Assembly: GCA_013368375.1 (NCBI GenBank)
Contig: JAACJP010000006.1
Coordinates: 1,054,001-1,118,000 of the forward strand
Origin: Tricholomella constricta
Lineage: Eukaryota > Basidiomycota > Agaricomycetes > Agaricales > Lyophyllaceae
DNA length: 64,000 bases
Direction of reading: 5' to 3'
The position numbers were made by a program, and so were the translations under genes. A model generated the notes under the pieces. The model ran no database searches, had not been told where the DNA came from, and saw only the letters and a program-made list of their open reading frames with translations. The number at the start of each line of letters is the position of its first letter. Within the stretch, counting starts at the first letter, position 1. This document shows, piece by piece, positions 1-64,000 of the stretch.

Positions 1-1416
1 AAGTCCCCCTTTCTTTGTTTTTATCGCCCAATACTCGATTAGCGATCTCGCGAGGTGTAGTCGTGTATAGTGGGGCGAAGATGTTCCCGAATCAATACAA
101 GTTCGCTGGCGTCTGATGCATTCCTCGATGTCGCAAGTCGCTCCGTCGAGGTCATCTATATCGTATTTATACCGCGCGAGATTCTGGAGCGAAAGGATTA
201 AATACGGTTCATAGATCAAGGCGTTCCTCCTCGTTAAAATCCTGTACAGCTTAACTGTCCAGATTCCGATTTCCAGAGCGTCCGAGTGTAGTTCAAGACG
301 GTGCAGGAGTATTGCAAGGTTGATCATCCTCCACGCTCCGTCCTGAATGGAGAGGTCCGCCGAATCGTCTTCGAGCCGTTCGATGATGTCGTAGATAATT
401 TTGATGACCTCGCGATGACGACGAGCAATGTCCTTGCTTTCTCCGGTATACCGTGGCATGGTCGTCTTGAAAGGCAGAAGGTACTCGTTGGTTGGTGCCT
501 CGTTCAGGAAAGCCCTGGAAGAGTCTACTCTCTTGAGGGAATCAATGACAGTTTCGACCTGACAATGTAGATGCAATGCCGATATCTCGTCTTTCGATAA
601 TCCGAAGCTAAGAGGCTGGATTGGGCTCGCTGTCGGAGAGTCTGTCTGTGAGTTTGTAATCGCGTTGTGGATTGGCATTAATTTTTTTCTCTCGTTCAAG
701 ATGAGGCTGAGCGTGCTTTGTATCTCGTTCCTCAAGTTGATATCCTTGTCGATCGAGTCGGTGTGCTTGCGGACGGCCTTCAGGAGCCGTACACTTCCAA
801 ATGTCTATTGAACGAGTATACAGCGAGAAAGCCAATGATCAGTCTGGTAGTGCTCTATGAGTTATATTTCAAAAATACTGACCCCGAATCTTCTGTGGCA
901 AGCTTCGACGGATTCCTTCAAGTCGACGATTTCTTTCTCAACCTTGCTGTACTCAGCCCAGGCACAGAACGCCGCTTGGGCCCTGTTGATAAGTCCGCCG
1001 GCCTTCTGGGATGAAAACCGAGATATCTCGCTGCATCTGATATATATAGCACGCAGGGTACTGTAGAAGGTCAGGTTGGTACGGCCCTTAAAGGGTGATG
1101 GCCTGCACATACGAGCGCAGCGTGTCAAGCGCGTCCTCTAGCTCTGGGTCGCCCTGAAGCAAGTGGCTGTGATCGGTGTCGTCGAGCTTCCCAAGCTGAA
1201 GAAGATCTCTTAGGACCTCGGTCGCAAGTTTTCGCGCATTTTTGCGGTTCTGGGGAAACTGGAACAAAACAATGAGTCTACACTCAATGAAGTCAATTAT
1301 CGTCGAATCCTTACCTTTTCAATTATCTCCTTGATTCCTTTAGCAAGGTTGGTAATGTCCTTTAAACACGCAGCAAAGGTTAGGGTGGCAGTTAATATCG
1401 TGATGGGGTCTGCCAT
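1..1416 (-). CDS. STAND-like N-terminal domain plus TPR protein (partial, runs off left edge)
   Basis: I rebuilt this from four exons: 1315-1416, 1113-1258, 883-1060 and 1-804. The three introns are GT-AG, 53-78 nt, and their phases agree. The start MADPITILTATLTF is typical of the helical N-terminal domain of fungal STAND (NLR-like) proteins, with KDITNLAKGIKEIIEKF next. The middle is helical. The last visible part (about residues 310-410) has TPR-like spacing, for example ILSLQNLARYKYDIDDLDGA followed by a paired helix. The protein reads 410 residues with no stop and leaves the window. In this family the N-terminus is an effector or signalling domain and TPRs are the sensor or scaffold; a NACHT/NB-ARC domain is not seen in this part. 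Function in non-self recognition is an inference from the family only. Confidence 0.6.
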
Positions 1417-2522
1417 GGTGTTAAAATGTTTGAACTTTGGGTGACGCACTTAAATGAGAGAAAAAGCGGTGTTACTTCACAGCGTGGAAACACGGCCTAG
1501 TTCCAATTTCTGCAATTCTATTTCTGGAAAGGTGATGGATGATCAGCTGGCCATCTCGCGGTCTTACAAGTAAGTGAAGCCGACCAAAGGAAAAATGCGA
1601 AGCACAGCTAAATATAAGGCGAGAACGATGCGATCAGTCAGGCCTTGTCTCCTGCCAGTGGAAGTGGCAACCGCGTCCCCAACGGCAATTCGATAATCTG
1701 TGTCATCATAACGCCGGGACACAAGTTCGAACACAGGTAAGTATACCTTGGACAGTTCGACAGTCTCTAGATTCTAGATGGAAGGTGCTGGAAGGTGTCA
1801 CTGATCGTCACGCCGTTACCTGTTGTGACTCAATCACAATTCCAGCGCCGAAGTGAGCTCCCCGGCCTCGGTGGCGTCAGCATAAGAATTGGCTAACTTG
1901 CATTTTTTCTACAGGCCGCAGCTCGAAAAAAACAAAAGAGGGCAATCATATTTGTACTGATGATATGCAGACGCCCTGTCTTGAACAGGCGTTCCTGTCG
2001 AGCGTTTAAATTGAGTACTGAGTATGTACTAGCTGAGAGGTAGTAGATTGCAAGGACAATACAGGCGTCTGGTGGAGACATGCAGACGATATTGATGTCT
2101 TGGAGTGAGGGGAGCCTATCTCTGGGATTCGGGACATCGGTATCACGATTCACGACCGTCGACATATTTACCAGAGGATCTGCGGTATAAAGAAAGAAAA
2201 GAACGACCGGATCACTATTATGTACTATGAGGATCATGATCATGATCGGCTGGGTCGACTCGGAACAGGGGTCGTTATCGCCTATATCGTGTTTTGGAAT
2301 GGCACGGGGATGGCAGGGGGGGATGGGTATTAGAGTCTACGAGCGCAGACAGTTTTATTTAAGTATGGCCCCCCGGTCACGGTGGTGGGTATACGATGGG
2401 TGATGGATCGCGGGGACTGATGTGTTTCTGAATCTGGCGTACTCAGGTATGAACACATCGAATGGCGCGGCGTGAGGACCACCCCCGACTGGGAGAAGAA
2501 CAATTATCGTGGAACATTAGGC
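1417..2522. other. Intergenic region, no supported gene
   Basis: This lies upstream of the STAND/TPR gene and downstream of the F-box gene. A 116-codon open frame on the minus strand (1893-2243) has no recognisable domain and no codon pattern that persuades me. No repeat or RNA gene was recognised. Confidence 0.5.
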
Positions 2523-3820
2523 TCAACTAAGCCACTCGCACGCTTCTGCGATGCCCAGATATTCCCCCTTGCTGTTTGGAACAAAGGCCATCGTGAAGGA
2601 GATGAGTTTGGGTAAGCGTGGGTTGCCCCTTTGAAGGTTTTGTATGATGCTCGGCGCGGATTCTGTGCGCACGCATAGACTGAGCGTTTCCATGGAAGAA
2701 GAGGCCGTTAAAAGGGCGAGCAGGTCATCGAGTTCGACGTGGAAGAGGATGAGGCTCCGCATCGAAGTTCCGGTCATTCCAAGGAGAAGGGAGGAGAGTG
2801 GAAACTCGCCTCTGTAAAGGTTTCCCGCAACTTCGAGCTTCTGGAGCACGGGGACGTGGATCAAAAGGACTGCCCTGATTGGTCCATAAAACACTTGGAG
2901 CCTGAGTTTCAGCAACTCCTCGAGGAATGGAAATGAGTGCTCTGAAATATGATGTCGGCGAAGGCGCAAAGTGAGATCTCCTCCTTGACCTCTAAATGTG
3001 TCAGCTGGCCCCAAGGAAGTAGAACGGCGGACGGGTGGACAAGTATAGGTGTGATGATGAGGATGACTTCGCGCAGACGCGGGGCATCATTGAACACCAT
3101 TATTTGCTCAGTTGAATCTTGGTCCTCCAGATGCTGATCTAGTCTCAGAGTTCCCAGCATTGATAGGCTGCCCCCTGGCAACGTAAAGAAGGGCACAAGA
3201 TGCTCAAAGTCTGAGGAAGTAATACAAAGCCCGGACAAGCAGGGCGAAATGGAGATGATGCTTGAATTGAGTTCTTTCAGGCAAGCGGGATCTCCGTCCT
3301 CTTTAGACATGGTCAAGGAAAGAGTCAACGGACGGCCGTTGGAGCGACCAAGCCATGTTTTCATCAAGGTGTCGATCACCCGATGGTGTGGGGTTCCGAA
3401 ATGACGAGCCCTGATCAAAAGTCGATTCCAGAAGCTGGAACAGCTTTGCGCAGCGTTTCGCCAAGCAGAGCAAATGTGAGATAAACCGAGCGGCGATTCA
3501 GAGGTCCGACCAGGTATCGGGTATGGTGAGGTATATTCAAAGATTTTAATGAGAATTTCGAGGGGGACGTAGCGGATCGCAGAGATCATGTATTTGCAGA
3601 AATTGGCATTTTCCTCTTTTTGCGATCGAGCTTCTTTGAGCGCTCTCATGGTGTTCATCAAGTGATTGACCTGTAGCTGTTTTCTGGCGGACTCGGCGGA
3701 TACTGGGCGCGCCGTGTGTGCAAATAGGCGCAAATACCACGACACGTCATGACGACAAAAAGTCAACATCAACTTTTTACCAAAAGTCCATGAACGTCGT
3801 CGTCGTCTGAGCTCAGCCAT
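2523..3820 (-). pseudogene. F-box protein gene with a frameshift near its middle
   Basis: An F-box motif is readable as ISAIRYVPLEILIKIFEYTS, followed by PLGLSHICSAWRNAAQSCSSFW, the usual agaric F-box layout (F-box, then W-R-x-A-A and S-x-W). Plausible starts are 3818-3820, 3767-3769 or 3656-3658; the first would share its CCATGG with the start of the gene on the other strand. The frame reaches a stop near 2909, while the LRR-like continuation (LLKLRLQVFYGPIRAV and on to 2523) lies in another frame. A one-base indel near 2919-2930 explains this better than an intron, because no donor or acceptor pair fits. A related F-box start occurs at 43773. F-box proteins are SCF ubiquitin-ligase adaptors; this copy is probably broken or recently decayed. 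Confidence 0.65.
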
Positions 3821-6582
3821 GGTTGTAGCACGAAAGACTCCGGCTGCCCCAGCCCCGCCCGCCTCCCGCTCAACCTCTTCCCAGCCCCTCCCCCGCGCTG
3901 CAAAACAAAAGGCCACCCCAGTGGTTAGGCCTTCTGAATCAAAGCCTACGAAATCAAAATCGAAGCCTGCTCTAGTAAAAGTCAAACCAAAGGTGCGGCA
4001 ATCGTTTGCATTATTTACGCCACACCTAACGCTTCTTCTTCAGCCCGCAGATGCCTCGTTTTCGCGACGATTGGTCCTGCTGCTGCTGTCCGTGCTCAGC
4101 GTCTACGCATTGACCGTATGCCGCACTGACTTCCCGCGCACATCACCGGTTTGCAAATCACTCGATGCCTACCGAACACATATTCTCGATCCCTATGTCG
4201 TGCCCCCTCTACAATCCTTGTTGCACCACACAGAACCCCACCTCGCCCCTCTCAAACCCTACGCCACCTCGACCATTACCTTCACTCGCACCCACATCAT
4301 TCCTCCTGCCTCCGCCGCCATCTCCTTCACCCGCACCCGCATCATTCCTCCCGCCTCCACCGCCCTCTCCTTCATCGTCGCCCAATACAACGTCCACGTC
4401 GCCCCCCGCGTCCGCTGGTTCTTCATCGACCAATACTGGAACGGTATTATCAAGCCCATCTACTTCAAAGGCCCCCACCCCTTCCTCGAGGCCCAGACCC
4501 GCCCCTACAGAATCTTCTACCACCGCTTCGTCGTCCCATTCGCCCGCAAGACTGCAGCCCAGGCTCAGGTGTGGTACACCCGGACCCGCCCGCATGCCGT
4601 CGCGTACTTGAAACTCGCGAGGCTCCAAGCGTGCAATGCGTACAAGGCAGCGAAGCCTCATGCCCTCGCAGCATACGCCCGTGTCCGCCCACACCTCGTT
4701 TTCGCCCTCGATAGAGCAAAGGTACAAGCGCTGCTGGTTGCGCGCAAGGCTGGTGAGGCCCGCAGGGAGTTTGTGGACCCCCATGTTCGCCGTATCTGGG
4801 AAAAGGTCGGCGAGGCTGAGGTTGTGTCTTCGTCTTCAGAGTCCGTTGTCCCCGTCACCTCCACAGCGACGCCCACCCAGGCGTCGGCGGATGAGCCTAC
4901 CCCCATGGCAACCCCTCCTGATGATGCCGCATCCGCGTCTTCCGTCATTCTCGAGTCCGCACACGCACACTCCAGCGTGCTCGCTTCTGCCTCTGCATCC
5001 GCCTCTGTCGCTGAATCCGAGCCTAAGCCAACATTAGAGGAAGCACCCACGTCTACACCCACTGCCATGTCCACTGCCATTGCCACACCCTCTTCCTCCT
5101 CCGACGCCGCCTCCTCGTCCTCATCACAGGAAGCAGCTGCAGTCACTTCATCCCAGGAAGCAGTCATCCCACCCCCCTCCGTTCCCGCCCCCGCCTCCGA
5201 ATCCCCCATCCCCACAACAGAACTCGCCGCAGAATCCGCCGCCTCAGTTGTAGCCGCGTCCCTTCACGCTTCTGCCACTTCCCTTTCTTCTGATTCTGAC
5301 GAGGTAGACGACTTCCTCAAGGATATCGGGCTCGATAGCGAGGGACAACCAGACTCTGCGTCCAACACCGACTCGCAAACATCCTCCGATGCGGACACCC
5401 AAGCCCAGGCATACGGCGACGCGGAACCCTCGCCGGAAGAGCGCCTGCGGCTCACAGCCGAGAAGCGCGCGGACATCACGGGGCGGCATGTGCGCTGGCA
5501 GGCGGAGCTGGTTGCACTTGTGGATGAGCACACGAGCAATGTGAAGGGTGTGTTGGGGGATTTGAGGAAGAAGGCTGCTCGGGAGCTTAAGGGGTGGGGA
5601 GAGACTCAGAAAGGGAAGGGGAAGGGGGTTTTAGCGGATATCGAGGAAGAGGCGGAGAGGCTTGTAAGAGGCTTGGAGGGGTATTTGCGGGGGGTTGAGG
5701 AAAGGGTCAAGGGGAATGGCAAGGAGGATGAGCCAGGGCGGGCGACGGAGAGGCAGAAGTGGGACAAGGTGCTGGAGAAGGTGGAGGAGCGGTTTAGGGA
5801 CAAGGTGAGGGATGTACAGAGGGAGGTCCATGAGTGGTTCGTCGGGAAGAGGGCTGAGGAAATCGATGAGGTCCGTGTCTTTCTTTCTTTCTTCGAGCAC
5901 TGCATATACTCAAGGATTTGTTGTTTTATTCAGGTGAACGCAGCGGCAGCTACCGTCAAGGCATTCGCGGAGCGCGCACAGACTGACATCGGGCTCGACT
6001 ATGCCTGGCTCGATGATGTTACCTACCACGATTGGCAGAAATATCATGATCTCATGCGGAGTGCGTCGTTTCCCTCAAACACAGCAACATAAACTTTAAC
6101 TAACGAACGCCCCTGCCCACACAGCCTCAGAGAACTTTACGACCCTCGCCAACGCACTTCAGGCCGCCGTCGACCCGCGCGGGACGAACGTCCTCGTCGA
6201 CGCGCTCAATGATCTCGAGGAGGAGGTAAACGAGGTCGTGCACGGGTTCGGGGTGCTTCTGAGTGGCGTGCGGAGGCGCGCAGAGGGGCCTGGGGGCGTA
6301 TTTTCTTTGGACTGGGCGACCAAGGGAGAGGAGGAGCACGAGACGAAAGAGAATAATGAGGAAAACGAGGAGAAGGAGGGCGAGGGCGACGAAAGGGTGT
6401 CGATACTCCCGATTGAGCCGCAGCCGACTGGGGAAACGGAGACGAAGGCGGGCGGTGCGATAGGCGTGGAAGACGTGTTGCTGGGCCGCTCTAAGGAAGA
6501 GGTGGAAGCGAAGCTCGCGGATGTGCCTGTTGAGTCTGAGGCCGCCGCGGCGCGTGCGCGGGCGACGAGGGAGGAGCTGTAA
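3819..6582 (+). CDS. Conserved basidiomycete-type membrane/coiled-coil protein, 861 aa, function unknown
   Basis: Four exons: 3819-3992, 4044-5870, 5934-6060 and 6125-6582; all phases close and give 861 residues. The first intron is supported by a paralogue at 33944-35149 with an intron at the same place. Order of regions: a basic Ala/Pro/Lys N-terminus, one hydrophobic segment (about residues 67-82, LVLLLLSVLSVYALTV), a conserved stretch (HILDPYVVPPLQSLLHH, then repeated ITFTRTHIIPPAS-like units), a long Ser/Ala/Pro-rich region, then a charged, probably coiled-coil C-terminal half (AERADIT...WQAELVALVDEHTSN, and DIGLDYAWLDDVTYHDWQKY). I do not recognise a named family. A single-pass membrane protein with a cytosolic or lumenal coiled coil is the most that can be said. 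It is divergently placed to the F-box gene, sharing the CCATGG start region. Confidence 0.75.
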
Positions 6583-6870
6583 GCTGTGTGTTGCTTGTTC
6601 GTTTTTCGTTCTGTGTGCTGTGTTGCTTGTTACTCGTTACCCATTACCCGCTTATTTATCCCCTTTTTATTTATTTTCTTCTTCCTTCTTTCCCCTTTCC
6701 TTTCTTTCTTCATTTTTATTCCTCGCGTCGACTGCTTATCTTTATATTTCGGTGGTTGAGGTGTGGGAGTCGGGGATAGATGATTATGATCAGGAGATGA
6801 TACGTACGTATATACACCAGTACTTTAGTTCAAACAACGTAGTGTACGGATTTGTATAGCTTACATGCTG
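6583..6870. other. 3' flank of the 861-aa gene, pyrimidine-rich
   Basis: A T/C-rich stretch (about 6640-6740) follows the stop codon and probably belongs to the 3' UTR. No other feature seen before the transposon target repeat at 6871. Confidence 0.4.
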
Positions 6871-6879
6871 CGGCTGCAT
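6871..6879. repeat. Left target-site duplication of the 7.9-kb element
   Basis: CGGCTGCAT stands directly before the left terminal inverted repeat and again directly after the right one (14779-14787). hAT elements make 8-bp duplications, so one of the nine bases may match by chance. Confidence 0.75.
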
Positions 6880-6974
6880 CAGACTCCAAACCAGTCGCGG
6901 GGCGCTTAGCTAATACGATTAGATAATATACCGAGACTATTCCGAAACTTGCAACACTATTTACACGCCCCAGC
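6880..6974 (+). repeat. Left terminal inverted repeat (95 bp)
   Basis: Matches the reverse complement of 14684-14778 at 94 of 95 positions. It starts CAGACTCC and ends CGCCCCAGC. Confidence 0.9.
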
Positions 6975-7309
6975 AGTGTTGGACGGTCATGTCCGAAACT
7001 CAAAAGTCAGGTCAGTGACCTGTTGACTAGTCACTGACCGGTCCTGACTCTGAGATATGACTTGACCGGCACGTGGTGCTCGATCACCGCCGGCCATTGC
7101 CGGTAAATCTAATCCGTTCTTATCGAGTCGCCCAAACTCACGATCATCGATGGTATTTCCTTGGTAGCTCTTCTCTACTCTTGTACCTCGATAATCTGCC
7201 GTTTCTACGAAATAAATCCCTCTTTCTGCCGACTGTGATGCGAGATTTAAGCGATCTGATTTAAATCTGGACATTTTGCTCTTTCTAATGCAGTTTATCA
7301 TCTTACTGA

Positions 7310-8982
7310 ATGCACCTTGACACTCCAGGACCATCTCGCACCGCGCCGTCGCGTAATCGTGGCCCATGGAGAGCCTACTTCCATGACCACCCCAAACTCA
7401 AGATCAACAATTCGATTGCAATGGCAACAGGGAAGGCCAAGGTTTACTGCAAACGATGTTTCAACGCGCACACTGCGGCGGCTCAGCTGGAAGATGCACA
7501 TGAAGTCCAGGTGGGTAGAAGGGTGACTGTTCGCAGTGTGGAGACAATCGAAGAGCACTGTGAGTCCTTTCTACATGGCTGCGCTTGTTTACCTGCTTTT
7601 ACCGATCATTTTTGTCCAGTATGGGCAATACGCGACACTAACCCCCAGAGTTCGATTGGATGGCTACGAGCAGCAAGCGGGACACTCAAAAACCATTTGC
7701 GTACATGTCTACATCAGCCGCAGGAGGTACGCAACGAGTACGCGCAGGAATCTCCGCGACGCCGGCAACAAAGCACGCCGCCACCTTTACCGCCGACACT
7801 CGCCACGCCGTTCAACCCGGCATTCAATTTCGACCCCTCTTCATCACTCTCTAGCCTCTCAGGACCTAGTCATCAGTATTCGGATGCCCGGCGACATTTC
7901 TTTGCTCTTGATCCTTCTTCTTTTGGCTCCCCACCTCCTGGATCATTGTCTCCAAGTCCTAGTCTTGCACCCTCAGATTCCATATCACGGACTGGCTCTC
8001 ACACGCGATCGTCTCATGCGCGGTCGCTTTCTCTTGGCTACAAGAAGTCTGGTGCTTCGAAGCCTGTTTCCCGAGTGGGATCAACCAATTTCGATCTTTC
8101 ACAGTGGTCTGATGCTCGGCAGGCGAGCTTTGAACGTGCTGTGGCTCGATTGACGGCATCGGCGGGGTTCTCGCTGTCTTGGGTCGATAACATCGAGTGG
8201 CTGAATTTATTGGAGGAGTTCATTCCAGCTGCGAAATCACCATCACGAAAGGTCCTGACGAAGCGTCTTATTCCAGCTCTTGTATCGGAACTTCGTGCGG
8301 AAGCGAAGGCAAATGTGAAGGGCAAAAATGCCACAGTACAGGCTGACGGATGGACGGGCGAGAACCATCACCACCTGATCGCCTTCATGATCACTGTTGG
8401 TGGAAAGGTAAGCAAATTCGTGCCCTGCTTCTTATTTGATTTATATTAATGATTTTCTAGCTCCATACTGTCAAAGTTCATGATGCCTCGACGGAGCGTA
8501 AGACTACCGAGAACTTGCTTCGTGTCCTGGAAGAAGTTGTCGAAGAGATCGAGCGTGACTGGGAAGCAACAGTCATCGCTGTTGTAACAGATGCATCCGG
8601 TGAATCACGCAAAGCTAGGCGGCTCTATGGAAAGAAGTATCCCTGGATTATTGTGCTTGATTGCTATGCACACCAGGTGCGCTTTTAAATATCATTTTAT
8701 GCTAGGACACTATAACTGATGCATGAACAAGATCAACTTGATTGTTGGCGATTATTTCAAGTCTAATAAGGACGTCCTCGCGTATACTGATCTAGCCACG
8801 GAGCTCATCGCATGGCTTCGCAGTAAGACACTGCTACTTGGATTAATTCGCCAGTCACAGATTGCTACACACGGGAGGACACTGGCTATCATCCGAGCTG
8901 TTCTCACCCGATGGACAGCCCATTATCTCGCTTTTAACCGCCTTCTAGAACTGCGAGGCGGCCCCAGCGACTGGCACAACTT
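7310..8982 (+). pseudogene. hAT-family transposase, N-terminal two thirds only
   Basis: Exons read 7310-7559, 7620-8407, 8461-8676 and 8732-8982 with GT-AG introns and consistent phases. The first part carries a BED-type zinc finger (VYCKRC ... GTLKNHLRTCLHQP). The middle has the hAT signature ATVQADGWTG and HHHLIAFMIT; the third exon has VVTDASGESRKARRLYGKK and ends LDCYAHQ, continuing INLIVGDYF. These are the N-terminal catalytic parts of a hAT transposase. The frame ends at a normal splice donor (TT/GTAAGTTTGG) and the next acceptor leads straight to a stop, so the C-terminal catalytic and dimerisation parts are missing. The start is not certain. Truncation coincides with the start of the helicase module. 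Confidence 0.75.
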
Positions 8983-9022
8983 GTAAGTTTGGTCGTGCTT
9001 GCCATCACCGGAACTCGCGGCA
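8961..9022 (+). repeat. Inner inverted repeat: hAT exon end/intron start, copy 1
   Basis: About 62 bp from the end of hAT exon 4 into its intron occurs again, inverted, at about 14635-14690, directly inside the right terminal inverted repeat. Similarity stops at CGCGGCAC on both sides. Confidence 0.8.
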
Positions 9023-9104
9023 CGCCAACGCCTCCCTGATATCTGCGCGCCCTTGCAGTCCATCTGACCTGACAGTCCATCCATTCAGGGAAACTTCATT
9101 TTAT

Positions 9105-11795
9105 ATGTCAACTTTGATTTATACCGTTCCTTCCCTCTCTAAACTGCAAGAGGAAGTCAGAAATGTCTGGGGAATACGGCCCTGCTTTTTTCAATCGCGA
9201 GACGCCATAATTCAACTCGAACGAAATAAAAACCTCATCACAATCTCCCCAACCGGCTCTGGCAAAACCCTCACATTCTGCATCCCATTATTGTTCAATG
9301 GCAATGGGATAATAATCATTGTGACTCCTCTCAACATCTTGGGAGACAAAAATGTAGACGACATGGAAAAATTGGGCATCAGTGCTGCAAATATAACGGG
9401 AGAGACCGCAACGGATGGAATATTCAAGGTACCAAATATCCTTACTTAATGTGGTCGTAACTTGACCGAGCTGCATGGCACAGGAAATTGAAGCCGGAGA
9501 CTATCGCGTCGTCATAGTTAGTCCCGAGAAAATCCTGAAGGACAAACGGTTTCGTGATCTATGGCAATCGAAAAAATTCACCGCACGTCTGTTCAACATC
9601 ACCTTCGATGAGGCTCACTGTATCAGTGAATGGGGAAATGATTTTCGCCCAGAGTATGCACAACTTGGACAGCTCCGGTGGTTGGTGCCGGCTCACGTAC
9701 CCTTCCACATTGTCTCCGCTACTTTGCCAGAGCTGATACTTAAAGACGTTCAGGCAAAGCTAAATATAAAAGCAGACAATACAACCATCATACATCGCTC
9801 GAATGATCGGCCGAACATCCACTTCATGGTAGAAGAGATGCAATCACCCGCAAACAGCTGGCTCGACCTTGATCGTATACTGCGGCTTCATGCAAACAGT
9901 GGTGAAAATCCACCGACATTTATGGTCTTCGTAAATAAGCGACGTGAGGCAGAAGATGGTGTCGAACATGAATGGAAATCCCTACCACAGCACCTACGAG
10001 AAAAGGTCGTCTGGTTCCATTCTGGCATGAGTGCCGAGTTTCGCGCCAAAATGATTCAAAAAATACGTGTCGGCGAAATATGGGGCATACTGTGCACGGA
10101 CGCAGCAGGAATGGTGAGTACTGATCATCATTCCATTGAATAATAATGACTTACGAGATGTTCCTCAGGGTTTGGACATTTCAGATATCGAGCTCGTTAT
10201 CCAGTGGCGGTATACGCCATCGTTATGTACCGTTACACAACGTTTTGGTCGAGGAGCACGCCAGGGAGACAAAGAAGCAACGGGGATCTACCTTGTCGAG
10301 CCAAAATACTTCGACCACTGCAAGAAGAAGGTCAGTGGTATCCAAAAACGCAAGCGGGGTAGGACAGCCAAGGAGAGGAAGCTTCGAAGGAAAGTGCGAG
10401 ACAACGAGCAATGTCTTGAGCAGGACTCGGATGAATTCGTGTCTGATAGTGATGCTTCCGATGGCGAGGGTTCAGGAAATGCGTTGGCTACTCCTGTAGG
10501 TGGGGTGAATCAAGCCTCAGACGTGGCAATGGAAATAGGTCACGATTCGGGCTTACCTCAATCCATACACGATGCAGCACCTGGAGCTCCCCAAAAGGTC
10601 CCACATCCACTGAAGACAGGCCTACTACCCTCCCCCTACTCGATGTCTCCGGAAGAATATGAGGCGACGGCAATGGACACCTTCATTAATGCTCGCTTGC
10701 GAGGTATCTGTCGGCGCACCGTGACTGATCACTATTTTGGCAACCATAAGCTGGGTGCGTAGTCCATTATGATTGACTCACCATTCTCATATAACGTGTT
10801 CCACAGACAAAGAGAAATACTGTTGTCGTCGATGTGAACGGAGGCTGTCACGTTTATGTTGTGACACTTGTAATCCAGGATCATTTGTCCTTGTGTCGCT
10901 CAACCATCCAGCTGTCAAGGCCACAAGAGGAAAACGAAAGGTAAAAGCAGATAAATACACCATGAAGCCCCACGACCATGGCCTGAAGGATGCACTCGAT
11001 GCCTGGCGTACCAAGCAACTTGCAACTGACTTCGAGGGGGATGACTTCTTTGGACCACAAATGATTCTCTTGGATGACCTCCTCGATCGCATTGTTGACC
11101 TTGCCCACTACTGCAAAATTCCAGACGTCGAAGCTCTCCTTCACCAAACGAGTTGGCGCTATGCCTCGAAATATGGTCCCGCCATTCAAGAACTTGTCTT
11201 CAAATACCAGCCAGAGCCGCCATTGGCTCCAACCCCTGCTCTCATTCCTCCAACTACCGAGTCAGCTTCTCAGGCAGTGCCTGTGACGTGTTCTCCACTT
11301 TCTTTGCCCACTAAAAAGGCTCGTCTTTGTTCTGCCTGTGGCTCATTCACGCATATTGGTATGTTCTCTCAATTTTTTCGATCGTGTTTCACGAAAACTG
11401 ACAAACTCGCTCAGCATCGAACAAAGTCTGCCCTAACTACAGGCCGGTGATACGAAGGCAGATAAACGACGAGAATGTAGACCCCGCATCAACGAGCACT
11501 CCTAGTCAGCCACTGGCTTCGAAGTCCAAGCAGCAACGACAATGCCATGCATGTGGCGAAATGGGTCATATTGGTGCGTCGCTTTTGTGCTTCTATGTAT
11601 ATACCTACCTGACTGTCCAATATGTGACTAGCTTCGAGTAAAAAATGTCCTGCGTGGAAACCAAAGGAGGATCGGGTGAAGCTGGATCACAGGTCTCTAT
11701 CCTCGTTGCACCCAGGATGCTCGGCATCATCAACAGATGCTCCTCCTGTGCCAACGGTCAGTGGTCTGCCATCAGATCGTTTCCTTCGACGCTGA
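9105..11795 (+). CDS. RecQ-like DEAH-type helicase with two CCHC-type zinc knuckles
   Basis: Six exons: 9105-9428, 9484-10113, 10169-10754, 10807-11358, 11415-11573 and 11632-11795. All phases close, giving 804 residues. Motif I is SPTGSGKT, motif II is FDEAHCISEWG (RecQ form), motif III is VSATLP, and the second RecA fold shows WFHSGMS, ILCTDAAGMGLDI and QRFGRGARQ, all intact. A Cys-rich block follows (YCCRRC...CCDTC), in the place of a RecQ zinc-binding region. The C-terminus has two CX2CX4HX7C-like knuckles, CSACGSFTHIGASNKVC and CHACGEMGHIGASSKKC. It is an ATP-dependent 3'-5' DNA helicase by family. Its last 38 bases overlap the end of the convergent DUF6589 gene. All catalytic motifs are present, so it may be active. 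Position inside a transposon suggests a role in its replication or excision; this is inference. Confidence 0.85.
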
Positions 11796-14558
11796 TTGGT
11801 TCGTCCTCCACATCAGCTGTAGATTCTTGTTTTTTTTGCACCATATCCATCCCTACCGCTACCTGATCACGAACGACGGTGTCCGCTTTACGCCCTGCTT
11901 TGAATGAGTGAGCTTTGTGCTGTTCAAATTCCTTTCGAAGCTTCGAGATGGTTTTCGTCATGTCAGGATGAGCATGCCGAATTGTCCGTTGCTCAAGATG
12001 AAAGCCGTTTTCGACTGTCACATGGCATTCACGGTACAGTTCGATTAGTGGAGACTCGCTGATGATGTGATCGATAGTTCGATTTGAGCTGGAACCGCTG
12101 TAAATAACCTTTGCGGTTTCTGTCAGCTGATCTTTCCATCCAGGCTCGACTCACCTTTGTATACAGATTGTTTCTCTCAACAAGCCAATCCACACCACGA
12201 AACCCATGTTCTTTTCCAGTCGGATTGCACAGCCAATTCATTCGTAGAACATGCCTGGTGCGTCCAAGTCAATTTAATTCAATTCAATTCAAACACTAAC
12301 ATGTTGAACCAGGGCACGCACGAGAGTTCGGCTGGGTACACATCACGGAGGTTGCGCATGAAGCGTACCATCTGGGAAGCATATTTATGCTTTCCAGTGG
12401 CCTTGCACAGGTAGACGAATGGCAGGGAAGGTTGATTCAACACGCCCGATATCTCCCGCATTCATCGCGTGGCTGAGTTCAAGGTAAAGAAGCTCATCAC
12501 GATTTCTTTGTATCTGGTTCTCAAAGATCTGGTCCCGCTCCCGCATTGGCCTACGACGAGCAATGCTCAGTGTAGGAGGGTTGCGACATACTTCTCCACT
12601 ATCGCCTCCGACATCTCTACAATCAGATCCCAGGTGGGTTTTGCCTTCGCAAATTCCAATAACGAGGTCCATTGACGGTTACGGCTTTGTGCTTCTAGGC
12701 GCCAGCAATCCAGCAACAAGGCCCATGCATCGTGATGAATCACATCGTGAGTGAGTCGAAATCCTGGCTTGGTCCCAAACTTTACAGTATCACCCGGTCG
12801 TAAGATACCAACATGCTGGAATAGGCTGTTGGCATCTGTTCGCGTGTTTTTAGGTTGGGCCCAAGTCCTCCACAATGCATCTGCACAGGCCATCTTGAAG
12901 TGAAACAGCCCCGGCACGAAGATGGTGAATTGGAAGCGTCGCTTCGGTGTCTCCTCGATGCGCCGTGAGCGCTTCACGGAGTCAAGCCGTTCCTTCGTCA
13001 AAAGGTCACCGTGGACGATAAGCACTGATTCTGACATATCTACATCCTTTCTCTCTTCGAAACCCTTCTGTTGAGGTTCTCCGAGGCCTCCCTGTCTCAG
13101 TAAGCATTCCACAACCTCAATATTTCCGTCAGGTGTTGACTCCTTTATGTCCATAGCTCGGCATGGGATCTGGGCTGTCTGGTGAAGAGGAATTTGGTTA
13201 ATAGGCTCCGGTTGGCCAAGTTCTCCCTTCAGATATGCAAAATGCTCTCCGCGGCGAACTAAGATATCGCGCACATGCCAGGCGAAGTTCGCTCGCAAGC
13301 GGCTTAGGTTCGACTGTCCATCTCTTTGGCGTGTGATGCTATCCTTATGAAATACTTCCAGGTCCTCGACGTCGATCTGAAGTGGCTGCTCAACGGGGGA
13401 CGGATTGAGCGGATCCTTTTCCCATAGTTTCTGCGAACATCGAAGGACTCGGGGATCTTTGACACCATACAGAGGGATGGCCGTTGCGGAAGTGGCACTG
13501 ACAAATGTTGACTGCCGTTCGACGGTCGGCTCTGACGTTCTGAAGTTGATATCAAAATTATCGTATGCGAGGGACGTCGTGAGCGACTGGACCGCATTCC
13601 TTAACTTTCGAGAGCTATCCTGGGACAACGACTTCACTGCGTTGAGTATCGAGGAGATGCTGATGGAGAGTCCGGCATGTGCAAGCGTGTCGATGACCTT
13701 TTCGGGAACCGCACATGAATGGTAGAAGACACCGAGGATGCCCTGGAGGTAGTTGCATCGTTCGTTCGTGTTCTGTAAGAAGATACTGATTGTGACGACA
13801 GATTTCTACGATGGACAAGACGTCAACGGCCTTCCAAATTTTTCATCATAGACATACGATGGTTGTGAGTGCTGCGTTCCGTTGCGCTGCTCGGCGACGG
13901 CGCTTTTTGCTTTCTTCTCTGCCTCATATGTTCCACCATCTGAACCATCTTCATCATTACCTTCACCTTGATGATTTACAACCCCCAATCTGCGATAATC
14001 CCCACTGCTGCCATCTCCTTCTCCATTCTGCTCTCTTTCCTCATCTATTTCCATCGAGATATCGACTCCTCCGAGCTCACCAAGGTCTCCTTCTTGTTCA
14101 GGTGCTCCCTCGCCGCCTCCAAGTTCTGCCTCAACCCGCCGACGCTCTGGATTAGCATCAAGAAGTGAACCAACGAGGGCCCACAGCTGAGGAGCAGTTT
14201 TCTTCATCCTCTCGGCCGCTTTCATCATAAACGATCCCTCGAGATAGTCGGTTTTAAGATTTCCTGCATTGAAATGCAATCCATTCTGGATTTTCGACAG
14301 CTCGTGAACTTCCTTAGAGAGCCTTTTGCGCAAGACGGTGAAGGCCCACAGGCTCACGGATGATGTCGGATCATTTTCCTCAAGGGCAGAACATATGTGC
14401 GAGAGATTGAACATAATGGATTGTCGAGCATTTGCAGCCTCGGAGTCGGGGGTACTGTCGCTTTTCAGGATGATTTCAACAAAAGTTGAAAGGGTAAACC
14501 CGTTGTAAGTCAAGCAGGTAAGGACGTTCTGAACACGAAGATTGATATCCATAGGCAT
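11758..14558 (-). CDS. DUF6589-type protein, probably with one frameshift
   Basis: Exons I can fix on the minus strand are 13772-12592, 12550-12322, 12254-12155 and 12108-11758, plus a first exon from 14558 to about 13870 and a likely mini-exon at 13830-13810 whose junction is unsure. Family marks: NERCNYLQGILGVFYHSCAV, a KMACADALWRTW motif, FRLTHDVIHHDAWALLLDCW, KATGKHKYASQMVRFM, and MNWLCNPTGKEHGFRGVDWL followed by NNLYTK. These are the conserved blocks of DUF6589, a large agaricomycete family of unknown function. Exon 12550-12322 needs a one-base correction near 12430 to keep frame. An acidic, low-complexity linker lies at about residues 155-215. Close pairing with the helicase suggests joint function; biochemical role unknown. 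Confidence 0.7.
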
Positions 14559-14634
14559 TTGTCATAGCACTACATGTATTGCCTCTAGATATACAAGTCT
14601 ACATGCATATTCCGCGAGGCAGGAGGTGGTGCCG

Positions 14635-14690
14635 CGAGTTCCGGTGATGGCAAGCACGACCAAACTTACAAGTTGTGCCAGTCGCTGGGG
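14635..14690 (-). repeat. Inner inverted repeat: hAT exon end/intron start, copy 2
   Basis: Inverted copy of about 8968-9022 joined directly to the right terminal inverted repeat at a shared GCCCCAGC. It looks like the end of an internally deleted hAT copy. Confidence 0.8.
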
Positions 14691-14778
14691 CGTGTAAATA
14701 GTGTTGCAAGTTTCGGAATAGTCTCGGTATATTATCTAATCGTATTAACTAAGCGCCCCGCGACTGGTTTGGAGTCTG
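14684..14778 (-). repeat. Right terminal inverted repeat (95 bp)
   Basis: Inverted copy of 6880-6974 with a single mismatch, followed by the 9-bp direct repeat CGGCTGCAT at 14779-14787. Confidence 0.9.
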
Positions 14779-15154
14779 CGGCTGCATAAGTTACATGCAT
14801 ATGCTAACAACTTGAAAATCCTTTTGAACCTGCCATTGACATTTCTATCATTCGACTTGAAGTCGACTATGGCTACTTACGAGCGATCTCAACAGAGGTC
14901 AAGATTTCCATTCACATACAGAAGGAAACGACTGCTATTATAAACAACTACTATCACTTATCTTTCATTATCCGTACGTTGCTTCAAAGCGTCTTGTTGA
15001 GATGAGTTGGGAAGATGAAGGAGCCAAAATAAAATACCAAGCTCCGCTTGATCAGGCTTGATCAGTGCTGACTGAGCGGCATCTATATTCTTGTTCTTGT
15101 TGCTCTTGTCCTCTACCCGAGCACTATCTGCTCACTGGATGATGGGGTTGCACT

Positions 15155-15970
15155 GACAGGGCTATCTCAACCTGTTGCTGTGCTCGGACCTTGATGGACC
15201 AATTTTCCATTCAAAAATTCACGTTCCTTCTGACCCTGATGCTTATGCGACGTCTGACGGCTACACGTTCTTGTGTTTTCTTGCTTTATTGACGAAGGGC
15301 TGTAAAGCTGTTGTTCCTACTGTTCCGTTTACTTGTCAATGCATGCGTTGAGCCAATTCGACTTGTGTCTCCTTGTTGTGTGGCCGTCCAGGTAGGAGCA
15401 CGAACAGCCTGTCCAGTCTACTGCTGTGCTCGCTTGATGCAGCTTCTGTATGGGCCATCTTCCGACCTTCCATTCTAAAAAAATCACATTCCACGTTTCG
15501 CGACGTTAGACCCTGATGCTTGTGCGTCTGCCTGCAACATGTTCTCGTGTTTCCTTGTTTTTGTTGATGAAGAGCTGTGCAGCTGTTGTTCCTACTGTCA
15601 TGTTGAATTGTAAATGCATGCGTCTCGCCTATTCGACTTGCGTATTCTTGTTGTCCTTTCTCCGTGGTCACCCGGATAGAGAAGCAACAAACAGGGCTAC
15701 CTCAACCTACTGATGTGCTCGTATCTTGATGGAGCTTCTGCATGGTCCATCTTCCGGCTTTCCATTCAAAAAATTCACGTTCCATGCTTCGCGATGTAAG
15801 ACCCTGATGCTTGTGCGACGTCTGCCGGCTATATGTGTTCTTGTGTGTGTGCTTTCTTTTTGCTCTATTGATGTACAGCTGTTGTTCCTACTGTCATGTT
15901 CACTTATAAATGTATGCATCTCGCTTATCCTTGTTGTCTTTCTCTGCGGCCGCCCGTCCCCGAGACATGT
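15155..15970. repeat. Three degenerate direct repeats, about 250-290 bp each
   Basis: Shared landmarks in order (CTGTGCTCG-like, CTTGATGGA, TTCCATTC, ACCCTGATGCTT, GCTGTTGTTCCTACTGT, ATGCATGC-like) recur from about 15155, 15402 and 15690. Copies 2 and 3 are closest. No long open frame crosses them. They may be an old non-coding tandem array; origin unknown. Confidence 0.65.
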
Positions 15971-16124
15971 CAATTCGTGATAGTTGTGCAATTTTTGTTT
16001 AGCGAAACATATCGATGGCCACTAAAAGAAAACCGAAGGGTCCAGCGGACGACTTAAAAGATGGACGTCCTCCAGATCGAACTTCGTCCTCCTTCCTGCA
16101 CATTTTCTCTCCAACGATCCGATA

Positions 16125-17543
16125 TTGGTATCAACGATGTATCTCTCTAAAGCATACCTCACCCCCCTTGAACCACTCTGCGATAGGGGACCACCTGCAC
16201 CCGCCCCCGTGAGCGCTCTGCCTCGCGAAGGGCACTCTGTCAAGGACCTGTCCAAGCTGGATCTTGAAGATCAACTAGATGCTACGCCCCACACTCCCGC
16301 GCCCACGCAAAGCATGGACGAACTCGACGAGAGCGCTCTGCCTCGCGAAGCGCACTCTATCAAGGACCTGTCCATCGAGCTGGATCTTGAAGATCGACTG
16401 GTTGCTATGTCCCACACTCCCGGGTCCACGCAAAGCATGGACGAACTCGAAGTGTTCTGTTTAGAAATTTTGAAAATTTCCAAGGCTGAGGGGAACAAGG
16501 ATATTCGGTATCCCATCCTACCAGCTCCTAAATTACGCATGCTCGCGCTGAGCATCCCCAGTGCCCGCCTCCACAATCTATCCGAATTAGAGTTCCCTTG
16601 GGCTCAAATGACACACCTGTGTATTAATAACCAAGCAACGCTCCGAGCCTGGCACTGCATTACTCGAGCATGTCCTCTGCTCTAGAAATGCTATGTTGGG
16701 TTCAGGTTCGACCGCGAAGAGGACGATGAGATCACTGAAGCTGAGACTGAAAAGCTGGATCCAGTGACAATGAATCATCTACAGGACCTCAATATTGGAT
16801 TCTTCACACCATCATTTTCAGCGCATGTGTTTACAGGCACCCAGATGGATGCACTCAGAAACATGACTGTCATCAGCGAGAAGGCGAGCGACGGTTTTCC
16901 TCGAGTGGTTCAGCCTCTCGATTTCTTCAAGCAAAGGGCACCTTTGTTGCAACGATTGAATCTGCAGCGACAGAGTATCAACGCGGCCGATGTACTGGAG
17001 ATACTTCGCCATGCTCCACTTCTCACAGAGCTTACACTCGACTGTGAAGGGGACCATGATGGGCTTCTGAATGCACTCGTCGTCCCGCCACCGGTCAACA
17101 CATCCATCCTTGTCCCCAAACTCCAGTATTTCTGCCTCATGATCACTGGATACTATGGTCGATCTGCGTATGATCTTCCGACGTTTTCTGTGGAACTGTA
17201 TGTCCAGGCGATAAGGTCAAGGCTTCGATCACTGGACTTAGTACCAGAGAACGACCCTACCGGCGCACGTGGTCGGTTCGAGGCGGTACTGATCATGGAA
17301 AGTGGCCATGACGATACGCTACAGGAGATCGACACGCAGATGTCAGTTTTAAGAGGCAACGGAATTGACCTGCTGCTAAAATCCGGAAAATGGATTGAAC
17401 AGTATCTGCTGTCATTTCAGATTGATTTCTGGAATAAATTGAGGGTGGCGCACTGGCAGGAGCATGATACTAGTCTCGCAAAGGCTGTTGTAGCCAGGAT
17501 ACCCGAAGACTGTGATACAACTGGGCCGTGGCATCATTATTGA
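16125..17543 (+). pseudogene. F-box/LRR-type protein remnant with an in-frame TAG
   Basis: A single frame runs from about 16125 to 17543, broken by TAG at 16683-16685 (CPLL-stop-KCYVGFRFD). Before it are KLRMLALSIPSARLHNLSEL and FPWAQMTHLCI, after it LQDLNIGF, LLQRLNLQRQ and HAPLLTELTLDCEGDH, which are the LRR-like second half of agaric F-box proteins. The F-box itself is not clear upstream. A GAG or similar codon changed to TAG would explain the stop by one base. The segment before the LRR part carries an internal tandem duplication. This is most likely a decayed member of the family at 2523-3820 and 43773. Confidence 0.7.
16213..16448. repeat. Tandem duplication of about 118 bp inside the F-box remnant
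   Basis: Two copies start GCGCTCTGCCTCGCGAAG (about 16213 and 16333) and end at CAAAGCATGGACGAACTCGA. They encode SALPREGHSVKDLSKLDLED and SALPREAHSIKDLSIELDLE and so on; the reading frame is kept, with one extra codon in copy 2. Confidence 0.85.
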
Positions 17544-17549
17544 CATCTG

Positions 17550-19190
17550 TATGACAGAGAATACATACTGGTGATCCGAATCTTCTGATCCGTTGATCTT
17601 ATCTTATCTTGACCGTCTTTCTGTGGTTTCCTCGGTCAACCGCTAGCGCTCTCGGGAATATAAATGTGAAAGGAGACGGAGAGAAAAATGGTTTGGTAAG
17701 AGGTTCGAGATACGAAAGGAGACGGGGAGAAATTTTGTTTGGTCTCGAACCTCTGTACAAATGGCAGTAAAAATTGGGCCCCGAGTGCGTGCGATCCCAA
17801 TAATGGAAATTCAAGGGGACCGCGGGCGCGCAAGGCGAGCATAACTCGGGTCAGTAAGGGAGACCACGACTACCCAAATAGAGCATGGCTCTACCGTCGG
17901 GCGACCTTACTGCCCGAGCTTCCCCAAAGAGGCATGCGAAATAAATATATTATGAAAGATGACGACAAGCAAAGAGGGGCTCGACCAGAATGCGTTGGAC
18001 GGGGACAAGAAGTCGAAGACGCGTCAGCATGTGCATGGACGGCGGTATGTTCGTGTTGGGCTGGGTAGGTGAGCTCAAAATTGTCGAGATGAACGGCCGG
18101 TAGCACGGTGCAGTGGAATGTGGCTAGGGAACGGGAAGGAATTGAAGAGGGGACAGTGGATTCGCCGGAGCTTTGCTTGGAGGGCAATATATTGGAGAAG
18201 CTGTTAGTGTAATGACTGGGGCGACTTGTTCGGTGAGGCCGCATGAAATGACTGGGTGACTCGCTGGAGTGTTCGGTGAGGGAGAGGCCACGTGTAAGGA
18301 CTGGGGCGACTCACTGCATAGATGAATTGTATGCTCGTGCTGCAGGAATACGGCGGCGGCACCACTGTAATGTGGTAATAGAAGAATAAGTAGTGGCGGA
18401 TCGGTAACGACGACGTGTTTGCGGTCAGAGAATTGGGTGAATCGGAGAAGTCCCACGCCGTAGATTCGTGAATGGAGAGACGAAGGCTGATACCTGGAGA
18501 CGGGGTGATACCCCGTCATATGAAGAATGAGCCCGACGAATTTGATGTGAGGGCTTCCAGTCAGCAAATGTCATGTGTCGCTACGAAGTTTGAAAGTGTG
18601 CCTTGTGCCAATGTCGCAGAACGTGGACATGATTCTGGGTCAGAGAACCGATAGGATGCAGTATTCTGGCGACGAGAGGGTCCGCCAATTTGTGAGCCCG
18701 CCAACGGAGAGCGAAAAACCACCGAATCTGGGAGATGGTGGCGTACGAAATTGTAAGATCGGACGAAGGCCGGCAGGCATGAGGACCCCTCCGGGAAGAC
18801 GAAAGATACATGTACTAGAGTACCATGAATCACTTGTATATCTTGGAGGAGGAAAGAACAAAGTAGCCAAACGTGAAGATGGGCGAGAGGCACGGGTTTG
18901 TCATCAGGGTGCCAGGGAACATTTAGATCTTGAATGAGATTCATAGAGGAGTTGCAGTCATGTGCGTAAGTAAAAGAACCATCTGCGAATGTACTATTCG
19001 GAACAGGGAAGCAAAAACTTCAATGTTATCCTAGAGTGCTGCCATGGAGGTCTCGGCATGCCAGATATCAACAGTCGCATTAGCGACCTGCCCTGAATTA
19101 TTACTGGCAGGTCGTAGACCGAACAGATGAACATAGAGATGATAAGAAAGGGCTTATGATCAAGGAGTGCTGGACAGGTACGATGGCTCA
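17550..19190. other. Long stretch without a recognised gene
   Basis: Several open frames of 100-150 codons exist on both strands (for example 18124-18567 minus and 18575-18937 plus), but I see no domain, no persuasive splice chain and no repeat. A decayed or fast-evolving spliced gene on the minus strand cannot be excluded. Confidence 0.4.
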
Positions 19191-19274
19191 CGCGACCTGA
19201 CAGAGGAGCTCTGAAACTGGAGATTGGGAGGGATAGGCGGGAGCATCACTCCCATCACTCTCGTAGTGAAGATC

Positions 19275-19889
19275 CATCGACGAAAGGATACATCGCATGG
19301 AACGAAAGAGATTGGAGTTTGTAGCGACGAGAGTACACCAACGACTGAGAGTGAGGAGATTGAATTTTGCAAGAGATTGGAGTTTGCGGCGACAAGAGTA
19401 CGCCGACGACTGAGGGCAACGACTGAGGGTAAAGAGATTGGAGTTTGCGACGACGAGAGTACGCCGACCACTGATAGTATCGCGCAACGCCAGAGAAATG
19501 GCGGCGACGAAAGAGATTGGAGTTTACGACGACGAGAGCACGCCGACGAGTGAGAGTATCGACTGAGAGTAAAGAGATTGGAGGACGCCGACGACTGAGA
19601 GTGAAGGGATTGGAATTTGCAAGAGATTGGAGTTTGCGGCGACGAGAGTACGCCGACGACTGAGGGTAAAGAGATTGGAGTTTGCGACGACGAGAGTACA
19701 CCGACGACTGATAGTATCACGCAACGCCAGAGAAATGGCGGCGACGAAAGAGATTGGAGTTTATGACGACGAGAGTACGCCGACGAGTGAGAGCATTGAC
19801 TGAGAGTAAAGAGATTGGAGTTTGCAAGAGATTGGAGTTTGCGGCGACGAGAGTACGCCGACGATTGAGATTGCGACGACGAGAGTACA
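19275..19889. repeat. GA-rich minisatellite, left block
   Basis: Imperfect tandem copies of GAGATTGGAGTTTGCGACGA followed by CGAGAGTACGCCGACGACTG and a spacer. The same array continues at 30467. Element A interrupts it at 19889/30467. Confidence 0.85.
19885..19889. repeat. Target-site duplication of element A (left), GTACA
   Basis: GTACA lies directly before the left LTR and again at 30467-30471 directly after the right LTR. It comes from the minisatellite unit (GAGTACACCGACGAC). Confidence 0.9.
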
Positions 19890-20247
19890 TGTTAGGACTC
19901 TGTGTAGCACGCCGGTTACAGAAGTGTTCTGGAACCACCGAAGCGGATAGGCCTGACGTTCGTTGAGGAAGACGGCCTTCGAATAGGATATCCGGAGGTC
20001 GTGAGCGTCGACGAAGGCGTTCACGAGAGCGTTTACGAGAACGTGTGAAGCTCAAGAGATACGAGTGAAAGAAACAGAATAGATTGAGAGTGGAAAAGAA
20101 ACCGAGAACAGAGACTAGTCGTAACAATAAGCAATATCGAGGTAAGGTGTCAAAGAAGAAAGTGGTGTCATATATGTACCGCGGACGTGCGTGGGAAAGC
20201 GTAGAAGGTGGGAGTTTAGGGGTGGTCGATTAGGGACGGTCGTGACA
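19890..20247 (-). repeat. 3' LTR of element A
   Basis: 358 bp, begins TGTTAGGACTC on the plus strand and ends GGTCGTGACA. Matches 30109-30466. Confidence 0.95.
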
Positions 20248-20268
20248 TTACCCCCTCCTCAAGCGTCG
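20248..20268 (-). other. Polypurine tract of element A
   Basis: On the minus strand GAGGAGGGGGTAA directly precedes the 3' LTR, the usual place for plus-strand DNA priming. Confidence 0.8.
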
Positions 20269-20347
20269 AGCCACTGAGACGCGGGGCAGCTTTTCGAATG
20301 CAAGGAGAGTAAAGTTTTTTGTGTTTTTGTTCTCGCGTGTGCGCGGT

Positions 20348-20364
20348 CACGTGAGGGGCACGTG
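20348..20364 (+). promoter_or_regulatory. Two CACGTG (E-box-like) sites upstream of the antisense gene
   Basis: CACGTG occurs at 20348-20353 and 20359-20364, 105-120 bp before the start of the plus-strand gene and about 100 bp after the LTR. They could bind bHLH factors; function is inferred. Confidence 0.35.
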
Positions 20365-20468
20365 CGGTCTAGATTGTTTGTGGGTCCTTGTGGGTGTTTT
20401 GAGGATCTCGGAGACCGAATAGAGAAAATTCCAGTTGTTTTTTCCTCTTCCAATCCTCACTTCTCTTC

Positions 20469-22504
20469 ATGTCGAGGTCCCACCAAGATTCCGCGTCCTC
20501 TGCCTCCGCTGCCCGAATTTTACACGATGAGGAATTGGCGCGCTTGTCCGCTGAAGATCGAGCGCGCGTCGCGTTCTTGGGCGTGCCCCAACCTGCTTCT
20601 CCCACCTCCTCTCTGCCTGAGATCGTCACTCTTATCGATGGGGGCGTTTTGACGATCCCTGACTCTTCCCCTGCTCCCTCTACGCCCCCCGTCCCTCGTC
20701 TCACCATCCGTCTTCCTAACCGATCTCGACAAATCCGGCGTCCTCGTTCCGTCACTCCTGAGGCCGAGTTTGAACTGGCTAGTGATCCTGTATCACGTCC
20801 GGCGGCCACCTCCTTATCCTGGGGGTCGTTGTTGACGGATGCGATTTTGGCGGAGGTGTTGCGTACCGCTGTGCGGGTTCCTCCCTCCTTGGCATGGTGT
20901 GAGGCGCATGCTCCGGTAAGTGTCGCCCTCCTTCTGTGATCGAGTCGATCGCTTTAGCTGATTCCGTTTTGGGTTCTTCGTTAGTGCGATCGTTGTCGGG
21001 GGCGTCAGCAGCCTTGTCAATTTCAGGAGGTCCGTCTTCGCGTGACCCTGCCTTGTGTTGATTGTCGTGCGGCGCACTCCTTGTGCTCGCTTTCGCTCGA
21101 TCATGGCCTAGAAGTGGCGGCTAGGCAGTTGGGCATCCCCTTGGCGTGGCTTCAATCCCGTGTCGAAGGGTTCACTTTTTCTCGTACTGGTGTCGCGATG
21201 TCCTTCGTCGCCATCCGTCGCGTCTTGCGTGTGGCGCCGCCTTCTTTTCGAAACTCCCTTGTCTCCGTGCCCTCTGCGGAGGTCCTTTCCCTGACTTCGT
21301 CTTCTGGTGATGAGGCCGCCATGAGCGTTAGCCGTGTTTTGCCTCCACGCGCCATTTTTCGAGGTACCCGAGGGCAGGGTCGAAAATTAGTGTCTGTTAG
21401 TCGTGGGGGTGGGCGATCTGGTCTGCAGGGGCTGGGGAGGCGGCCTTCGTCTGTGTCTCGTTCCCCTTCCCTTTCTCCCGCGGCGCCGACTTCTCCTCTT
21501 TTGGCCCCTCCTTTGTCGGGCGCTACGCGCGCGGTGTCCCCCGATACTCCCCCTGTCGAGCCTCTCTTTTTAAAGGGCTCGTCTGTTTCGAATTCTCCAA
21601 CGCCAGCTCTTCCAGCTCTACAGTCTTGCCCTCCCTCCATGTTGTTGTCGTCCCCCCTCGCTACCCCTGCTCCTTCTGTTCCTTCACCGGAGGCGTTCCT
21701 CCGTCTCCAGCGTCTCTACGACCAGGAGGTCGCGCGTGCTCAGGCCCTTTCATCCCAGGTCGAGCGTCTCGAGGCCGAGGGTGAACGCCACAAAGGTCGT
21801 TTTCACGGAGTCCTATCCCAACTCGCCGACGAGCGTGAACGTCTTCTTCATCTGCAGGCGCAGACATCGCGTGCCGTGGAGGTCGTCGATGTCGATCGTG
21901 ACATTGAGGTCGAGGATCTGCGGATGCAGGTTGCGGGTTTTGAGGATGAGGTCGCTGGTTTACAGGGGCACGTTGTCCATTTGCAGGAGGTCCGGGACTT
22001 TTGGCGTGGTCATGCTTTGGACCTTCGCCTTCGCGTCGATGGTGAGTTCTCTTCCATTCCCTTTGTTTTCTCTTTCCCTCTTTTCTGAAAACTGTCCTAG
22101 CCCTTGACCTCACGCATACCGCCTTCGCGTCCGACATGTTCATCGCGGATGGTGCTCTGCGTCGCGCCCTCGTCGAGCTGGATGTGTCGCCAGTTCGAAG
22201 TATCATCGATGGCGCCCACAAGATTCTGGAGCGGCACTCGCTCCTTGAGCTTTTCCATCCTCCTGTCGATCCCGAGGTTCCTTTCCCTGCGTTTGAGCAC
22301 CTCCTTGCTCTTCACCGCGCCTCACTCACTCGTGAAGACGCTCTCGCCGAGTTCGTATCCCGGTCGCAGTTGATTGCCGATGACGAGCGGGATATCGCAT
22401 CGATGCGTCCTCTGGAGGTAGGGTTGATTGGGGAGGTGGGAGTTGTGGGCGGGGAGGGTTCTTCTGCTAGTGCAGGTCCCTCTAAGCGTCGGCGCATTGA
22501 GTAG
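20469..22504 (+). CDS. Spliced accessory gene of element A, antisense to Gag-Pol, 635 aa
   Basis: Three exons: 20469-20915, 20985-22041 and 22101-22504. Both introns are GT-AG and phases close, so this is not a chance shadow of Pol (which ends at 22704). Exon 2 opens with a Cys cluster, CDRCRGRQQPCQ ... PCVDCRAAHSLC, resembling a fungal zinc-cluster spacing. Then comes a Ser/Pro-rich linker (about residues 215-360), a long coiled coil (LYDQEVARAQALSSQVERLE through DLRMQVAGFEDEVAGLQGHV), a conserved-looking tail and a basic end KRRRIE that could serve as nuclear signal. Product unknown; a nucleic-acid-binding, self-associating nuclear protein is the best inference. It uses the intergenic space between Pol and the 3' LTR and so is part of the element. 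Confidence 0.8.
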
Positions 22505-22703
22505 TCTGTTCCTTCGGTGGTGTCTTGGTCTCGTGCATTTTATTTTGCTCAATATTTACAGTTTGAAGTTCGTTAGTTTTTCTTGATATTTTTTTTTTTT
22601 TTTCTTTTTGTGATGTTGTTGTCTTGGTGGTCGGTGTACATATAGAACAGAGTTCGTCTCCTTGGGAGATTTGCATAATTTTCGTGATGTGCGTGAGTGT
22701 TCG
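22505..22703. other. Convergent spacer between antisense gene and Pol
   Basis: Contains a T15-like run near 22588-22602 and T-rich flanks, likely 3' UTR for both converging transcripts. Confidence 0.5.
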
Positions 22704-25700
22704 TTAAATCGTGGGGTCCCGTGGCTTTCTTGGGAAAAGTCGGTGGAACTCGAGGGCCATGTCTTTTGCTCCTTCTATATTCTCTGCTGGTTCCCATGTG
22801 TCGTCTTCGGGGCCGTACCCTTCCCATCGTACCAAGTAAAAGACGCGCCTCCCTCGTGTCCTGGAGTCTAGGATTTGTCCTACTTCATAGTGCTCTTCGC
22901 CCTCGACTTCGATCGTCTGCGGAGGTGGCTTTGACCTTCCTGGGAAGTTCTCGTGTTTGTGTTCTTCGAGTAATTTGACGTGGAAAACATTGTGAATTCC
23001 CTTCAATGCCGGAGGTAGTTCCAGACGGTACGCGTGGCTGGAGATCTTCTGTAGGATTTTGAAGGGGCCCAGTCTCCGGTGGTCCAGCTTTTTGGAGGGG
23101 CGTTTCGTTTTGATATTCCGGCAGTCAAGCCATACCTCCGTTCCTACGGCCCAGTCTGGTGTAGGGTCCCGTTTCTTGTCCGCGAATCGTTTGTAGGCTT
23201 CGTTTGCGATCTCTATCTCTTGGCGGAGGTAGTCCTGGAGGGTCCGGAGGTCGACGGCTACCTCCTGGGCTTCCCTTGCCGGTATGTCTTTTATAGAGAT
23301 TGTCAGGCGGGGGTGATAGCCTTTGTTCGCAAAGAAAGGAGAGACTCCCGTGGTTGAATGGGTCGTATTGTTATACGTGAATTCCGCCAGTGGGAGCTGT
23401 GTTCGCCAGTTGGTCTGGAGGTAGTTCACGTACATCCGGAGGTACTGTTCCAGTGTCTGATTTACTCGTTCCGTCTGGCCGTCGGTCTCCGGGTGATACG
23501 CGGTCGAAAGGTTCGATTTGATGTCCAGGGCTTTGCACAGCGAGCTCCAAAAACGGGAGACGAAGAGAGTGCCTCTGTTGGAGATGATGTCATCGGGTAA
23601 TCCGTGCTTGGAGAAGACGTGTTCTAGGAACAGTTGTGCGAGCTCCTTCGCTGTGTCCGTTGTGTGACAGGGTATGAAGATGCCTTGTTTTGTGAGGCGG
23701 CATACTACGACCAAGATGGCGTCGTACCCATCCGATTCCGGTAATTCCACGATGTGGTCCATAGATATGGAGGCCCACGCCCGTCGTCCGATCTGAAGCG
23801 GTTTCAGCAATCCATATGGGCTGTGGCGCGGGACCTTCGCTCTTTTGCAAGTGTGGCAACTTCGGACGTATCGGGTGACCTCCTTCCGTAATCCGGGCCA
23901 GAAATAAGTCCTCATGATGAGTTGTGTGGTCTTTCTGATTCCTGGATGTCCACGTAGTTTGTGATCGTGATGTTGCTGCAGGATGTCGAGGCGTAACCTG
24001 GAATGGTTCGGTACGTAGATTCTTCCGTCGCGAAGGAGTAGCTTGTGGTCGTCGGATAGTGAGAACGCGGAGGACTCGTCTCCAGGTTTGGGTGCGTATT
24101 TCTCGAAGAAGTCATCTCGGGGTGCATTACGAACGTTGTTCAACAGGAGTTGTTCGTTTAGAATTAGGGATGCGTTCAACCGTTCGGGGGGTATGATGAT
24201 GCGGTTATTGAACGAATTATGATCCTGTTCGAAACCCTTCTTAGGATATACGTCCGCTCGTCGTGTGAGGGCATCTGGCTTCGCTCCTAGTCTTCCCGGT
24301 CTGTAGTTTATTTGGAAGTCGAAGTTCGCCAGGCATTCCGACCATCGTGCTTGTCTGCGACTAAGTTGCTTGGTCGTGGAGAAGTACTGTAGGTTGTTGT
24401 GGTTGGAGTACACTTGAATGCGGTGGGGGGATCCCTCGAGGTAGGCTCTCCATTGTTTAAACGCTTCAACGATCGCTAGGAGCTCCTTATCGTAGATGTC
24501 ATAGTTGAGCTCCGCGTCTATCATGGTTCTCGCATAGAAGGCGACGGGACGTAGGTCTTGCGATGTCTCGTCAAATTGGGAGATGATTCCTGCTATGGCA
24601 AAGTCGGAAGCATCGCACTCTAGTATCACCGGTAGTTGAGGATCGAAGTGTCGTAGGATGGGTGCGGAGGAGAATGCTTTCTTCAATAGCTCGAAAACTC
24701 CTTCGCATTCGGAATCCCATTTCCAGATTGTGTCCTTTTGCGTGAGTTTGTTTAGCCTCTTCATTATGCCCGAGTAATTGTCGATAAACCGCCGATAGAA
24801 GTTTGCAAAACCTAGGAAAGATTGGAGTTCCTTGACCTTCGTCGGTCTAGGCCACTTCCGGATCGCGTCGACTTTTCCTGGATCCATCTTTACTCCGCCA
24901 GGGGATACAATGACGCCTAGATACTCGATCTCCGTAGTGTGAAACGTGCATTTCTCCGGTTTCGCATGAAGGTTGTGTTTCCGGAGCCTCTCGAGGACCT
25001 TCCGAACATGTCCGTGATGTTCCTCTAAGGTCTCCGAGAAAACCAGAATGTCGTCGAGATAGATCACTACGAACACGTCGTTCATGTCGTGGAAGATGTC
25101 GTTCATGAAGTGTTGGAACGTCGCGGGTGAGTTTGTCATGCCGAAGGGCATTACCAGGTATTCGAAAAGTCCATAACGAGTGCGGAAGGCTGTCTTCCAT
25201 TCGTGTCCCGGAGCTATGCGGACGTTGTTGTAGCCCACTCGGAGGTCGATCTTCGAGTATACTTTTGCTTTTTGAAGTCGGTCTATGAGGTCTCCGATCA
25301 GAGGTAGAGGGTAACGGTTCTTCTTGGTGATCCGATTTAATCCTCTATAGTCCACGCATAACCGGAGTGATCCGTCCTTCTTCTTTGCGAACAGTACCGG
25401 AGCTCCCGCTGATGAACTCGAAGGTCGGATGAACCCTTTACCGAGCATCTCGTCGATGTAATCCTTCAATGCTTTCAACTCCAGTTCGGACATGTTGTAT
25501 ATCTTTCCGAAGGGAGGGGTAGTGTTTTCGTCGAGTTCCACTGTGTGATCGTAAGGTCGGTGTGGGGGGATGGTTTTCGCTTCGCCCGCTGAGAATACGT
25601 CTTCGAAGTCCCTGTACTCCGGAGGTACGACTTCCTCAAAGATTTCCTTTTCTGTCTTTGGTTGTTTGGGTTCGTCGTCGGAGGTGTTATTGGCATGGAG

Positions 25701-27230
25701 GTGTTCTTCCTTTTCGGTGGGGGAGATGTGTAGTTGGAACGCTGTGGCTCCGTCCCTGATGAGGTTCGCGAATGGCGCCGCTCCGATCAGGCGGATGTTT
25801 TGTGTTTCGACATCCTCTTCTCCCTCTCCGGTTTCATCTTCGACCTCCGTTTCCGGGTTGGTTTCCTCTTCTTCCTGTGTTTCTGTCGTTGGGGACGTTG
25901 CGGATTTCCGTTTGGGGTGAGGTTTGAATTTGGACCTCGGAACGTTTGGAGGGAAGTAGTTCGGTGGGGGTGGTTTTCGGGTGCGTTTCCGTCCCGTTAC
26001 CTCCTCTGGCGACTCGGTTGTCGGTGTTGGTACTTCCTCTTGGGGTTCGTTGGTGTTTGGGCGGGTGTCTTCCTCCTTCTTGATGTCGTTGGAGGTGTCG
26101 TTCTGGTCGTTATCGTTGTCCAGGATGTCCCTGAGGAGGGGTTGTTTTTCCGAAAGGGGGTTGGCTGGTTTCGGAGCTTCGACGTCTTCCTCCTCCTCAA
26201 GGGTCACGGTTCCCCATTGCGTCTTCTGGGAAAGCGATATCGCGGCTAGTCCTGCCCCTTGTTCCATGGTCATGGACATTTCCCGCCAGTTGATGTCCGG
26301 ATTTGCTTCCCGTAACCAAGGTAATCCAAGCACTACTGGTGTGGCTGGATGTAACTGTGTTATGAGGAGGTCGACCTTATACTCTAGTCCGTTCTTGAGT
26401 TTGATCGTTTCGGGACTATGGTGTGAAATGGCTCCGCCTCCGCTGGGGTTTCCGTCGAACAGTTGTAGGGTCATGGGGTTGGCGAGAGGTTCCGGCTTCG
26501 TACACGAGGATTTTGTTATGAAGTTGCCCGCCGCCCCACTATCAATAAGTGCCCGTAGACGCGTTGCAGATCCCTCCAACTGTACTTCGATCGTGAAGGA
26601 GCGAGCCGACCGCGAGGGTAAGCGTTGAGCTCCTGTACCTGTTGTTGTTGGAGCGACTTCCTTTTTTCTTCGGAGGTCCGGTAGTGATCCTTCGATTTTG
26701 CCGTTTGACCCCCGTCGTAGCGTGATGCAGAGGTCTTTCCAATTTATGCGGGGGTTGACCTCCTTCAGCCATGATAGTCCCAGTACTATCGTCGCTGTCT
26801 CGTGGAGTTTCGTTATGAGGAATCTTATCCTCTGAGTGGTGCCGTCGCTGAATTCGACGTCGTTGGTGGTATAGTGTGTGATTTTGCCTGATGCGGAGAG
26901 TTCTCCGTCGAATAGGCAGAGGTTTATTGGGGGGTTGAGCTCCTCAAGGTGGAGCCCACGTGATGTCGCCATGACGGAGTCCATGAAGTTGTCGGTAGCT
27001 CCGCTGTCGATGAGCGTGTTTTCGGGATCTTCTCCTCCTCCGTTTGGCGTGAGGTGTATTAGGAATGCCAGTGACGAATGGGAGGAGAGGGTTACTGTGC
27101 GGGTGTCCGTTGTCGATAATGCCGTTGCGCGTAGTTTAGTGTTAAGGTCCGGTTTTAGGTCTTCGCGATTCAGAGCCCGGGCAAGTCCTGAATCGCCCCC
27201 GCGTTTCCCTCTTCTGTCTTGTGATGGAAT
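22704..27230 (-). CDS. Pol polyprotein of element A: two proteases, RT, RNase H, integrase, chromodomain
   Basis: The frame is open upstream of its first ATG (26984) back into Gag and is entered by -1 frameshift. Protease 1 has LIDSGATDNF (catalytic Asp about 27006-27008) and IVLGLSWL; protease 2 has LIDSGAAGNF (about 26541-26543) and VVLGLPWL. RT follows with KDGSLRLCVDYRGLN and VIYLDDILVF. RNase H has ECDASDFA and YDKELLA, but the expected T/S-D-H is SNH (Asn codon 24402-24404). Integrase has the HHCC finger, SMDHIVELPES and HPETDGQTERVNQ, but the middle Asp is Asn in DIISNRGTLF (23577-23579). A chromodomain ends the protein (YEVGQILDSR ... FYLVRWEGYGPEDDTWEP). RT looks intact; RNase H and integrase active sites are each damaged in this copy. 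Confidence 0.9.
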   Translation of the reverse strand: MPSQDRRGKRGGDSGLARALNREDLKPDLNTKLRATALSTTDTRTVTLSSHSSLAFLIHLTPNGGGEDPENTLIDSGATDNFMDSVMATSRGLHLEELNPPINLCLFDGELSASGKITHYTTNDVEFSDGTTQRIRFLITKLHETATIVLGLSWLKEVNPRINWKDLCITLRRGSNGKIEGSLPDLRRKKEVAPTTTGTGAQRLPSRSARSFTIEVQLEGSATRLRALIDSGAAGNFITKSSCTKPEPLANPMTLQLFDGNPSGGGAISHHSPETIKLKNGLEYKVDLLITQLHPATPVVLGLPWLREANPDINWREMSMTMEQGAGLAAISLSQKTQWGTVTLEEEEDVEAPKPANPLSEKQPLLRDILDNDNDQNDTSNDIKKEEDTRPNTNEPQEEVPTPTTESPEEVTGRKRTRKPPPPNYFPPNVPRSKFKPHPKRKSATSPTTETQEEEETNPETEVEDETGEGEEDVETQNIRLIGAAPFANLIRDGATAFQLHISPTEKEEHLHANNTSDDEPKQPKTEKEIFEEVVPPEYRDFEDVFSAGEAKTIPPHRPYDHTVELDENTTPPFGKIYNMSELELKALKDYIDEMLGKGFIRPSSSSAGAPVLFAKKKDGSLRLCVDYRGLNRITKKNRYPLPLIGDLIDRLQKAKVYSKIDLRVGYNNVRIAPGHEWKTAFRTRYGLFEYLVMPFGMTNSPATFQHFMNDIFHDMNDVFVVIYLDDILVFSETLEEHHGHVRKVLERLRKHNLHAKPEKCTFHTTEIEYLGVIVSPGGVKMDPGKVDAIRKWPRPTKVKELQSFLGFANFYRRFIDNYSGIMKRLNKLTQKDTIWKWDSECEGVFELLKKAFSSAPILRHFDPQLPVILECDASDFAIAGIISQFDETSQDLRPVAFYARTMIDAELNYDIYDKELLAIVEAFKQWRAYLEGSPHRIQVYSNHNNLQYFSTTKQLSRRQARWSECLANFDFQINYRPGRLGAKPDALTRRADVYPKKGFEQDHNSFNNRIIIPPERLNASLILNEQLLLNNVRNAPRDDFFEKYAPKPGDESSAFSLSDDHKLLLRDGRIYVPNHSRLRLDILQQHHDHKLRGHPGIRKTTQLIMRTYFWPGLRKEVTRYVRSCHTCKRAKVPRHSPYGLLKPLQIGRRAWASISMDHIVELPESDGYDAILVVVCRLTKQGIFIPCHTTDTAKELAQLFLEHVFSKHGLPDDIISNRGTLFVSRFWSSLCKALDIKSNLSTAYHPETDGQTERVNQTLEQYLRMYVNYLQTNWRTQLPLAEFTYNNTTHSTTGVSPFFANKGYHPRLTISIKDIPAREAQEVAVDLRTLQDYLRQEIEIANEAYKRFADKKRDPTPDWAVGTEVWLDCRNIKTKRPSKKLDHRRLGPFKILQKISSHAYRLELPPALKGIHNVFHVKLLEEHKHENFPGRSKPPPQTIEVEGEEHYEVGQILDSRTRGRRVFYLVRWEGYGPEDDTWEPAENIEGAKDMALEFHRLFPRKPRDPTI
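27146..27209 (-). promoter_or_regulatory. -1 ribosomal frameshift signal between Gag and Pol of element A
   Basis: Slippery heptamer GGGAAAC (27203-27209) is in the right phase of the Gag frame (G GGA AAC). A 6-nt spacer GCGGGG follows, then a perfect 9-bp stem, GCGATTCAG pairing with CTGAATCGC, around a 14-nt GC-rich loop. Pol lies in the -1 frame and the Gag stop TGA is within the hairpin. Confidence 0.85.
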
Positions 27231-30079
27231 TCGAAGATGTCGTCGCCGATGAGGTAGGTGGCTCTGCCCATGGCGTTTGCTGTTGGGCAGTCGCGCATCC
27301 AGTGTTCCAGGTCACCGCATAGGATGCAGGCCTTGTCTCGAATTCGTTGTTGCTTTACGTCTTCGTCGATCTTCACCCAGGGGCGTGTTGACTTCTTGAA
27401 CCCGAAGTTGTTGGCTTGTAGGGCCTCCTCGTCGTCCCATGCGATTTCCTGGTCTTGCGCCTTACCTTCCCTACCTGAGTCCGGGTCCTGATCATGACTT
27501 TCGGCGTTCAAGCGTGCGTTCCTGTTCCCTTGAGCCGTTTGCGGCGTCGTGCGGCTTGCGGGTCCGGCCGAAGGTCCCATCGGAGGTCGTGCGGAGGTGT
27601 TGGGGGCGTTCGCGTTATTCGCCCAGAGGGGTTTGTAGGACTCTGGATTTTCTATGCGATGTTCCCAGTACCTCCGATCGATTTGAGTGACCAGATCTCG
27701 GTAACCTTCGTAGGTTTCGGGGCTTGGTGCGATGGCCAGGACGTTGAGGATTCGCGGGGGGAGCGCTTTCCGGAGTGTGAACTGCAGCGCTACCCAGTTC
27801 CAACCTGTTTCGTACGCTTCTTGTTCGAACTTGACGATGAATGCTGTGAACTTTTCCCAGTCCTTCATTTTCAGTCGCGAAATGTTGTTCTCGGCTTCCA
27901 CTCTCAAGTTCGGTATTCCGAAGCGTGATCCTAGTTCGTGTACGAATCCTTCCCAATTCGTGAACATTGGGTGTTGGGGGTTGTACGTGAGTTGCAGTCG
28001 AAAGTAGTCCATAGCTCCGTCCTTTAAGTAGGAGCTCGCGAATGACACCTTCAGGTGGTCCTGTTCGTAGGTGATCGCCTTGGCTTGAAACGTTACTAGG
28101 CATTCCGTGACGAAGGTCTTCCATCTCCTCGGTTCTTTTCCCGTGAAGGGGTCCGGTTTCCTGATGTCGATCTTCGATTCCAGGTTTAGGAGGTGCCGAT
28201 ACTGTTCCGGGGTCAAGTTTTGGTTTGGGCCTAAGAATTGTTGCGGTGGAGGTGGGGGTCGTTGGGGGTTTGCGAAGTGGCCTCCCCCTTGGTTTCCGGG
28301 CGGGCCTCCTCCTCCTCCTCCTCCGTGACCTCCCCCTCCCCATCCTGGGCCTCCTCCTCCCCATCCCGGACCTCCGGGGCCTCCAGGGCCTCCTGGTCCT
28401 TGTGGTGGTCCGTATCCTCCGTGACCTCCTCCTCCTCCGGGACCTCCTGTTCCCCCGGGACCTCCCCCGCCTCCACCGGGGCTTCCCCCTCCTCCTCCGT
28501 AACCTCCTCCTCCCCCTCCTGGTCCTCCGGGACCGTTTCCCCATTGAGATCCTCTCGGGGTAGGTGGTCCCGAAGATCCCGGAGGTGGTTGGGGCTGTGG
28601 AGGTGGTCCGTTGTACTGAGGGATTGGTCGTCCGCCGGGTATTGGTGGGGCTGGTCCGCGGTTGTAGTCAGTTCTGTATTGTTCGAACTGGGGGAACTGT
28701 TGTTGGGTCCCTTGCCTTCCTTCGAGGATGTTCACATTTTGACCGGGGCTGGGGTCCGCTCCGAGTCCCCGTCGTTCTCTTGGGGAGATGGGGCGTGGGC
28801 CTTGCGGTGACCTCCTGTTCTGAGTCGCCAGGTGAGGTGGTGTTTGGTGCCAGTCTTCTCGTGTCCTTGGGGGTGCTCCTCCTTCTTCCCGGTTTTCTTC
28901 GCGTAATTCGTAGCTATGAGTGTACGATAACGGCGTTGGGACTCCTTGTTCCGACGGAGGTAGGGGAACATTCTCGGGTTCCCTCTGAGGAGCTCCTTCT
29001 TGTCTTGCGGAGGTCTTTTGTAGGCCTTGAAAACCCGAGTTTGGCCTGGAAAACGGTCCTTCGAAAGAGGGATTCTCTTCGGGGATCCTTTGCAAATTGT
29101 GGGCTCCCCAGAACCCGAACGTCGGAGCTCTTCGAGTGTCCGCCCCCAGCGTGATGGTGGGTTCGAACCTTTCTTGACTAGGAGTTGCGTTTCCTTGGTT
29201 CATCCTCCGAAGTAGAGCAGAGGCCGACTGCGTATTGACGGTGCTCGTCGCTCGTGGAGGTTCCTCGAATCTCATTTCGATTCTGGAGGGAATTGGTTCC
29301 TGAATTGGCATGTGGAAAGAACGTCCCGCGCTTTGGGGGTCGGAGAATCTTCTTTCGTCGTTGGATGTCTGGATTTCCCCAGCCAGAGCGCGCAACCTTC
29401 GTTCGTTTCCCCCCATTTGTAGCAACACCGTCAGTTGTGGGGGCAGTCGATGGGCTTCGTGCAGTTGTACGGTCGACAACACGAGATTGGCCCATTGTTC
29501 TGGTGTCCTGGGTTGGTGGTCCATCCCCATGGTTTCGACCAGGAGCTCGTGCGCTTGGCGTGAAAACTCCTCTCGCGACATGCGGAGCTCGTATAGTATC
29601 CGCTCGTGGTCTGAGCCGTGCAGGAAGGGGTTTTGTTGTCGAGCGAATTGTCCCTGTGCCTCCTCCCGCGCCCAATCCCTCCTTTGGAACATCTCCGGGT
29701 TCCTCAGTCTGTCGTAGTACGACCCGGGAGTCTGGTTACTCGATGGCGGAGGTCCGGAGGTCGTTGCTGATGGTGGTAAGGGGGGATAGTTGGGGGTAGC
29801 GATTTGATAGGACGGGTTGAAAACGTTTGAGGGGGTTCGGGGTAGGGGTCGTCGAGGGTCTTGACTGACAGAGGAAAAGTCCCCCTCATGTTGACCGGGT
29901 TGGAAGATCTGTTGTTCCAGCCTGTATCTGTTGGGTCCGAAAGTCCCTTGCATCGGAGGTCCTGTTGAGGCAGGGGAAGTTTCGAAAGGTGGTGGTGAAG
30001 GTCTCCTTTGAGTGAAGGAAGGACCTTCGAAGTTTTGATAGCGGATGGTTGTGTTGGGCTCCACTATCGTCGAGGACAT
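27170..30079 (-). CDS. Gag of element A
   Basis: The frame is open from inside the 5' LTR, but the first ATG after the LTR is at 30077-30079 (MSSTIVEPNT), 30 bp inside, giving 969 residues. A Pro/Gln/Arg-rich N-terminal third is followed by a very Gly-rich segment (about residues 530-640). The Gag core is FTGKEPRRWKTFVTECLVTF through SRFGIPNLRVEAENNISRL, the usual Ty3 capsid region. One zinc knuckle CILCGDLEHWMRDC lies near the end. It forms the particle and packages RNA. It ends at TGA 27170-27172, inside the frameshift hairpin. Confidence 0.9.
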   Translation of the reverse strand: MSSTIVEPNTTIRYQNFEGPSFTQRRPSPPPFETSPASTGPPMQGTFGPNRYRLEQQIFQPGQHEGDFSSVSQDPRRPLPRTPSNVFNPSYQIATPNYPPLPPSATTSGPPPSSNQTPGSYYDRLRNPEMFQRRDWAREEAQGQFARQQNPFLHGSDHERILYELRMSREEFSRQAHELLVETMGMDHQPRTPEQWANLVLSTVQLHEAHRLPPQLTVLLQMGGNERRLRALAGEIQTSNDERRFSDPQSAGRSFHMPIQEPIPSRIEMRFEEPPRATSTVNTQSASALLRRMNQGNATPSQERFEPTITLGADTRRAPTFGFWGAHNLQRIPEENPSFEGPFSRPNSGFQGLQKTSARQEGAPQREPENVPLPPSEQGVPTPLSYTHSYELREENREEGGAPPRTREDWHQTPPHLATQNRRSPQGPRPISPRERRGLGADPSPGQNVNILEGRQGTQQQFPQFEQYRTDYNRGPAPPIPGGRPIPQYNGPPPQPQPPPGSSGPPTPRGSQWGNGPGGPGGGGGGYGGGGGSPGGGGGGPGGTGGPGGGGGHGGYGPPQGPGGPGGPGGPGWGGGGPGWGGGGHGGGGGGGPPGNQGGGHFANPQRPPPPPQQFLGPNQNLTPEQYRHLLNLESKIDIRKPDPFTGKEPRRWKTFVTECLVTFQAKAITYEQDHLKVSFASSYLKDGAMDYFRLQLTYNPQHPMFTNWEGFVHELGSRFGIPNLRVEAENNISRLKMKDWEKFTAFIVKFEQEAYETGWNWVALQFTLRKALPPRILNVLAIAPSPETYEGYRDLVTQIDRRYWEHRIENPESYKPLWANNANAPNTSARPPMGPSAGPASRTTPQTAQGNRNARLNAESHDQDPDSGREGKAQDQEIAWDDEEALQANNFGFKKSTRPWVKIDEDVKQQRIRDKACILCGDLEHWMRDCPTANAMGRATYLIGDDIFEFHHKTEEGNAGAIQDLPGL

Positions 30080-30108
30080 GTCCGGTGGGTGGGAGGACCT
30101 CGATATTA

Positions 30109-30466
30109 TGTTAGGACTCTGTGTAGCACGCCGGTTACAGAAGTGTTCTGGAACCACCGAAGCGGATAGGCCTGACGTTCGTTGAGGAAGACGGCCTTCG
30201 AATAGGATATCCGGAGGTCGTGAGCGTCGACGAAGGCGTTCACGAGAGCGTTTACGAGAACGTGTGAAGCTCAAGAGATACGAGTGAAAGAAACAGAATA
30301 GATTGAGAGTGGAAAAGAAACCGAGAACAGAGACTAGTCGTAACAATAAGCAATATCGAGGTAAGGTGTCAAAGAAGAAAGTGGTGTCATATATGTACCG
30401 CGGACGTGCGTGGGAAAGCGTAGAAGGTGGGAGTTTAGGGGTGGTCGATTAGGGACGGTCGTGACA
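30109..30466 (-). repeat. 5' LTR of element A
   Basis: 358 bp, identical by eye to 19890-20247. The bases after it on the minus strand (TAATATCGAGGTCC) do not start with TGG, so no standard tRNA primer site was recognised. Confidence 0.95.
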
Positions 30467-30800
30467 GTACACCGACGACTGAGAGTATCGTGCAACACCA
30501 GAGAAATGGCGGCAACAAAAGAGATTGGAGTTTACGACGACGAGAGTACGCCGACGACTGAGAGTAACACGCAACGCCAGAGAAATGGTGGCGGTGAAAG
30601 AGATTGGAGTTTGCGACGACGAGAGTACGCCGACGACTGAGAGTATCGCGCAACGCCAGAGGAATGGCGGCGACGAAAGAGATTGGAGTTTGCGACGACG
30701 AGAGTACGCCGACGACTGAGAGTAACACACAACGCCAGAGAAATGGCGGCGATGAAAGAGATTGGAGTTTGCGACGACGAGAGTACGCCGATGACTCGTC
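30467..30800. repeat. GA-rich minisatellite, right block, 79-bp period
   Basis: Units begin GAGATTGGAGTTT at about 30522, 30601, 30680 and 30759, so the period is 79 bp. First bases are the GTACA target duplication of element A. The array matches 19275-19889. Confidence 0.9.
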
Positions 30801-33540
30801 GGCAACTCGGAAAGCCATGTCAAATGAGTGGAGAAATAGTCCTTCGAAATGAAGCTATTGACATAAGGCATACCGCTGTCAGGCCCTCGTGCTCGGCGAC
30901 GATGAAGGGAGACGGGTACATAGGTCCCCGTAAATTGATGGGGTTCCGAGAGGACGCCCAGAGGAAAACCTCCAGTGAGATAATCAACGAAAAATGGATA
31001 ACAGGTGGAAGATCATGTTTGCCAAGAAGGCGCTGAAAGGCAGAAGTGTTGTAGGAAGACGCGACAAAGAGGTCAATATCAGGCGGCGAAAAATCAGGAA
31101 GATGTGAGCCGAAAAATCGCGATACGTGAGGGTGGTTGGATAAAAGATTCAGACTTGAATGTAACCGTCGGATGTGCGCTCGCTGCAAGGCGTCTGAATC
31201 ATGACGTCGATCGCAGGAGCAGTTGGATTTGGTGGTCCAGAGGGCGTTGACCGAGTCGGGGTGGTCCCGAAAGGAATGGCCTCGTCCACATATGAGACAT
31301 TGAGGAACTCGTCCTGTTCCAGCTCGAAAGGGCTGGCGAGGACGACCTGAGGGTGATACTGAGTCTGAACGTGAGGTGCAAGGTGACTTGGATGTCGTAA
31401 AATAATCGTGCTCGAAAGCAAATGCGTTAAAGAATCCCTTTCAGAACATCGTGACGTGCCTTAACTTCAAAAGAGTACCAAACCCAAACGTAGTTTCATA
31501 ATTGTCCAGCTGGAGAAAGAAGTCGCGGTGTTACTCGAATTCGGTAGCGTAGGAGTACGCCACACTTGGGGCGCCGACGACGGAGTCGCGGTGCCAATTG
31601 TGATCGTCCGCGCCCCGTAATGAGATCATTTAGGCATATCCAGGAGTTGTACCTTCTCGGAGGAGTCTCCACCGTCCAGGGGCGCAGCAACTTGAAGTGA
31701 CCATCAAAGTAAATAAGTAGTCGGGATAGCGACCCGGTCCCGCTGAGCAGGAACCCGCTAGACCGGATCTAGGAGGCGCCAAGGGTGCTCGGGTAATAGA
31801 ATGCCGGATGTCGACCCGGTTAGTTAGTCCAGCCTCTGGCGGGAAAAAAAAAAAAAAGGAACCCCCACATTTGGGTCAAAATCTGACATTTGAAACACTG
31901 TACAAACATATATTTCAAGTAGTAGTAGTAGTATTACTATATTAATAATAATTGAGCCCAGAACAAATATGGATTGGGTAATGAAGGCTTTGAACATCGG
32001 GATTTGGGACCTACGCAACACTGGCGCTCAGATGTTGTTTGGAAAGCAGGTATGTAATCTGCTGGTTTCACAGGGATGTTCTGTTGCTGATTATAGCCTT
32101 CGGGTGACCAGGCCTCGATGCAGAGGGATATGCAGAGTGTCCAGATTGTGTGAGGCATCTGGACCAGCGGCAAAGCACCCGTGGAAGTGATGTCATATTG
32201 CCATTTTGGGAATTGTGCCTGATTACGTAGTTAGTTAGTCCAGCGAAACCGTCCTTAGCAAAAAAATCGACCCTGTATACTTTTTTCAGATTCTCGAGCA
32301 CCCTTGGGAGGCGCATGCTCCCAAGCAAATGGGTTCTAGTTTTCGTTTCTGCTTCTTCATCCTGCCTGTCCACTTCGGCGACCCTCTTCGAGTGCAGGTG
32401 CTCCGCTTCGGAGAGGCCCCAGAGAGAGAGGCTGTCGTCGTTGTACTTTTGATGCCGATATTGCGAGACACCTCAGTGACAAGGGGATCTCGGGCATCCG
32501 GAGTGCCTCCGGTACGATCAGATGCGCTTCAAAGTCAAAGTCCTCGGGCAGGGGCCCGAGGATAGCAGCGTTGGGGAGCAGAGTGGACATTTATTGAGCA
32601 AAAATTTTACTAAGGTGAGGGAGCGCGCGAGAGAAAGATGTCTAAGAATGGCGCGCGAGACTCGAAAAAGGAGAGAATCGACGATCATATGACGGACCAG
32701 ATTCCGTGCCCGCGCAAGCCTTATTTGGGCTTAGGCTAGCCGTGCGCAGGCTTACGTAGCCTTAGCTATCATTTCCTCGGTCAACCGTTTCCATAACCCA
32801 CAATAGCTTGAAGAATACGACCCATGACTTTTATGTTTTTGATTCGGTGTTCGTAGTATTGAATACAACAACAGGCCGCTGTAATTTCCTCTTTGTGCCA
32901 TTGTATCAGGCGCAGTGGAGGATTTGTCTCCTGCGAGAATGTAAGACCGCGAAGGAGAAGCTTGCAAACATGCCCATGATATAGGAGACCTGAAAGGGCA
33001 TGAAAGAGAAAGAAATAGACAGTAGCCGTCAAGTTTACAAGCTTGTTGGACTGAGAGAAGCCTGCGCCTTCCACAAAAGAGGGCAAGTTGAGAAGCATTT
33101 TCGCTGCCACCATAGATTGTCTTGATCAAAAATTGGGTTTCTGAGTGTCACAGATGATGCCATGGAGTACGAGGAAGACAATCGACTGCAAGTATCAAAC
33201 GAAGCGTCGCGCCAGCCATGGAGAAAATTGTATTGAACAGAGCCACAAAAACTTGTTATCATGACGCCGTTCGTGCCACGGGGACAGCTCTGACAGAGTG
33301 GCGGCCTGTGTCGCCTCTGCCTGCGCTGCTTCAGATAGGAAGGTAGCGCAACAGGGATGTGGAGGGAGGGCCCAATTGACGAGGCCAGGGGCACTTATCG
33401 AACGCTAATGAATGAAAAATCATTTAAGATAAAGCAGACGAAGCCTCGAGAATGATCACTGGGTTCGGATCCACTCACATTCACAATCACAATTTACAAT
33501 TGCTGCTATGATAACCATGCCCACTAGTATTACTTATTAC
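30801..33540. other. Long stretch without a recognised gene
   Basis: Small open frames on the minus strand (30820-31188, 31149-31421, 32752-33129) lack domains I know. There is an A13 run near 31842 and an AGT triplet run near 31918. A short TTAGTTAGTCCAGC motif occurs at about 31817 and 32229. I see no RNA gene. Probably degenerate intergenic or transposon-derived DNA. Confidence 0.4.
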
Positions 33541-33943
33541 TTATTACATACTAGTACTAATTGAAAAAGGACCTCCGTGACGATGTAAGGAGAAGAATCG
33601 CAACCGACAAGTCCACTCTCTCAAACAAGCACAGCGCAATACCTTCCCAGTCCCAATCCAGAAGGAAAAAAAACCCTCCTCGTCATCCCGAAATAATAAG
33701 GTCCCCACGTCCACAATCCTCCATACTCGCGATCGCAAGTCGGTCGGCCATGACATACATTGATATACGGGGTGCTGATACTTGTACATAAAAAACTCCA
33801 GAGGACTAAGCGAGTTCGTAGAGGGTACGCTGATGCCAATAAAAAAAATGCTCTTCAAAATGGTTTTGCAAAGTGGAGTGGGAGAGGTGTATTTGTTTGT
33901 TGAGATGGTGAGGTGTGTCGCGTCAGAGGGAGGGCGTGGGTTT

Positions 33944-35149
33944 CTATGGTGCCGAGTTGAGTTCGGCGTCGGAGGCGGTGATGGAGGCAGAAGCAGAAGC
34001 AGAGGCAGAAGAAGACGCGAGCATGCTGGAGTGTGCGAGTGCGGACGCCACAATATCGGAGAACGCAGATGCGGCATGGTCGGGGGTGGCTGTGCCTGTG
34101 GGGGTGGGGATGGCCGCTTCATCCACCGACGCCTCGGTAGTCGTTGGTGTCGAGGTGGGCACAGGGCCAACCGACTCCGGGGGCACGGACGATGCAGAGG
34201 ACACGACCTCCGCCTCGCCGACTTTTTCCCAGATACGGCGGACAGGCGGGTCGATGTACTGCCTGCGCGCCTCACCGGCCTTACACGCGACCAGCAGGGC
34301 ATGTGCCCTTGCTTGATCGAGGACAAGGACGAGGTGCGGGCGGACACGTGCGTATGCTGCGAGGGCATGGGGCTTCGCTGCCTCGTACGTATCACACGCC
34401 TGGTTCCTCGCGAGTTCAATGTACGTGACAACATGCGGGCGGGTTTGAATGTACCACACCTCAATCTGAGCTACGGCCTTGCGGGCGAGTGGGACGAGGA
34501 GGCGGTGATAGTAGATTCTGTAGGGGCGGGACTGGGTCTCGAGGAATGGGTGAATGCCTTTGAAATATATAGGCTTGATGATGCCGTTCCAGTATTGGTC
34601 GATGAAGAACCAGTGGAAACGGGCGGCGATGTGGGCGTTGTATTGGGTGATGATGTAGGAGAAGGCGACGGAGGCGGGTGGAGTGATGTGGGTGCGGGTG
34701 AAGGTGATGGTGGAGGTGGCGTAGGGTTTGAGGGGGGCGAGATGTAGCTCGGTGTGGTGCAGCAGGGATTGGAGCGGGGGCACGACGTAGGGGTCAAGAA
34801 TATGTGTTCGGTAGGCGTCGAGCGACTTGCATACCGATGATGTGCGCGATGAATCGGTGCGGCACATGATCAATGCATAGGCGGTAAACAAGGACAGCAG
34901 CAGCAGGACCAACCGTCGCACAAACGAGGCACCTGGGGGCTGTAAAATGCTTAGATACGGCGCAAGGAATAGAGACATTCGCCGTACCTTTGATTTCACT
35001 TTCACTGAAGCAGGCTTTGATTTGGTCTTTGCAGGAGGCTTGCCAACTGCGGCGGCCTTTGCTTTTGCGGCGCGCGGCAGGGGCTGAGAAGAGTTTGAGC
35101 GGGACGCAGGCGGAGCAGGTGCGACGGGAGGCTTTCGAGCTACAACCAT
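33944..35149 (-). pseudogene. Truncated paralogue of the 861-aa membrane/coiled-coil gene
   Basis: Starts MVVARKPPVAPAPPASRS, nearly the same as the gene at 3819, and keeps the transmembrane segment and the HILDPYVVPPLQSLLHH block. The intron after KVKSK (GTACGG...TTACAG) is at the same site, so this is a DNA-level duplicate, not a processed copy. It stops at 33944-33946 after about 400 residues within the Ser/Ala-rich region; the charged C-terminal half and last two exons are missing. It may be a short functional protein or a remnant. Frame is open and many changes are conservative. Confidence 0.75.
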
Positions 35150-35169
35150 GGCTGAGGCGACGACGTGCA

Positions 35170-35930
35170 CAGAGTTTTAGATGAACGTTGTCAATGTGTT
35201 CACATTTTGTCGCGCATGAAGGGTGCGCTATTTGCCCGTGTTTGCTTCGCGGCACGCCGCTTTCGTCCCCACTCGGGCCTGACGCGCAATTCGCGCGCCT
35301 CCAGAGACGGTACACGCCCATTGACGCGTCTAATGAGACCTACTCCTGAATTGATGCGGTCACATGGACTCGGACCAACAACCCTGGCAGAGCCGTCCCG
35401 TGACACCGCGGGGGGAAGCCCAAAACATCGGAGATTTTATTTTGAATATATTTTAATATGTAATGAGTCTAATATCAAATAAATTCAACATATATCCAAA
35501 ATTTCAAAATATATCCGACGCTTATATGGGCTTATGCCCGCAGTGTGACACCCATGCGTGGCCCCGTTCGGCACGATTTCCTGCATGGCTGGCGCGACGA
35601 TTGAAGGCGCGCATGTGGCACATGCATGACCAGCGCCCCTTGGCGATTTTCATTGGACTTGAGTAAACTCGATAAATCAAGCTGCGCAATATTCATCCGA
35701 GTACGAATATTGAGGATGCGAAGGAAATAGCGATAGTTATGGGGAACTAAGGATACAATCAAGATGCCCTGGAACCCAGATAGAATGAGGATAGTTAGAG
35801 GAAAACAACAATACAACACTAATATTAAATGATAGGATGAAATAAATCTCCTTCAAGACGAGAAAATGAAAGGAGCAGCGGAGGGTAAACAGAAGCAAGA
35901 GCGACTCTGTTCCTTTTGCGAGGCGATGGT
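35170..35930. other. Intergenic region
   Basis: AT-rich around 35430-35510. No gene, repeat or RNA recognised between the truncated paralogue and the Smr gene. Confidence 0.4.
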
Positions 35931-35936
35931 TTTGAG

Positions 35937-37988
35937 TTATCGCTTTCCACGAACGACAAGTCCGCCATCCCACGAGCCGACGGCCCATCCGTCCGCTACC
36001 AGAGCCTTCTTGACGGCTGGCTTCAGGACGCTGACCTGATTAACGGAGTGCGAACCGCGGCCTGTGATAATTTTGACTGGTTTGCCTTAAAAATCTTGAT
36101 CAATCAAGATTTCATCGACGAGGAAGGGGGGGCACCTACCTGGCGAGGTGTTCAGAGCTTGAAGCACTTCTTTGACGATTATGATGGCTTCGGAGGCCGT
36201 GGTGCCATGCAGGTCCACTGTGTACGGGTCGTTGGATGCTAGCCTATGCAAGATGATAGAAGTTACCCGGAACTGGTGGGTAATTTCAACTGACCTTTTG
36301 GATTCTACCATGGTACGAGCAGCACTCAAAGCCTCCGTCCTCGCGAGCTCTTGGAATTCCCTCGCCTGTTCCAAATAAAACAAATGTGTAAACGCAGCAA
36401 AAAGGGCAGATCTCAAGAGACACATACCCGTTCGGCGAAGTAGAAAGCAACTTCGCCACCTCTCGTCTTTGAATTTCCTTTCTGCCACATCCTCGTCGCC
36501 TGCTTCAGTAGCTCGTTCCGCTTCCGCATGCTCTCGCCCACCTTCCGCCGATGTTCACACAACTCCCCCACATCGCCTTTACCACCCTGTCCGTAAGCAT
36601 TTCCTGCACCCTTGACCTTGTTCCCATTGACATCTCTCGTGTAGGCCGGTATGAAAGGGGCAAGCGGGTGTGGACCGCCATTCGAAGTACGGCGTTGGGG
36701 CACAAATTGCCATTGGAAAGGGCTAGGCTTCTTCGAGGACGGGGGCGGTTTTGGTTTTGGGCGAAGTTGGGGCGGAGGTTGGATCGGAGGAGGACCGGAG
36801 GGGAGGGTCTGTCGAGGTCGAGCTTCCACCTGAGGGCTAACATGATATACCCCCATCTCTAGATAGCTCGTGGAGTCGGAATCTAGATCTCTAAGGAGCT
36901 TCGCAAGGTCTAAAGCATCGTCTCCTCGATCATGCGTCGCCTGGAGCGAAACTTCAACGTCGGATATAAGACGGGATCGTTGCTCGGAGTCTAAGTCTTC
37001 ATATATGGGTAATAAGATGTCGAGTAGGGTGAAGAGTGTGTCGGTGTGCTCTTCTAAAAAACGCTCTGGCTGGCTGCTACAGATTGACTTTAAGCAGGCG
37101 TGAAGGGCGACGTAGGGCGTTGCGTAGTTTGGGCAATGGAAGTAGGATTGGAAGAATGCCGGGGGATGGGGCGGAAGTAGGGTTGCGAGATGAGATGATA
37201 AGGAGGCAAGTTGGGTCCAAGGATCTGGAGCAGCAACTGGACGTGCAGCATCGCTATTTGATCTCTTCGGTACATATTGGGCATGCTGCTGTTGACGGAC
37301 ATCTACCAGAGTCATTGTCTTGCCACGAGCCGTCCTTTGTTTCCGTGCTTTCATTTTCATTGAGGGTTTCTTGTTGTGTTCAATGGTCTCCCATGTTATA
37401 TCGTCCTCTCGAATTGTGCGATCGAGCCCCTCGTCGTCCATCCCATCCAATCCTCGTTCCTCCATTTCTCGGATAGATTCGGCGGTCAAGATACCAGCCA
37501 CGATATCCCACATATCCATATCGTCCGCATCGGCATTTTCAAGCGCAGAGCTGAGGGTCTTCGTAGATATATGTGGCAATGCGGCCTGCAAAAACCCAAG
37601 CGGGGAACTGAAGGAGAGATGGGAGGAATCCGACGAGTCAGAGTTTAAGGAGCTACTAGTCGCAGTATTTCCATTGTAGAAGTCTGGTGTGCTGCTCGTA
37701 TCGTCGGTTGTTGAGGTAAGTTGGAGGTCTGAGAACTCGGAGAGTTGTGACTCGTCTGCTTGTGAGGAGAGCTCCCACAAAGTGATACGAAGGTCGTCGA
37801 TCTGTCTGGGTGTCGGTACAATTACATTGCCCTGTGCATCTGATTCAAGATCAGCTAGTAGAGCCGCGAGCAACGACGAGTCTAGTGGTGGACAAAATTC
37901 CCTCTGGATTGAGATGTTGATCAGATACCCTCGGAGAAAAGTGCAGTGTTACCTGAAGGGAGTCAAAGAGCGTTGTATTTGAACTCAT
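35937..37988 (-). CDS. DUF1771-Smr domain protein with CUE-like segment (Cue2/N4BP2-type)
   Basis: Five exons: 37953-37988, 36428-37903, 36295-36365, 36140-36243 and 35937-36085. All phases close, giving 611 residues. N-terminus MSSNTTLFDSLQREFCPPLD. A CUE-like helix set is at about 114-155 (ISTKTLSSALENADADDMDM then WDIVAGIL). A Pro-rich linker precedes DUF1771 (GELCEHRRKVGESMRKRNEL through GGEVAFYFAERAREFQELAR). The C-terminal Smr domain starts YTVDLHGTTASEAI and has the ITGRGSHS loop. This order (CUE, DUF1771, Smr) is that of yeast Cue2 and animal N4BP2; Cue2 is the endonuclease that cuts mRNA at stalled, collided ribosomes. The D-x-H and GRG motifs are present, so an active nuclease is plausible. 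Orthology is inferred from architecture. Confidence 0.85.
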
Positions 37989-38221
37989 TTGAGCGGATAG
38001 ACTTGAGAAAATATATAGTCTGTCGTGGAAGATAGATATGTGATATGAGGAGAAGAAGAATGGAATCAGAATGCTTAGGCAGGCTACAAAGCCATAGATA
38101 GTGGGCGGTGACTCTAAAGGGGTCAATATCAAATCTCACGTGTATTATGCAACGACGCACAGCCACGATCCCTGGCGACGCAGCCAACTCTTGACCTTAA
38201 ACCCCCATCTCGTCGTATATC

Positions 38222-38797
38222 ATGTTGTTCTATTACTCCTTAGCGGCGGCGTTTCTAGCACTAATGGTTGCATGTGAGTCTATGAGCAACTCAGAAGGTG
38301 TATCACTCAAGGATTAATTCGATTCCGCAGTCTTCCGCTACCGTGCCACAATACTTCCGCACATCCATGTACCAGACCGAATGAGAACAATGTTCCCGAG
38401 ACTCGGCAATTATACACCGCTCTCAACGTTCTCGCAGCAAGTCAATGCAGGAATGTCATCTTCAGCCTTCGATATTGAGGCTAATTTGAGGGATGGTGAT
38501 TCTCGGTCTGGATTGGATGAAAGAGGCACCCAGGAGGTGATGGAAATCATGCGACAACAACGTGTCAAGTGAGTCAATGAACAGTAGCGCAAGTGTCGTG
38601 ATCAGTCTGTGTTGACCTTCGCAAAAGTTTTGACCAGGCCAGGCTGATACGACACAATCGTATCCTTGCTCAAAATGGTATTGACCCCTCAGGTTAGTTT
38701 CCAACCCTAAAGTCTCCCCTTGTATAACTCAGTGGTTTTTTCCGTCCAGGCATGCCCCTGGACTCCAAAGCCGTCACCCGTCTTTGATTCCGCCGCA
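38222..38797 (+). CDS. DUF2015 small single-pass membrane protein, 130 aa
   Basis: Four exons: 38222-38273, 38331-38568, 38628-38692 and 38760-38797, with canonical introns and closing phases. The N-terminus LFYYSLAAAFLALMVAFF is one membrane anchor. The C-terminal signature FDQARLIRHNRILAQNGIDP then SGMPLDSKAVTRL is that of the fungal DUF2015 family, and total length fits. Role unknown. It is transcribed away from the Smr gene, with starts about 230 bp apart, so they may share a promoter region. Confidence 0.85.
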
Positions 38798-40090
38798 TTG
38801 CTTCGCCTCATCTGCTTGATTGCAGCTCATGGACACCTTACTCGCACGCTCCTTGCATCTCTCGGATCCACTCTGTCACTCGTAATCGCTACATCTACGC
38901 AACTTCATCTCATGTTTCTCGTCGCTGTAGCTCCACTTTTGTATCTGTACCTTGTGCACCATATATCCAAAACCAAGGACATCCTTCCTGGTGCTCCTAT
39001 TTTTGGATCTAATTCACTGCGCTCACGATGGTGTCAGATGTTTCACGTTCTTGACTTGCTATCGTCTTTTGCTATCCCCTCTAGAAAGCTTTATGCTGCA
39101 CTCGTATCTTGAAAGCACATGTACGTTGTTCTCATCTCGATATTACTTGCCTGCATCTGACAAGGTCCATATGCGCAGAGCTTTTTTCGCCCAGTTCCAG
39201 AAGCTACGCGCGAATACATTCGGACACCTGCTATGTAGACCATAAGCCCGGGCATTCCTCCGAGCTCTGGTGTTCCGAGGAGACGGAATTAAACCGTTTA
39301 TCATGATCGAACATGTCTATGTATGTCCGAATGACCCGACCTCGCACGGCGCTTCCGCTATCTTGTACAAAGCTCACGGGTATATGTCATATCGGACCAT
39401 GTGGATAATATTTACCTTGCTTCGTTTCCATATGATGCATTGAACACCTCGGGTTATCAGCAGTTATCAAAGCCTGACCTACGCTCCTCACAAACATTGG
39501 GTCACATGGAACTAAGCTCACGGATTTGGCATGTCTATGCCTTCTTGTGCGTATTTTCCATGAATTTTGCATGCTGTCGTATCCTCGTGCCCAACTAACA
39601 CATACATGTTTTTATAGATATATATATGACCAGGCCTGATGATTTAAAGTATCAGCCGACGCTTTTCCGATCTGGTCTCCAAAAAGCGCAGTTCAGTTAT
39701 ATTCGTACCTGTGCAGTGCGCGTGGTAGCCAATGATATAATCTTTTTTTCATCGTTGTTGATTACACTAACGCGAAAGAATTAGTTCCCGCTTTTCTTTC
39801 CCCAGCCGGTATTCGCGATCGCGTGGCCACAATTGCTTCATTTCCCCATTTGCTCGAATACTTTAGCACGTAAACCGTTTTCCGAGCTCACTCAGACCGT
39901 ATGCTCACTCGCATCCTCCTTGTGCAGCCACATTTTGCCACCATCGTGAAATGCGACATCGTGACGCGATGCCGTATGTGCAGTCATATCCCCTCGGTGC
40001 AACCGCGGCTTCCAAACGCTTAAAAGGGAGGAAATAAAGCTCGAAGTGCTTCGTCGACTCTTCAGACTCGCCCCGCTCCTTTCTCTACAA
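38798..40090. other. Intergenic region upstream of the chitinase gene
   Basis: A 130-codon hydrophobic open frame (38720-39112) overlaps the end of the DUF2015 gene and has no splice or domain support. A TTAAAAGG box about 75 bp before the chitinase ATG (about 40020) may be its TATA-like element. Confidence 0.4.
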
Positions 40091-40096
40091 TCGAGG

Positions 40097-42505
<2,409 letters not shown>

Positions 42506-42757
42506 AGGCAAATCCGTTGTTTGTAAATTAACGATAGATACGTGCACGAGCTGCTGATCTTTTCATGATTCATTTGCTTGTGATCCAAGGCTTCATCAGT
42601 TCAATGTATGAACAAAGAACGCGACTCATTATTTGCGTGGCAATAAGGTGGAAGATATAGACTTCGCAGCCGTCGTTGAGAGGCACTCGTCGACGAGGGC
42701 ATGGCTCCCGTTTATGGATCTAAAAATAAGTAGTTGCCTTTTCAAGAATTCAGGTTC

Positions 42758-42901
42758 GAGGGCGCCCAGGGGGGAACCAATCGTGCAATCCGTGAAATGA
42801 TGATACCGTCCGCACCCCTCCGTGAGAATTGATGAGTCTGACAGCCGAAGCGCCGCTGTCACTGTCGGCATCACGGCACTTCCGAATTGGGAGGGCGTCA
42901 G
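42758..42901 (-). repeat. Inverted duplication, left arm (about 145 bp)
   Basis: Matches the reverse complement of 43480-43631 with a few changes and small gaps. Both arms end outside at GGGCGCCC. Spacer is about 580 bp. No target duplication found. Confidence 0.85.
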
Positions 42902-43479
42902 CGCGCTCGAGGCCGCCTCTCATGTTCTCAAGACATAAACACTTGTTATTATTGCTTATTCCTGTCTGGATCTTTTAAGTAAGGTAAGTCAGATCTACCT
43001 CTCTTCCCACTCTCCATGTCTTCAACTATCACTGCAAGCCCATCATTATCTGGTATGGTGTTTTCCTGCCTCCATTTCTTAGTCAGTTCAGCCTGAACTC
43101 CCATATTTATCTCTTCCTTCTTTGTAATAAACATATCCACCATGAGCTAGGCAGGTATCTCAGGTGGCTTCCCATCTACAGAATGATCAATGAGAAGATG
43201 GAACATCATATTATATTTCCAGATTGTTCTTGGGCCAGCCAGAGAAGGAATGCATAAAGGGCAGTGTATGGGAACATTGGTGCAGGGTGAGGTTGCAGAA
43301 CATTTCTGTAGAATGGACCCCAGTATGTGGATCTATGATGGTTGTGAGGTTAGCACCATTACTGAAGGCCACAGTGACTGGGTGAAGCACTGGGGGTACT
43401 GGTGGGGTCATGTATGTTTGCCGATGGGCTATAGATGAGGGGAAACTGCGAGAGATAAATAAACTGCGAGGGAGCACGA

Positions 43480-43631
43480 CTTGACGCCCAAGCTCACCCA
43501 ATTCGGAAGTGCCGTGATGCCGACAGTGACAGCGGCGCTTCGGCTGTCAGACTCATCAATTCTCATGGAGGGGTGCGGACGGTATCATCATTTCACGGAT
43601 TGCACGATTGGTTCCCCCCTGAGGGCGCCCA
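43480..43631 (+). repeat. Inverted duplication, right arm (about 150 bp)
   Basis: Partner of 42758-42901. The pair would fold into a long double-stranded RNA if transcribed. The spacer 42902-43479 holds no recognised gene. Confidence 0.85.
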
Positions 43632-43772
43632 AAGAAACTGCCAGCAATATTTTCTTCATGGCTTCAATTGACAGTTCAACTCATGGCTCTGAATGCTGGA
43701 GCGCCGTAGAATCCTAGCACTCTTACTATTCTACTCATAATTTAATATCTCCTAGTCCACATTCTAGGTATA

Positions 43773-44324
43773 TTGAATGATTATAGTTGTTCTTGCCTTT
43801 ACCGAGCGCTGAGGATTCCACATTCTAGACCAGATCAGGCCATCAAGCTCCAGGCCAACCGCTTGATGAACACCATGAGAGCGCTTAATGAAGTTCGATT
43901 GCGAAAAGAGGAAGACGCCAATTTCTGCAAATACATGTTCTCTGCGATCCACCGCGTCCCGCTCGAAATTCTCGTCCAAATTTTCAAATATACTTCTTTG
44001 TACCCAATACCTGGTCAGACATCTGAATCACCGCTCGGTTTATCTCACGTTTGCTCTACCTGGCGAGATGCTGCATTAAGCTGTTCCAGCTTCTGGAATC
44101 GACTTGTAATCAGATCTTATAAATTCAGAACCCCACATCGGGCGGTCGGCACTTTGACAAAGACATGGCTTGGTGACTCCAACATTTCCTGTCCATTGGT
44201 TTTCTCCTTGACCATGCCTGGAGAATACATCGATCTTGTTGTAATGTACTCAGTCTGTTATGGGGGAAACGACTGTATTAGGTATGTACCTGTTGTGGTG
44301 TACTGTAATACTATTTGTGAGTAA
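43773..44324 (+). pseudogene. F-box protein, truncated copy
   Basis: LMNTMRALNEVRLRKEEDAN and IHRVPLEILVQIFKYTS then SHVCSTWRDAALSCSSFWNR match the gene at 2523-3820 closely, including the intronless N-terminal half. Similarity ends near 44240 after LTMPGEYID, where the reading frame runs into the repeat at 44249. The LRR-like half is absent. Confidence 0.75.
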
Positions 44325-44383
44325 AGTCCCGTTAATAAATAAGCGCGGCCACATACCTCAGTCTGTTATGGGGGAAACGACTG
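44249..44383. repeat. Short direct repeat (27 bp) at the break of the F-box copy
   Basis: CTCAGTCTGTTATGGGGG and the following AAACGACTG occur at 44249-44275 and 44357-44383. The TGTTATGG start is LTR-like, so this may be the remains of an LTR insertion that cut the F-box copy. Confidence 0.5.
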
Positions 44384-44389
44384 AGGTAT

Positions 44390-45290
44390 CTGTCCGATCG
44401 ACTTATCGATATATGCGAGTGGTACTGTGCAGTACCACATATGCTTCCGCTCCTCCATCTTTTCTGCGCGCCATCACGTGGTCTCCGGCACGTCAATTAG
44501 CGCAAGTCGGTAAACAACAGATCTCACTTCCCTGAAATAAATTACTTTGAGCATCATCTCCGTTTCGCCCCGCTTGTCCATGCTTTCTATTGATCTCTCA
44601 CACTGTGAACATGAAGATGCCCTTATGTCCTTTTTAAGTTGCCAGGGGGCAGCCTTCCAATGTTAGAAACTCTGACACTTTGTCAGCATTTGGGGCGCAG
44701 AGACTCGACTGCGCAAATGACAGTTTTTCGATGATGCCCACCTCTGTGCAAAGTCATCATCATTATCACACCTATACTCCTTCATTCATCCCTCATTCTA
44801 CTTCCTTGGAGCCAGCTGGCCCACTGATCAGGGAAACCTCCATCTGCTAATTTATGACAAAATATCAGTAAACTTGGTATTATCCAAATAATCTTTTGAT
44901 ATTTTGATAACTTTGATATTCAGAAATAACTGACAAGATATCCTATGTTCTGAGGTTTTCAAATGCACATGCTTGAACAGAGAACATGCGTGGGCAGGAA
45001 TGACAATGATGAACCTTGTACGGAACAGCAATGATCTAAAAAAATATGGTGAAGTCCATTCAGACTCCGCTTTAATTCCTATCAAGTCACGGGATGTTGA
45101 AACTGAATGCTGATTTTTCCTCTGACATGGTCCTTGCCTCTTCCCTCCCTGCATCCATATCCACCACGCTGTGCGTGTGTAATGGCAATTTGTTGCTTTA
45201 TAATGCTTTTGTCCTCCTGCACACAGGCTGTACTGTAGCCCTTGACTGTTACTCCATGTCCTAATCCGCCATTGCCTGTTCTGTTGGCAT
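44390..45290. other. Intergenic region
   Basis: A 148-codon minus-strand frame (44852-45298) shows no known domain. Nothing else recognised. Confidence 0.4.
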
Positions 45291-45297
45291 GTCAGCA

Positions 45298-45803
45298 ATG
45301 CCCGGTCATAAACAATCTCGAGATAGGCAACTCAGGTACGTCCCTATCATTTTTATTGCTCACGGCTGACATGTGTTCTCTAGCTTTCAACCAACTGGGC
45401 CCCGCCATCACCGTTCGATTCTTGTGCCCCCACCATTTGTTCCTCCCATCTCCGCTGTGGGAGCATTCCTCCAACATGTATGTTCATTCCTCCTACTCCT
45501 CCCCGTTCTACTCACCTCATACCTCTATTCTCTGGATTGCTTTCCACCATAGACAAGTGATTACAAGCACACACCAAAAGACAACTTACAGATGGGTGGG
45601 AGAAGAAATGCTACATGGTGCGTCTTCAGTAGTACCTGACCACATGTCCAGTATACTGATTACAGCCAGCCTACAGGTTCCGATGTTGCACACAAAACTG
45701 GCTGCTCAAAATTTGCACCTCTCCCGCTACCCAGACAAGGTTTCCAGGCAGATGTTGGACTGCAGATCGTCCTGCAGTGGGGCAGATCTTAGTCGGTATA
45801 TAG
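45298..45803 (+). CDS. Possible small spliced gene, 107 aa, unknown
   Basis: Four segments (45298-45335, 45384-45477, 45553-45617, 45677-45803) are linked by three GT-AG introns of 48, 75 and 59 nt with matching phases, reading MPGHKQSRDRQLSFQPTGPR at the start and ending at TAG 45801-45803. I recognise no domain. The chain of good splice sites is the only support; it could be a gene fragment carried by a repeat. Confidence 0.3.
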
Positions 45804-45924
45804 TCACAATCTTGTATCGTAGCCAAATAATCATTCAAGTTGTAATTATGCTTATTATCCATTCATACCTCTCAATTATCTTGCAATTTCATCGGTATTC
45901 TATGCGACTGCACCAGATAATTAT

Positions 45925-45959
45925 CTTGCATCGTTGCCCATCTGCCAATAGATTGTAGT
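45925..45959 (+). repeat. Dispersed 35-bp repeat, copy 1
   Basis: TGCCCATCTGCCAATAGATT and flanks occur here and at 56567-56601, on either side of element B. The second copy ends exactly where the copia LTR begins. Confidence 0.7.
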
Positions 45960-46085
45960 ACATTGTAGACAAACATGTGTGAGTTGGGGATGGAAGGTCG
46001 GGCACTAATTGCCAGGCCTCCAATTCACGAGGCCGATGGGGGACGGGAACGGGTCACCAATGGCCTCACTCGTGTTTGTCTATGA
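45955..46085. repeat. Possible short MITE-like repeat with imperfect inverted ends
   Basis: The ends carry AGACAAACATGTGTGAG and, inverted, AGACAAACACGAGTGAG, about 100 bp apart. No target duplication is certain. It lies next to element B. Confidence 0.35.
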
Positions 46086-46130
46086 CAAAAAGGGAGAGGA
46101 GGGTGGGGAAAAAGGCAAGTAAATGTGAGG

Positions 46131-46135
46131 GTGTG
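46131..46135. repeat. Target-site duplication of element B, GTGTG
   Basis: GTGTG precedes the left LTR and follows the right LTR at 56439-56443. The target is a GT-rich stretch. Confidence 0.8.
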
Positions 46136-46327
46136 TGTAACGGGCGTTACCGAATATGGTAGCGATCGTTGTTTGTCTTTGTTTATTTCTAAAGGTGCTG
46201 GCCATATATAGCCAGCACCTCTGTATTATATAATCTTTAGACTTATACATACCTACATCTACACACAATCCAATCAGTGGTCGTGTTTAGTTTGGTGTGA
46301 ACTCCTAAGTCTATCCACACCCTTACA
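46136..46327 (+). repeat. 5' LTR of element B
   Basis: 192 bp. It includes a perfect 10-bp hairpin (46193-46220, AGGTGCTGGC paired with GCCAGCACCT) whose loop is CATATATA, a TATA-like sequence. Confidence 0.95.
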
Positions 46328-46383
46328 GTTTTTTAAACACCCTTACTTCAAGGGAACACCCCTAAAACATTTCAATTCCAAAA

Positions 46384-48990
46384 ATGTCCAACAAAAAGAA
46401 GACTTCGAAACCGAAGCCTTCTGACCAAAACCGGTCGGGATCCGTGGCGCCGGACAATCCGAAGCCGCGAGAAGAGAATCCACCGGGAAGTGGAGTCGCC
46501 GGGAGCGGCGACAGAGTGGAGCCTAAGCGTGACGTGGCAAAGTCACACCCAGATGATAGAAACTATCATCTAGAGGACGAGCGCAGCAGCGCTCGACCTC
46601 AGAGCGCAATTTTGACAAGGCCCGTCAGTATCCGAGAAGGGGGCTCCCAGGTGGGACCCGGTTGGAGCGACCGGAAACCCAAAGAGGAACCCGTATCGGG
46701 CACCTCGCAGGAACGCCAGGGCGTGTTTCCTGCGCCCTTCGATAATATATCGAGGAGCTCAGTAAAGATGCGGGATGACGAACATGGTCACCCAGCAATA
46801 TTTGGCACCAGTGAACTCACTGATGTGCCCGCATCGCGATCGTCAAAGATGATGTCGACCGCAGCCCGACGAAATCGCCGGGCTGAGAAGAAACCAGCGA
46901 AACGAGAAAGCAGCGGAACGCTGCCTTCGTCATCTGTGGTGGATGACCGTGATTTATTAGTGGAAAGCATAGTATTAAACATACGGATGTTTAGCAGGGA
47001 CGGCATCATGCCTCCCCGAGATGTGCTAGTTAACCTAGTAAACGACGCGTTTGAAAAATGCGTCGAAGCGACCGGGGGACAATCGGCCCTCCGAAAAGAC
47101 CAGGAGATAGTAGTAGAATCCATCGTTCTACAACTAAGATCAGGAAGCCGGAAGGGAGTAACTCCCTCCCGGGCACAGCTCAGCTCTCTTGTGGAAGAGG
47201 GGCTGAGGAAGTATGATGAAGTGTTCGAGCAGGTGGAATCACCACTCGTACAACAGGACCACGAGGAACCATACCGCCAGGTTGTAACCCAGCGGGACGT
47301 AGCCTTACCATCGTTAGATACGATGGAAGCCGTAAACCAAAGTTTGCGGCAGCCTCGCCAGCAAGACGAGACAAGCTCGCAGGCGCGCGTGAGACACGCA
47401 GCCTACGAACGGGCGATGAACCCACCCAAGGCGGAACCAGCAGCGACTTCATACAGTCGGACCTGGGATTTATCAGGAGAAGGCCCGACGTCATATAAAC
47501 GAGGGCCCTCGTGCGACGACGAAATCGTTACGCACTGCGCAGAACTGCCTAGTAGGCGGGTCACCGAGGCGGTGAGAGGTAGCGGACGCAACAGTGTTGC
47601 GACCACAAGGCCGCTTCCAGACCCACGACTGGAGGCGGCAAACCCAGGCGGATACGGTGGAGAGGAGGACAACTCGGAAGCCGAGGAGAACTCGGAAAGC
47701 GAGTTCGAAGGAGGGCACACTAATGCGCCGCTTGCACCAGTGAGACCGGAATACGGGTCCGGTGGGCGAGGAACGACGACGCCACGCCCGACTCATGCTA
47801 GCCACCCAACGGGCGGCTGGGATGGACGGAGTAATCCTCCGAACAACCCACAGTACTACGGGGGAATACGACTACCGAGTCGCACTCCGGGGATACACTA
47901 TGGAGGAGGCCAGCAGCAGTTGGTAACTCCACAACGGCCGGTAAGGTCGTTCGGGGCGAGCGGACTGCAGCGCCAAGGAGAGTATCTCCTGAAAGTGCAT
48001 GGTCGATATCATGCAACGATTGATGAAAAGTTGGATAGCATTATAGCTATGCAACAGGGAGGAGCGAGGCCTGGAGCACTGCGAGTGCCCATGCCCGAGG
48101 AATATAACGGGGCGCCAAGTATGGAAGAATTCGATACATGGCTATATAGCGTGCTCCGCTGGATGGAGATCAACCAGCTTGGGGGACAGGACCGGGAGCG
48201 AGAGCGAATCTCGTACGCAGGGATGTACCTCAAGGGGGCCGCCGCTGTATGGTTTACGGACAACGTCGACGGTATTCACCGGCGACGTCGAGACTGGACG
48301 TTCAAGGACGTCATTACCGGATTATATGACCGGTTTATTCATGAAGCATCGTTGCAGGATGCTTATGTAGGGTTCGAACGCGCTGTGTATAGCGCAGATG
48401 GCGGAATAAATGAATTCTTCCATCAATTAAAGAGATATGCGGAACGGATGGTAATGCCACCCGACCCGTATACATTCAAACGGCGGTTTATGACCGGTAT
48501 CCCAAGATACCTGCGCAAGGAAATCTTGAACAGGGGATTCACGGCGGAGACGTCGCGAATGCGAGACATACTCGAAGCCGGGCTCAAAATTGAGCAGGCA
48601 AACCGAGTACTTCGCGGATACGATGATTATGAGGCAGTAGCCCGAAAATCATCGGAAAAGAAGGATACCGCTGTAGCGCGGGCTCCAACGAGAACGTATG
48701 AGGGTGGGAGCCGACCACCCTACAAGCCGACAGGTCCGGGAGGACAACGGTCAGAACCGAAATCGGACGGTAAGAAACCGCCAGCGACGCCTGCGAAGGG
48801 CGTAGACGGAGGGACGAAGCCCTCAGGCGAGAAGCGGCTAGCCTGCTTCGATTGCGGCAGCCTGGAGCATTTTGCGAGAAGCCGCAAGTGCCCTAAGAAC
48901 AAGAGCAGCACTGCGCGACTGAACGCGGTGCGGGATATCGTGGACGATACGTCGGACACGGAAGTGGCTGGACGCAGCCACGATGTATGA
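46384..48990 (+). CDS. Gag of element B, 868 aa
   Basis: Starts MSNKKKTSKPKPSDQNRSGS, 57 bp after the LTR. A long basic, Ser/Arg/Pro-rich N-terminal half is followed by the Ty3 Gag core (PMPEEYNGAPSMEEFDTWLY through FHQLKRYAERMVMPPDPYTF) and RYLRKEILNRGF. One zinc knuckle, CFDCGSLEHFARSRKC, is near the end. The frame ends at TGA 48988-48990 and stays open in the same frame beyond it into the protease. Confidence 0.9.
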   Translation: MSNKKKTSKPKPSDQNRSGSVAPDNPKPREENPPGSGVAGSGDRVEPKRDVAKSHPDDRNYHLEDERSSARPQSAILTRPVSIREGGSQVGPGWSDRKPKEEPVSGTSQERQGVFPAPFDNISRSSVKMRDDEHGHPAIFGTSELTDVPASRSSKMMSTAARRNRRAEKKPAKRESSGTLPSSSVVDDRDLLVESIVLNIRMFSRDGIMPPRDVLVNLVNDAFEKCVEATGGQSALRKDQEIVVESIVLQLRSGSRKGVTPSRAQLSSLVEEGLRKYDEVFEQVESPLVQQDHEEPYRQVVTQRDVALPSLDTMEAVNQSLRQPRQQDETSSQARVRHAAYERAMNPPKAEPAATSYSRTWDLSGEGPTSYKRGPSCDDEIVTHCAELPSRRVTEAVRGSGRNSVATTRPLPDPRLEAANPGGYGGEEDNSEAEENSESEFEGGHTNAPLAPVRPEYGSGGRGTTTPRPTHASHPTGGWDGRSNPPNNPQYYGGIRLPSRTPGIHYGGGQQQLVTPQRPVRSFGASGLQRQGEYLLKVHGRYHATIDEKLDSIIAMQQGGARPGALRVPMPEEYNGAPSMEEFDTWLYSVLRWMEINQLGGQDRERERISYAGMYLKGAAAVWFTDNVDGIHRRRRDWTFKDVITGLYDRFIHEASLQDAYVGFERAVYSADGGINEFFHQLKRYAERMVMPPDPYTFKRRFMTGIPRYLRKEILNRGFTAETSRMRDILEAGLKIEQANRVLRGYDDYEAVARKSSEKKDTAVARAPTRTYEGGSRPPYKPTGPGGQRSEPKSDGKKPPATPAKGVDGGTKPSGEKRLACFDCGSLEHFARSRKCPKNKSSTARLNAVRDIVDDTSDTEVAGRSHDV

Positions 48991-49794
48991 TGCGGCGGCG
49001 AACGACCAGCAGCAACAGCGCCCGTAGAACCAGAAGAGAGCGAGACGCCTCTTCTGGGGGAGCAATATGAGTCCGAAGGGGAGGACTATGCGTTGGAACA
49101 GTACGAGGAGTACGGTTCCGACGACGACAGAGACACAGTCGAACGACTGTGCTTCGGGAGGACCCTCGAGGATGACTCGGGGGAGGAGGGAATTCCACTA
49201 TTAGTGGAAGTCAGCGATAGTGAGTCGGAAGACGAGGGAGAGGCCGCACAGATGTTCGCGGCGAATACAGCGGCTGGGACGGGGACGGGAACCCGACCCA
49301 TTGTGGTTAAGAAGTCTACACGACTTCTTAAACGTCCAACGCGCAAAGCGCAGGAGCGCCAATGCTTTACGGCATTGGTAGAAATTAATGGGCTGAAAGC
49401 GTTCACCCTATTTGACTCGGGATGCACGGCAGAGGCCGTGTCTCCCGAATTTGCCAAAGTGGCGAAAATGAAAGTGCACCAACTGGAGGAAGTGGTGCCG
49501 CTACAGTTGGGAACGAAGGGTAGTCGATCAGTGATCAACTACGGAACGACAGTCCCAATGAAGTATGAGGCGATAGACGCGCAAGTTTACTTTGATATAG
49601 TAAACTTGGATAAATACGACGCCATTATTGGCGTCGCATTGATGAGGCAGCTGGAAATCGAACTGGATTTCCGGCATAACTGTGTTCGGATAAGCGGGAG
49701 TCCTGCTCCGACGTTTACGGTCGAGGAGGAGACCCGAGAAATGGCGCGACGAAGCGCATTGAGGCGCAGCGACGCAGGGTATGGTCAGGAATGA
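48991..49794 (+). CDS. Protease region of element B, in frame after Gag UGA
   Basis: Open in the Gag frame from codon 48991. After an acidic linker comes ALVEINGLKAFTLFDSGCTA with the retropepsin triad DSG, then YDAIIGVALMRQLEIELDF. It matures the polyprotein. The first ATG (49093) would also give a free protein, but lying in the Gag frame argues for a Gag-Pro fusion by stop readthrough. Ends at TGA 49792-49794 followed by CTA. Confidence 0.8.
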   Translation, partial: CGGERPAATAPVEPEESETPLLGEQYESEGEDYALEQYEEYGSDDDRDTVERLCFGRTLEDDSGEEGIPLLVEVSDSESEDEGEAAQMFAANTAAGTGTGTRPIVVKKSTRLLKRPTRKAQERQCFTALVEINGLKAFTLFDSGCTAEAVSPEFAKVAKMKVHQLEEVVPLQLGTKGSRSVINYGTTVPMKYEAIDAQVYFDIVNLDKYDAIIGVALMRQLEIELDFRHNCVRISGSPAPTFTVEEETREMARRSALRRSDAGYGQE

Positions 49795-50331
49795 CTACCG
49801 CGGGAAGGCAGAGTGCGCGTGGTCGACGATGTAGACGAGCGACCACGGTATCGGGGACTGGCAACGAGCGAGCCTCTGATAGTGTGTAACGACGAACGGT
49901 CGGACACAGACGGGAGGGGGTTAGGAATAACCCCAGAAGAGAAGCCGAGTGAAGGCACGCGGACGTCGGAAGGGCGATGGCGAGTGAGGATCGAGGAGGA
50001 GGAGGACGTGGATGCGCCCACTCCGGGAACGGGATTACCGAGGTTATTCCCGGTAATCATGGAGGACGACGATGTGTTGTCGACCGAAGACATTGAAAGA
50101 ATGGTGGACGAAGCACCCGACATTCTTAGAAGCGGACGAAGCCGCTACCACACACTGAAGGATCTGCGCGAACTCGAGGAGATCGTACAGGAATTTACAA
50201 GGACGCGGTACCCGGAACGGGTACCACGGGAAGCAATACGTGCGGTATTCCCGGTAATACCGGAAGTGGATGATCCGTTTACGGATGAGCACGTCAGCGA
50301 GTCGCTGCGTGCGGTGACGGAGAGACACTGA
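49795..50331 (+). CDS. Linker domain between protease and RT of element B
   Basis: Same frame, bounded by two UGA codons (49792-49794 and 50329-50331). Reads VDDVDERPRYRGLATSEPLI and an acidic, helical stretch; no catalytic motif. It is probably the Pro-RT connector of the polyprotein. Confidence 0.65.
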   Translation, partial: LPREGRVRVVDDVDERPRYRGLATSEPLIVCNDERSDTDGRGLGITPEEKPSEGTRTSEGRWRVRIEEEEDVDAPTPGTGLPRLFPVIMEDDDVLSTEDIERMVDEAPDILRSGRSRYHTLKDLRELEEIVQEFTRTRYPERVPREAIRAVFPVIPEVDDPFTDEHVSESLRAVTERH

Positions 50332-53300
50332 AAGCGGGTAGCTCAGATGGGCGCCCTTACAGAGGAGGATATCCCGCGATTGCGGGACGCATGGATGGAG
50401 TCCTGTAAGGACATCATGAATGGGGTACCGGAGGAACTACCTCCGGTACGAGGGGTTAATCACCACATTAATCTCGTCGACGATGACAAGCAGTACCATT
50501 ACCACTTGCCACGGTGCCCGGATTCACTTCGGACACAACTGATGGAGAAGATCGCGCGTTACACACGCGCGGGATGGTGGGAGTCGGTGCAGACGTCACA
50601 AGCTGCACCAATGCTTTGTATACCAAAGAAAGACGGCCGACTGCGAACAGCAGTCGACGGTCGGAAAAGGAATGCGAACACGATTAAGGATGTGACGCCG
50701 TTCCCGGACCAGGACCAGATCCGACTGGATGTGGCACGAGCAAAAATTCGATCAAAAATCGATTTTTCGGATGCATACGAGCAAGTACGCGTCCATCCGC
50801 CGGACGTGCGCAAAAGCGCGTTCGCAACTGTGTTTGGCACATTTGTGAGCCACACAATGCAGATAGGGGACTGTAACGCGCCAGCGACGTTTCAGAGAGT
50901 CATGACGATGATATTTCGAGACTTTATCGGAATATTTCTACATGTATACTTGGACGACTTGTTCGTATACAGCGCTACGGTAGATGAGCACGAGAAGCAT
51001 CTCAAGCTCGTTTTTGACAAGATAAGGGAGAACAAGTTCTACCTTAAGAAGGAAAAGTGTGAACTTTACTCCGATAAAGTCGATTGCCTAGGGCATGTAA
51101 TCGACGACAAGGGATTGCACGCGACAGCGGACAAGATGGCGCGTATCCGCGAATGGCGGAGACCGCGAAACTACGGCGATATCCAGAGATTTCTGGGTCT
51201 TGTACAGTATCTGGCGCACTTTCTGCCAGATATATCGTCGTATACGACACCACTGTCAGCAATGACACAGAATGGACAGGCCTTCGCATGGAGGCCCATC
51301 CACGAGTCATGCTTTCAAGCAATTAAGGACGCGTGTTGCAAAACACCTGTCCTGGTGCCATTGGACCATGGCAAGGATGAACCCATATGGGTTATCTGCG
51401 ACGCGTCGGTATCCGGCGTGGGCGCAATGTACGGACAGGGACCGACATGGCAGACATGTAGGCCGGCGGGATTTATGTCCCGCAAATTTACGGATGCTCA
51501 AAGACACTATCGTGTGTTCGAGCAAGAGACGATAGCGATACTAGAAGCCCTCCTTAAGTGGGAGGATAAGCTTATAGGGTACCGCATACATGTGGTAACC
51601 GACCACAAGGCACTGGAGTTCTTCCAGACGCAGAGGCGGCTATCTAGCCGCCAGACGAGATGGATGGAATATCTATCTCGCTTTGACTTTGACATTCGTT
51701 ATGTCAAAGGATCACTAAATAAAGTAGCGGATGCGCTGTCCAGATATCACGAGAGTGATGTCTGGGATGACAGATTCACGATGAACGACTACGTTAATGC
51801 AGATGTTCGACTCGACCCAAGACACGACGACTTGCCGTGGGATAGGGTACGAGAAGTGGTGGATAAGGTCGTGGAACGACAGATCCAGCAAAAAGCGTTT
51901 AAGCAGGAGCACAGCAGAATAGCGGTGCTCCGGGATTTGGTGCAAGAGCGAGATGTGAGGGCGGCAGAGCTAGCGGCCGCCGCCGAGAACGGCGACGCGG
52001 GGGAGTCGGTCGCGAACAGTGCGGACGACCCCACCGTATTTCAGTCTCGGGAACGCGGAGCGGACCTGAGATCGACAGTCGAGAACGGGGAGGGGAATGA
52101 GATATTCCTCTCCGCGGTGAAAGCGGGGTACGAGACGGATCCGCTGTTTAAAAAGGTAGTGAGCGCACCCGCTCAGCACCCATCCTTTCGGGTAAAGGAA
52201 GGACTGGTGTGGGGGAAGAATAGGGGCGGAGAGGAGGTGCTATGCATCCCCTCCGCAAAGAACGGGGCACAATCACTGCACGGGCAAGTGATTGAACGTG
52301 CGCACCGAGTAGTGGGCCACTTCGGTCCACAACGTACCGCCGACTATGTGCGACGGTGGTACTGGTGGCCACGACTTCAGCGTGAAGTCGAGGCGTTTTG
52401 CGCGTCCTGCCAGACGTGTATAACGACGAAAGGAGAGTACCGAGCACCGGCGGGGCTGGTGCACTCGTTACCGATACCCACGAAGCCATGGGAGTCGATC
52501 GGGATGGACTTTGTAGGTCCGTTCCCGGAAGTGGATGGATACAACTACTTGTGGGTAGTGGTATGCCGGATGACGTCCCAGGTGCACCTAGTACCACTGA
52601 ATACGAGAACGACGGCGTCACAGCTGTCGTGGATTTACATGAGGGAGGTAGTGCGACTGCACGGTCTCCCGAGCTCGATCGTATGCGACCGGGACCCCAA
52701 GTTCACATCCAAGTGGTGGAAGGAACTACACCGACTGATGGGGTCAATGCTATTGATGTCTACAGCGTTCCATCCTCAGACGGATGGTGCCACAGAGAGG
52801 GCGAATCGGTCGATCGCGCAGATCATCCGATCGTGTATACGACCAGACCAGAGGGACTGGGTCGTAGCGCTGCCGATGGTCGAATTCGCAATTAATTCGA
52901 GTATTAGCGCGGCAACGGGGTTCGCCCCGTTTGAGGTTAACCACGGCTATATGCCAACGGTGATGACGAAGATCGACCCGGGGACGAAAGCGCCACCGGG
53001 GGTTCAGGAGTTCGCAGCGAATGCGCTGCGAAACATGGCAGCGGCGCACGACGCGATTATCGCGGCACGCACATTTCAGCGACACCACGCGAACACGCGG
53101 AGGAGACCTGATCCAGTGATAGGTAAGGACGACCTTGTCTATCTATCAACGGATAACCTGTCCCTACCGTCCGGGAGGGCGGGTAAACTACTACCTAAAT
53201 ACGTGGGCCCGTATAGGGTCCTCGAGGTGATTCCGGAGACGTCCAACTATGTGTTGGAGTTACCAGAAGCTCTTAGGAAGCGCAGGATACACCCGCGTTT

Positions 53301-53700
53301 CCACATATCGAGGATTCGCCCACATCAGGCGAATGACGACGCTCTGTTTCCTAACAGAGCGACGCCGGAGGCCTATGATTTTGGGGCCCCCGACGAAACC
53401 GAATACTATGTCGACGAAATCGTCGGGCATCAGTGGACCGGGAAGGAGGTGTCCTTCCTGGTCAAGTGGACAATGGGCGACTCTACATGGGAGCCGCTCA
53501 AGACATGTGAGGAGCTCGAAGCGCTGGACAGCTACCTCGAACTCATTGGGGTGAAGGACTGGACAGCCCTTCCCCGGCGGGCGACGGTGACGACGCGCGC
53601 TAAGACGGGGGCGCGACGAATGGCGTCGAGACATACGGCCCGCGAGGGCGCAGTCACGGGACCGAACAGGTCTCAGAGTGGGAAGAAAAAATCGGCATAA
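50332..53700 (+). CDS. Pol of element B: RT, RNase H, integrase, chromodomain
   Basis: Open from after UGA 50329-50331; first ATG at 50347 (MGALTEEDIPRLRDAWMESC). RT has CIPKKDGRLRTAVDGRKRN and HVYLDDLFVY. RNase H has ICDASVSGVGAMYG, YRVFEQETIAILEAL and VVTDHKALEFF, all three acids present. Integrase has the HHCC finger (HRVVGHFGPQ ... CASCQTC), SIGMDFVGPFPEVDG, IVCDRDPKFTSKWW and HPQTDGATERANRS, so DDE is complete. A chromodomain-like end reads YYVDEIVGHQWTGKEVSFLV and STWEPL. Ends TAA 53698-53700. Catalytic residues suggest a competent copy if the UGA codons are read through. Confidence 0.9.
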   Translation, partial: KRVAQMGALTEEDIPRLRDAWMESCKDIMNGVPEELPPVRGVNHHINLVDDDKQYHYHLPRCPDSLRTQLMEKIARYTRAGWWESVQTSQAAPMLCIPKKDGRLRTAVDGRKRNANTIKDVTPFPDQDQIRLDVARAKIRSKIDFSDAYEQVRVHPPDVRKSAFATVFGTFVSHTMQIGDCNAPATFQRVMTMIFRDFIGIFLHVYLDDLFVYSATVDEHEKHLKLVFDKIRENKFYLKKEKCELYSDKVDCLGHVIDDKGLHATADKMARIREWRRPRNYGDIQRFLGLVQYLAHFLPDISSYTTPLSAMTQNGQAFAWRPIHESCFQAIKDACCKTPVLVPLDHGKDEPIWVICDASVSGVGAMYGQGPTWQTCRPAGFMSRKFTDAQRHYRVFEQETIAILEALLKWEDKLIGYRIHVVTDHKALEFFQTQRRLSSRQTRWMEYLSRFDFDIRYVKGSLNKVADALSRYHESDVWDDRFTMNDYVNADVRLDPRHDDLPWDRVREVVDKVVERQIQQKAFKQEHSRIAVLRDLVQERDVRAAELAAAAENGDAGESVANSADDPTVFQSRERGADLRSTVENGEGNEIFLSAVKAGYETDPLFKKVVSAPAQHPSFRVKEGLVWGKNRGGEEVLCIPSAKNGAQSLHGQVIERAHRVVGHFGPQRTADYVRRWYWWPRLQREVEAFCASCQTCITTKGEYRAPAGLVHSLPIPTKPWESIGMDFVGPFPEVDGYNYLWVVVCRMTSQVHLVPLNTRTTASQLSWIYMREVVRLHGLPSSIVCDRDPKFTSKWWKELHRLMGSMLLMSTAFHPQTDGATERANRSIAQIIRSCIRPDQRDWVVALPMVEFAINSSISAATGFAPFEVNHGYMPTVMTKIDPGTKAPPGVQEFAANALRNMAAAHDAIIAARTFQRHHANTRRRPDPVIGKDDLVYLSTDNLSLPSGRAGKLLPKYVGPYRVLEVIPETSNYVLELPEALRKRRIHPRFHISRIRPHQANDDALFPNRATPEAYDFGAPDETEYYVDEIVGHQWTGKEVSFLVKWTMGDSTWEPLKTCEELEALDSYLELIGVKDWTALPRRATVTTRAKTGARRMASRHTAREGAVTGPNRSQSGKKKSA

Positions 53701-53731
53701 GCCGAGCGTCACAAACACGACAGTGTGACGT

Positions 53732-53751
53732 GTTGAGATTTTTTTTTCTTC
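53732..53751 (+). promoter_or_regulatory. Splice-acceptor-like tract before ORF3 of element B
   Basis: A run of T bases (GATTTTTTTTTCTTCAG) ends 14 nt before the ORF3 start at 53766. It resembles a polypyrimidine tract plus 3' splice site, so ORF3 may be made from a spliced subgenomic RNA. No donor in the leader could be fixed. Confidence 0.45.
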
Positions 53752-53765
53752 AGCACCATCAACGG

Positions 53766-56060
53766 ATGGAGCGACCACCGCGCGATGACCGACCAGACAG
53801 GCCGGACCACCCAATGGGTGGTCCCGATAACAACGACAACGCGAGGGGCGGAAGAGAATTCCGTCCCAGAGACAGCCGACGGGATGGGGAGCGTGACCGA
53901 AAGCGGTCGCGATCCCCAACGAGAGGACGTGAACGGTCCCGAGAGAGGGATAGCGGTGGCAGATACCTGTCGCCGCAACGAGAGAGTGGGAGTGGCCGCG
54001 CGCGAGAACGCTCACGGTCAGTGGAACAAGCAGCGAGTGCAAGCGAGCTGAGGTGGACCTACAATGAGCAGGTCAACCTGATCAGTCACCCGAGAGGGTG
54101 TACGACGTGCACGGCGTATGCAGCGCACATGCTGATGGATTCCATCACGGAAGCGGAGGGCCTACAGAGAGCCCACCGCAAACAAAAGGAACATATTAAG
54201 AGCGCCGACTTGGCAGCTCTTAAGGTTGAGAGGGAGGACTTGCGCAACAAGTTGCGGTCCTTCGATACGGATTATCGACGCTTGTGCGCCGATTATGATG
54301 AGCTTCGCGAGCAGTTCTATGCTCGCGAAAACGAGTGTAGGGAGCTGCGCGGGCAGTTGGAGGCTCGCGACAAGGAAGATGGAGGCGGGAAGCGAAAGCG
54401 CTCCCGCACCGACGACGGTGAAACCATCGCGTCATACGAGGCAGGACCGACATCGTCGAGACTGTCTCCAGCGAGTCAGCTGCCGGGCGGGCTACCGGCA
54501 GAACATGAGGATACAGACGCCAGTCATGGCGACTATATGGATATCGACGTGGGGACGTACCCGACCCCTGTCGAGGCGTACGGGGTATCCGTGCCCGTCG
54601 GGGCGCAGACTACGACGCCGGCCATTCGTAGGCCGGCGCCAGTCAACCTGGTGGCGCCATTGGGGTCTACGGACCACATCAGGCTACCCGGCGGGGCTCA
54701 TCTGAGCGCCGTCGATCATACGCTCCGATTCGGGAAGCGAGCGCAACGCGCCGCCGAGAACGAGCGAATGGGGCTGCCTCCCCCGCGGATGGGGATGCCT
54801 GCAGGAGGAACCGGGATGCCCGCGTCAGCGGGAGAGCTGGAGGCTTGGATAGCCGCAGCCAATATCCCAGGCAACGAGTTTGCGTTGCAGCGAATGAAAG
54901 CATTCGTTGCAGTCTGCCAGCAGATTGCAGACGCCAACCGCACAGAGGTGATGCGGTCGGCAATGACACAATGGCGACTCCCTACATGGGCGAAGGCAAA
55001 GCAGGCTGCCGTGACGGCGAAGTACGCCGTGGGCAAGGGGCCGAAACCTGTGAAGGTTCCGAACCCGAACTATGGTGACCCAGCGGAGACCTGGGCAGCA
55101 TGGTTGTACCGGAATCGGGCAACCATCGTTAACAATGGCCGACCCCAGTACCCGGGGACGGTAGTAGGACCTGGGGGAGTGTCCTTGACGCACATCCGCG
55201 GCATGAACATCATCATGCCACGCGCGCTGAGGCGTGTCGCCGACCTGGCGGCAATGAGGAATCGAACTCGATTCCTCCAAATGGCCTGTGAGTTGATGGG
55301 TACAGTGAATCTGTACCGCAACACGCTGCAATTGCTCGGAAGGAGCGTTGCAGAAGTCGAGACAGTCGAGCGGTTCGCACAGCCGCTCGACAATGTGACG
55401 ATGGAAGACATCGCCGCATTTTTTGCTCAACAAGGAGTAAGCGTCGAACGCTTCGTCGACGCTCAGCCTTTCGGGATGGAGTGGCTCCGGGACTACCAGG
55501 GCGGCCACACCGAGGATCCCGAGGCCAGCGCCGTGTTTTCACGGATGGCCAACTATGCTTTGACCCAGCATGACTGGACTCAAGACACGTTGCCGGGGGA
55601 AGCGACGTGGTGGTATCCACCATCACGACGAACTAACGTGCCAGTAGCTGGCGCGAGTGGAGTATCGACGATGTCGATGTCCAGTATAGCAGGGTCATCG
55701 GCCGTAGGGTCGGTGACCGCGTCAAGAACGCCGTTGACGGTGGCACACCAGTTGACGGCGGGAGTCCGGGCGGCCCTGAACTATGGGTCATCCGAGGCCG
55801 GACCTTCGGGGTCAGGCGCGGGGCCGTCGGGAAGTGCGACGACCTCAGGGGGAGCAACAGCGGCGGCGGTATCGGCGCCCACACCAGGTCTCGGGGCTGG
55901 GGTGGGCAGTGTAAGCGAAGGGCCACCCGCAAACGCGGGGGGACCCAGTGACCCGATGCAAGGGACTGGCGGAGAGGTGCCAGACGACCCCATGGACGGC
56001 TCGGTCTCAGGGCGAGCACCGTCGGGGTTGGAGGACGGCGAGGTGGAGGGCGCGGCGTGA
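53766..56060 (+). CDS. Accessory ORF3 of element B, about 764 aa, unknown
   Basis: I prefer the ATG at 53766 (MERPPRDDRPDRPDHPMGGP) over an upstream one at 53730. Regions: an Arg/Asp/Ser-rich, RS-like N-terminus (KRSRSPTRGRERSRERDSGG), a Cys-containing motif RGCTTCTAYAAHML, a coiled coil (LAALKVEREDLRNKLRSFDT through ENECRELRGQLEARDK), a basic signal KRKRSR, a central domain (AWIAAANIPGNEFALQRMKA through RALRRVADLAAMRNRTRFL) and a Ser/Gly/Ala-rich acidic tail. No membrane segment is visible, so it is not an Env protein. A nuclear RNA- or chromatin-binding partner of the element is a reasonable guess. The position resembles that of the accessory gene of element A, which is on the opposite strand. 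Confidence 0.8.
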   Translation: MERPPRDDRPDRPDHPMGGPDNNDNARGGREFRPRDSRRDGERDRKRSRSPTRGRERSRERDSGGRYLSPQRESGSGRARERSRSVEQAASASELRWTYNEQVNLISHPRGCTTCTAYAAHMLMDSITEAEGLQRAHRKQKEHIKSADLAALKVEREDLRNKLRSFDTDYRRLCADYDELREQFYARENECRELRGQLEARDKEDGGGKRKRSRTDDGETIASYEAGPTSSRLSPASQLPGGLPAEHEDTDASHGDYMDIDVGTYPTPVEAYGVSVPVGAQTTTPAIRRPAPVNLVAPLGSTDHIRLPGGAHLSAVDHTLRFGKRAQRAAENERMGLPPPRMGMPAGGTGMPASAGELEAWIAAANIPGNEFALQRMKAFVAVCQQIADANRTEVMRSAMTQWRLPTWAKAKQAAVTAKYAVGKGPKPVKVPNPNYGDPAETWAAWLYRNRATIVNNGRPQYPGTVVGPGGVSLTHIRGMNIIMPRALRRVADLAAMRNRTRFLQMACELMGTVNLYRNTLQLLGRSVAEVETVERFAQPLDNVTMEDIAAFFAQQGVSVERFVDAQPFGMEWLRDYQGGHTEDPEASAVFSRMANYALTQHDWTQDTLPGEATWWYPPSRRTNVPVAGASGVSTMSMSSIAGSSAVGSVTASRTPLTVAHQLTAGVRAALNYGSSEAGPSGSGAGPSGSATTSGGATAAAVSAPTPGLGAGVGSVSEGPPANAGGPSDPMQGTGGEVPDDPMDGSVSGRAPSGLEDGEVEGAA

Positions 56061-56086
56061 GGGGCGGGACGACAGTACCGCCCGCG

Positions 56087-56120
<34 letters not shown>
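56087..56120 (+). repeat. A34 homopolymer after ORF3
   Basis: Thirty-four A bases follow ORF3 by 26 bp and are followed by T5 and a TATAAAAG-like box (56131-56138). It may be the trace of a captured poly(A) tail or simple expansion. Confidence 0.8.
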
Positions 56121-56124
<4 letters not shown>

Positions 56125-56207
56125 TGACATATAAAAGTATATGTCTATAGCCATCGAGAACACGATGGTGGACTTACACAAGTCTACTATCCAAACAACG
56201 GAATTGG

Positions 56208-56246
56208 GGATAGATCGAGCCGGGGGCTCGATCTAGAGGGGGAGAG
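56208..56246 (+). other. Hairpin and polypurine tract before the 3' LTR of element B
   Basis: GATCGAGCC and GGCTCGATC form a perfect 9-bp hairpin with a GGG loop, and AGAGGGGGAGAG then abuts the LTR, the usual plus-strand primer. Confidence 0.8.
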
Positions 56247-56438
56247 TGTAACGGGCGTTACCGAATATGGTAGCGATCGTTGTTTGTCTTTGTTTATTTC
56301 TAAAGGTGCTGGCCATATATAGCCAGCACCTCTGTATTACATAATCTTTAGACTTATACATACCTACATCTACACACAATCCAATCAGTGGTCGTGTTTA
56401 GTTTGGTGTGAACTCCTAAGTCTATCCACACCCTTACA
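56247..56438 (+). repeat. 3' LTR of element B
   Basis: 192 bp, one difference from 46136-46327 (TATTACATAATC here, TATTATATAATC there). Confidence 0.95.
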
Positions 56439-56566
56439 GTGTGTGTGTAAGACGACCGAGAGTCTACTAGGAAGAGGACGGAGGGAGAGAGTATGTATGT
56501 GTATCACGTGGCATATTCGGGACACAAGAATTCGCACCCAACTCGGGGCTCATCGGGGGTGGCACT

Positions 56567-56601
56567 CTTGCGTCGTTGCCCATCTGCCAATAGATTGTAG
56601 T
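56567..56601 (+). repeat. Dispersed 35-bp repeat, copy 2
   Basis: Partner of 45925-45959, one mismatch. Ends at the first base of the copia LTR. Confidence 0.7.
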
Positions 56602-56858
56602 GTTGAAACTTACCATATTCATGTGACCCATCACATGATAGATTCTTATCAATGGTCTGTGCACTACATCTTATCCCCTAACTCCGATGGTCTGTGCGCC
56701 ATCCCAGTAGTATAAATAGTACACCAATATGTCGTATATCGGTGTGGAATTACATTCCTAGTACTTAGTATCACTCACAGCCTCAACCTTAGCTACAAGC
56801 TAAACACTCTAGGTAAGCTAATAGCCTTTCCGCTGTGCACAATGTGCTGGCCCTTTCA
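56601..56858 (+). repeat. Predicted 5' LTR of the copia element
   Basis: Begins TGTTGAAACTTACC and ends CCCTTTCA before the ATTATGGGCCCTGG often seen after copia LTRs. A TATAAATAG box is at about 56713. The 3' LTR is not in the window, so the limits rest on TG...CA and the leader only. Confidence 0.5.
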
Positions 56859-57099
56859 ATAGATTATGGGCCCTGGTAGCCATCGTCAGCGCCCTCTGTG
56901 GCTGCAGACTTGACAGGCTTGCCGGCTTACCACTAGAGCAAAATCTCTGAATGCTCTCGCCCTATGGCTGAGAAAATTCTTAGATATTCTCTATGTTGTG
57001 TTGCTCGACGTGCATGAGCTATCTGCTCAACGTCTCACTTCTATTGGATGGACATGATGCTGATTGCGCTTCCTTGCAGCACTCCAAACTGCATCAAAC

Positions 57100-59704
57100 A
57101 TGTCTGCCAACTTCGCCACCCTTGTTCCTGTTTTTAACGGCACAAACTGGGCTGAATGGTCATCTGCCATGCAGGACTACCTTCGTTCCCAAGCCCTTTG
57201 GCAACTTGTCAAAGGTGGCAACCCACGTCCTGAAGTACAAGTAGGGTCTGATGGTAAAAACCTCCCCGAAACTAAGGAACATCGTGAATGGGACAACAGG
57301 GATGACCAGGCCCTTGGCATTATTCGCCTCAGGGTATCTCCAGAGATAAAGAACCAGATCAGTGGTAATTCCTCTGAGGAGTTCTGGCAAGCTCTTGAAA
57401 ATGCGTATTCGAAGCCTGGTGCTTCGTTACTCTTTGGAGACTTCCAGAAGGCCATCTCGTTCAGACTCTCAGGGTCTTCCAACCCTGAACCGGAGATAGG
57501 CAAGCTCAACCATTTGTTGGAGTGCCTTAGGGCCAATGAGGTCGATCTCCCTGAGTATGTGAAGGCAATGATCCTCATGTCCGCTATTCCTCAGAAATGG
57601 GACACCATTTCTGCCACCCTTCTCCAAACCACGGAGAAGGACAAACTCACGTTCAGCACCGTAAAGGCTGCTATCATGACGGAGTTTAACCGGCGCAACT
57701 CTGCCCCGGGTAATTCCCAGACGGCTAACAAAATGTCAGCTGTCAAACATAAAGGGAAGAACCCTGCCTGGAAAGGTCAAACTTCTGGTGGTAACATCGA
57801 GAATAAAGACAAGAAGGGCAAACGAGGCAAGCACAGTGGCAAATGGGTTAAGGAAAAGCAGGACAAACAGGATCTCTCCAGCTATGGCCACTCCCATGCC
57901 GCTTCCTCGATTGAAATCGATGGAGACACTCCAACCGTCGCTGCGCTCCTACAGCGCCTGCACAACCCCCCTCCCTCTCCCTTTGCTGCCCAGCGCTTTA
58001 CTGGCACTAGCACCTCATCTTCAGGGGTCTATCAGACCTATGAGAAGGCACGCGCTCTAGCGGAATGTCTCGATATTCTGAGGACCGCCCGCAACCTCAA
58101 ACCACTTGAGGAAATCTATGAAAGACGCGAGCCCACCCCTGAACGCGCCCCCAAGCGGCCGCGAATCGAGGAAGTAGAGGAGGAAGCTTTAGGCTGGGGT
58201 TCTGACGATGGCATGGACATGGACCCTGTCACTGGACACCGCGAGGACAGGCAAGTACCTTCTTTGCTCCACATATCGCTGGTTACTAATGCAAGTACAC
58301 AGTGCGCTCTTCGAGATTTAGCCGCGGACTGTAATTTTCGTACTTTGATATCTGCATTTGTACCACATGTATCTCTCAGCGTTATACGCCAAATTGACGA
58401 ACATTATGCGAATTGTGCGAAATGCAAAGGAAAAGGGAAAGAAATAGAAGTAGACACTGCAAACTGGATCATGGATTCAGGCGCATCTCTTCACTGCATG
58501 AGCAGAATTGAAGACTTTGCTGATTACACACCTGCGAAGAATCCTATCGCGGTCAAAACAGCAAGTGCCGATGCTGCACCTATTATGGTAAAAGGCTCTG
58601 GCACAGTCTTCATAACACACAAAGTAGAGAATGAAGATGGTATGGCTCGAGATATTACATCTCGCCTACATCCCGTCTTCTACATCCCCGTGTTAGATAC
58701 GCGTCTCCTTTCTATGGGAGAATTCCTGAACAATGGACTTTCTATTACTGGAAAAGCCAATAAATTAACGTTCAAGAAACATGGAAAACCTGTCCTAACA
58801 TGTACACCACACTTGCCAGGGCAAAATCTCTATTGGGTAGATTCTCGCACAAAGCTTGCTGAGAATGGCAATTATGCCAACACTACTATCCACAATGTAT
58901 CTTATGACACATGGCATAAACGCCTAGGACATCCGTCCAAAGACGTGATCCGAAATGCTCCGGACAATGTCACTGGAATACCGCGGAATCTCCAGATTCC
59001 TGCGAAATCACCCACATGTCCTGGATGCGCTCTTGGGAAGATGCCTTCAAAATCTTACCCACAATCTCAATCGCGTGCATCGAAGCTGTTCGAATTAATC
59101 CATTCGGACTTAAAGAGCTTCCCTGTCACTTCGTACCACAAGTACAAGTACATCACGACATTCCTTGATGATTATAATTCTCATGCCTGGACAATGAGCC
59201 TACACGCAAAGTCTGATGCTATCAAAGCATTGAGACAATTCGTTGTGATGGTGAAAAACCAGTATGGAGCCAATATCGAACGATGGCGCTCCGATGCAGG
59301 GGGAGAATTCAAATCGGAAGAGTTCCTTGATGAATTGCGCAATTTGGGAATCAAAATTGAGCAGAGCGCTCCTTACACACCACAACAAAATGGCCGTGCT
59401 GAATGCCTAAATCGGACCTTGATGGACAAGGCACAGGCTATTCGCTTCACTGCCTGCCTACCTGAGTCGTGGTGGGAATTTTGCGTTGAACACGCGGTTC
59501 ACCTTTACAACCGTACTCCTATGCGTCAGTTAGGGTGGAAAACTCCGGTTGAATCTCTGACAAAGAAGAAACCTTCTGTCGAGCATCTCCGAGTATTCGG
59601 ATGTGGAGCTTATGTTTACCTCCCTGAGGAAAGATGTGCAAATAAACTTGCGCCGAAGTCTGAGCTAATGATTTACATTGGCATTCCTGACGGGATCAAG
59701 GGAC
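57100..59704 (+). pseudogene. Copia Gag-protease-integrase polyprotein, interrupted
   Basis: Start MSANFATLVPVFNGTNWAEW is the standard copia Gag opening (UBN2-like region to about residue 215). Instead of a CCHC knuckle there is a Lys/Gly-rich basic stretch. Protease is WIMDSGASLHCMSRIEDF. Integrase has its HHCC finger (WHKRLGHPSKDV ... CPGCALGKM), FLDDYNSHAW, RWRSDAGGEFKS and PYTPQQNGRAECLNRT, so DDE is complete. The frame breaks after YIGIPDGIKG, where element C has inserted; the few residues after that are LTR sequence. Confidence 0.85.
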
Positions 59705-60174
59705 TGTTAGGGCGACCTCACGAGCAGAGCTGAGTCGTACTGGCAGAGGGGAATCCGAAGTTATATTAAGTACAGTGAGGAATGTAAAGAGGGGCTTACC
59801 TGGCAGAGGGGAATCCGAAGAGAATAGACTAAGGATCCCCAATGCCAGTGGGCCGACTATATACGAGTACTGTACATAATAATCAAGGAATGGTCTGCGG
59901 CGCGTGTATGGACACGTTCCCGATGCTGTCCGATCCTCGTGGCTCAGGGTACGGACACGAGTTGGGACAGCCGACATCGGGATGTCGGGTGGTCGGGATC
60001 GGCGTCGGGCGCGCGCAGGGAGAGATGGGAAACGACAGGAAGTGTGTAAGTATATACACCGACGCTTGGGTCGGAGCATCGGGGGTCGGGATCGCGAACG
60101 GTCGGGGGAGCGATCACATGAGCGGGGGGACGATCAGTGAGCGTCGGAGGGCGCGAAAGGGAGTTCCCCTAACA
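59705..60174 (-). repeat. 3' LTR of element C, 470 bp
   Basis: Ends are TGTTAGGG and CCCCTAACA. A 21-bp unit starting CTGGCAGAGGGGAATCC is repeated at about 59740 and 59800. The polypurine tract GAGGGGGGG abuts it on the minus strand. Confidence 0.85.
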
Positions 60175-63100
60175 TCACCCCCCCTCTTGAATCGCAACGG
60201 CTCGGTGCGGGGTGACAGTGGCGAAGGCGGCGGGGGACAGAGTGAAGATGCCACGGATGTGGCGCGCAGCATCGGGATTGTCGCGGTGGAATTTGCGCAC
60301 CAGGTCAGGGGCGACGACATTCTCCCGGGGCTCCCACGAAGCTTCTTCGTAGCCGTAGCCTTTCCACAAGATCTTGTACTGGAGTTTCTTGCGAAAGATT
60401 CGGCTGTCGAGGATTTTGTGGACTTCGTAGTGGGGCTCGTCGTTGATGATATCTGGGGGCGGCGGTGGATCAGACTGCCGACCTTCGATGGGGTCCGCGA
60501 CAGCGGGGACGAGCTTTACGACGTGGAAGACCGGATGGATGCGCTTCATGGACTGAGGCAACAGAAGGCGATATGCGAGCGGGCCGACTCGCCTTTGCAC
60601 GACGAAAGGGCCAAGGTAGCGATGCAATAATTTCTTAGACGGTCGGGTCGTAGAAATGTCGGTCGCGTCCAAGTATACCTTGTCGCCAGGCTGGTAGTCG
60701 GGCGTTGGGGCGTGCCGCTGGTTGTAATACCGCTCCATGTCGTCTTTGGCCTTTGAAAGCGCTGCCTTGGCTTCCTCCTGTGCTTCCTTCATGCGCTCCA
60801 CGAACTCGTCTGCTGACTCGTTCTTGGAAGCGCCCCGACGCGGCTCAAAGCCCATGCGCGGATGCCGACCAGTGTCAAGCAGGAAGGGGGTCTGCTGCGT
60901 CGCCGAATGTACATGGTTGTTGTAACTGAATTCGGCGTCGGGCAGGAGGTCCTCCCAATCGTTCTGGCGCTCATTGCAGAAGACTCGCAAGAACTGTTCC
61001 AGTTCCTGGTTGACACGCTCTGTCTGTCCGTCGGTCTGTGGGTGGTACGCCGTCGAGGCCGACAGCTTGATACCCAGGAGTCTGTACAGTTCGCGTGTGA
61101 ACTCGGCGACGAACTGTGGACCTCGATCGGAGACGAATGCGTCGGGGAGACCGTGCAGCTTCCAGACGTGGCGACGGTAGAGGTTCGCAGCTCCCAGGGC
61201 CGAACAAGTCGTGTGCGACGCGATGAAGTGCGCGCGCTTTCCAACTGAATCCACGACATTCATGATCGCGTCGTGGCCGTTGGACTCTGGAAGTTCGGTG
61301 ATGAAGTCGACCGATACGACATTCCATCGGCCTTCGGGGATGGGAAGCGGCTGCAGCTGTCCGACGGGGAGTTGGCGGCGAGGTTTCGTGCGCAGACACA
61401 TGTCACAGGTGCTGGTGTACGAACCGATGAAGCGCGACATCTGGGGCCACCAGTAGTTGCGCGACACCAGTTCGAGCGTCTTCCAGCGACCGGGGTGACC
61501 GGCGACCTTGGAGTCGTGGTGCTGCTCCACAATGCGTCGGCGAAGGTCTGGGACGTTCGGGACATAGATCCGTCCACGGAACGTGAGCAGACCGCCTTCC
61601 TCTCCCCACTCGCCAAAGCGAAGGGAGCGGCCGGCGATCTTGGATGCTTTGACCAGTTGCGCCGCTTTCGCGACCGCATCCTCCTGAGCCCCATCGCGAT
61701 TGCCCTTGCGGATCGCTTTCAGCACATCATCCTCCTCTCCGACCAGTGCAAGGCCTTCAGTTGCACGAACGGCGAAGAATTCTGGTTTGAGCAGCACGAT
61801 GTTGGCGTTGTCGGCGCTTCCGTCGCCATGGTCGGGGCGACGCGATAACGCGTCGGGTTTGCCCATGCTACGGCCAGGACGGTGGTGGAGGGCGAAGTCG
61901 AAGTTAGCGAGGTAAAGCGACCATCGGGCTTGACGCCGATTGAGTTTCTTCGCGGTGAGGAAGTACTCGAGGTTCTTGTGGTCGGTCCAGATCTCCACCT
62001 TGTGCTTTGCGCCTTCTACGAAGTGTCGCCATTCCTCCAGAGACCGGATGATCGCCAGCATCTCTTTGTCATGGATCTCGTAGTTGCGCTCGACGGCGTT
62101 CAAGCTCTTCGAGTAGAACGCGACCGGGTGCCACTTGCCATCGGACGGCGACTCTTGCGACAGGACTGCGCCCGTTGCGAAGTCGGACGAGTCGGCTTCG
62201 ATGCGGTACGGTCGATCGTCGTCGGGGAACATGAGGACTGGCCCCGATGTGATCGCAGACTTCAGAAGGGCAAAGGCCGACTGCTCCGACTCTCCCCATC
62301 GCCAGGCGACGTCCTTGCCTGTCAGATCGAACAGGGGTCGGGCGTGGTGCGAGAAGTCCTGGATGAACCGTCGGTAGAAATTGGTGAAGCCTAGGAACGC
62401 TTGCACCTCCTTCTTGTTCTTTGGCGCCGGCCATTCCAACACTCCAGCGACTTTAACCGGATCCATTTCCGCTTGCCCTTGCGAGATGATCAGCCCGAGA
62501 TACTCGATCTTAGTCTGCTCAAATTCGCATTTCTCGGGCTTTAGGAACAGCTGATGTTCGCGGAGTCGGTCCAGTACCAGTCGCGTGACCCGATGGTGTT
62601 CCTCTAGCGTCTTTGTATAAATCAAGATGTCATCGAGGTACACGCAAACAACACCTTCAGCGATCAGATCGCGGAAGATATCATTCATCATGGTCTGAAA
62701 TGTGGCGGGGCTGTTCGTGAGGCCGAAGAACATGACGAGCGGCTCGAAGAGGCCGCGATTCGTCCGAAACGCTGCCTTCCACTCGTCGCCTTCCTTGATC
62801 CGTATGTTGTTGTACCCCCATCGGACGTCCAACTTGGTGAAGTACCGCGCGCCGCGAAGGTTATTCACCAGTTCGCTAATGAGGGGCAGCGGGTATCGGT
62901 TCTTCACCGTGAGCGCATTGAGCGTCCGATAGTCCTGAACCAGTCGGAGCGACCCGTCCTTCTTCTTGATGAAGAAGACCGGCGACGCCATGGGCGACTT
63001 GGACGGTCGGATGCGACCTGTCTCGAGGTTCTCCTTGAGGAACGCGTCGAGTTCGACCTGTTCTGCCGGTGAGAGCGGGTAGACCTTCGTGCCCGTCGGC

Positions 63101-64000
63101 GACGCGCCCGGCTCCAGTTCGATGGCATGGTCCCATTGCTTGCGCTCTGGAAGCTCATCGAATGCGACTTTGGAGAAGACATCTTCAAAGTCGTGGAGGT
63201 GGGTCGGTACTGCGTCGCGGAAAGTTCTGGGCACGGAGTTAGCAGCGTGCGCTTCCGCAAGTCGCTGCGATGTCGTTTGGCTGGCCCGAATATGTTCGGC
63301 GGTCGGAGTCGGATGGATCGCGGTCGCGAAGATGTGATCACCACTCAGGAAGGTTTCCACCAGGAAGTCGTCAGACTCTGGGTCAGGTTCCTCCAGGACC
63401 GGGGTGTAGGGGAGGAACTCCTCCTCATCAGAGTCGTCCTCAACATACGGGTTGGTCGGGGCTCGCAGGTCGGGCTCAGTCATCGGTATACCGTCGGCTC
63501 GACAGGCGCGGATCGCTGCGCGCACTTTGGTGCGTGCGCGTCGATCGGCTTTGACCTCGTCCTTGCAGGTGCCGCACTGCGTCGGACAGCGACTCATCTT
63601 CACCTCCTTGGTCTCCCAGTCGATCTCGGGGTTATGGTTTTTAAGCCAGTTGAACCCGAGGATCATGTCTTGCTTGCCTAACTGGGTGACCCCGAAGACG
63701 GCTCGTTCGGTATGACCGTTGTATCGCAAGACAGCTTCTACGATGCAAGAGACCGAACCGCCTTCGTTGAGAGTGCCGTCCACATTGTAAACCGGGGATG
63801 GCCGACTAAGCACCTTGGTTGTGAGCTTGTGTTTCTCGACGAAAGCAACATTGAGAAAACTGCCAGTCGCTCCGCTGTCCACTAGGGCAGTGACGGCATG
63901 CGACTCCTGGGTGTCGGTGGTCTCCAGTTCGACGTTGAGCCACAGGGATCTGGGGCAGGGGGAGGCAGCGGCGATGAAGCGACTAGGGAGTCGCTTTTCC
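60175..64000 (-). CDS. Pol of element C: protease, RT, RNase H, integrase, chromodomain (partial)
   Basis: One frame open from the window edge to TGA 60175-60177. Protease has ALVDSGATGSFL and MILGFNWLKNHNPEIDW. RT has KKDGSLRLVQDYRTLN and CVYLDDILIYTKTLEEHH. RNase H has EADSSDFATGAVLS, YEIHDKEMLAI and WTDHKNLEYF. Integrase has HHDSKVAGHPGRWKTLEL, VSVDFITELPES, FVSDRGPQFVAEF and HPQTDGQTERVNQE; all catalytic acids are there. A chromodomain ends it (YEVHKILDSRIFRKKLQYKI then LWKGYGYEEASWEP). The stop codon lies directly against the LTR, so the polypurine tract is coding. Gag is outside the window. Confidence 0.92.
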   Translation of the reverse strand, partial: EKRLPSRFIAAASPCPRSLWLNVELETTDTQESHAVTALVDSGATGSFLNVAFVEKHKLTTKVLSRPSPVYNVDGTLNEGGSVSCIVEAVLRYNGHTERAVFGVTQLGKQDMILGFNWLKNHNPEIDWETKEVKMSRCPTQCGTCKDEVKADRRARTKVRAAIRACRADGIPMTEPDLRAPTNPYVEDDSDEEEFLPYTPVLEEPDPESDDFLVETFLSGDHIFATAIHPTPTAEHIRASQTTSQRLAEAHAANSVPRTFRDAVPTHLHDFEDVFSKVAFDELPERKQWDHAIELEPGASPTGTKVYPLSPAEQVELDAFLKENLETGRIRPSKSPMASPVFFIKKKDGSLRLVQDYRTLNALTVKNRYPLPLISELVNNLRGARYFTKLDVRWGYNNIRIKEGDEWKAAFRTNRGLFEPLVMFFGLTNSPATFQTMMNDIFRDLIAEGVVCVYLDDILIYTKTLEEHHRVTRLVLDRLREHQLFLKPEKCEFEQTKIEYLGLIISQGQAEMDPVKVAGVLEWPAPKNKKEVQAFLGFTNFYRRFIQDFSHHARPLFDLTGKDVAWRWGESEQSAFALLKSAITSGPVLMFPDDDRPYRIEADSSDFATGAVLSQESPSDGKWHPVAFYSKSLNAVERNYEIHDKEMLAIIRSLEEWRHFVEGAKHKVEIWTDHKNLEYFLTAKKLNRRQARWSLYLANFDFALHHRPGRSMGKPDALSRRPDHGDGSADNANIVLLKPEFFAVRATEGLALVGEEDDVLKAIRKGNRDGAQEDAVAKAAQLVKASKIAGRSLRFGEWGEEGGLLTFRGRIYVPNVPDLRRRIVEQHHDSKVAGHPGRWKTLELVSRNYWWPQMSRFIGSYTSTCDMCLRTKPRRQLPVGQLQPLPIPEGRWNVVSVDFITELPESNGHDAIMNVVDSVGKRAHFIASHTTCSALGAANLYRRHVWKLHGLPDAFVSDRGPQFVAEFTRELYRLLGIKLSASTAYHPQTDGQTERVNQELEQFLRVFCNERQNDWEDLLPDAEFSYNNHVHSATQQTPFLLDTGRHPRMGFEPRRGASKNESADEFVERMKEAQEEAKAALSKAKDDMERYYNQRHAPTPDYQPGDKVYLDATDISTTRPSKKLLHRYLGPFVVQRRVGPLAYRLLLPQSMKRIHPVFHVVKLVPAVADPIEGRQSDPPPPPDIINDEPHYEVHKILDSRIFRKKLQYKILWKGYGYEEASWEPRENVVAPDLVRKFHRDNPDAARHIRGIFTLSPAAFATVTPHRAVAIQEGG

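Follow-up and report, generated by a model that had tools for sequence, protein, structure and literature searches.

Genome-scale ordered RNA structure (GORS) has been described for RNA viruses (PMC3950689), with published folding-energy differences of about 15% in SARS-CoV-2 and 7.5–10.7% in HCV, and the highest value recorded in the GORS paper is 23.4%, in a bird coronavirus. Among retroelements, well-folded stretches are scattered over the genomic RNA of Ty1/Ty3 and HIV-1, and SHAPE analysis reported that stable regions account for as much as 30% of Ty1/Ty3 RNA (PMC11381356). That text does not contain "shuffl", "randomized" or "hairpins", so an excess over codon shuffles or a hairpin lattice is apparently unreported there. 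Perfect RNA hairpins have also been linked to template switching, for which a snap-back mechanism was proposed (PMC8794818).

The window analyzed here is a 64,000-nucleotide stretch of the 44-Mb genome of the fungus Tricholomella constricta, in which element B (46129–56440) is a Ty3/Gypsy LTR retrotransposon, with LTRs enclosing gag, PR, RT, RNase H, and integrase in the order typical of that group. The LTR pair appears as a direct repeat of 46129–46329 and 56240–56440 with 99% identity. The 192-nt 5′ LTR (46136–46327) has TG...CA ends and a 5-bp GTGTG repeat at its flanks, and the 3′ LTR lies at 56247–56438, with ends read off the sequence; all features are on the forward strand. The Ty3_capsid-like gag frame (46384–48990; E 5e-5, 23.2 bits against a Pfam cut-off of 29.1) and the integrase core (rve) match below the curated cut-offs, while the integrase zinc-binding domain scores above its own. 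An aspartyl protease frame (RVP_2, 49093–49794) and pol (RT, RNase H, integrase, and SH3_Tf2-1; 50347–53700) follow. ORF3 (53730–56060) encodes an orphan protein with an Arg/Ser-rich N-terminus, for which none of 7994 candidates scored was a homologue at E ≤ 1e-3. Its pol has relatives, 54–67% identical, in other Agaricomycetes. No relative was confirmed among viral contigs, and the RT, RNase H, integrase, and LTRs of element B set it apart from positive-strand RNA viruses.

The excess of perfect hairpins in element B is real and strong. Counting non-overlapping perfect stems with loops of 3–8 nt over the whole element, we found 43 stems of at least 7 bp (one LTR hairpin being counted twice, once for each LTR), 19 of at least 8 bp, and 13 of at least 9 bp, compared with means of 2.98, 0.73, and 0.18 and maxima of 9, 4, and 3 in 1000 dinucleotide shuffles. 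In 1000 codon- and dinucleotide-preserving shuffles of each frame, the stems of at least 7 bp in gag (9 vs 1.64 shuffled), PR (7 vs 0.57, within 0.7 kb), pol (12 vs 1.62), and ORF3 (8 vs 1.58) were never matched in number. At 8 bp or more, gag alone is not significant (1 vs 0.33, reached by 279 of 1000 shuffles). Given as stem bp/loop nt, the hairpins include 10/8 in the 5′ LTR with a TATA-like loop (46193–46220, retained in copy L007 despite a double change from C-G to T-A) and in the 3′ LTR (56304–56331), 9/3 at 46551–46571, 10/5 at 49307–49331, 10/7 at 49582–49608, 8/4 at 49617–49636, 8/3 at 50207–50225, 10/5 at 50425–50449 (9/5 in L019; each of the other compared copies lacks it or does not extend over it), and 9/5 at 51687–51709. 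Downstream of these are 8/3 at 52372–52390 and 9/4 at 53011–53032 and 53340–53361 (all three also followed in the copy comparison), 9/3 at the ORF3 start (53804–53824), 10/6 at 54304–54329, 8/7 at 54616–54638, 9/4 at 55256–55277, 8/8 at 55440–55463, 8/4 in the 3′ untranslated part (56126–56145), and 11/3 adjoining the polypurine tract (56211–56235). All 17 hairpins listed in a first-pass annotation of this DNA are present, including two described correctly as 6-bp stems, at 47561 and 47587, but the one placed at 49583–49607 is longer than given there, as is the 54304 hairpin, whose loop is 6 nt rather than 8, and the one assigned to 50424–50450 has the right stem and loop but a span that overshoots by one base at either end. 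That annotation's estimate of one 8-bp stem per ~11 kb of random sequence is about right, and the excess it suspected lies far outside the range of 1000 shuffles in all four frames.

Stem spacing is about random (coefficient of variation 0.93), and regular spacing was rejected. The loops are A-rich (0.319 vs 0.258), with an optimum size of 4–5 nt; no recurrent loop motif was found (18 different tetraloops among 19), and Rfam models gave 0 matches to element B at the gathering score. Mirror repeats, taken as a control, show no excess (3 vs 4.0); in the same scan, direct repeats are in excess (43 vs 13.7), which may stem from an A-tract.

Analysis of local folding energy against codon shuffles gave z values of −12.9 for gag, −6.4 for PR, −15.8 for pol, and −11.3 for ORF3. 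In 350-nt windows the folding-energy difference (MFED) averages 23.9%, a figure to be set beside the published GORS values as one from a similar window and a different shuffle, and 27 of 27 windows are positive; folding below sequence-order controls, as in GORS, thus extends throughout (z −6 to −16). By the same measure MS2, PP7, and Qbeta reach 26.8, 23.0, and 31.1, so element B matches MS2 and PP7 in folding excess. The single-stranded RNA phages (MS2, Qbeta, PP7, GA, AP205, and PRR1) resemble it in folding-energy excess, but carry 0.9–3.1 perfect stems of at least 7 bp per kb compared with 4.2, and their pooled stem enrichment peaks at loops of 3–4 nt rather than 4–5 nt. Element B also resembles GORS genomes in a folding difference that runs through the coding genome with many consecutive stem-loops; it differs in being a fungal LTR retrotransposon with a DNA stage, not a vertebrate RNA virus, and in stems that are often perfect and strand-symmetric. 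In the open-licence PMC literature we found no report of an LTR retrotransposon with such RNA structure; the first-pass remark that no description was known therefore holds for LTR retrotransposons, but the phenomenon itself has been described in RNA viruses.

Comparison of the two strands revealed nearly equal folding in the subfamilies B1 (23.9% sense vs 23.8% antisense; pol z −15.8/−16.3) and B2 (21.1% vs 22.0%; −10.6/−13.3), and in L019 (−13.9/−15.7), while L025 is sense-biased in z (−18.6 vs −14.1) but not in percent (26.1 vs 30.0). The cousin B3 (21.2% vs 14.1%), copia (13.9% vs 6.5%), and MS2 (26.8% vs 21.7%, with a G-U gain on the sense strand) are sense-biased; Qbeta and PP7 are strand-symmetric. 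A sense-strand G-U preference is inconsistent in B1/B2: ORF3 shows a small gain, but gag, pol, and B2 pol show none. Pooling of six phages gives no clear excess of G-U over A-C. An asymmetry of G-U over A-C in a first count (12 vs 5 and 8 vs 3) was dropped: between B1 and B2 the counts were 12 vs 11 and 16 vs 10, and no clear difference remained with more lineages and the phage yardstick.

Neighboring elements differ from element B. Stems of at least 7 bp number 0 in A pol (1.02 shuffled) and A gag (1.05), 3 in C pol (1.90; 281 of 1000 shuffles reach it), and 3 in copia (1.07; 80 of 1000), which has 2 of at least 8 bp (0.24; 21 of 1000). Folding z values are −0.1 for A pol, −0.2 for A gag, and −0.6 for C pol, and lie between −2.1 and +5.1 for 11 other ORFs of the window. 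For perfect stems the first-pass claim that A, C, and copia are unlike B is borne out; the copia element of the window, though poor in such stems, is clearly folded by folding energy. Among families, A, C, and one copia family lack the structure, and B3 and another copia family have it in sense-biased form; a property of all local LTR elements was rejected (A, C, and copia L052/L053 being without it). Positions 1–19888 of the window contain 5 stems (6.2 expected). A region-wide property was likewise rejected, apart from a mild excess at 30408–46128 (9 vs 5.2 at 7 bp or more, 5 vs 1.2 at 8 bp or more).

Comparison of copies showed that hairpins and folding excess alike characterize subfamilies B1 and B2, in which perfect Watson-Crick stems are common; B3 is moderately structured, and its pol has few of them. 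Copies that are 92–80% identical have nearly constant total pairing but differ in at least half of their stems, which parallels the maintained total and poorly conserved pairings of GORS. When the observed substitutions between copies were re-placed at random, most pairing would be wiped out: the real lineages fold more strongly in 8 of 8 comparisons, not independent of one another because of shared lineages (MFE z −7.3 to −15.6). From W to L022, 7 stems were kept (0.8 expected, maximum 3) and 10 gained (2.5, maximum 6); from W to L019, 7 were gained (2.8, maximum 6), and the 8 kept lie within the null (5.3, maximum 10). With stems defined on the other lineages, synonymous change is moderately lower in shared stems: third codon positions changed at 26 of 274 sites in stems common to at least three other lineages compared with 441 of 2789 outside (p = 0.005), and at 66 of 571 compared with 421 of 2691 for at least two (p = 0.012; loops 11 of 66). 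Non-coding positions show no such drop in stems common to at least two (16/190 vs 118/1473). A steeper depletion of lineage-specific third-position change in perfect stems (29/985 vs 521/7361) was discarded as an ascertainment effect. Compensatory change, for which the first-pass annotation proposed aligning the family, shows no overall excess: double changes restored Watson-Crick pairs in 39 of 84 cases compared with 56 of 131 controls (p = 0.67).

Taken together, we consider it probable that the whole RNA genome of element B has been shaped by selection to fold into a chain of local hairpins. The shaping would act mostly at synonymous positions, giving roughly one strong hairpin per 240 nt, interspersed with weaker ones, and selection would favor genome-wide base pairing in the RNA, as in the GORS of RNA viruses. 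Evidence for selection on how much structure there is comes from the placement test, the moderately lower synonymous change in shared stems, the A-rich loops, the 4–5 nt optimum, and the phage-level folding. The likeliest benefit is that self-folded RNA may be a poor substrate or target of fungal RNA silencing, and compact packaging of the 10-kb RNA may come second; the genome has domain matches to RdRP (18), Piwi (16), and Dicer_dimer (3), counted as exon pieces, some below cut-off. The sense-strand bias of B3 and copia was counted for RNA selection, and the unfavored restoration of Watson-Crick pairs against it. The strand symmetry of B1/B2 also counts against it, because selection on RNA only should prefer the sense strand; as a counterweight, Qbeta and PP7 are symmetric and the pooled phages lack a clear G-U excess. 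Perfect Watson-Crick stems without a consistent G-U preference are not fully explained by selection on RNA.

These same features would be expected if mutation rather than selection built the stems, with snap-back copying of the opposite arm, in reverse transcription or host replication, perfecting quasi-palindromes, and protein selection then retaining mostly synonymous outcomes. This is possible but considerably less probable than selection for RNA pairing. It predicts the Watson-Crick-only, strand-symmetric stems of B1/B2. The hairpin-inversion scan gave one convincing case, 56211 in L005, which together with the perfect stems is a resemblance to template-switch hairpins (PMC8794818). Segments explained by a reverse complement exceed the mirror and complement controls at 2 or more changes (26 vs 15 and 11), 3 or more (10 vs 4 and 6, the 10 counting the 56211 inversion once in each direction and, for L022 and L031, the same segments in both), and 4 or more (2 vs 0 and 0). 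However, both arms changed in 9 of the 11 stems with at least two lineage-specific changes and one arm in 2, the arms were used about equally (24 vs 31), and, unlike in template-switch hairpins, most changes are single or affect both arms, with third codon positions accounting for the larger share (29 of 50 coding changes). Intermediate stem states occur in different lineages, 3 of 52 listed difference clusters between copies 97–99% identical fall within the arms of perfect stems at least 6 bp long, the Ty3-type elements A and C of the same genome lack the excess, and the sense bias of B3 and copia points to RNA. Block template switching is accordingly weak. Of the two causes named in the first-pass annotation, the placement test and folding energy back selection for how much structure there is, and templated copying in blocks is largely unsupported. 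Stepwise correction of single mismatches would evade those tests, and it too would reduce the divergence of shared stems; given no excess of restored pairs and strand symmetry without a G-U preference, it is a live rival.

Selection of the hairpins in single-stranded cDNA, for example in protecting or ordering the minus strand while reverse transcription proceeds, or in both RNA and cDNA, would account for the strand symmetry and agrees with the similar sense and antisense z of B1 and B2 and the inconsistent G-U preference. It is nonetheless unlikely, as B3 and copia, with the same life cycle, are sense-biased (L025 too, in z only), and Qbeta and PP7 are also symmetric, though with a minus RNA strand. 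Still less likely are discrete cis-acting RNA elements such as packaging, frameshift, or priming signals: the stems at 51687 and 53441 are present in all 10 B1/B2 rows examined, and the LTR and polypurine-side hairpins are retained in most copies covering them, but many stems are lineage-specific, stems occur in all frames, and neither a recurrent loop motif nor an Rfam match was found. Chance, composition, or codon usage as the source is refuted by the codon- and dinucleotide-preserving shuffles, 0 of 1000 reaching the count in each of four frames, and an artefact of that kind has practically no probability left.

Genome-wide RNA structure has been linked to the persistence of RNA viruses, where its cause is hard to test. 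The multi-copy elements of one fungus, with structured families beside unstructured ones, offer a natural comparison that can ask if a self-folded mobile RNA is shielded against RNA silencing and if selection or templated mutation is the source of the perfect stems. Dating of copies should accordingly not take the synonymous sites of a retrotransposon as simply neutral. A tentative and rather improbable idea, going beyond ordinary selection on RNA structure, is that B1/B2 have gained a process of their own, in which snap-back copying in reverse transcription makes the perfect, strand-symmetric, G-U-blind stems one mismatch at a time and escape from silencing retains them; if true, mutation supplying the hairpins and selection keeping them would jointly build a self-shielding retrotransposon genome.

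Element B (46136-56438, + strand) is a complete-looking Ty3/Gypsy LTR retrotransposon with TG...CA ends, LTRs of 192 nt inside 201-nt direct repeats that are 99% identical, and a flanking 5-bp repeat, GTGTG. The gag (46384-48990), protease (49093-49794) and pol frames (50347-53700; RT, RNase H, integrase and SH3_Tf2-1) lie on the + strand and share one reading frame (46384-53700), which in-frame stops break in the window copy; other copies have longer open frames, with 1301 codons open over pol. Pol is followed on the same strand by an extra frame, ORF3 (53730-56060; 776 aa, Arg/Ser-rich N-terminus), which matches no Pfam model; at E<=1e-3, none of 7994 scored candidates is homologous to it. 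An ORF at the same place in subfamily B3 (L032/L051) shows weak similarity to it (24% over 147 columns, E 4e-4, two-sequence comparison). A T-rich stretch ending in CAG at 53739-53753, just inside the called ORF3 start, resembles a 3' splice site, and this candidate could serve a spliced ORF3 messenger. Downstream of the ORF3 stop, and before the 3' LTR, is a 34-A run (56087-56120). Pol has 2505 relatives; the 120 that were listed show 54-67% identity, and those with a named source come from Mycena, Phanerochaete, Trametes and Phlebia, which makes an agaricomycete host very probable. The genome search covered 44.1 Mb in 118 contigs.

Element B is a genome-long chain of short hairpins, the total of which is maintained. 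All 17 perfect short-loop hairpins listed in the first-pass annotation are present, although two are longer than it stated and one is shorter than drawn by a base at either end. Counting perfect, non-overlapping stems with loops of 3-8 nt over 46129-56440, we found 43 of at least 7 bp, 19 of at least 8 bp and 13 of at least 9 bp, against 2.98, 0.73 and 0.18 expected and maxima of 9, 4 and 3 in 1000 dinucleotide shuffles. When protein, codons and dinucleotides were kept, 0/1000 shuffles matched the observed count of stems of at least 7 bp in gag, protease, pol and ORF3 each. The excess is absent, as had been proposed, from the other Ty3-type elements, A and C: A has no stem in either pol or gag, and the 3 stems of C were attained by 281/1000 shuffles. 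One further stretch of the window also showed none (5 versus 6.2 expected); 30408-46128, outside the named elements, has a mild excess (9 versus 5.2; at least 8 bp, 5 versus 1.2; 30 shuffles). Element B carries 4.2 perfect stems per kb, versus 0.9-3.1 in six ssRNA phages used as a yardstick. Enrichment of its stems of at least 6 bp peaks at loops of 4-5 nt (7.6- and 9.3-fold), is lowest among tight loops at zero nt (1.5-fold) and declines to 1.2-2.6-fold at 16-20 nt, a profile that fits what real single-strand hairpins would require.

Folding energy, computed in 80-nt windows and compared with that of codon shuffles, gave z values of -12.9 for gag, -6.4 for protease, -15.8 for pol and -11.3 for ORF3 of element B, and of -10.6 and -8.3 for the pol of subfamilies B2 and B3. 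No folding excess was found in the pol of A (z -0.1) or C (z -0.6), and 11 other putative ORFs of the window, one inside element A, ranged from -2.1 to +5.1. The upper value belongs to a 757-codon ORF at 3819-6092; unlike element B, this ORF is less folded than its codon-shuffled versions (-17%). The copia element (57064-59733) had been described as unlike element B; this held for stems, with a weak excess only (3, attained by 80/1000 shuffles), but not for folding (z -6.4). Of two further copia groups, L054-L057 gave z -6.6 to -9.6, and L052 and L053 showed no excess (+0.3 and +2.6). Since L054, L056 and L057 match the window copia at 97% identity over 718 nt, they are its own family, in which the folding excess is sense-biased (14-22% by window size) with few perfect stems. 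In 350-nt windows against dinucleotide shuffles, the mean excess was 23.9% in subfamily B1 (27/27 windows positive), 21.1% in B2, 21.2% in B3, 13.9 and 14.0% in copia, 4.0% in A and 3.1% in C; the phages MS2, PP7 and Qbeta gave 26.8, 23.0 and 31.1%. The available part of PMC7642675, in which the window is similar and the shuffle different, gives about 15% for SARS-CoV-2, 7.5-10.7% for HCV and a highest recorded value of 23.4%.

The stem excess is present in B1 copies at 98-100% identity, in divergent B1 copies (84-92%) and in B2, whose pol is 81% identical to that of B1 in DNA and 91% in protein. Each of the 14 B1/B2 loci with 3.0-3.4 kb of pol (L014-L027, L014 being the window's own copy) holds 10-13 pol stems versus 0.4-1.5 expected. 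B3, at 60% in protein, has 1-4 pol stems in 12/12 loci; its 1.5 kb after pol holds 6 versus 0.2-0.5 expected in L032 and L034, and 4 versus 0.5 in L042. Counted with loops of 3-12 nt, the pol of the window copy has 16 stems, sharing 8 with the 15 of L019 (92.4% identical) and 7 with the 17 of L022 (81.3%). As a null, we reassigned the observed codon changes to random sites having the same starting codon, which left 8.0 stems in total toward L019 and 3.3 toward L022. Retained stems numbered 8 versus 5.3 for L019, inside the null range, and 7 versus 0.8 for L022; new stems numbered 7 versus 2.8 and 10 versus 2.5. The real relative's folding energy beat this null in 8/8 comparisons (z -7.3 to -15.6) among lineages 92-80% identical, which are shared and non-independent; z was -2.0 and -3.9 in two comparisons at 98.7% identity and -0.8 for two B3 copies. 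The amount of pairing was therefore kept while stems were swapped. Lineage-specific stems arise from a small number of dispersed changes, most of them in third codon positions, and appear as partial stems in other lineages.

Third-position changes are fewer in shared stems, which counts for selection: 26/274 in stems called from three or more other lineages versus 441/2789 outside stems (p=0.005; loops 11/66), 66/571 versus 421/2691 with two or more (p=0.012), and 133/1087 versus 388/2514 with one or more (p=0.013). Non-coding positions showed no reduction in stems shared by at least two lineages (16/190 versus 118/1473). Creation of stems by block copying (template switching) is largely not supported. 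A scan for reverse-complement copying did return more segments than its mirror and complement controls (10 versus 4 and 6 with at least three changes; 26 versus 15 and 11 with at least two), but only one of them is convincing, the inversion of the hairpin at 56211 in L005; lineage-specific changes fall on both arms (24 in 5', 31 in 3'), and both arms are altered in 9/11 stems having at least two such changes. Templated correction of one mismatch at a time is kept as a rival because it would likewise cut divergence in shared stems, although we consider it unlikely.

The simplest form of RNA selection is itself argued against. The compensatory change sought after the first-pass annotation did not emerge, restored Watson-Crick pairs being no more frequent among double changes at stem pairs than in controls (39/84 versus 56/131, p=0.67); in B1/B2, moreover, both strands fold alike and G-U preference is not consistent. 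The sense strand is favoured in B3 (21.2 versus 14.1%) and copia (13.9 versus 6.5%), where the gain from G-U pairs reaches the expected level on the sense strand only. Among phages, MS2 behaves like B3 and copia, and Qbeta and PP7 are symmetric.

Individual non-coding hairpins were compared between copies. The 11-bp hairpin at 56211-56235, beside the polypurine tract, underwent the block inversion in L005; in L010 and L011 a C-G pair has become T-A by a double change that leaves the hairpin intact. The LTR hairpin (46193-46220 and 56304-56331) has a TATA-like sequence in its loop; here too a double change has turned C-G into T-A with the hairpin kept, in L007 (5' LTR) and L010/L011 (3' LTR), and a single A-C mismatch is present in L004 and L012. 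The LTRs of B1 (56247-56262) and B3 (L051:1454-1473) open with TGTAACG and then its near reverse complement; the resulting small hairpin at the terminus is common to both families despite their wide divergence.

An Rfam search of element B matched no family, and no recurrent loop motif was found, 18 of the 19 tetraloops being different; both results argue against a set of protein-binding RNA elements. Judged from sequence and computed folding, element B works like genome-scale ordered RNA structure (GORS); however, the GORS carrier is a positive-strand RNA virus, and element B, an LTR retrotransposon, lies outside that defining feature. Structured regions described by SHAPE in Ty1/Ty3 RNA, in the available part of PMC11381356, are not of element B's kind. 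Our literature search turned up no LTR retrotransposon reported to have genome-scale ordered structure, and this carrier for a structure known from RNA viruses appears new. The chain of hairpins probably reflects selection for base-paired RNA. The genome encodes RNA-silencing domains (RdRP 18, Piwi 16 and Dicer_dimer 3 matches), and structured viral RNA is less recognised in cultured cells, according to the available part of PMC3950689. By analogy with that reduced recognition, the benefit of base-paired RNA to element B might be escape from RNA silencing; alternatively, it would be compact packaging.
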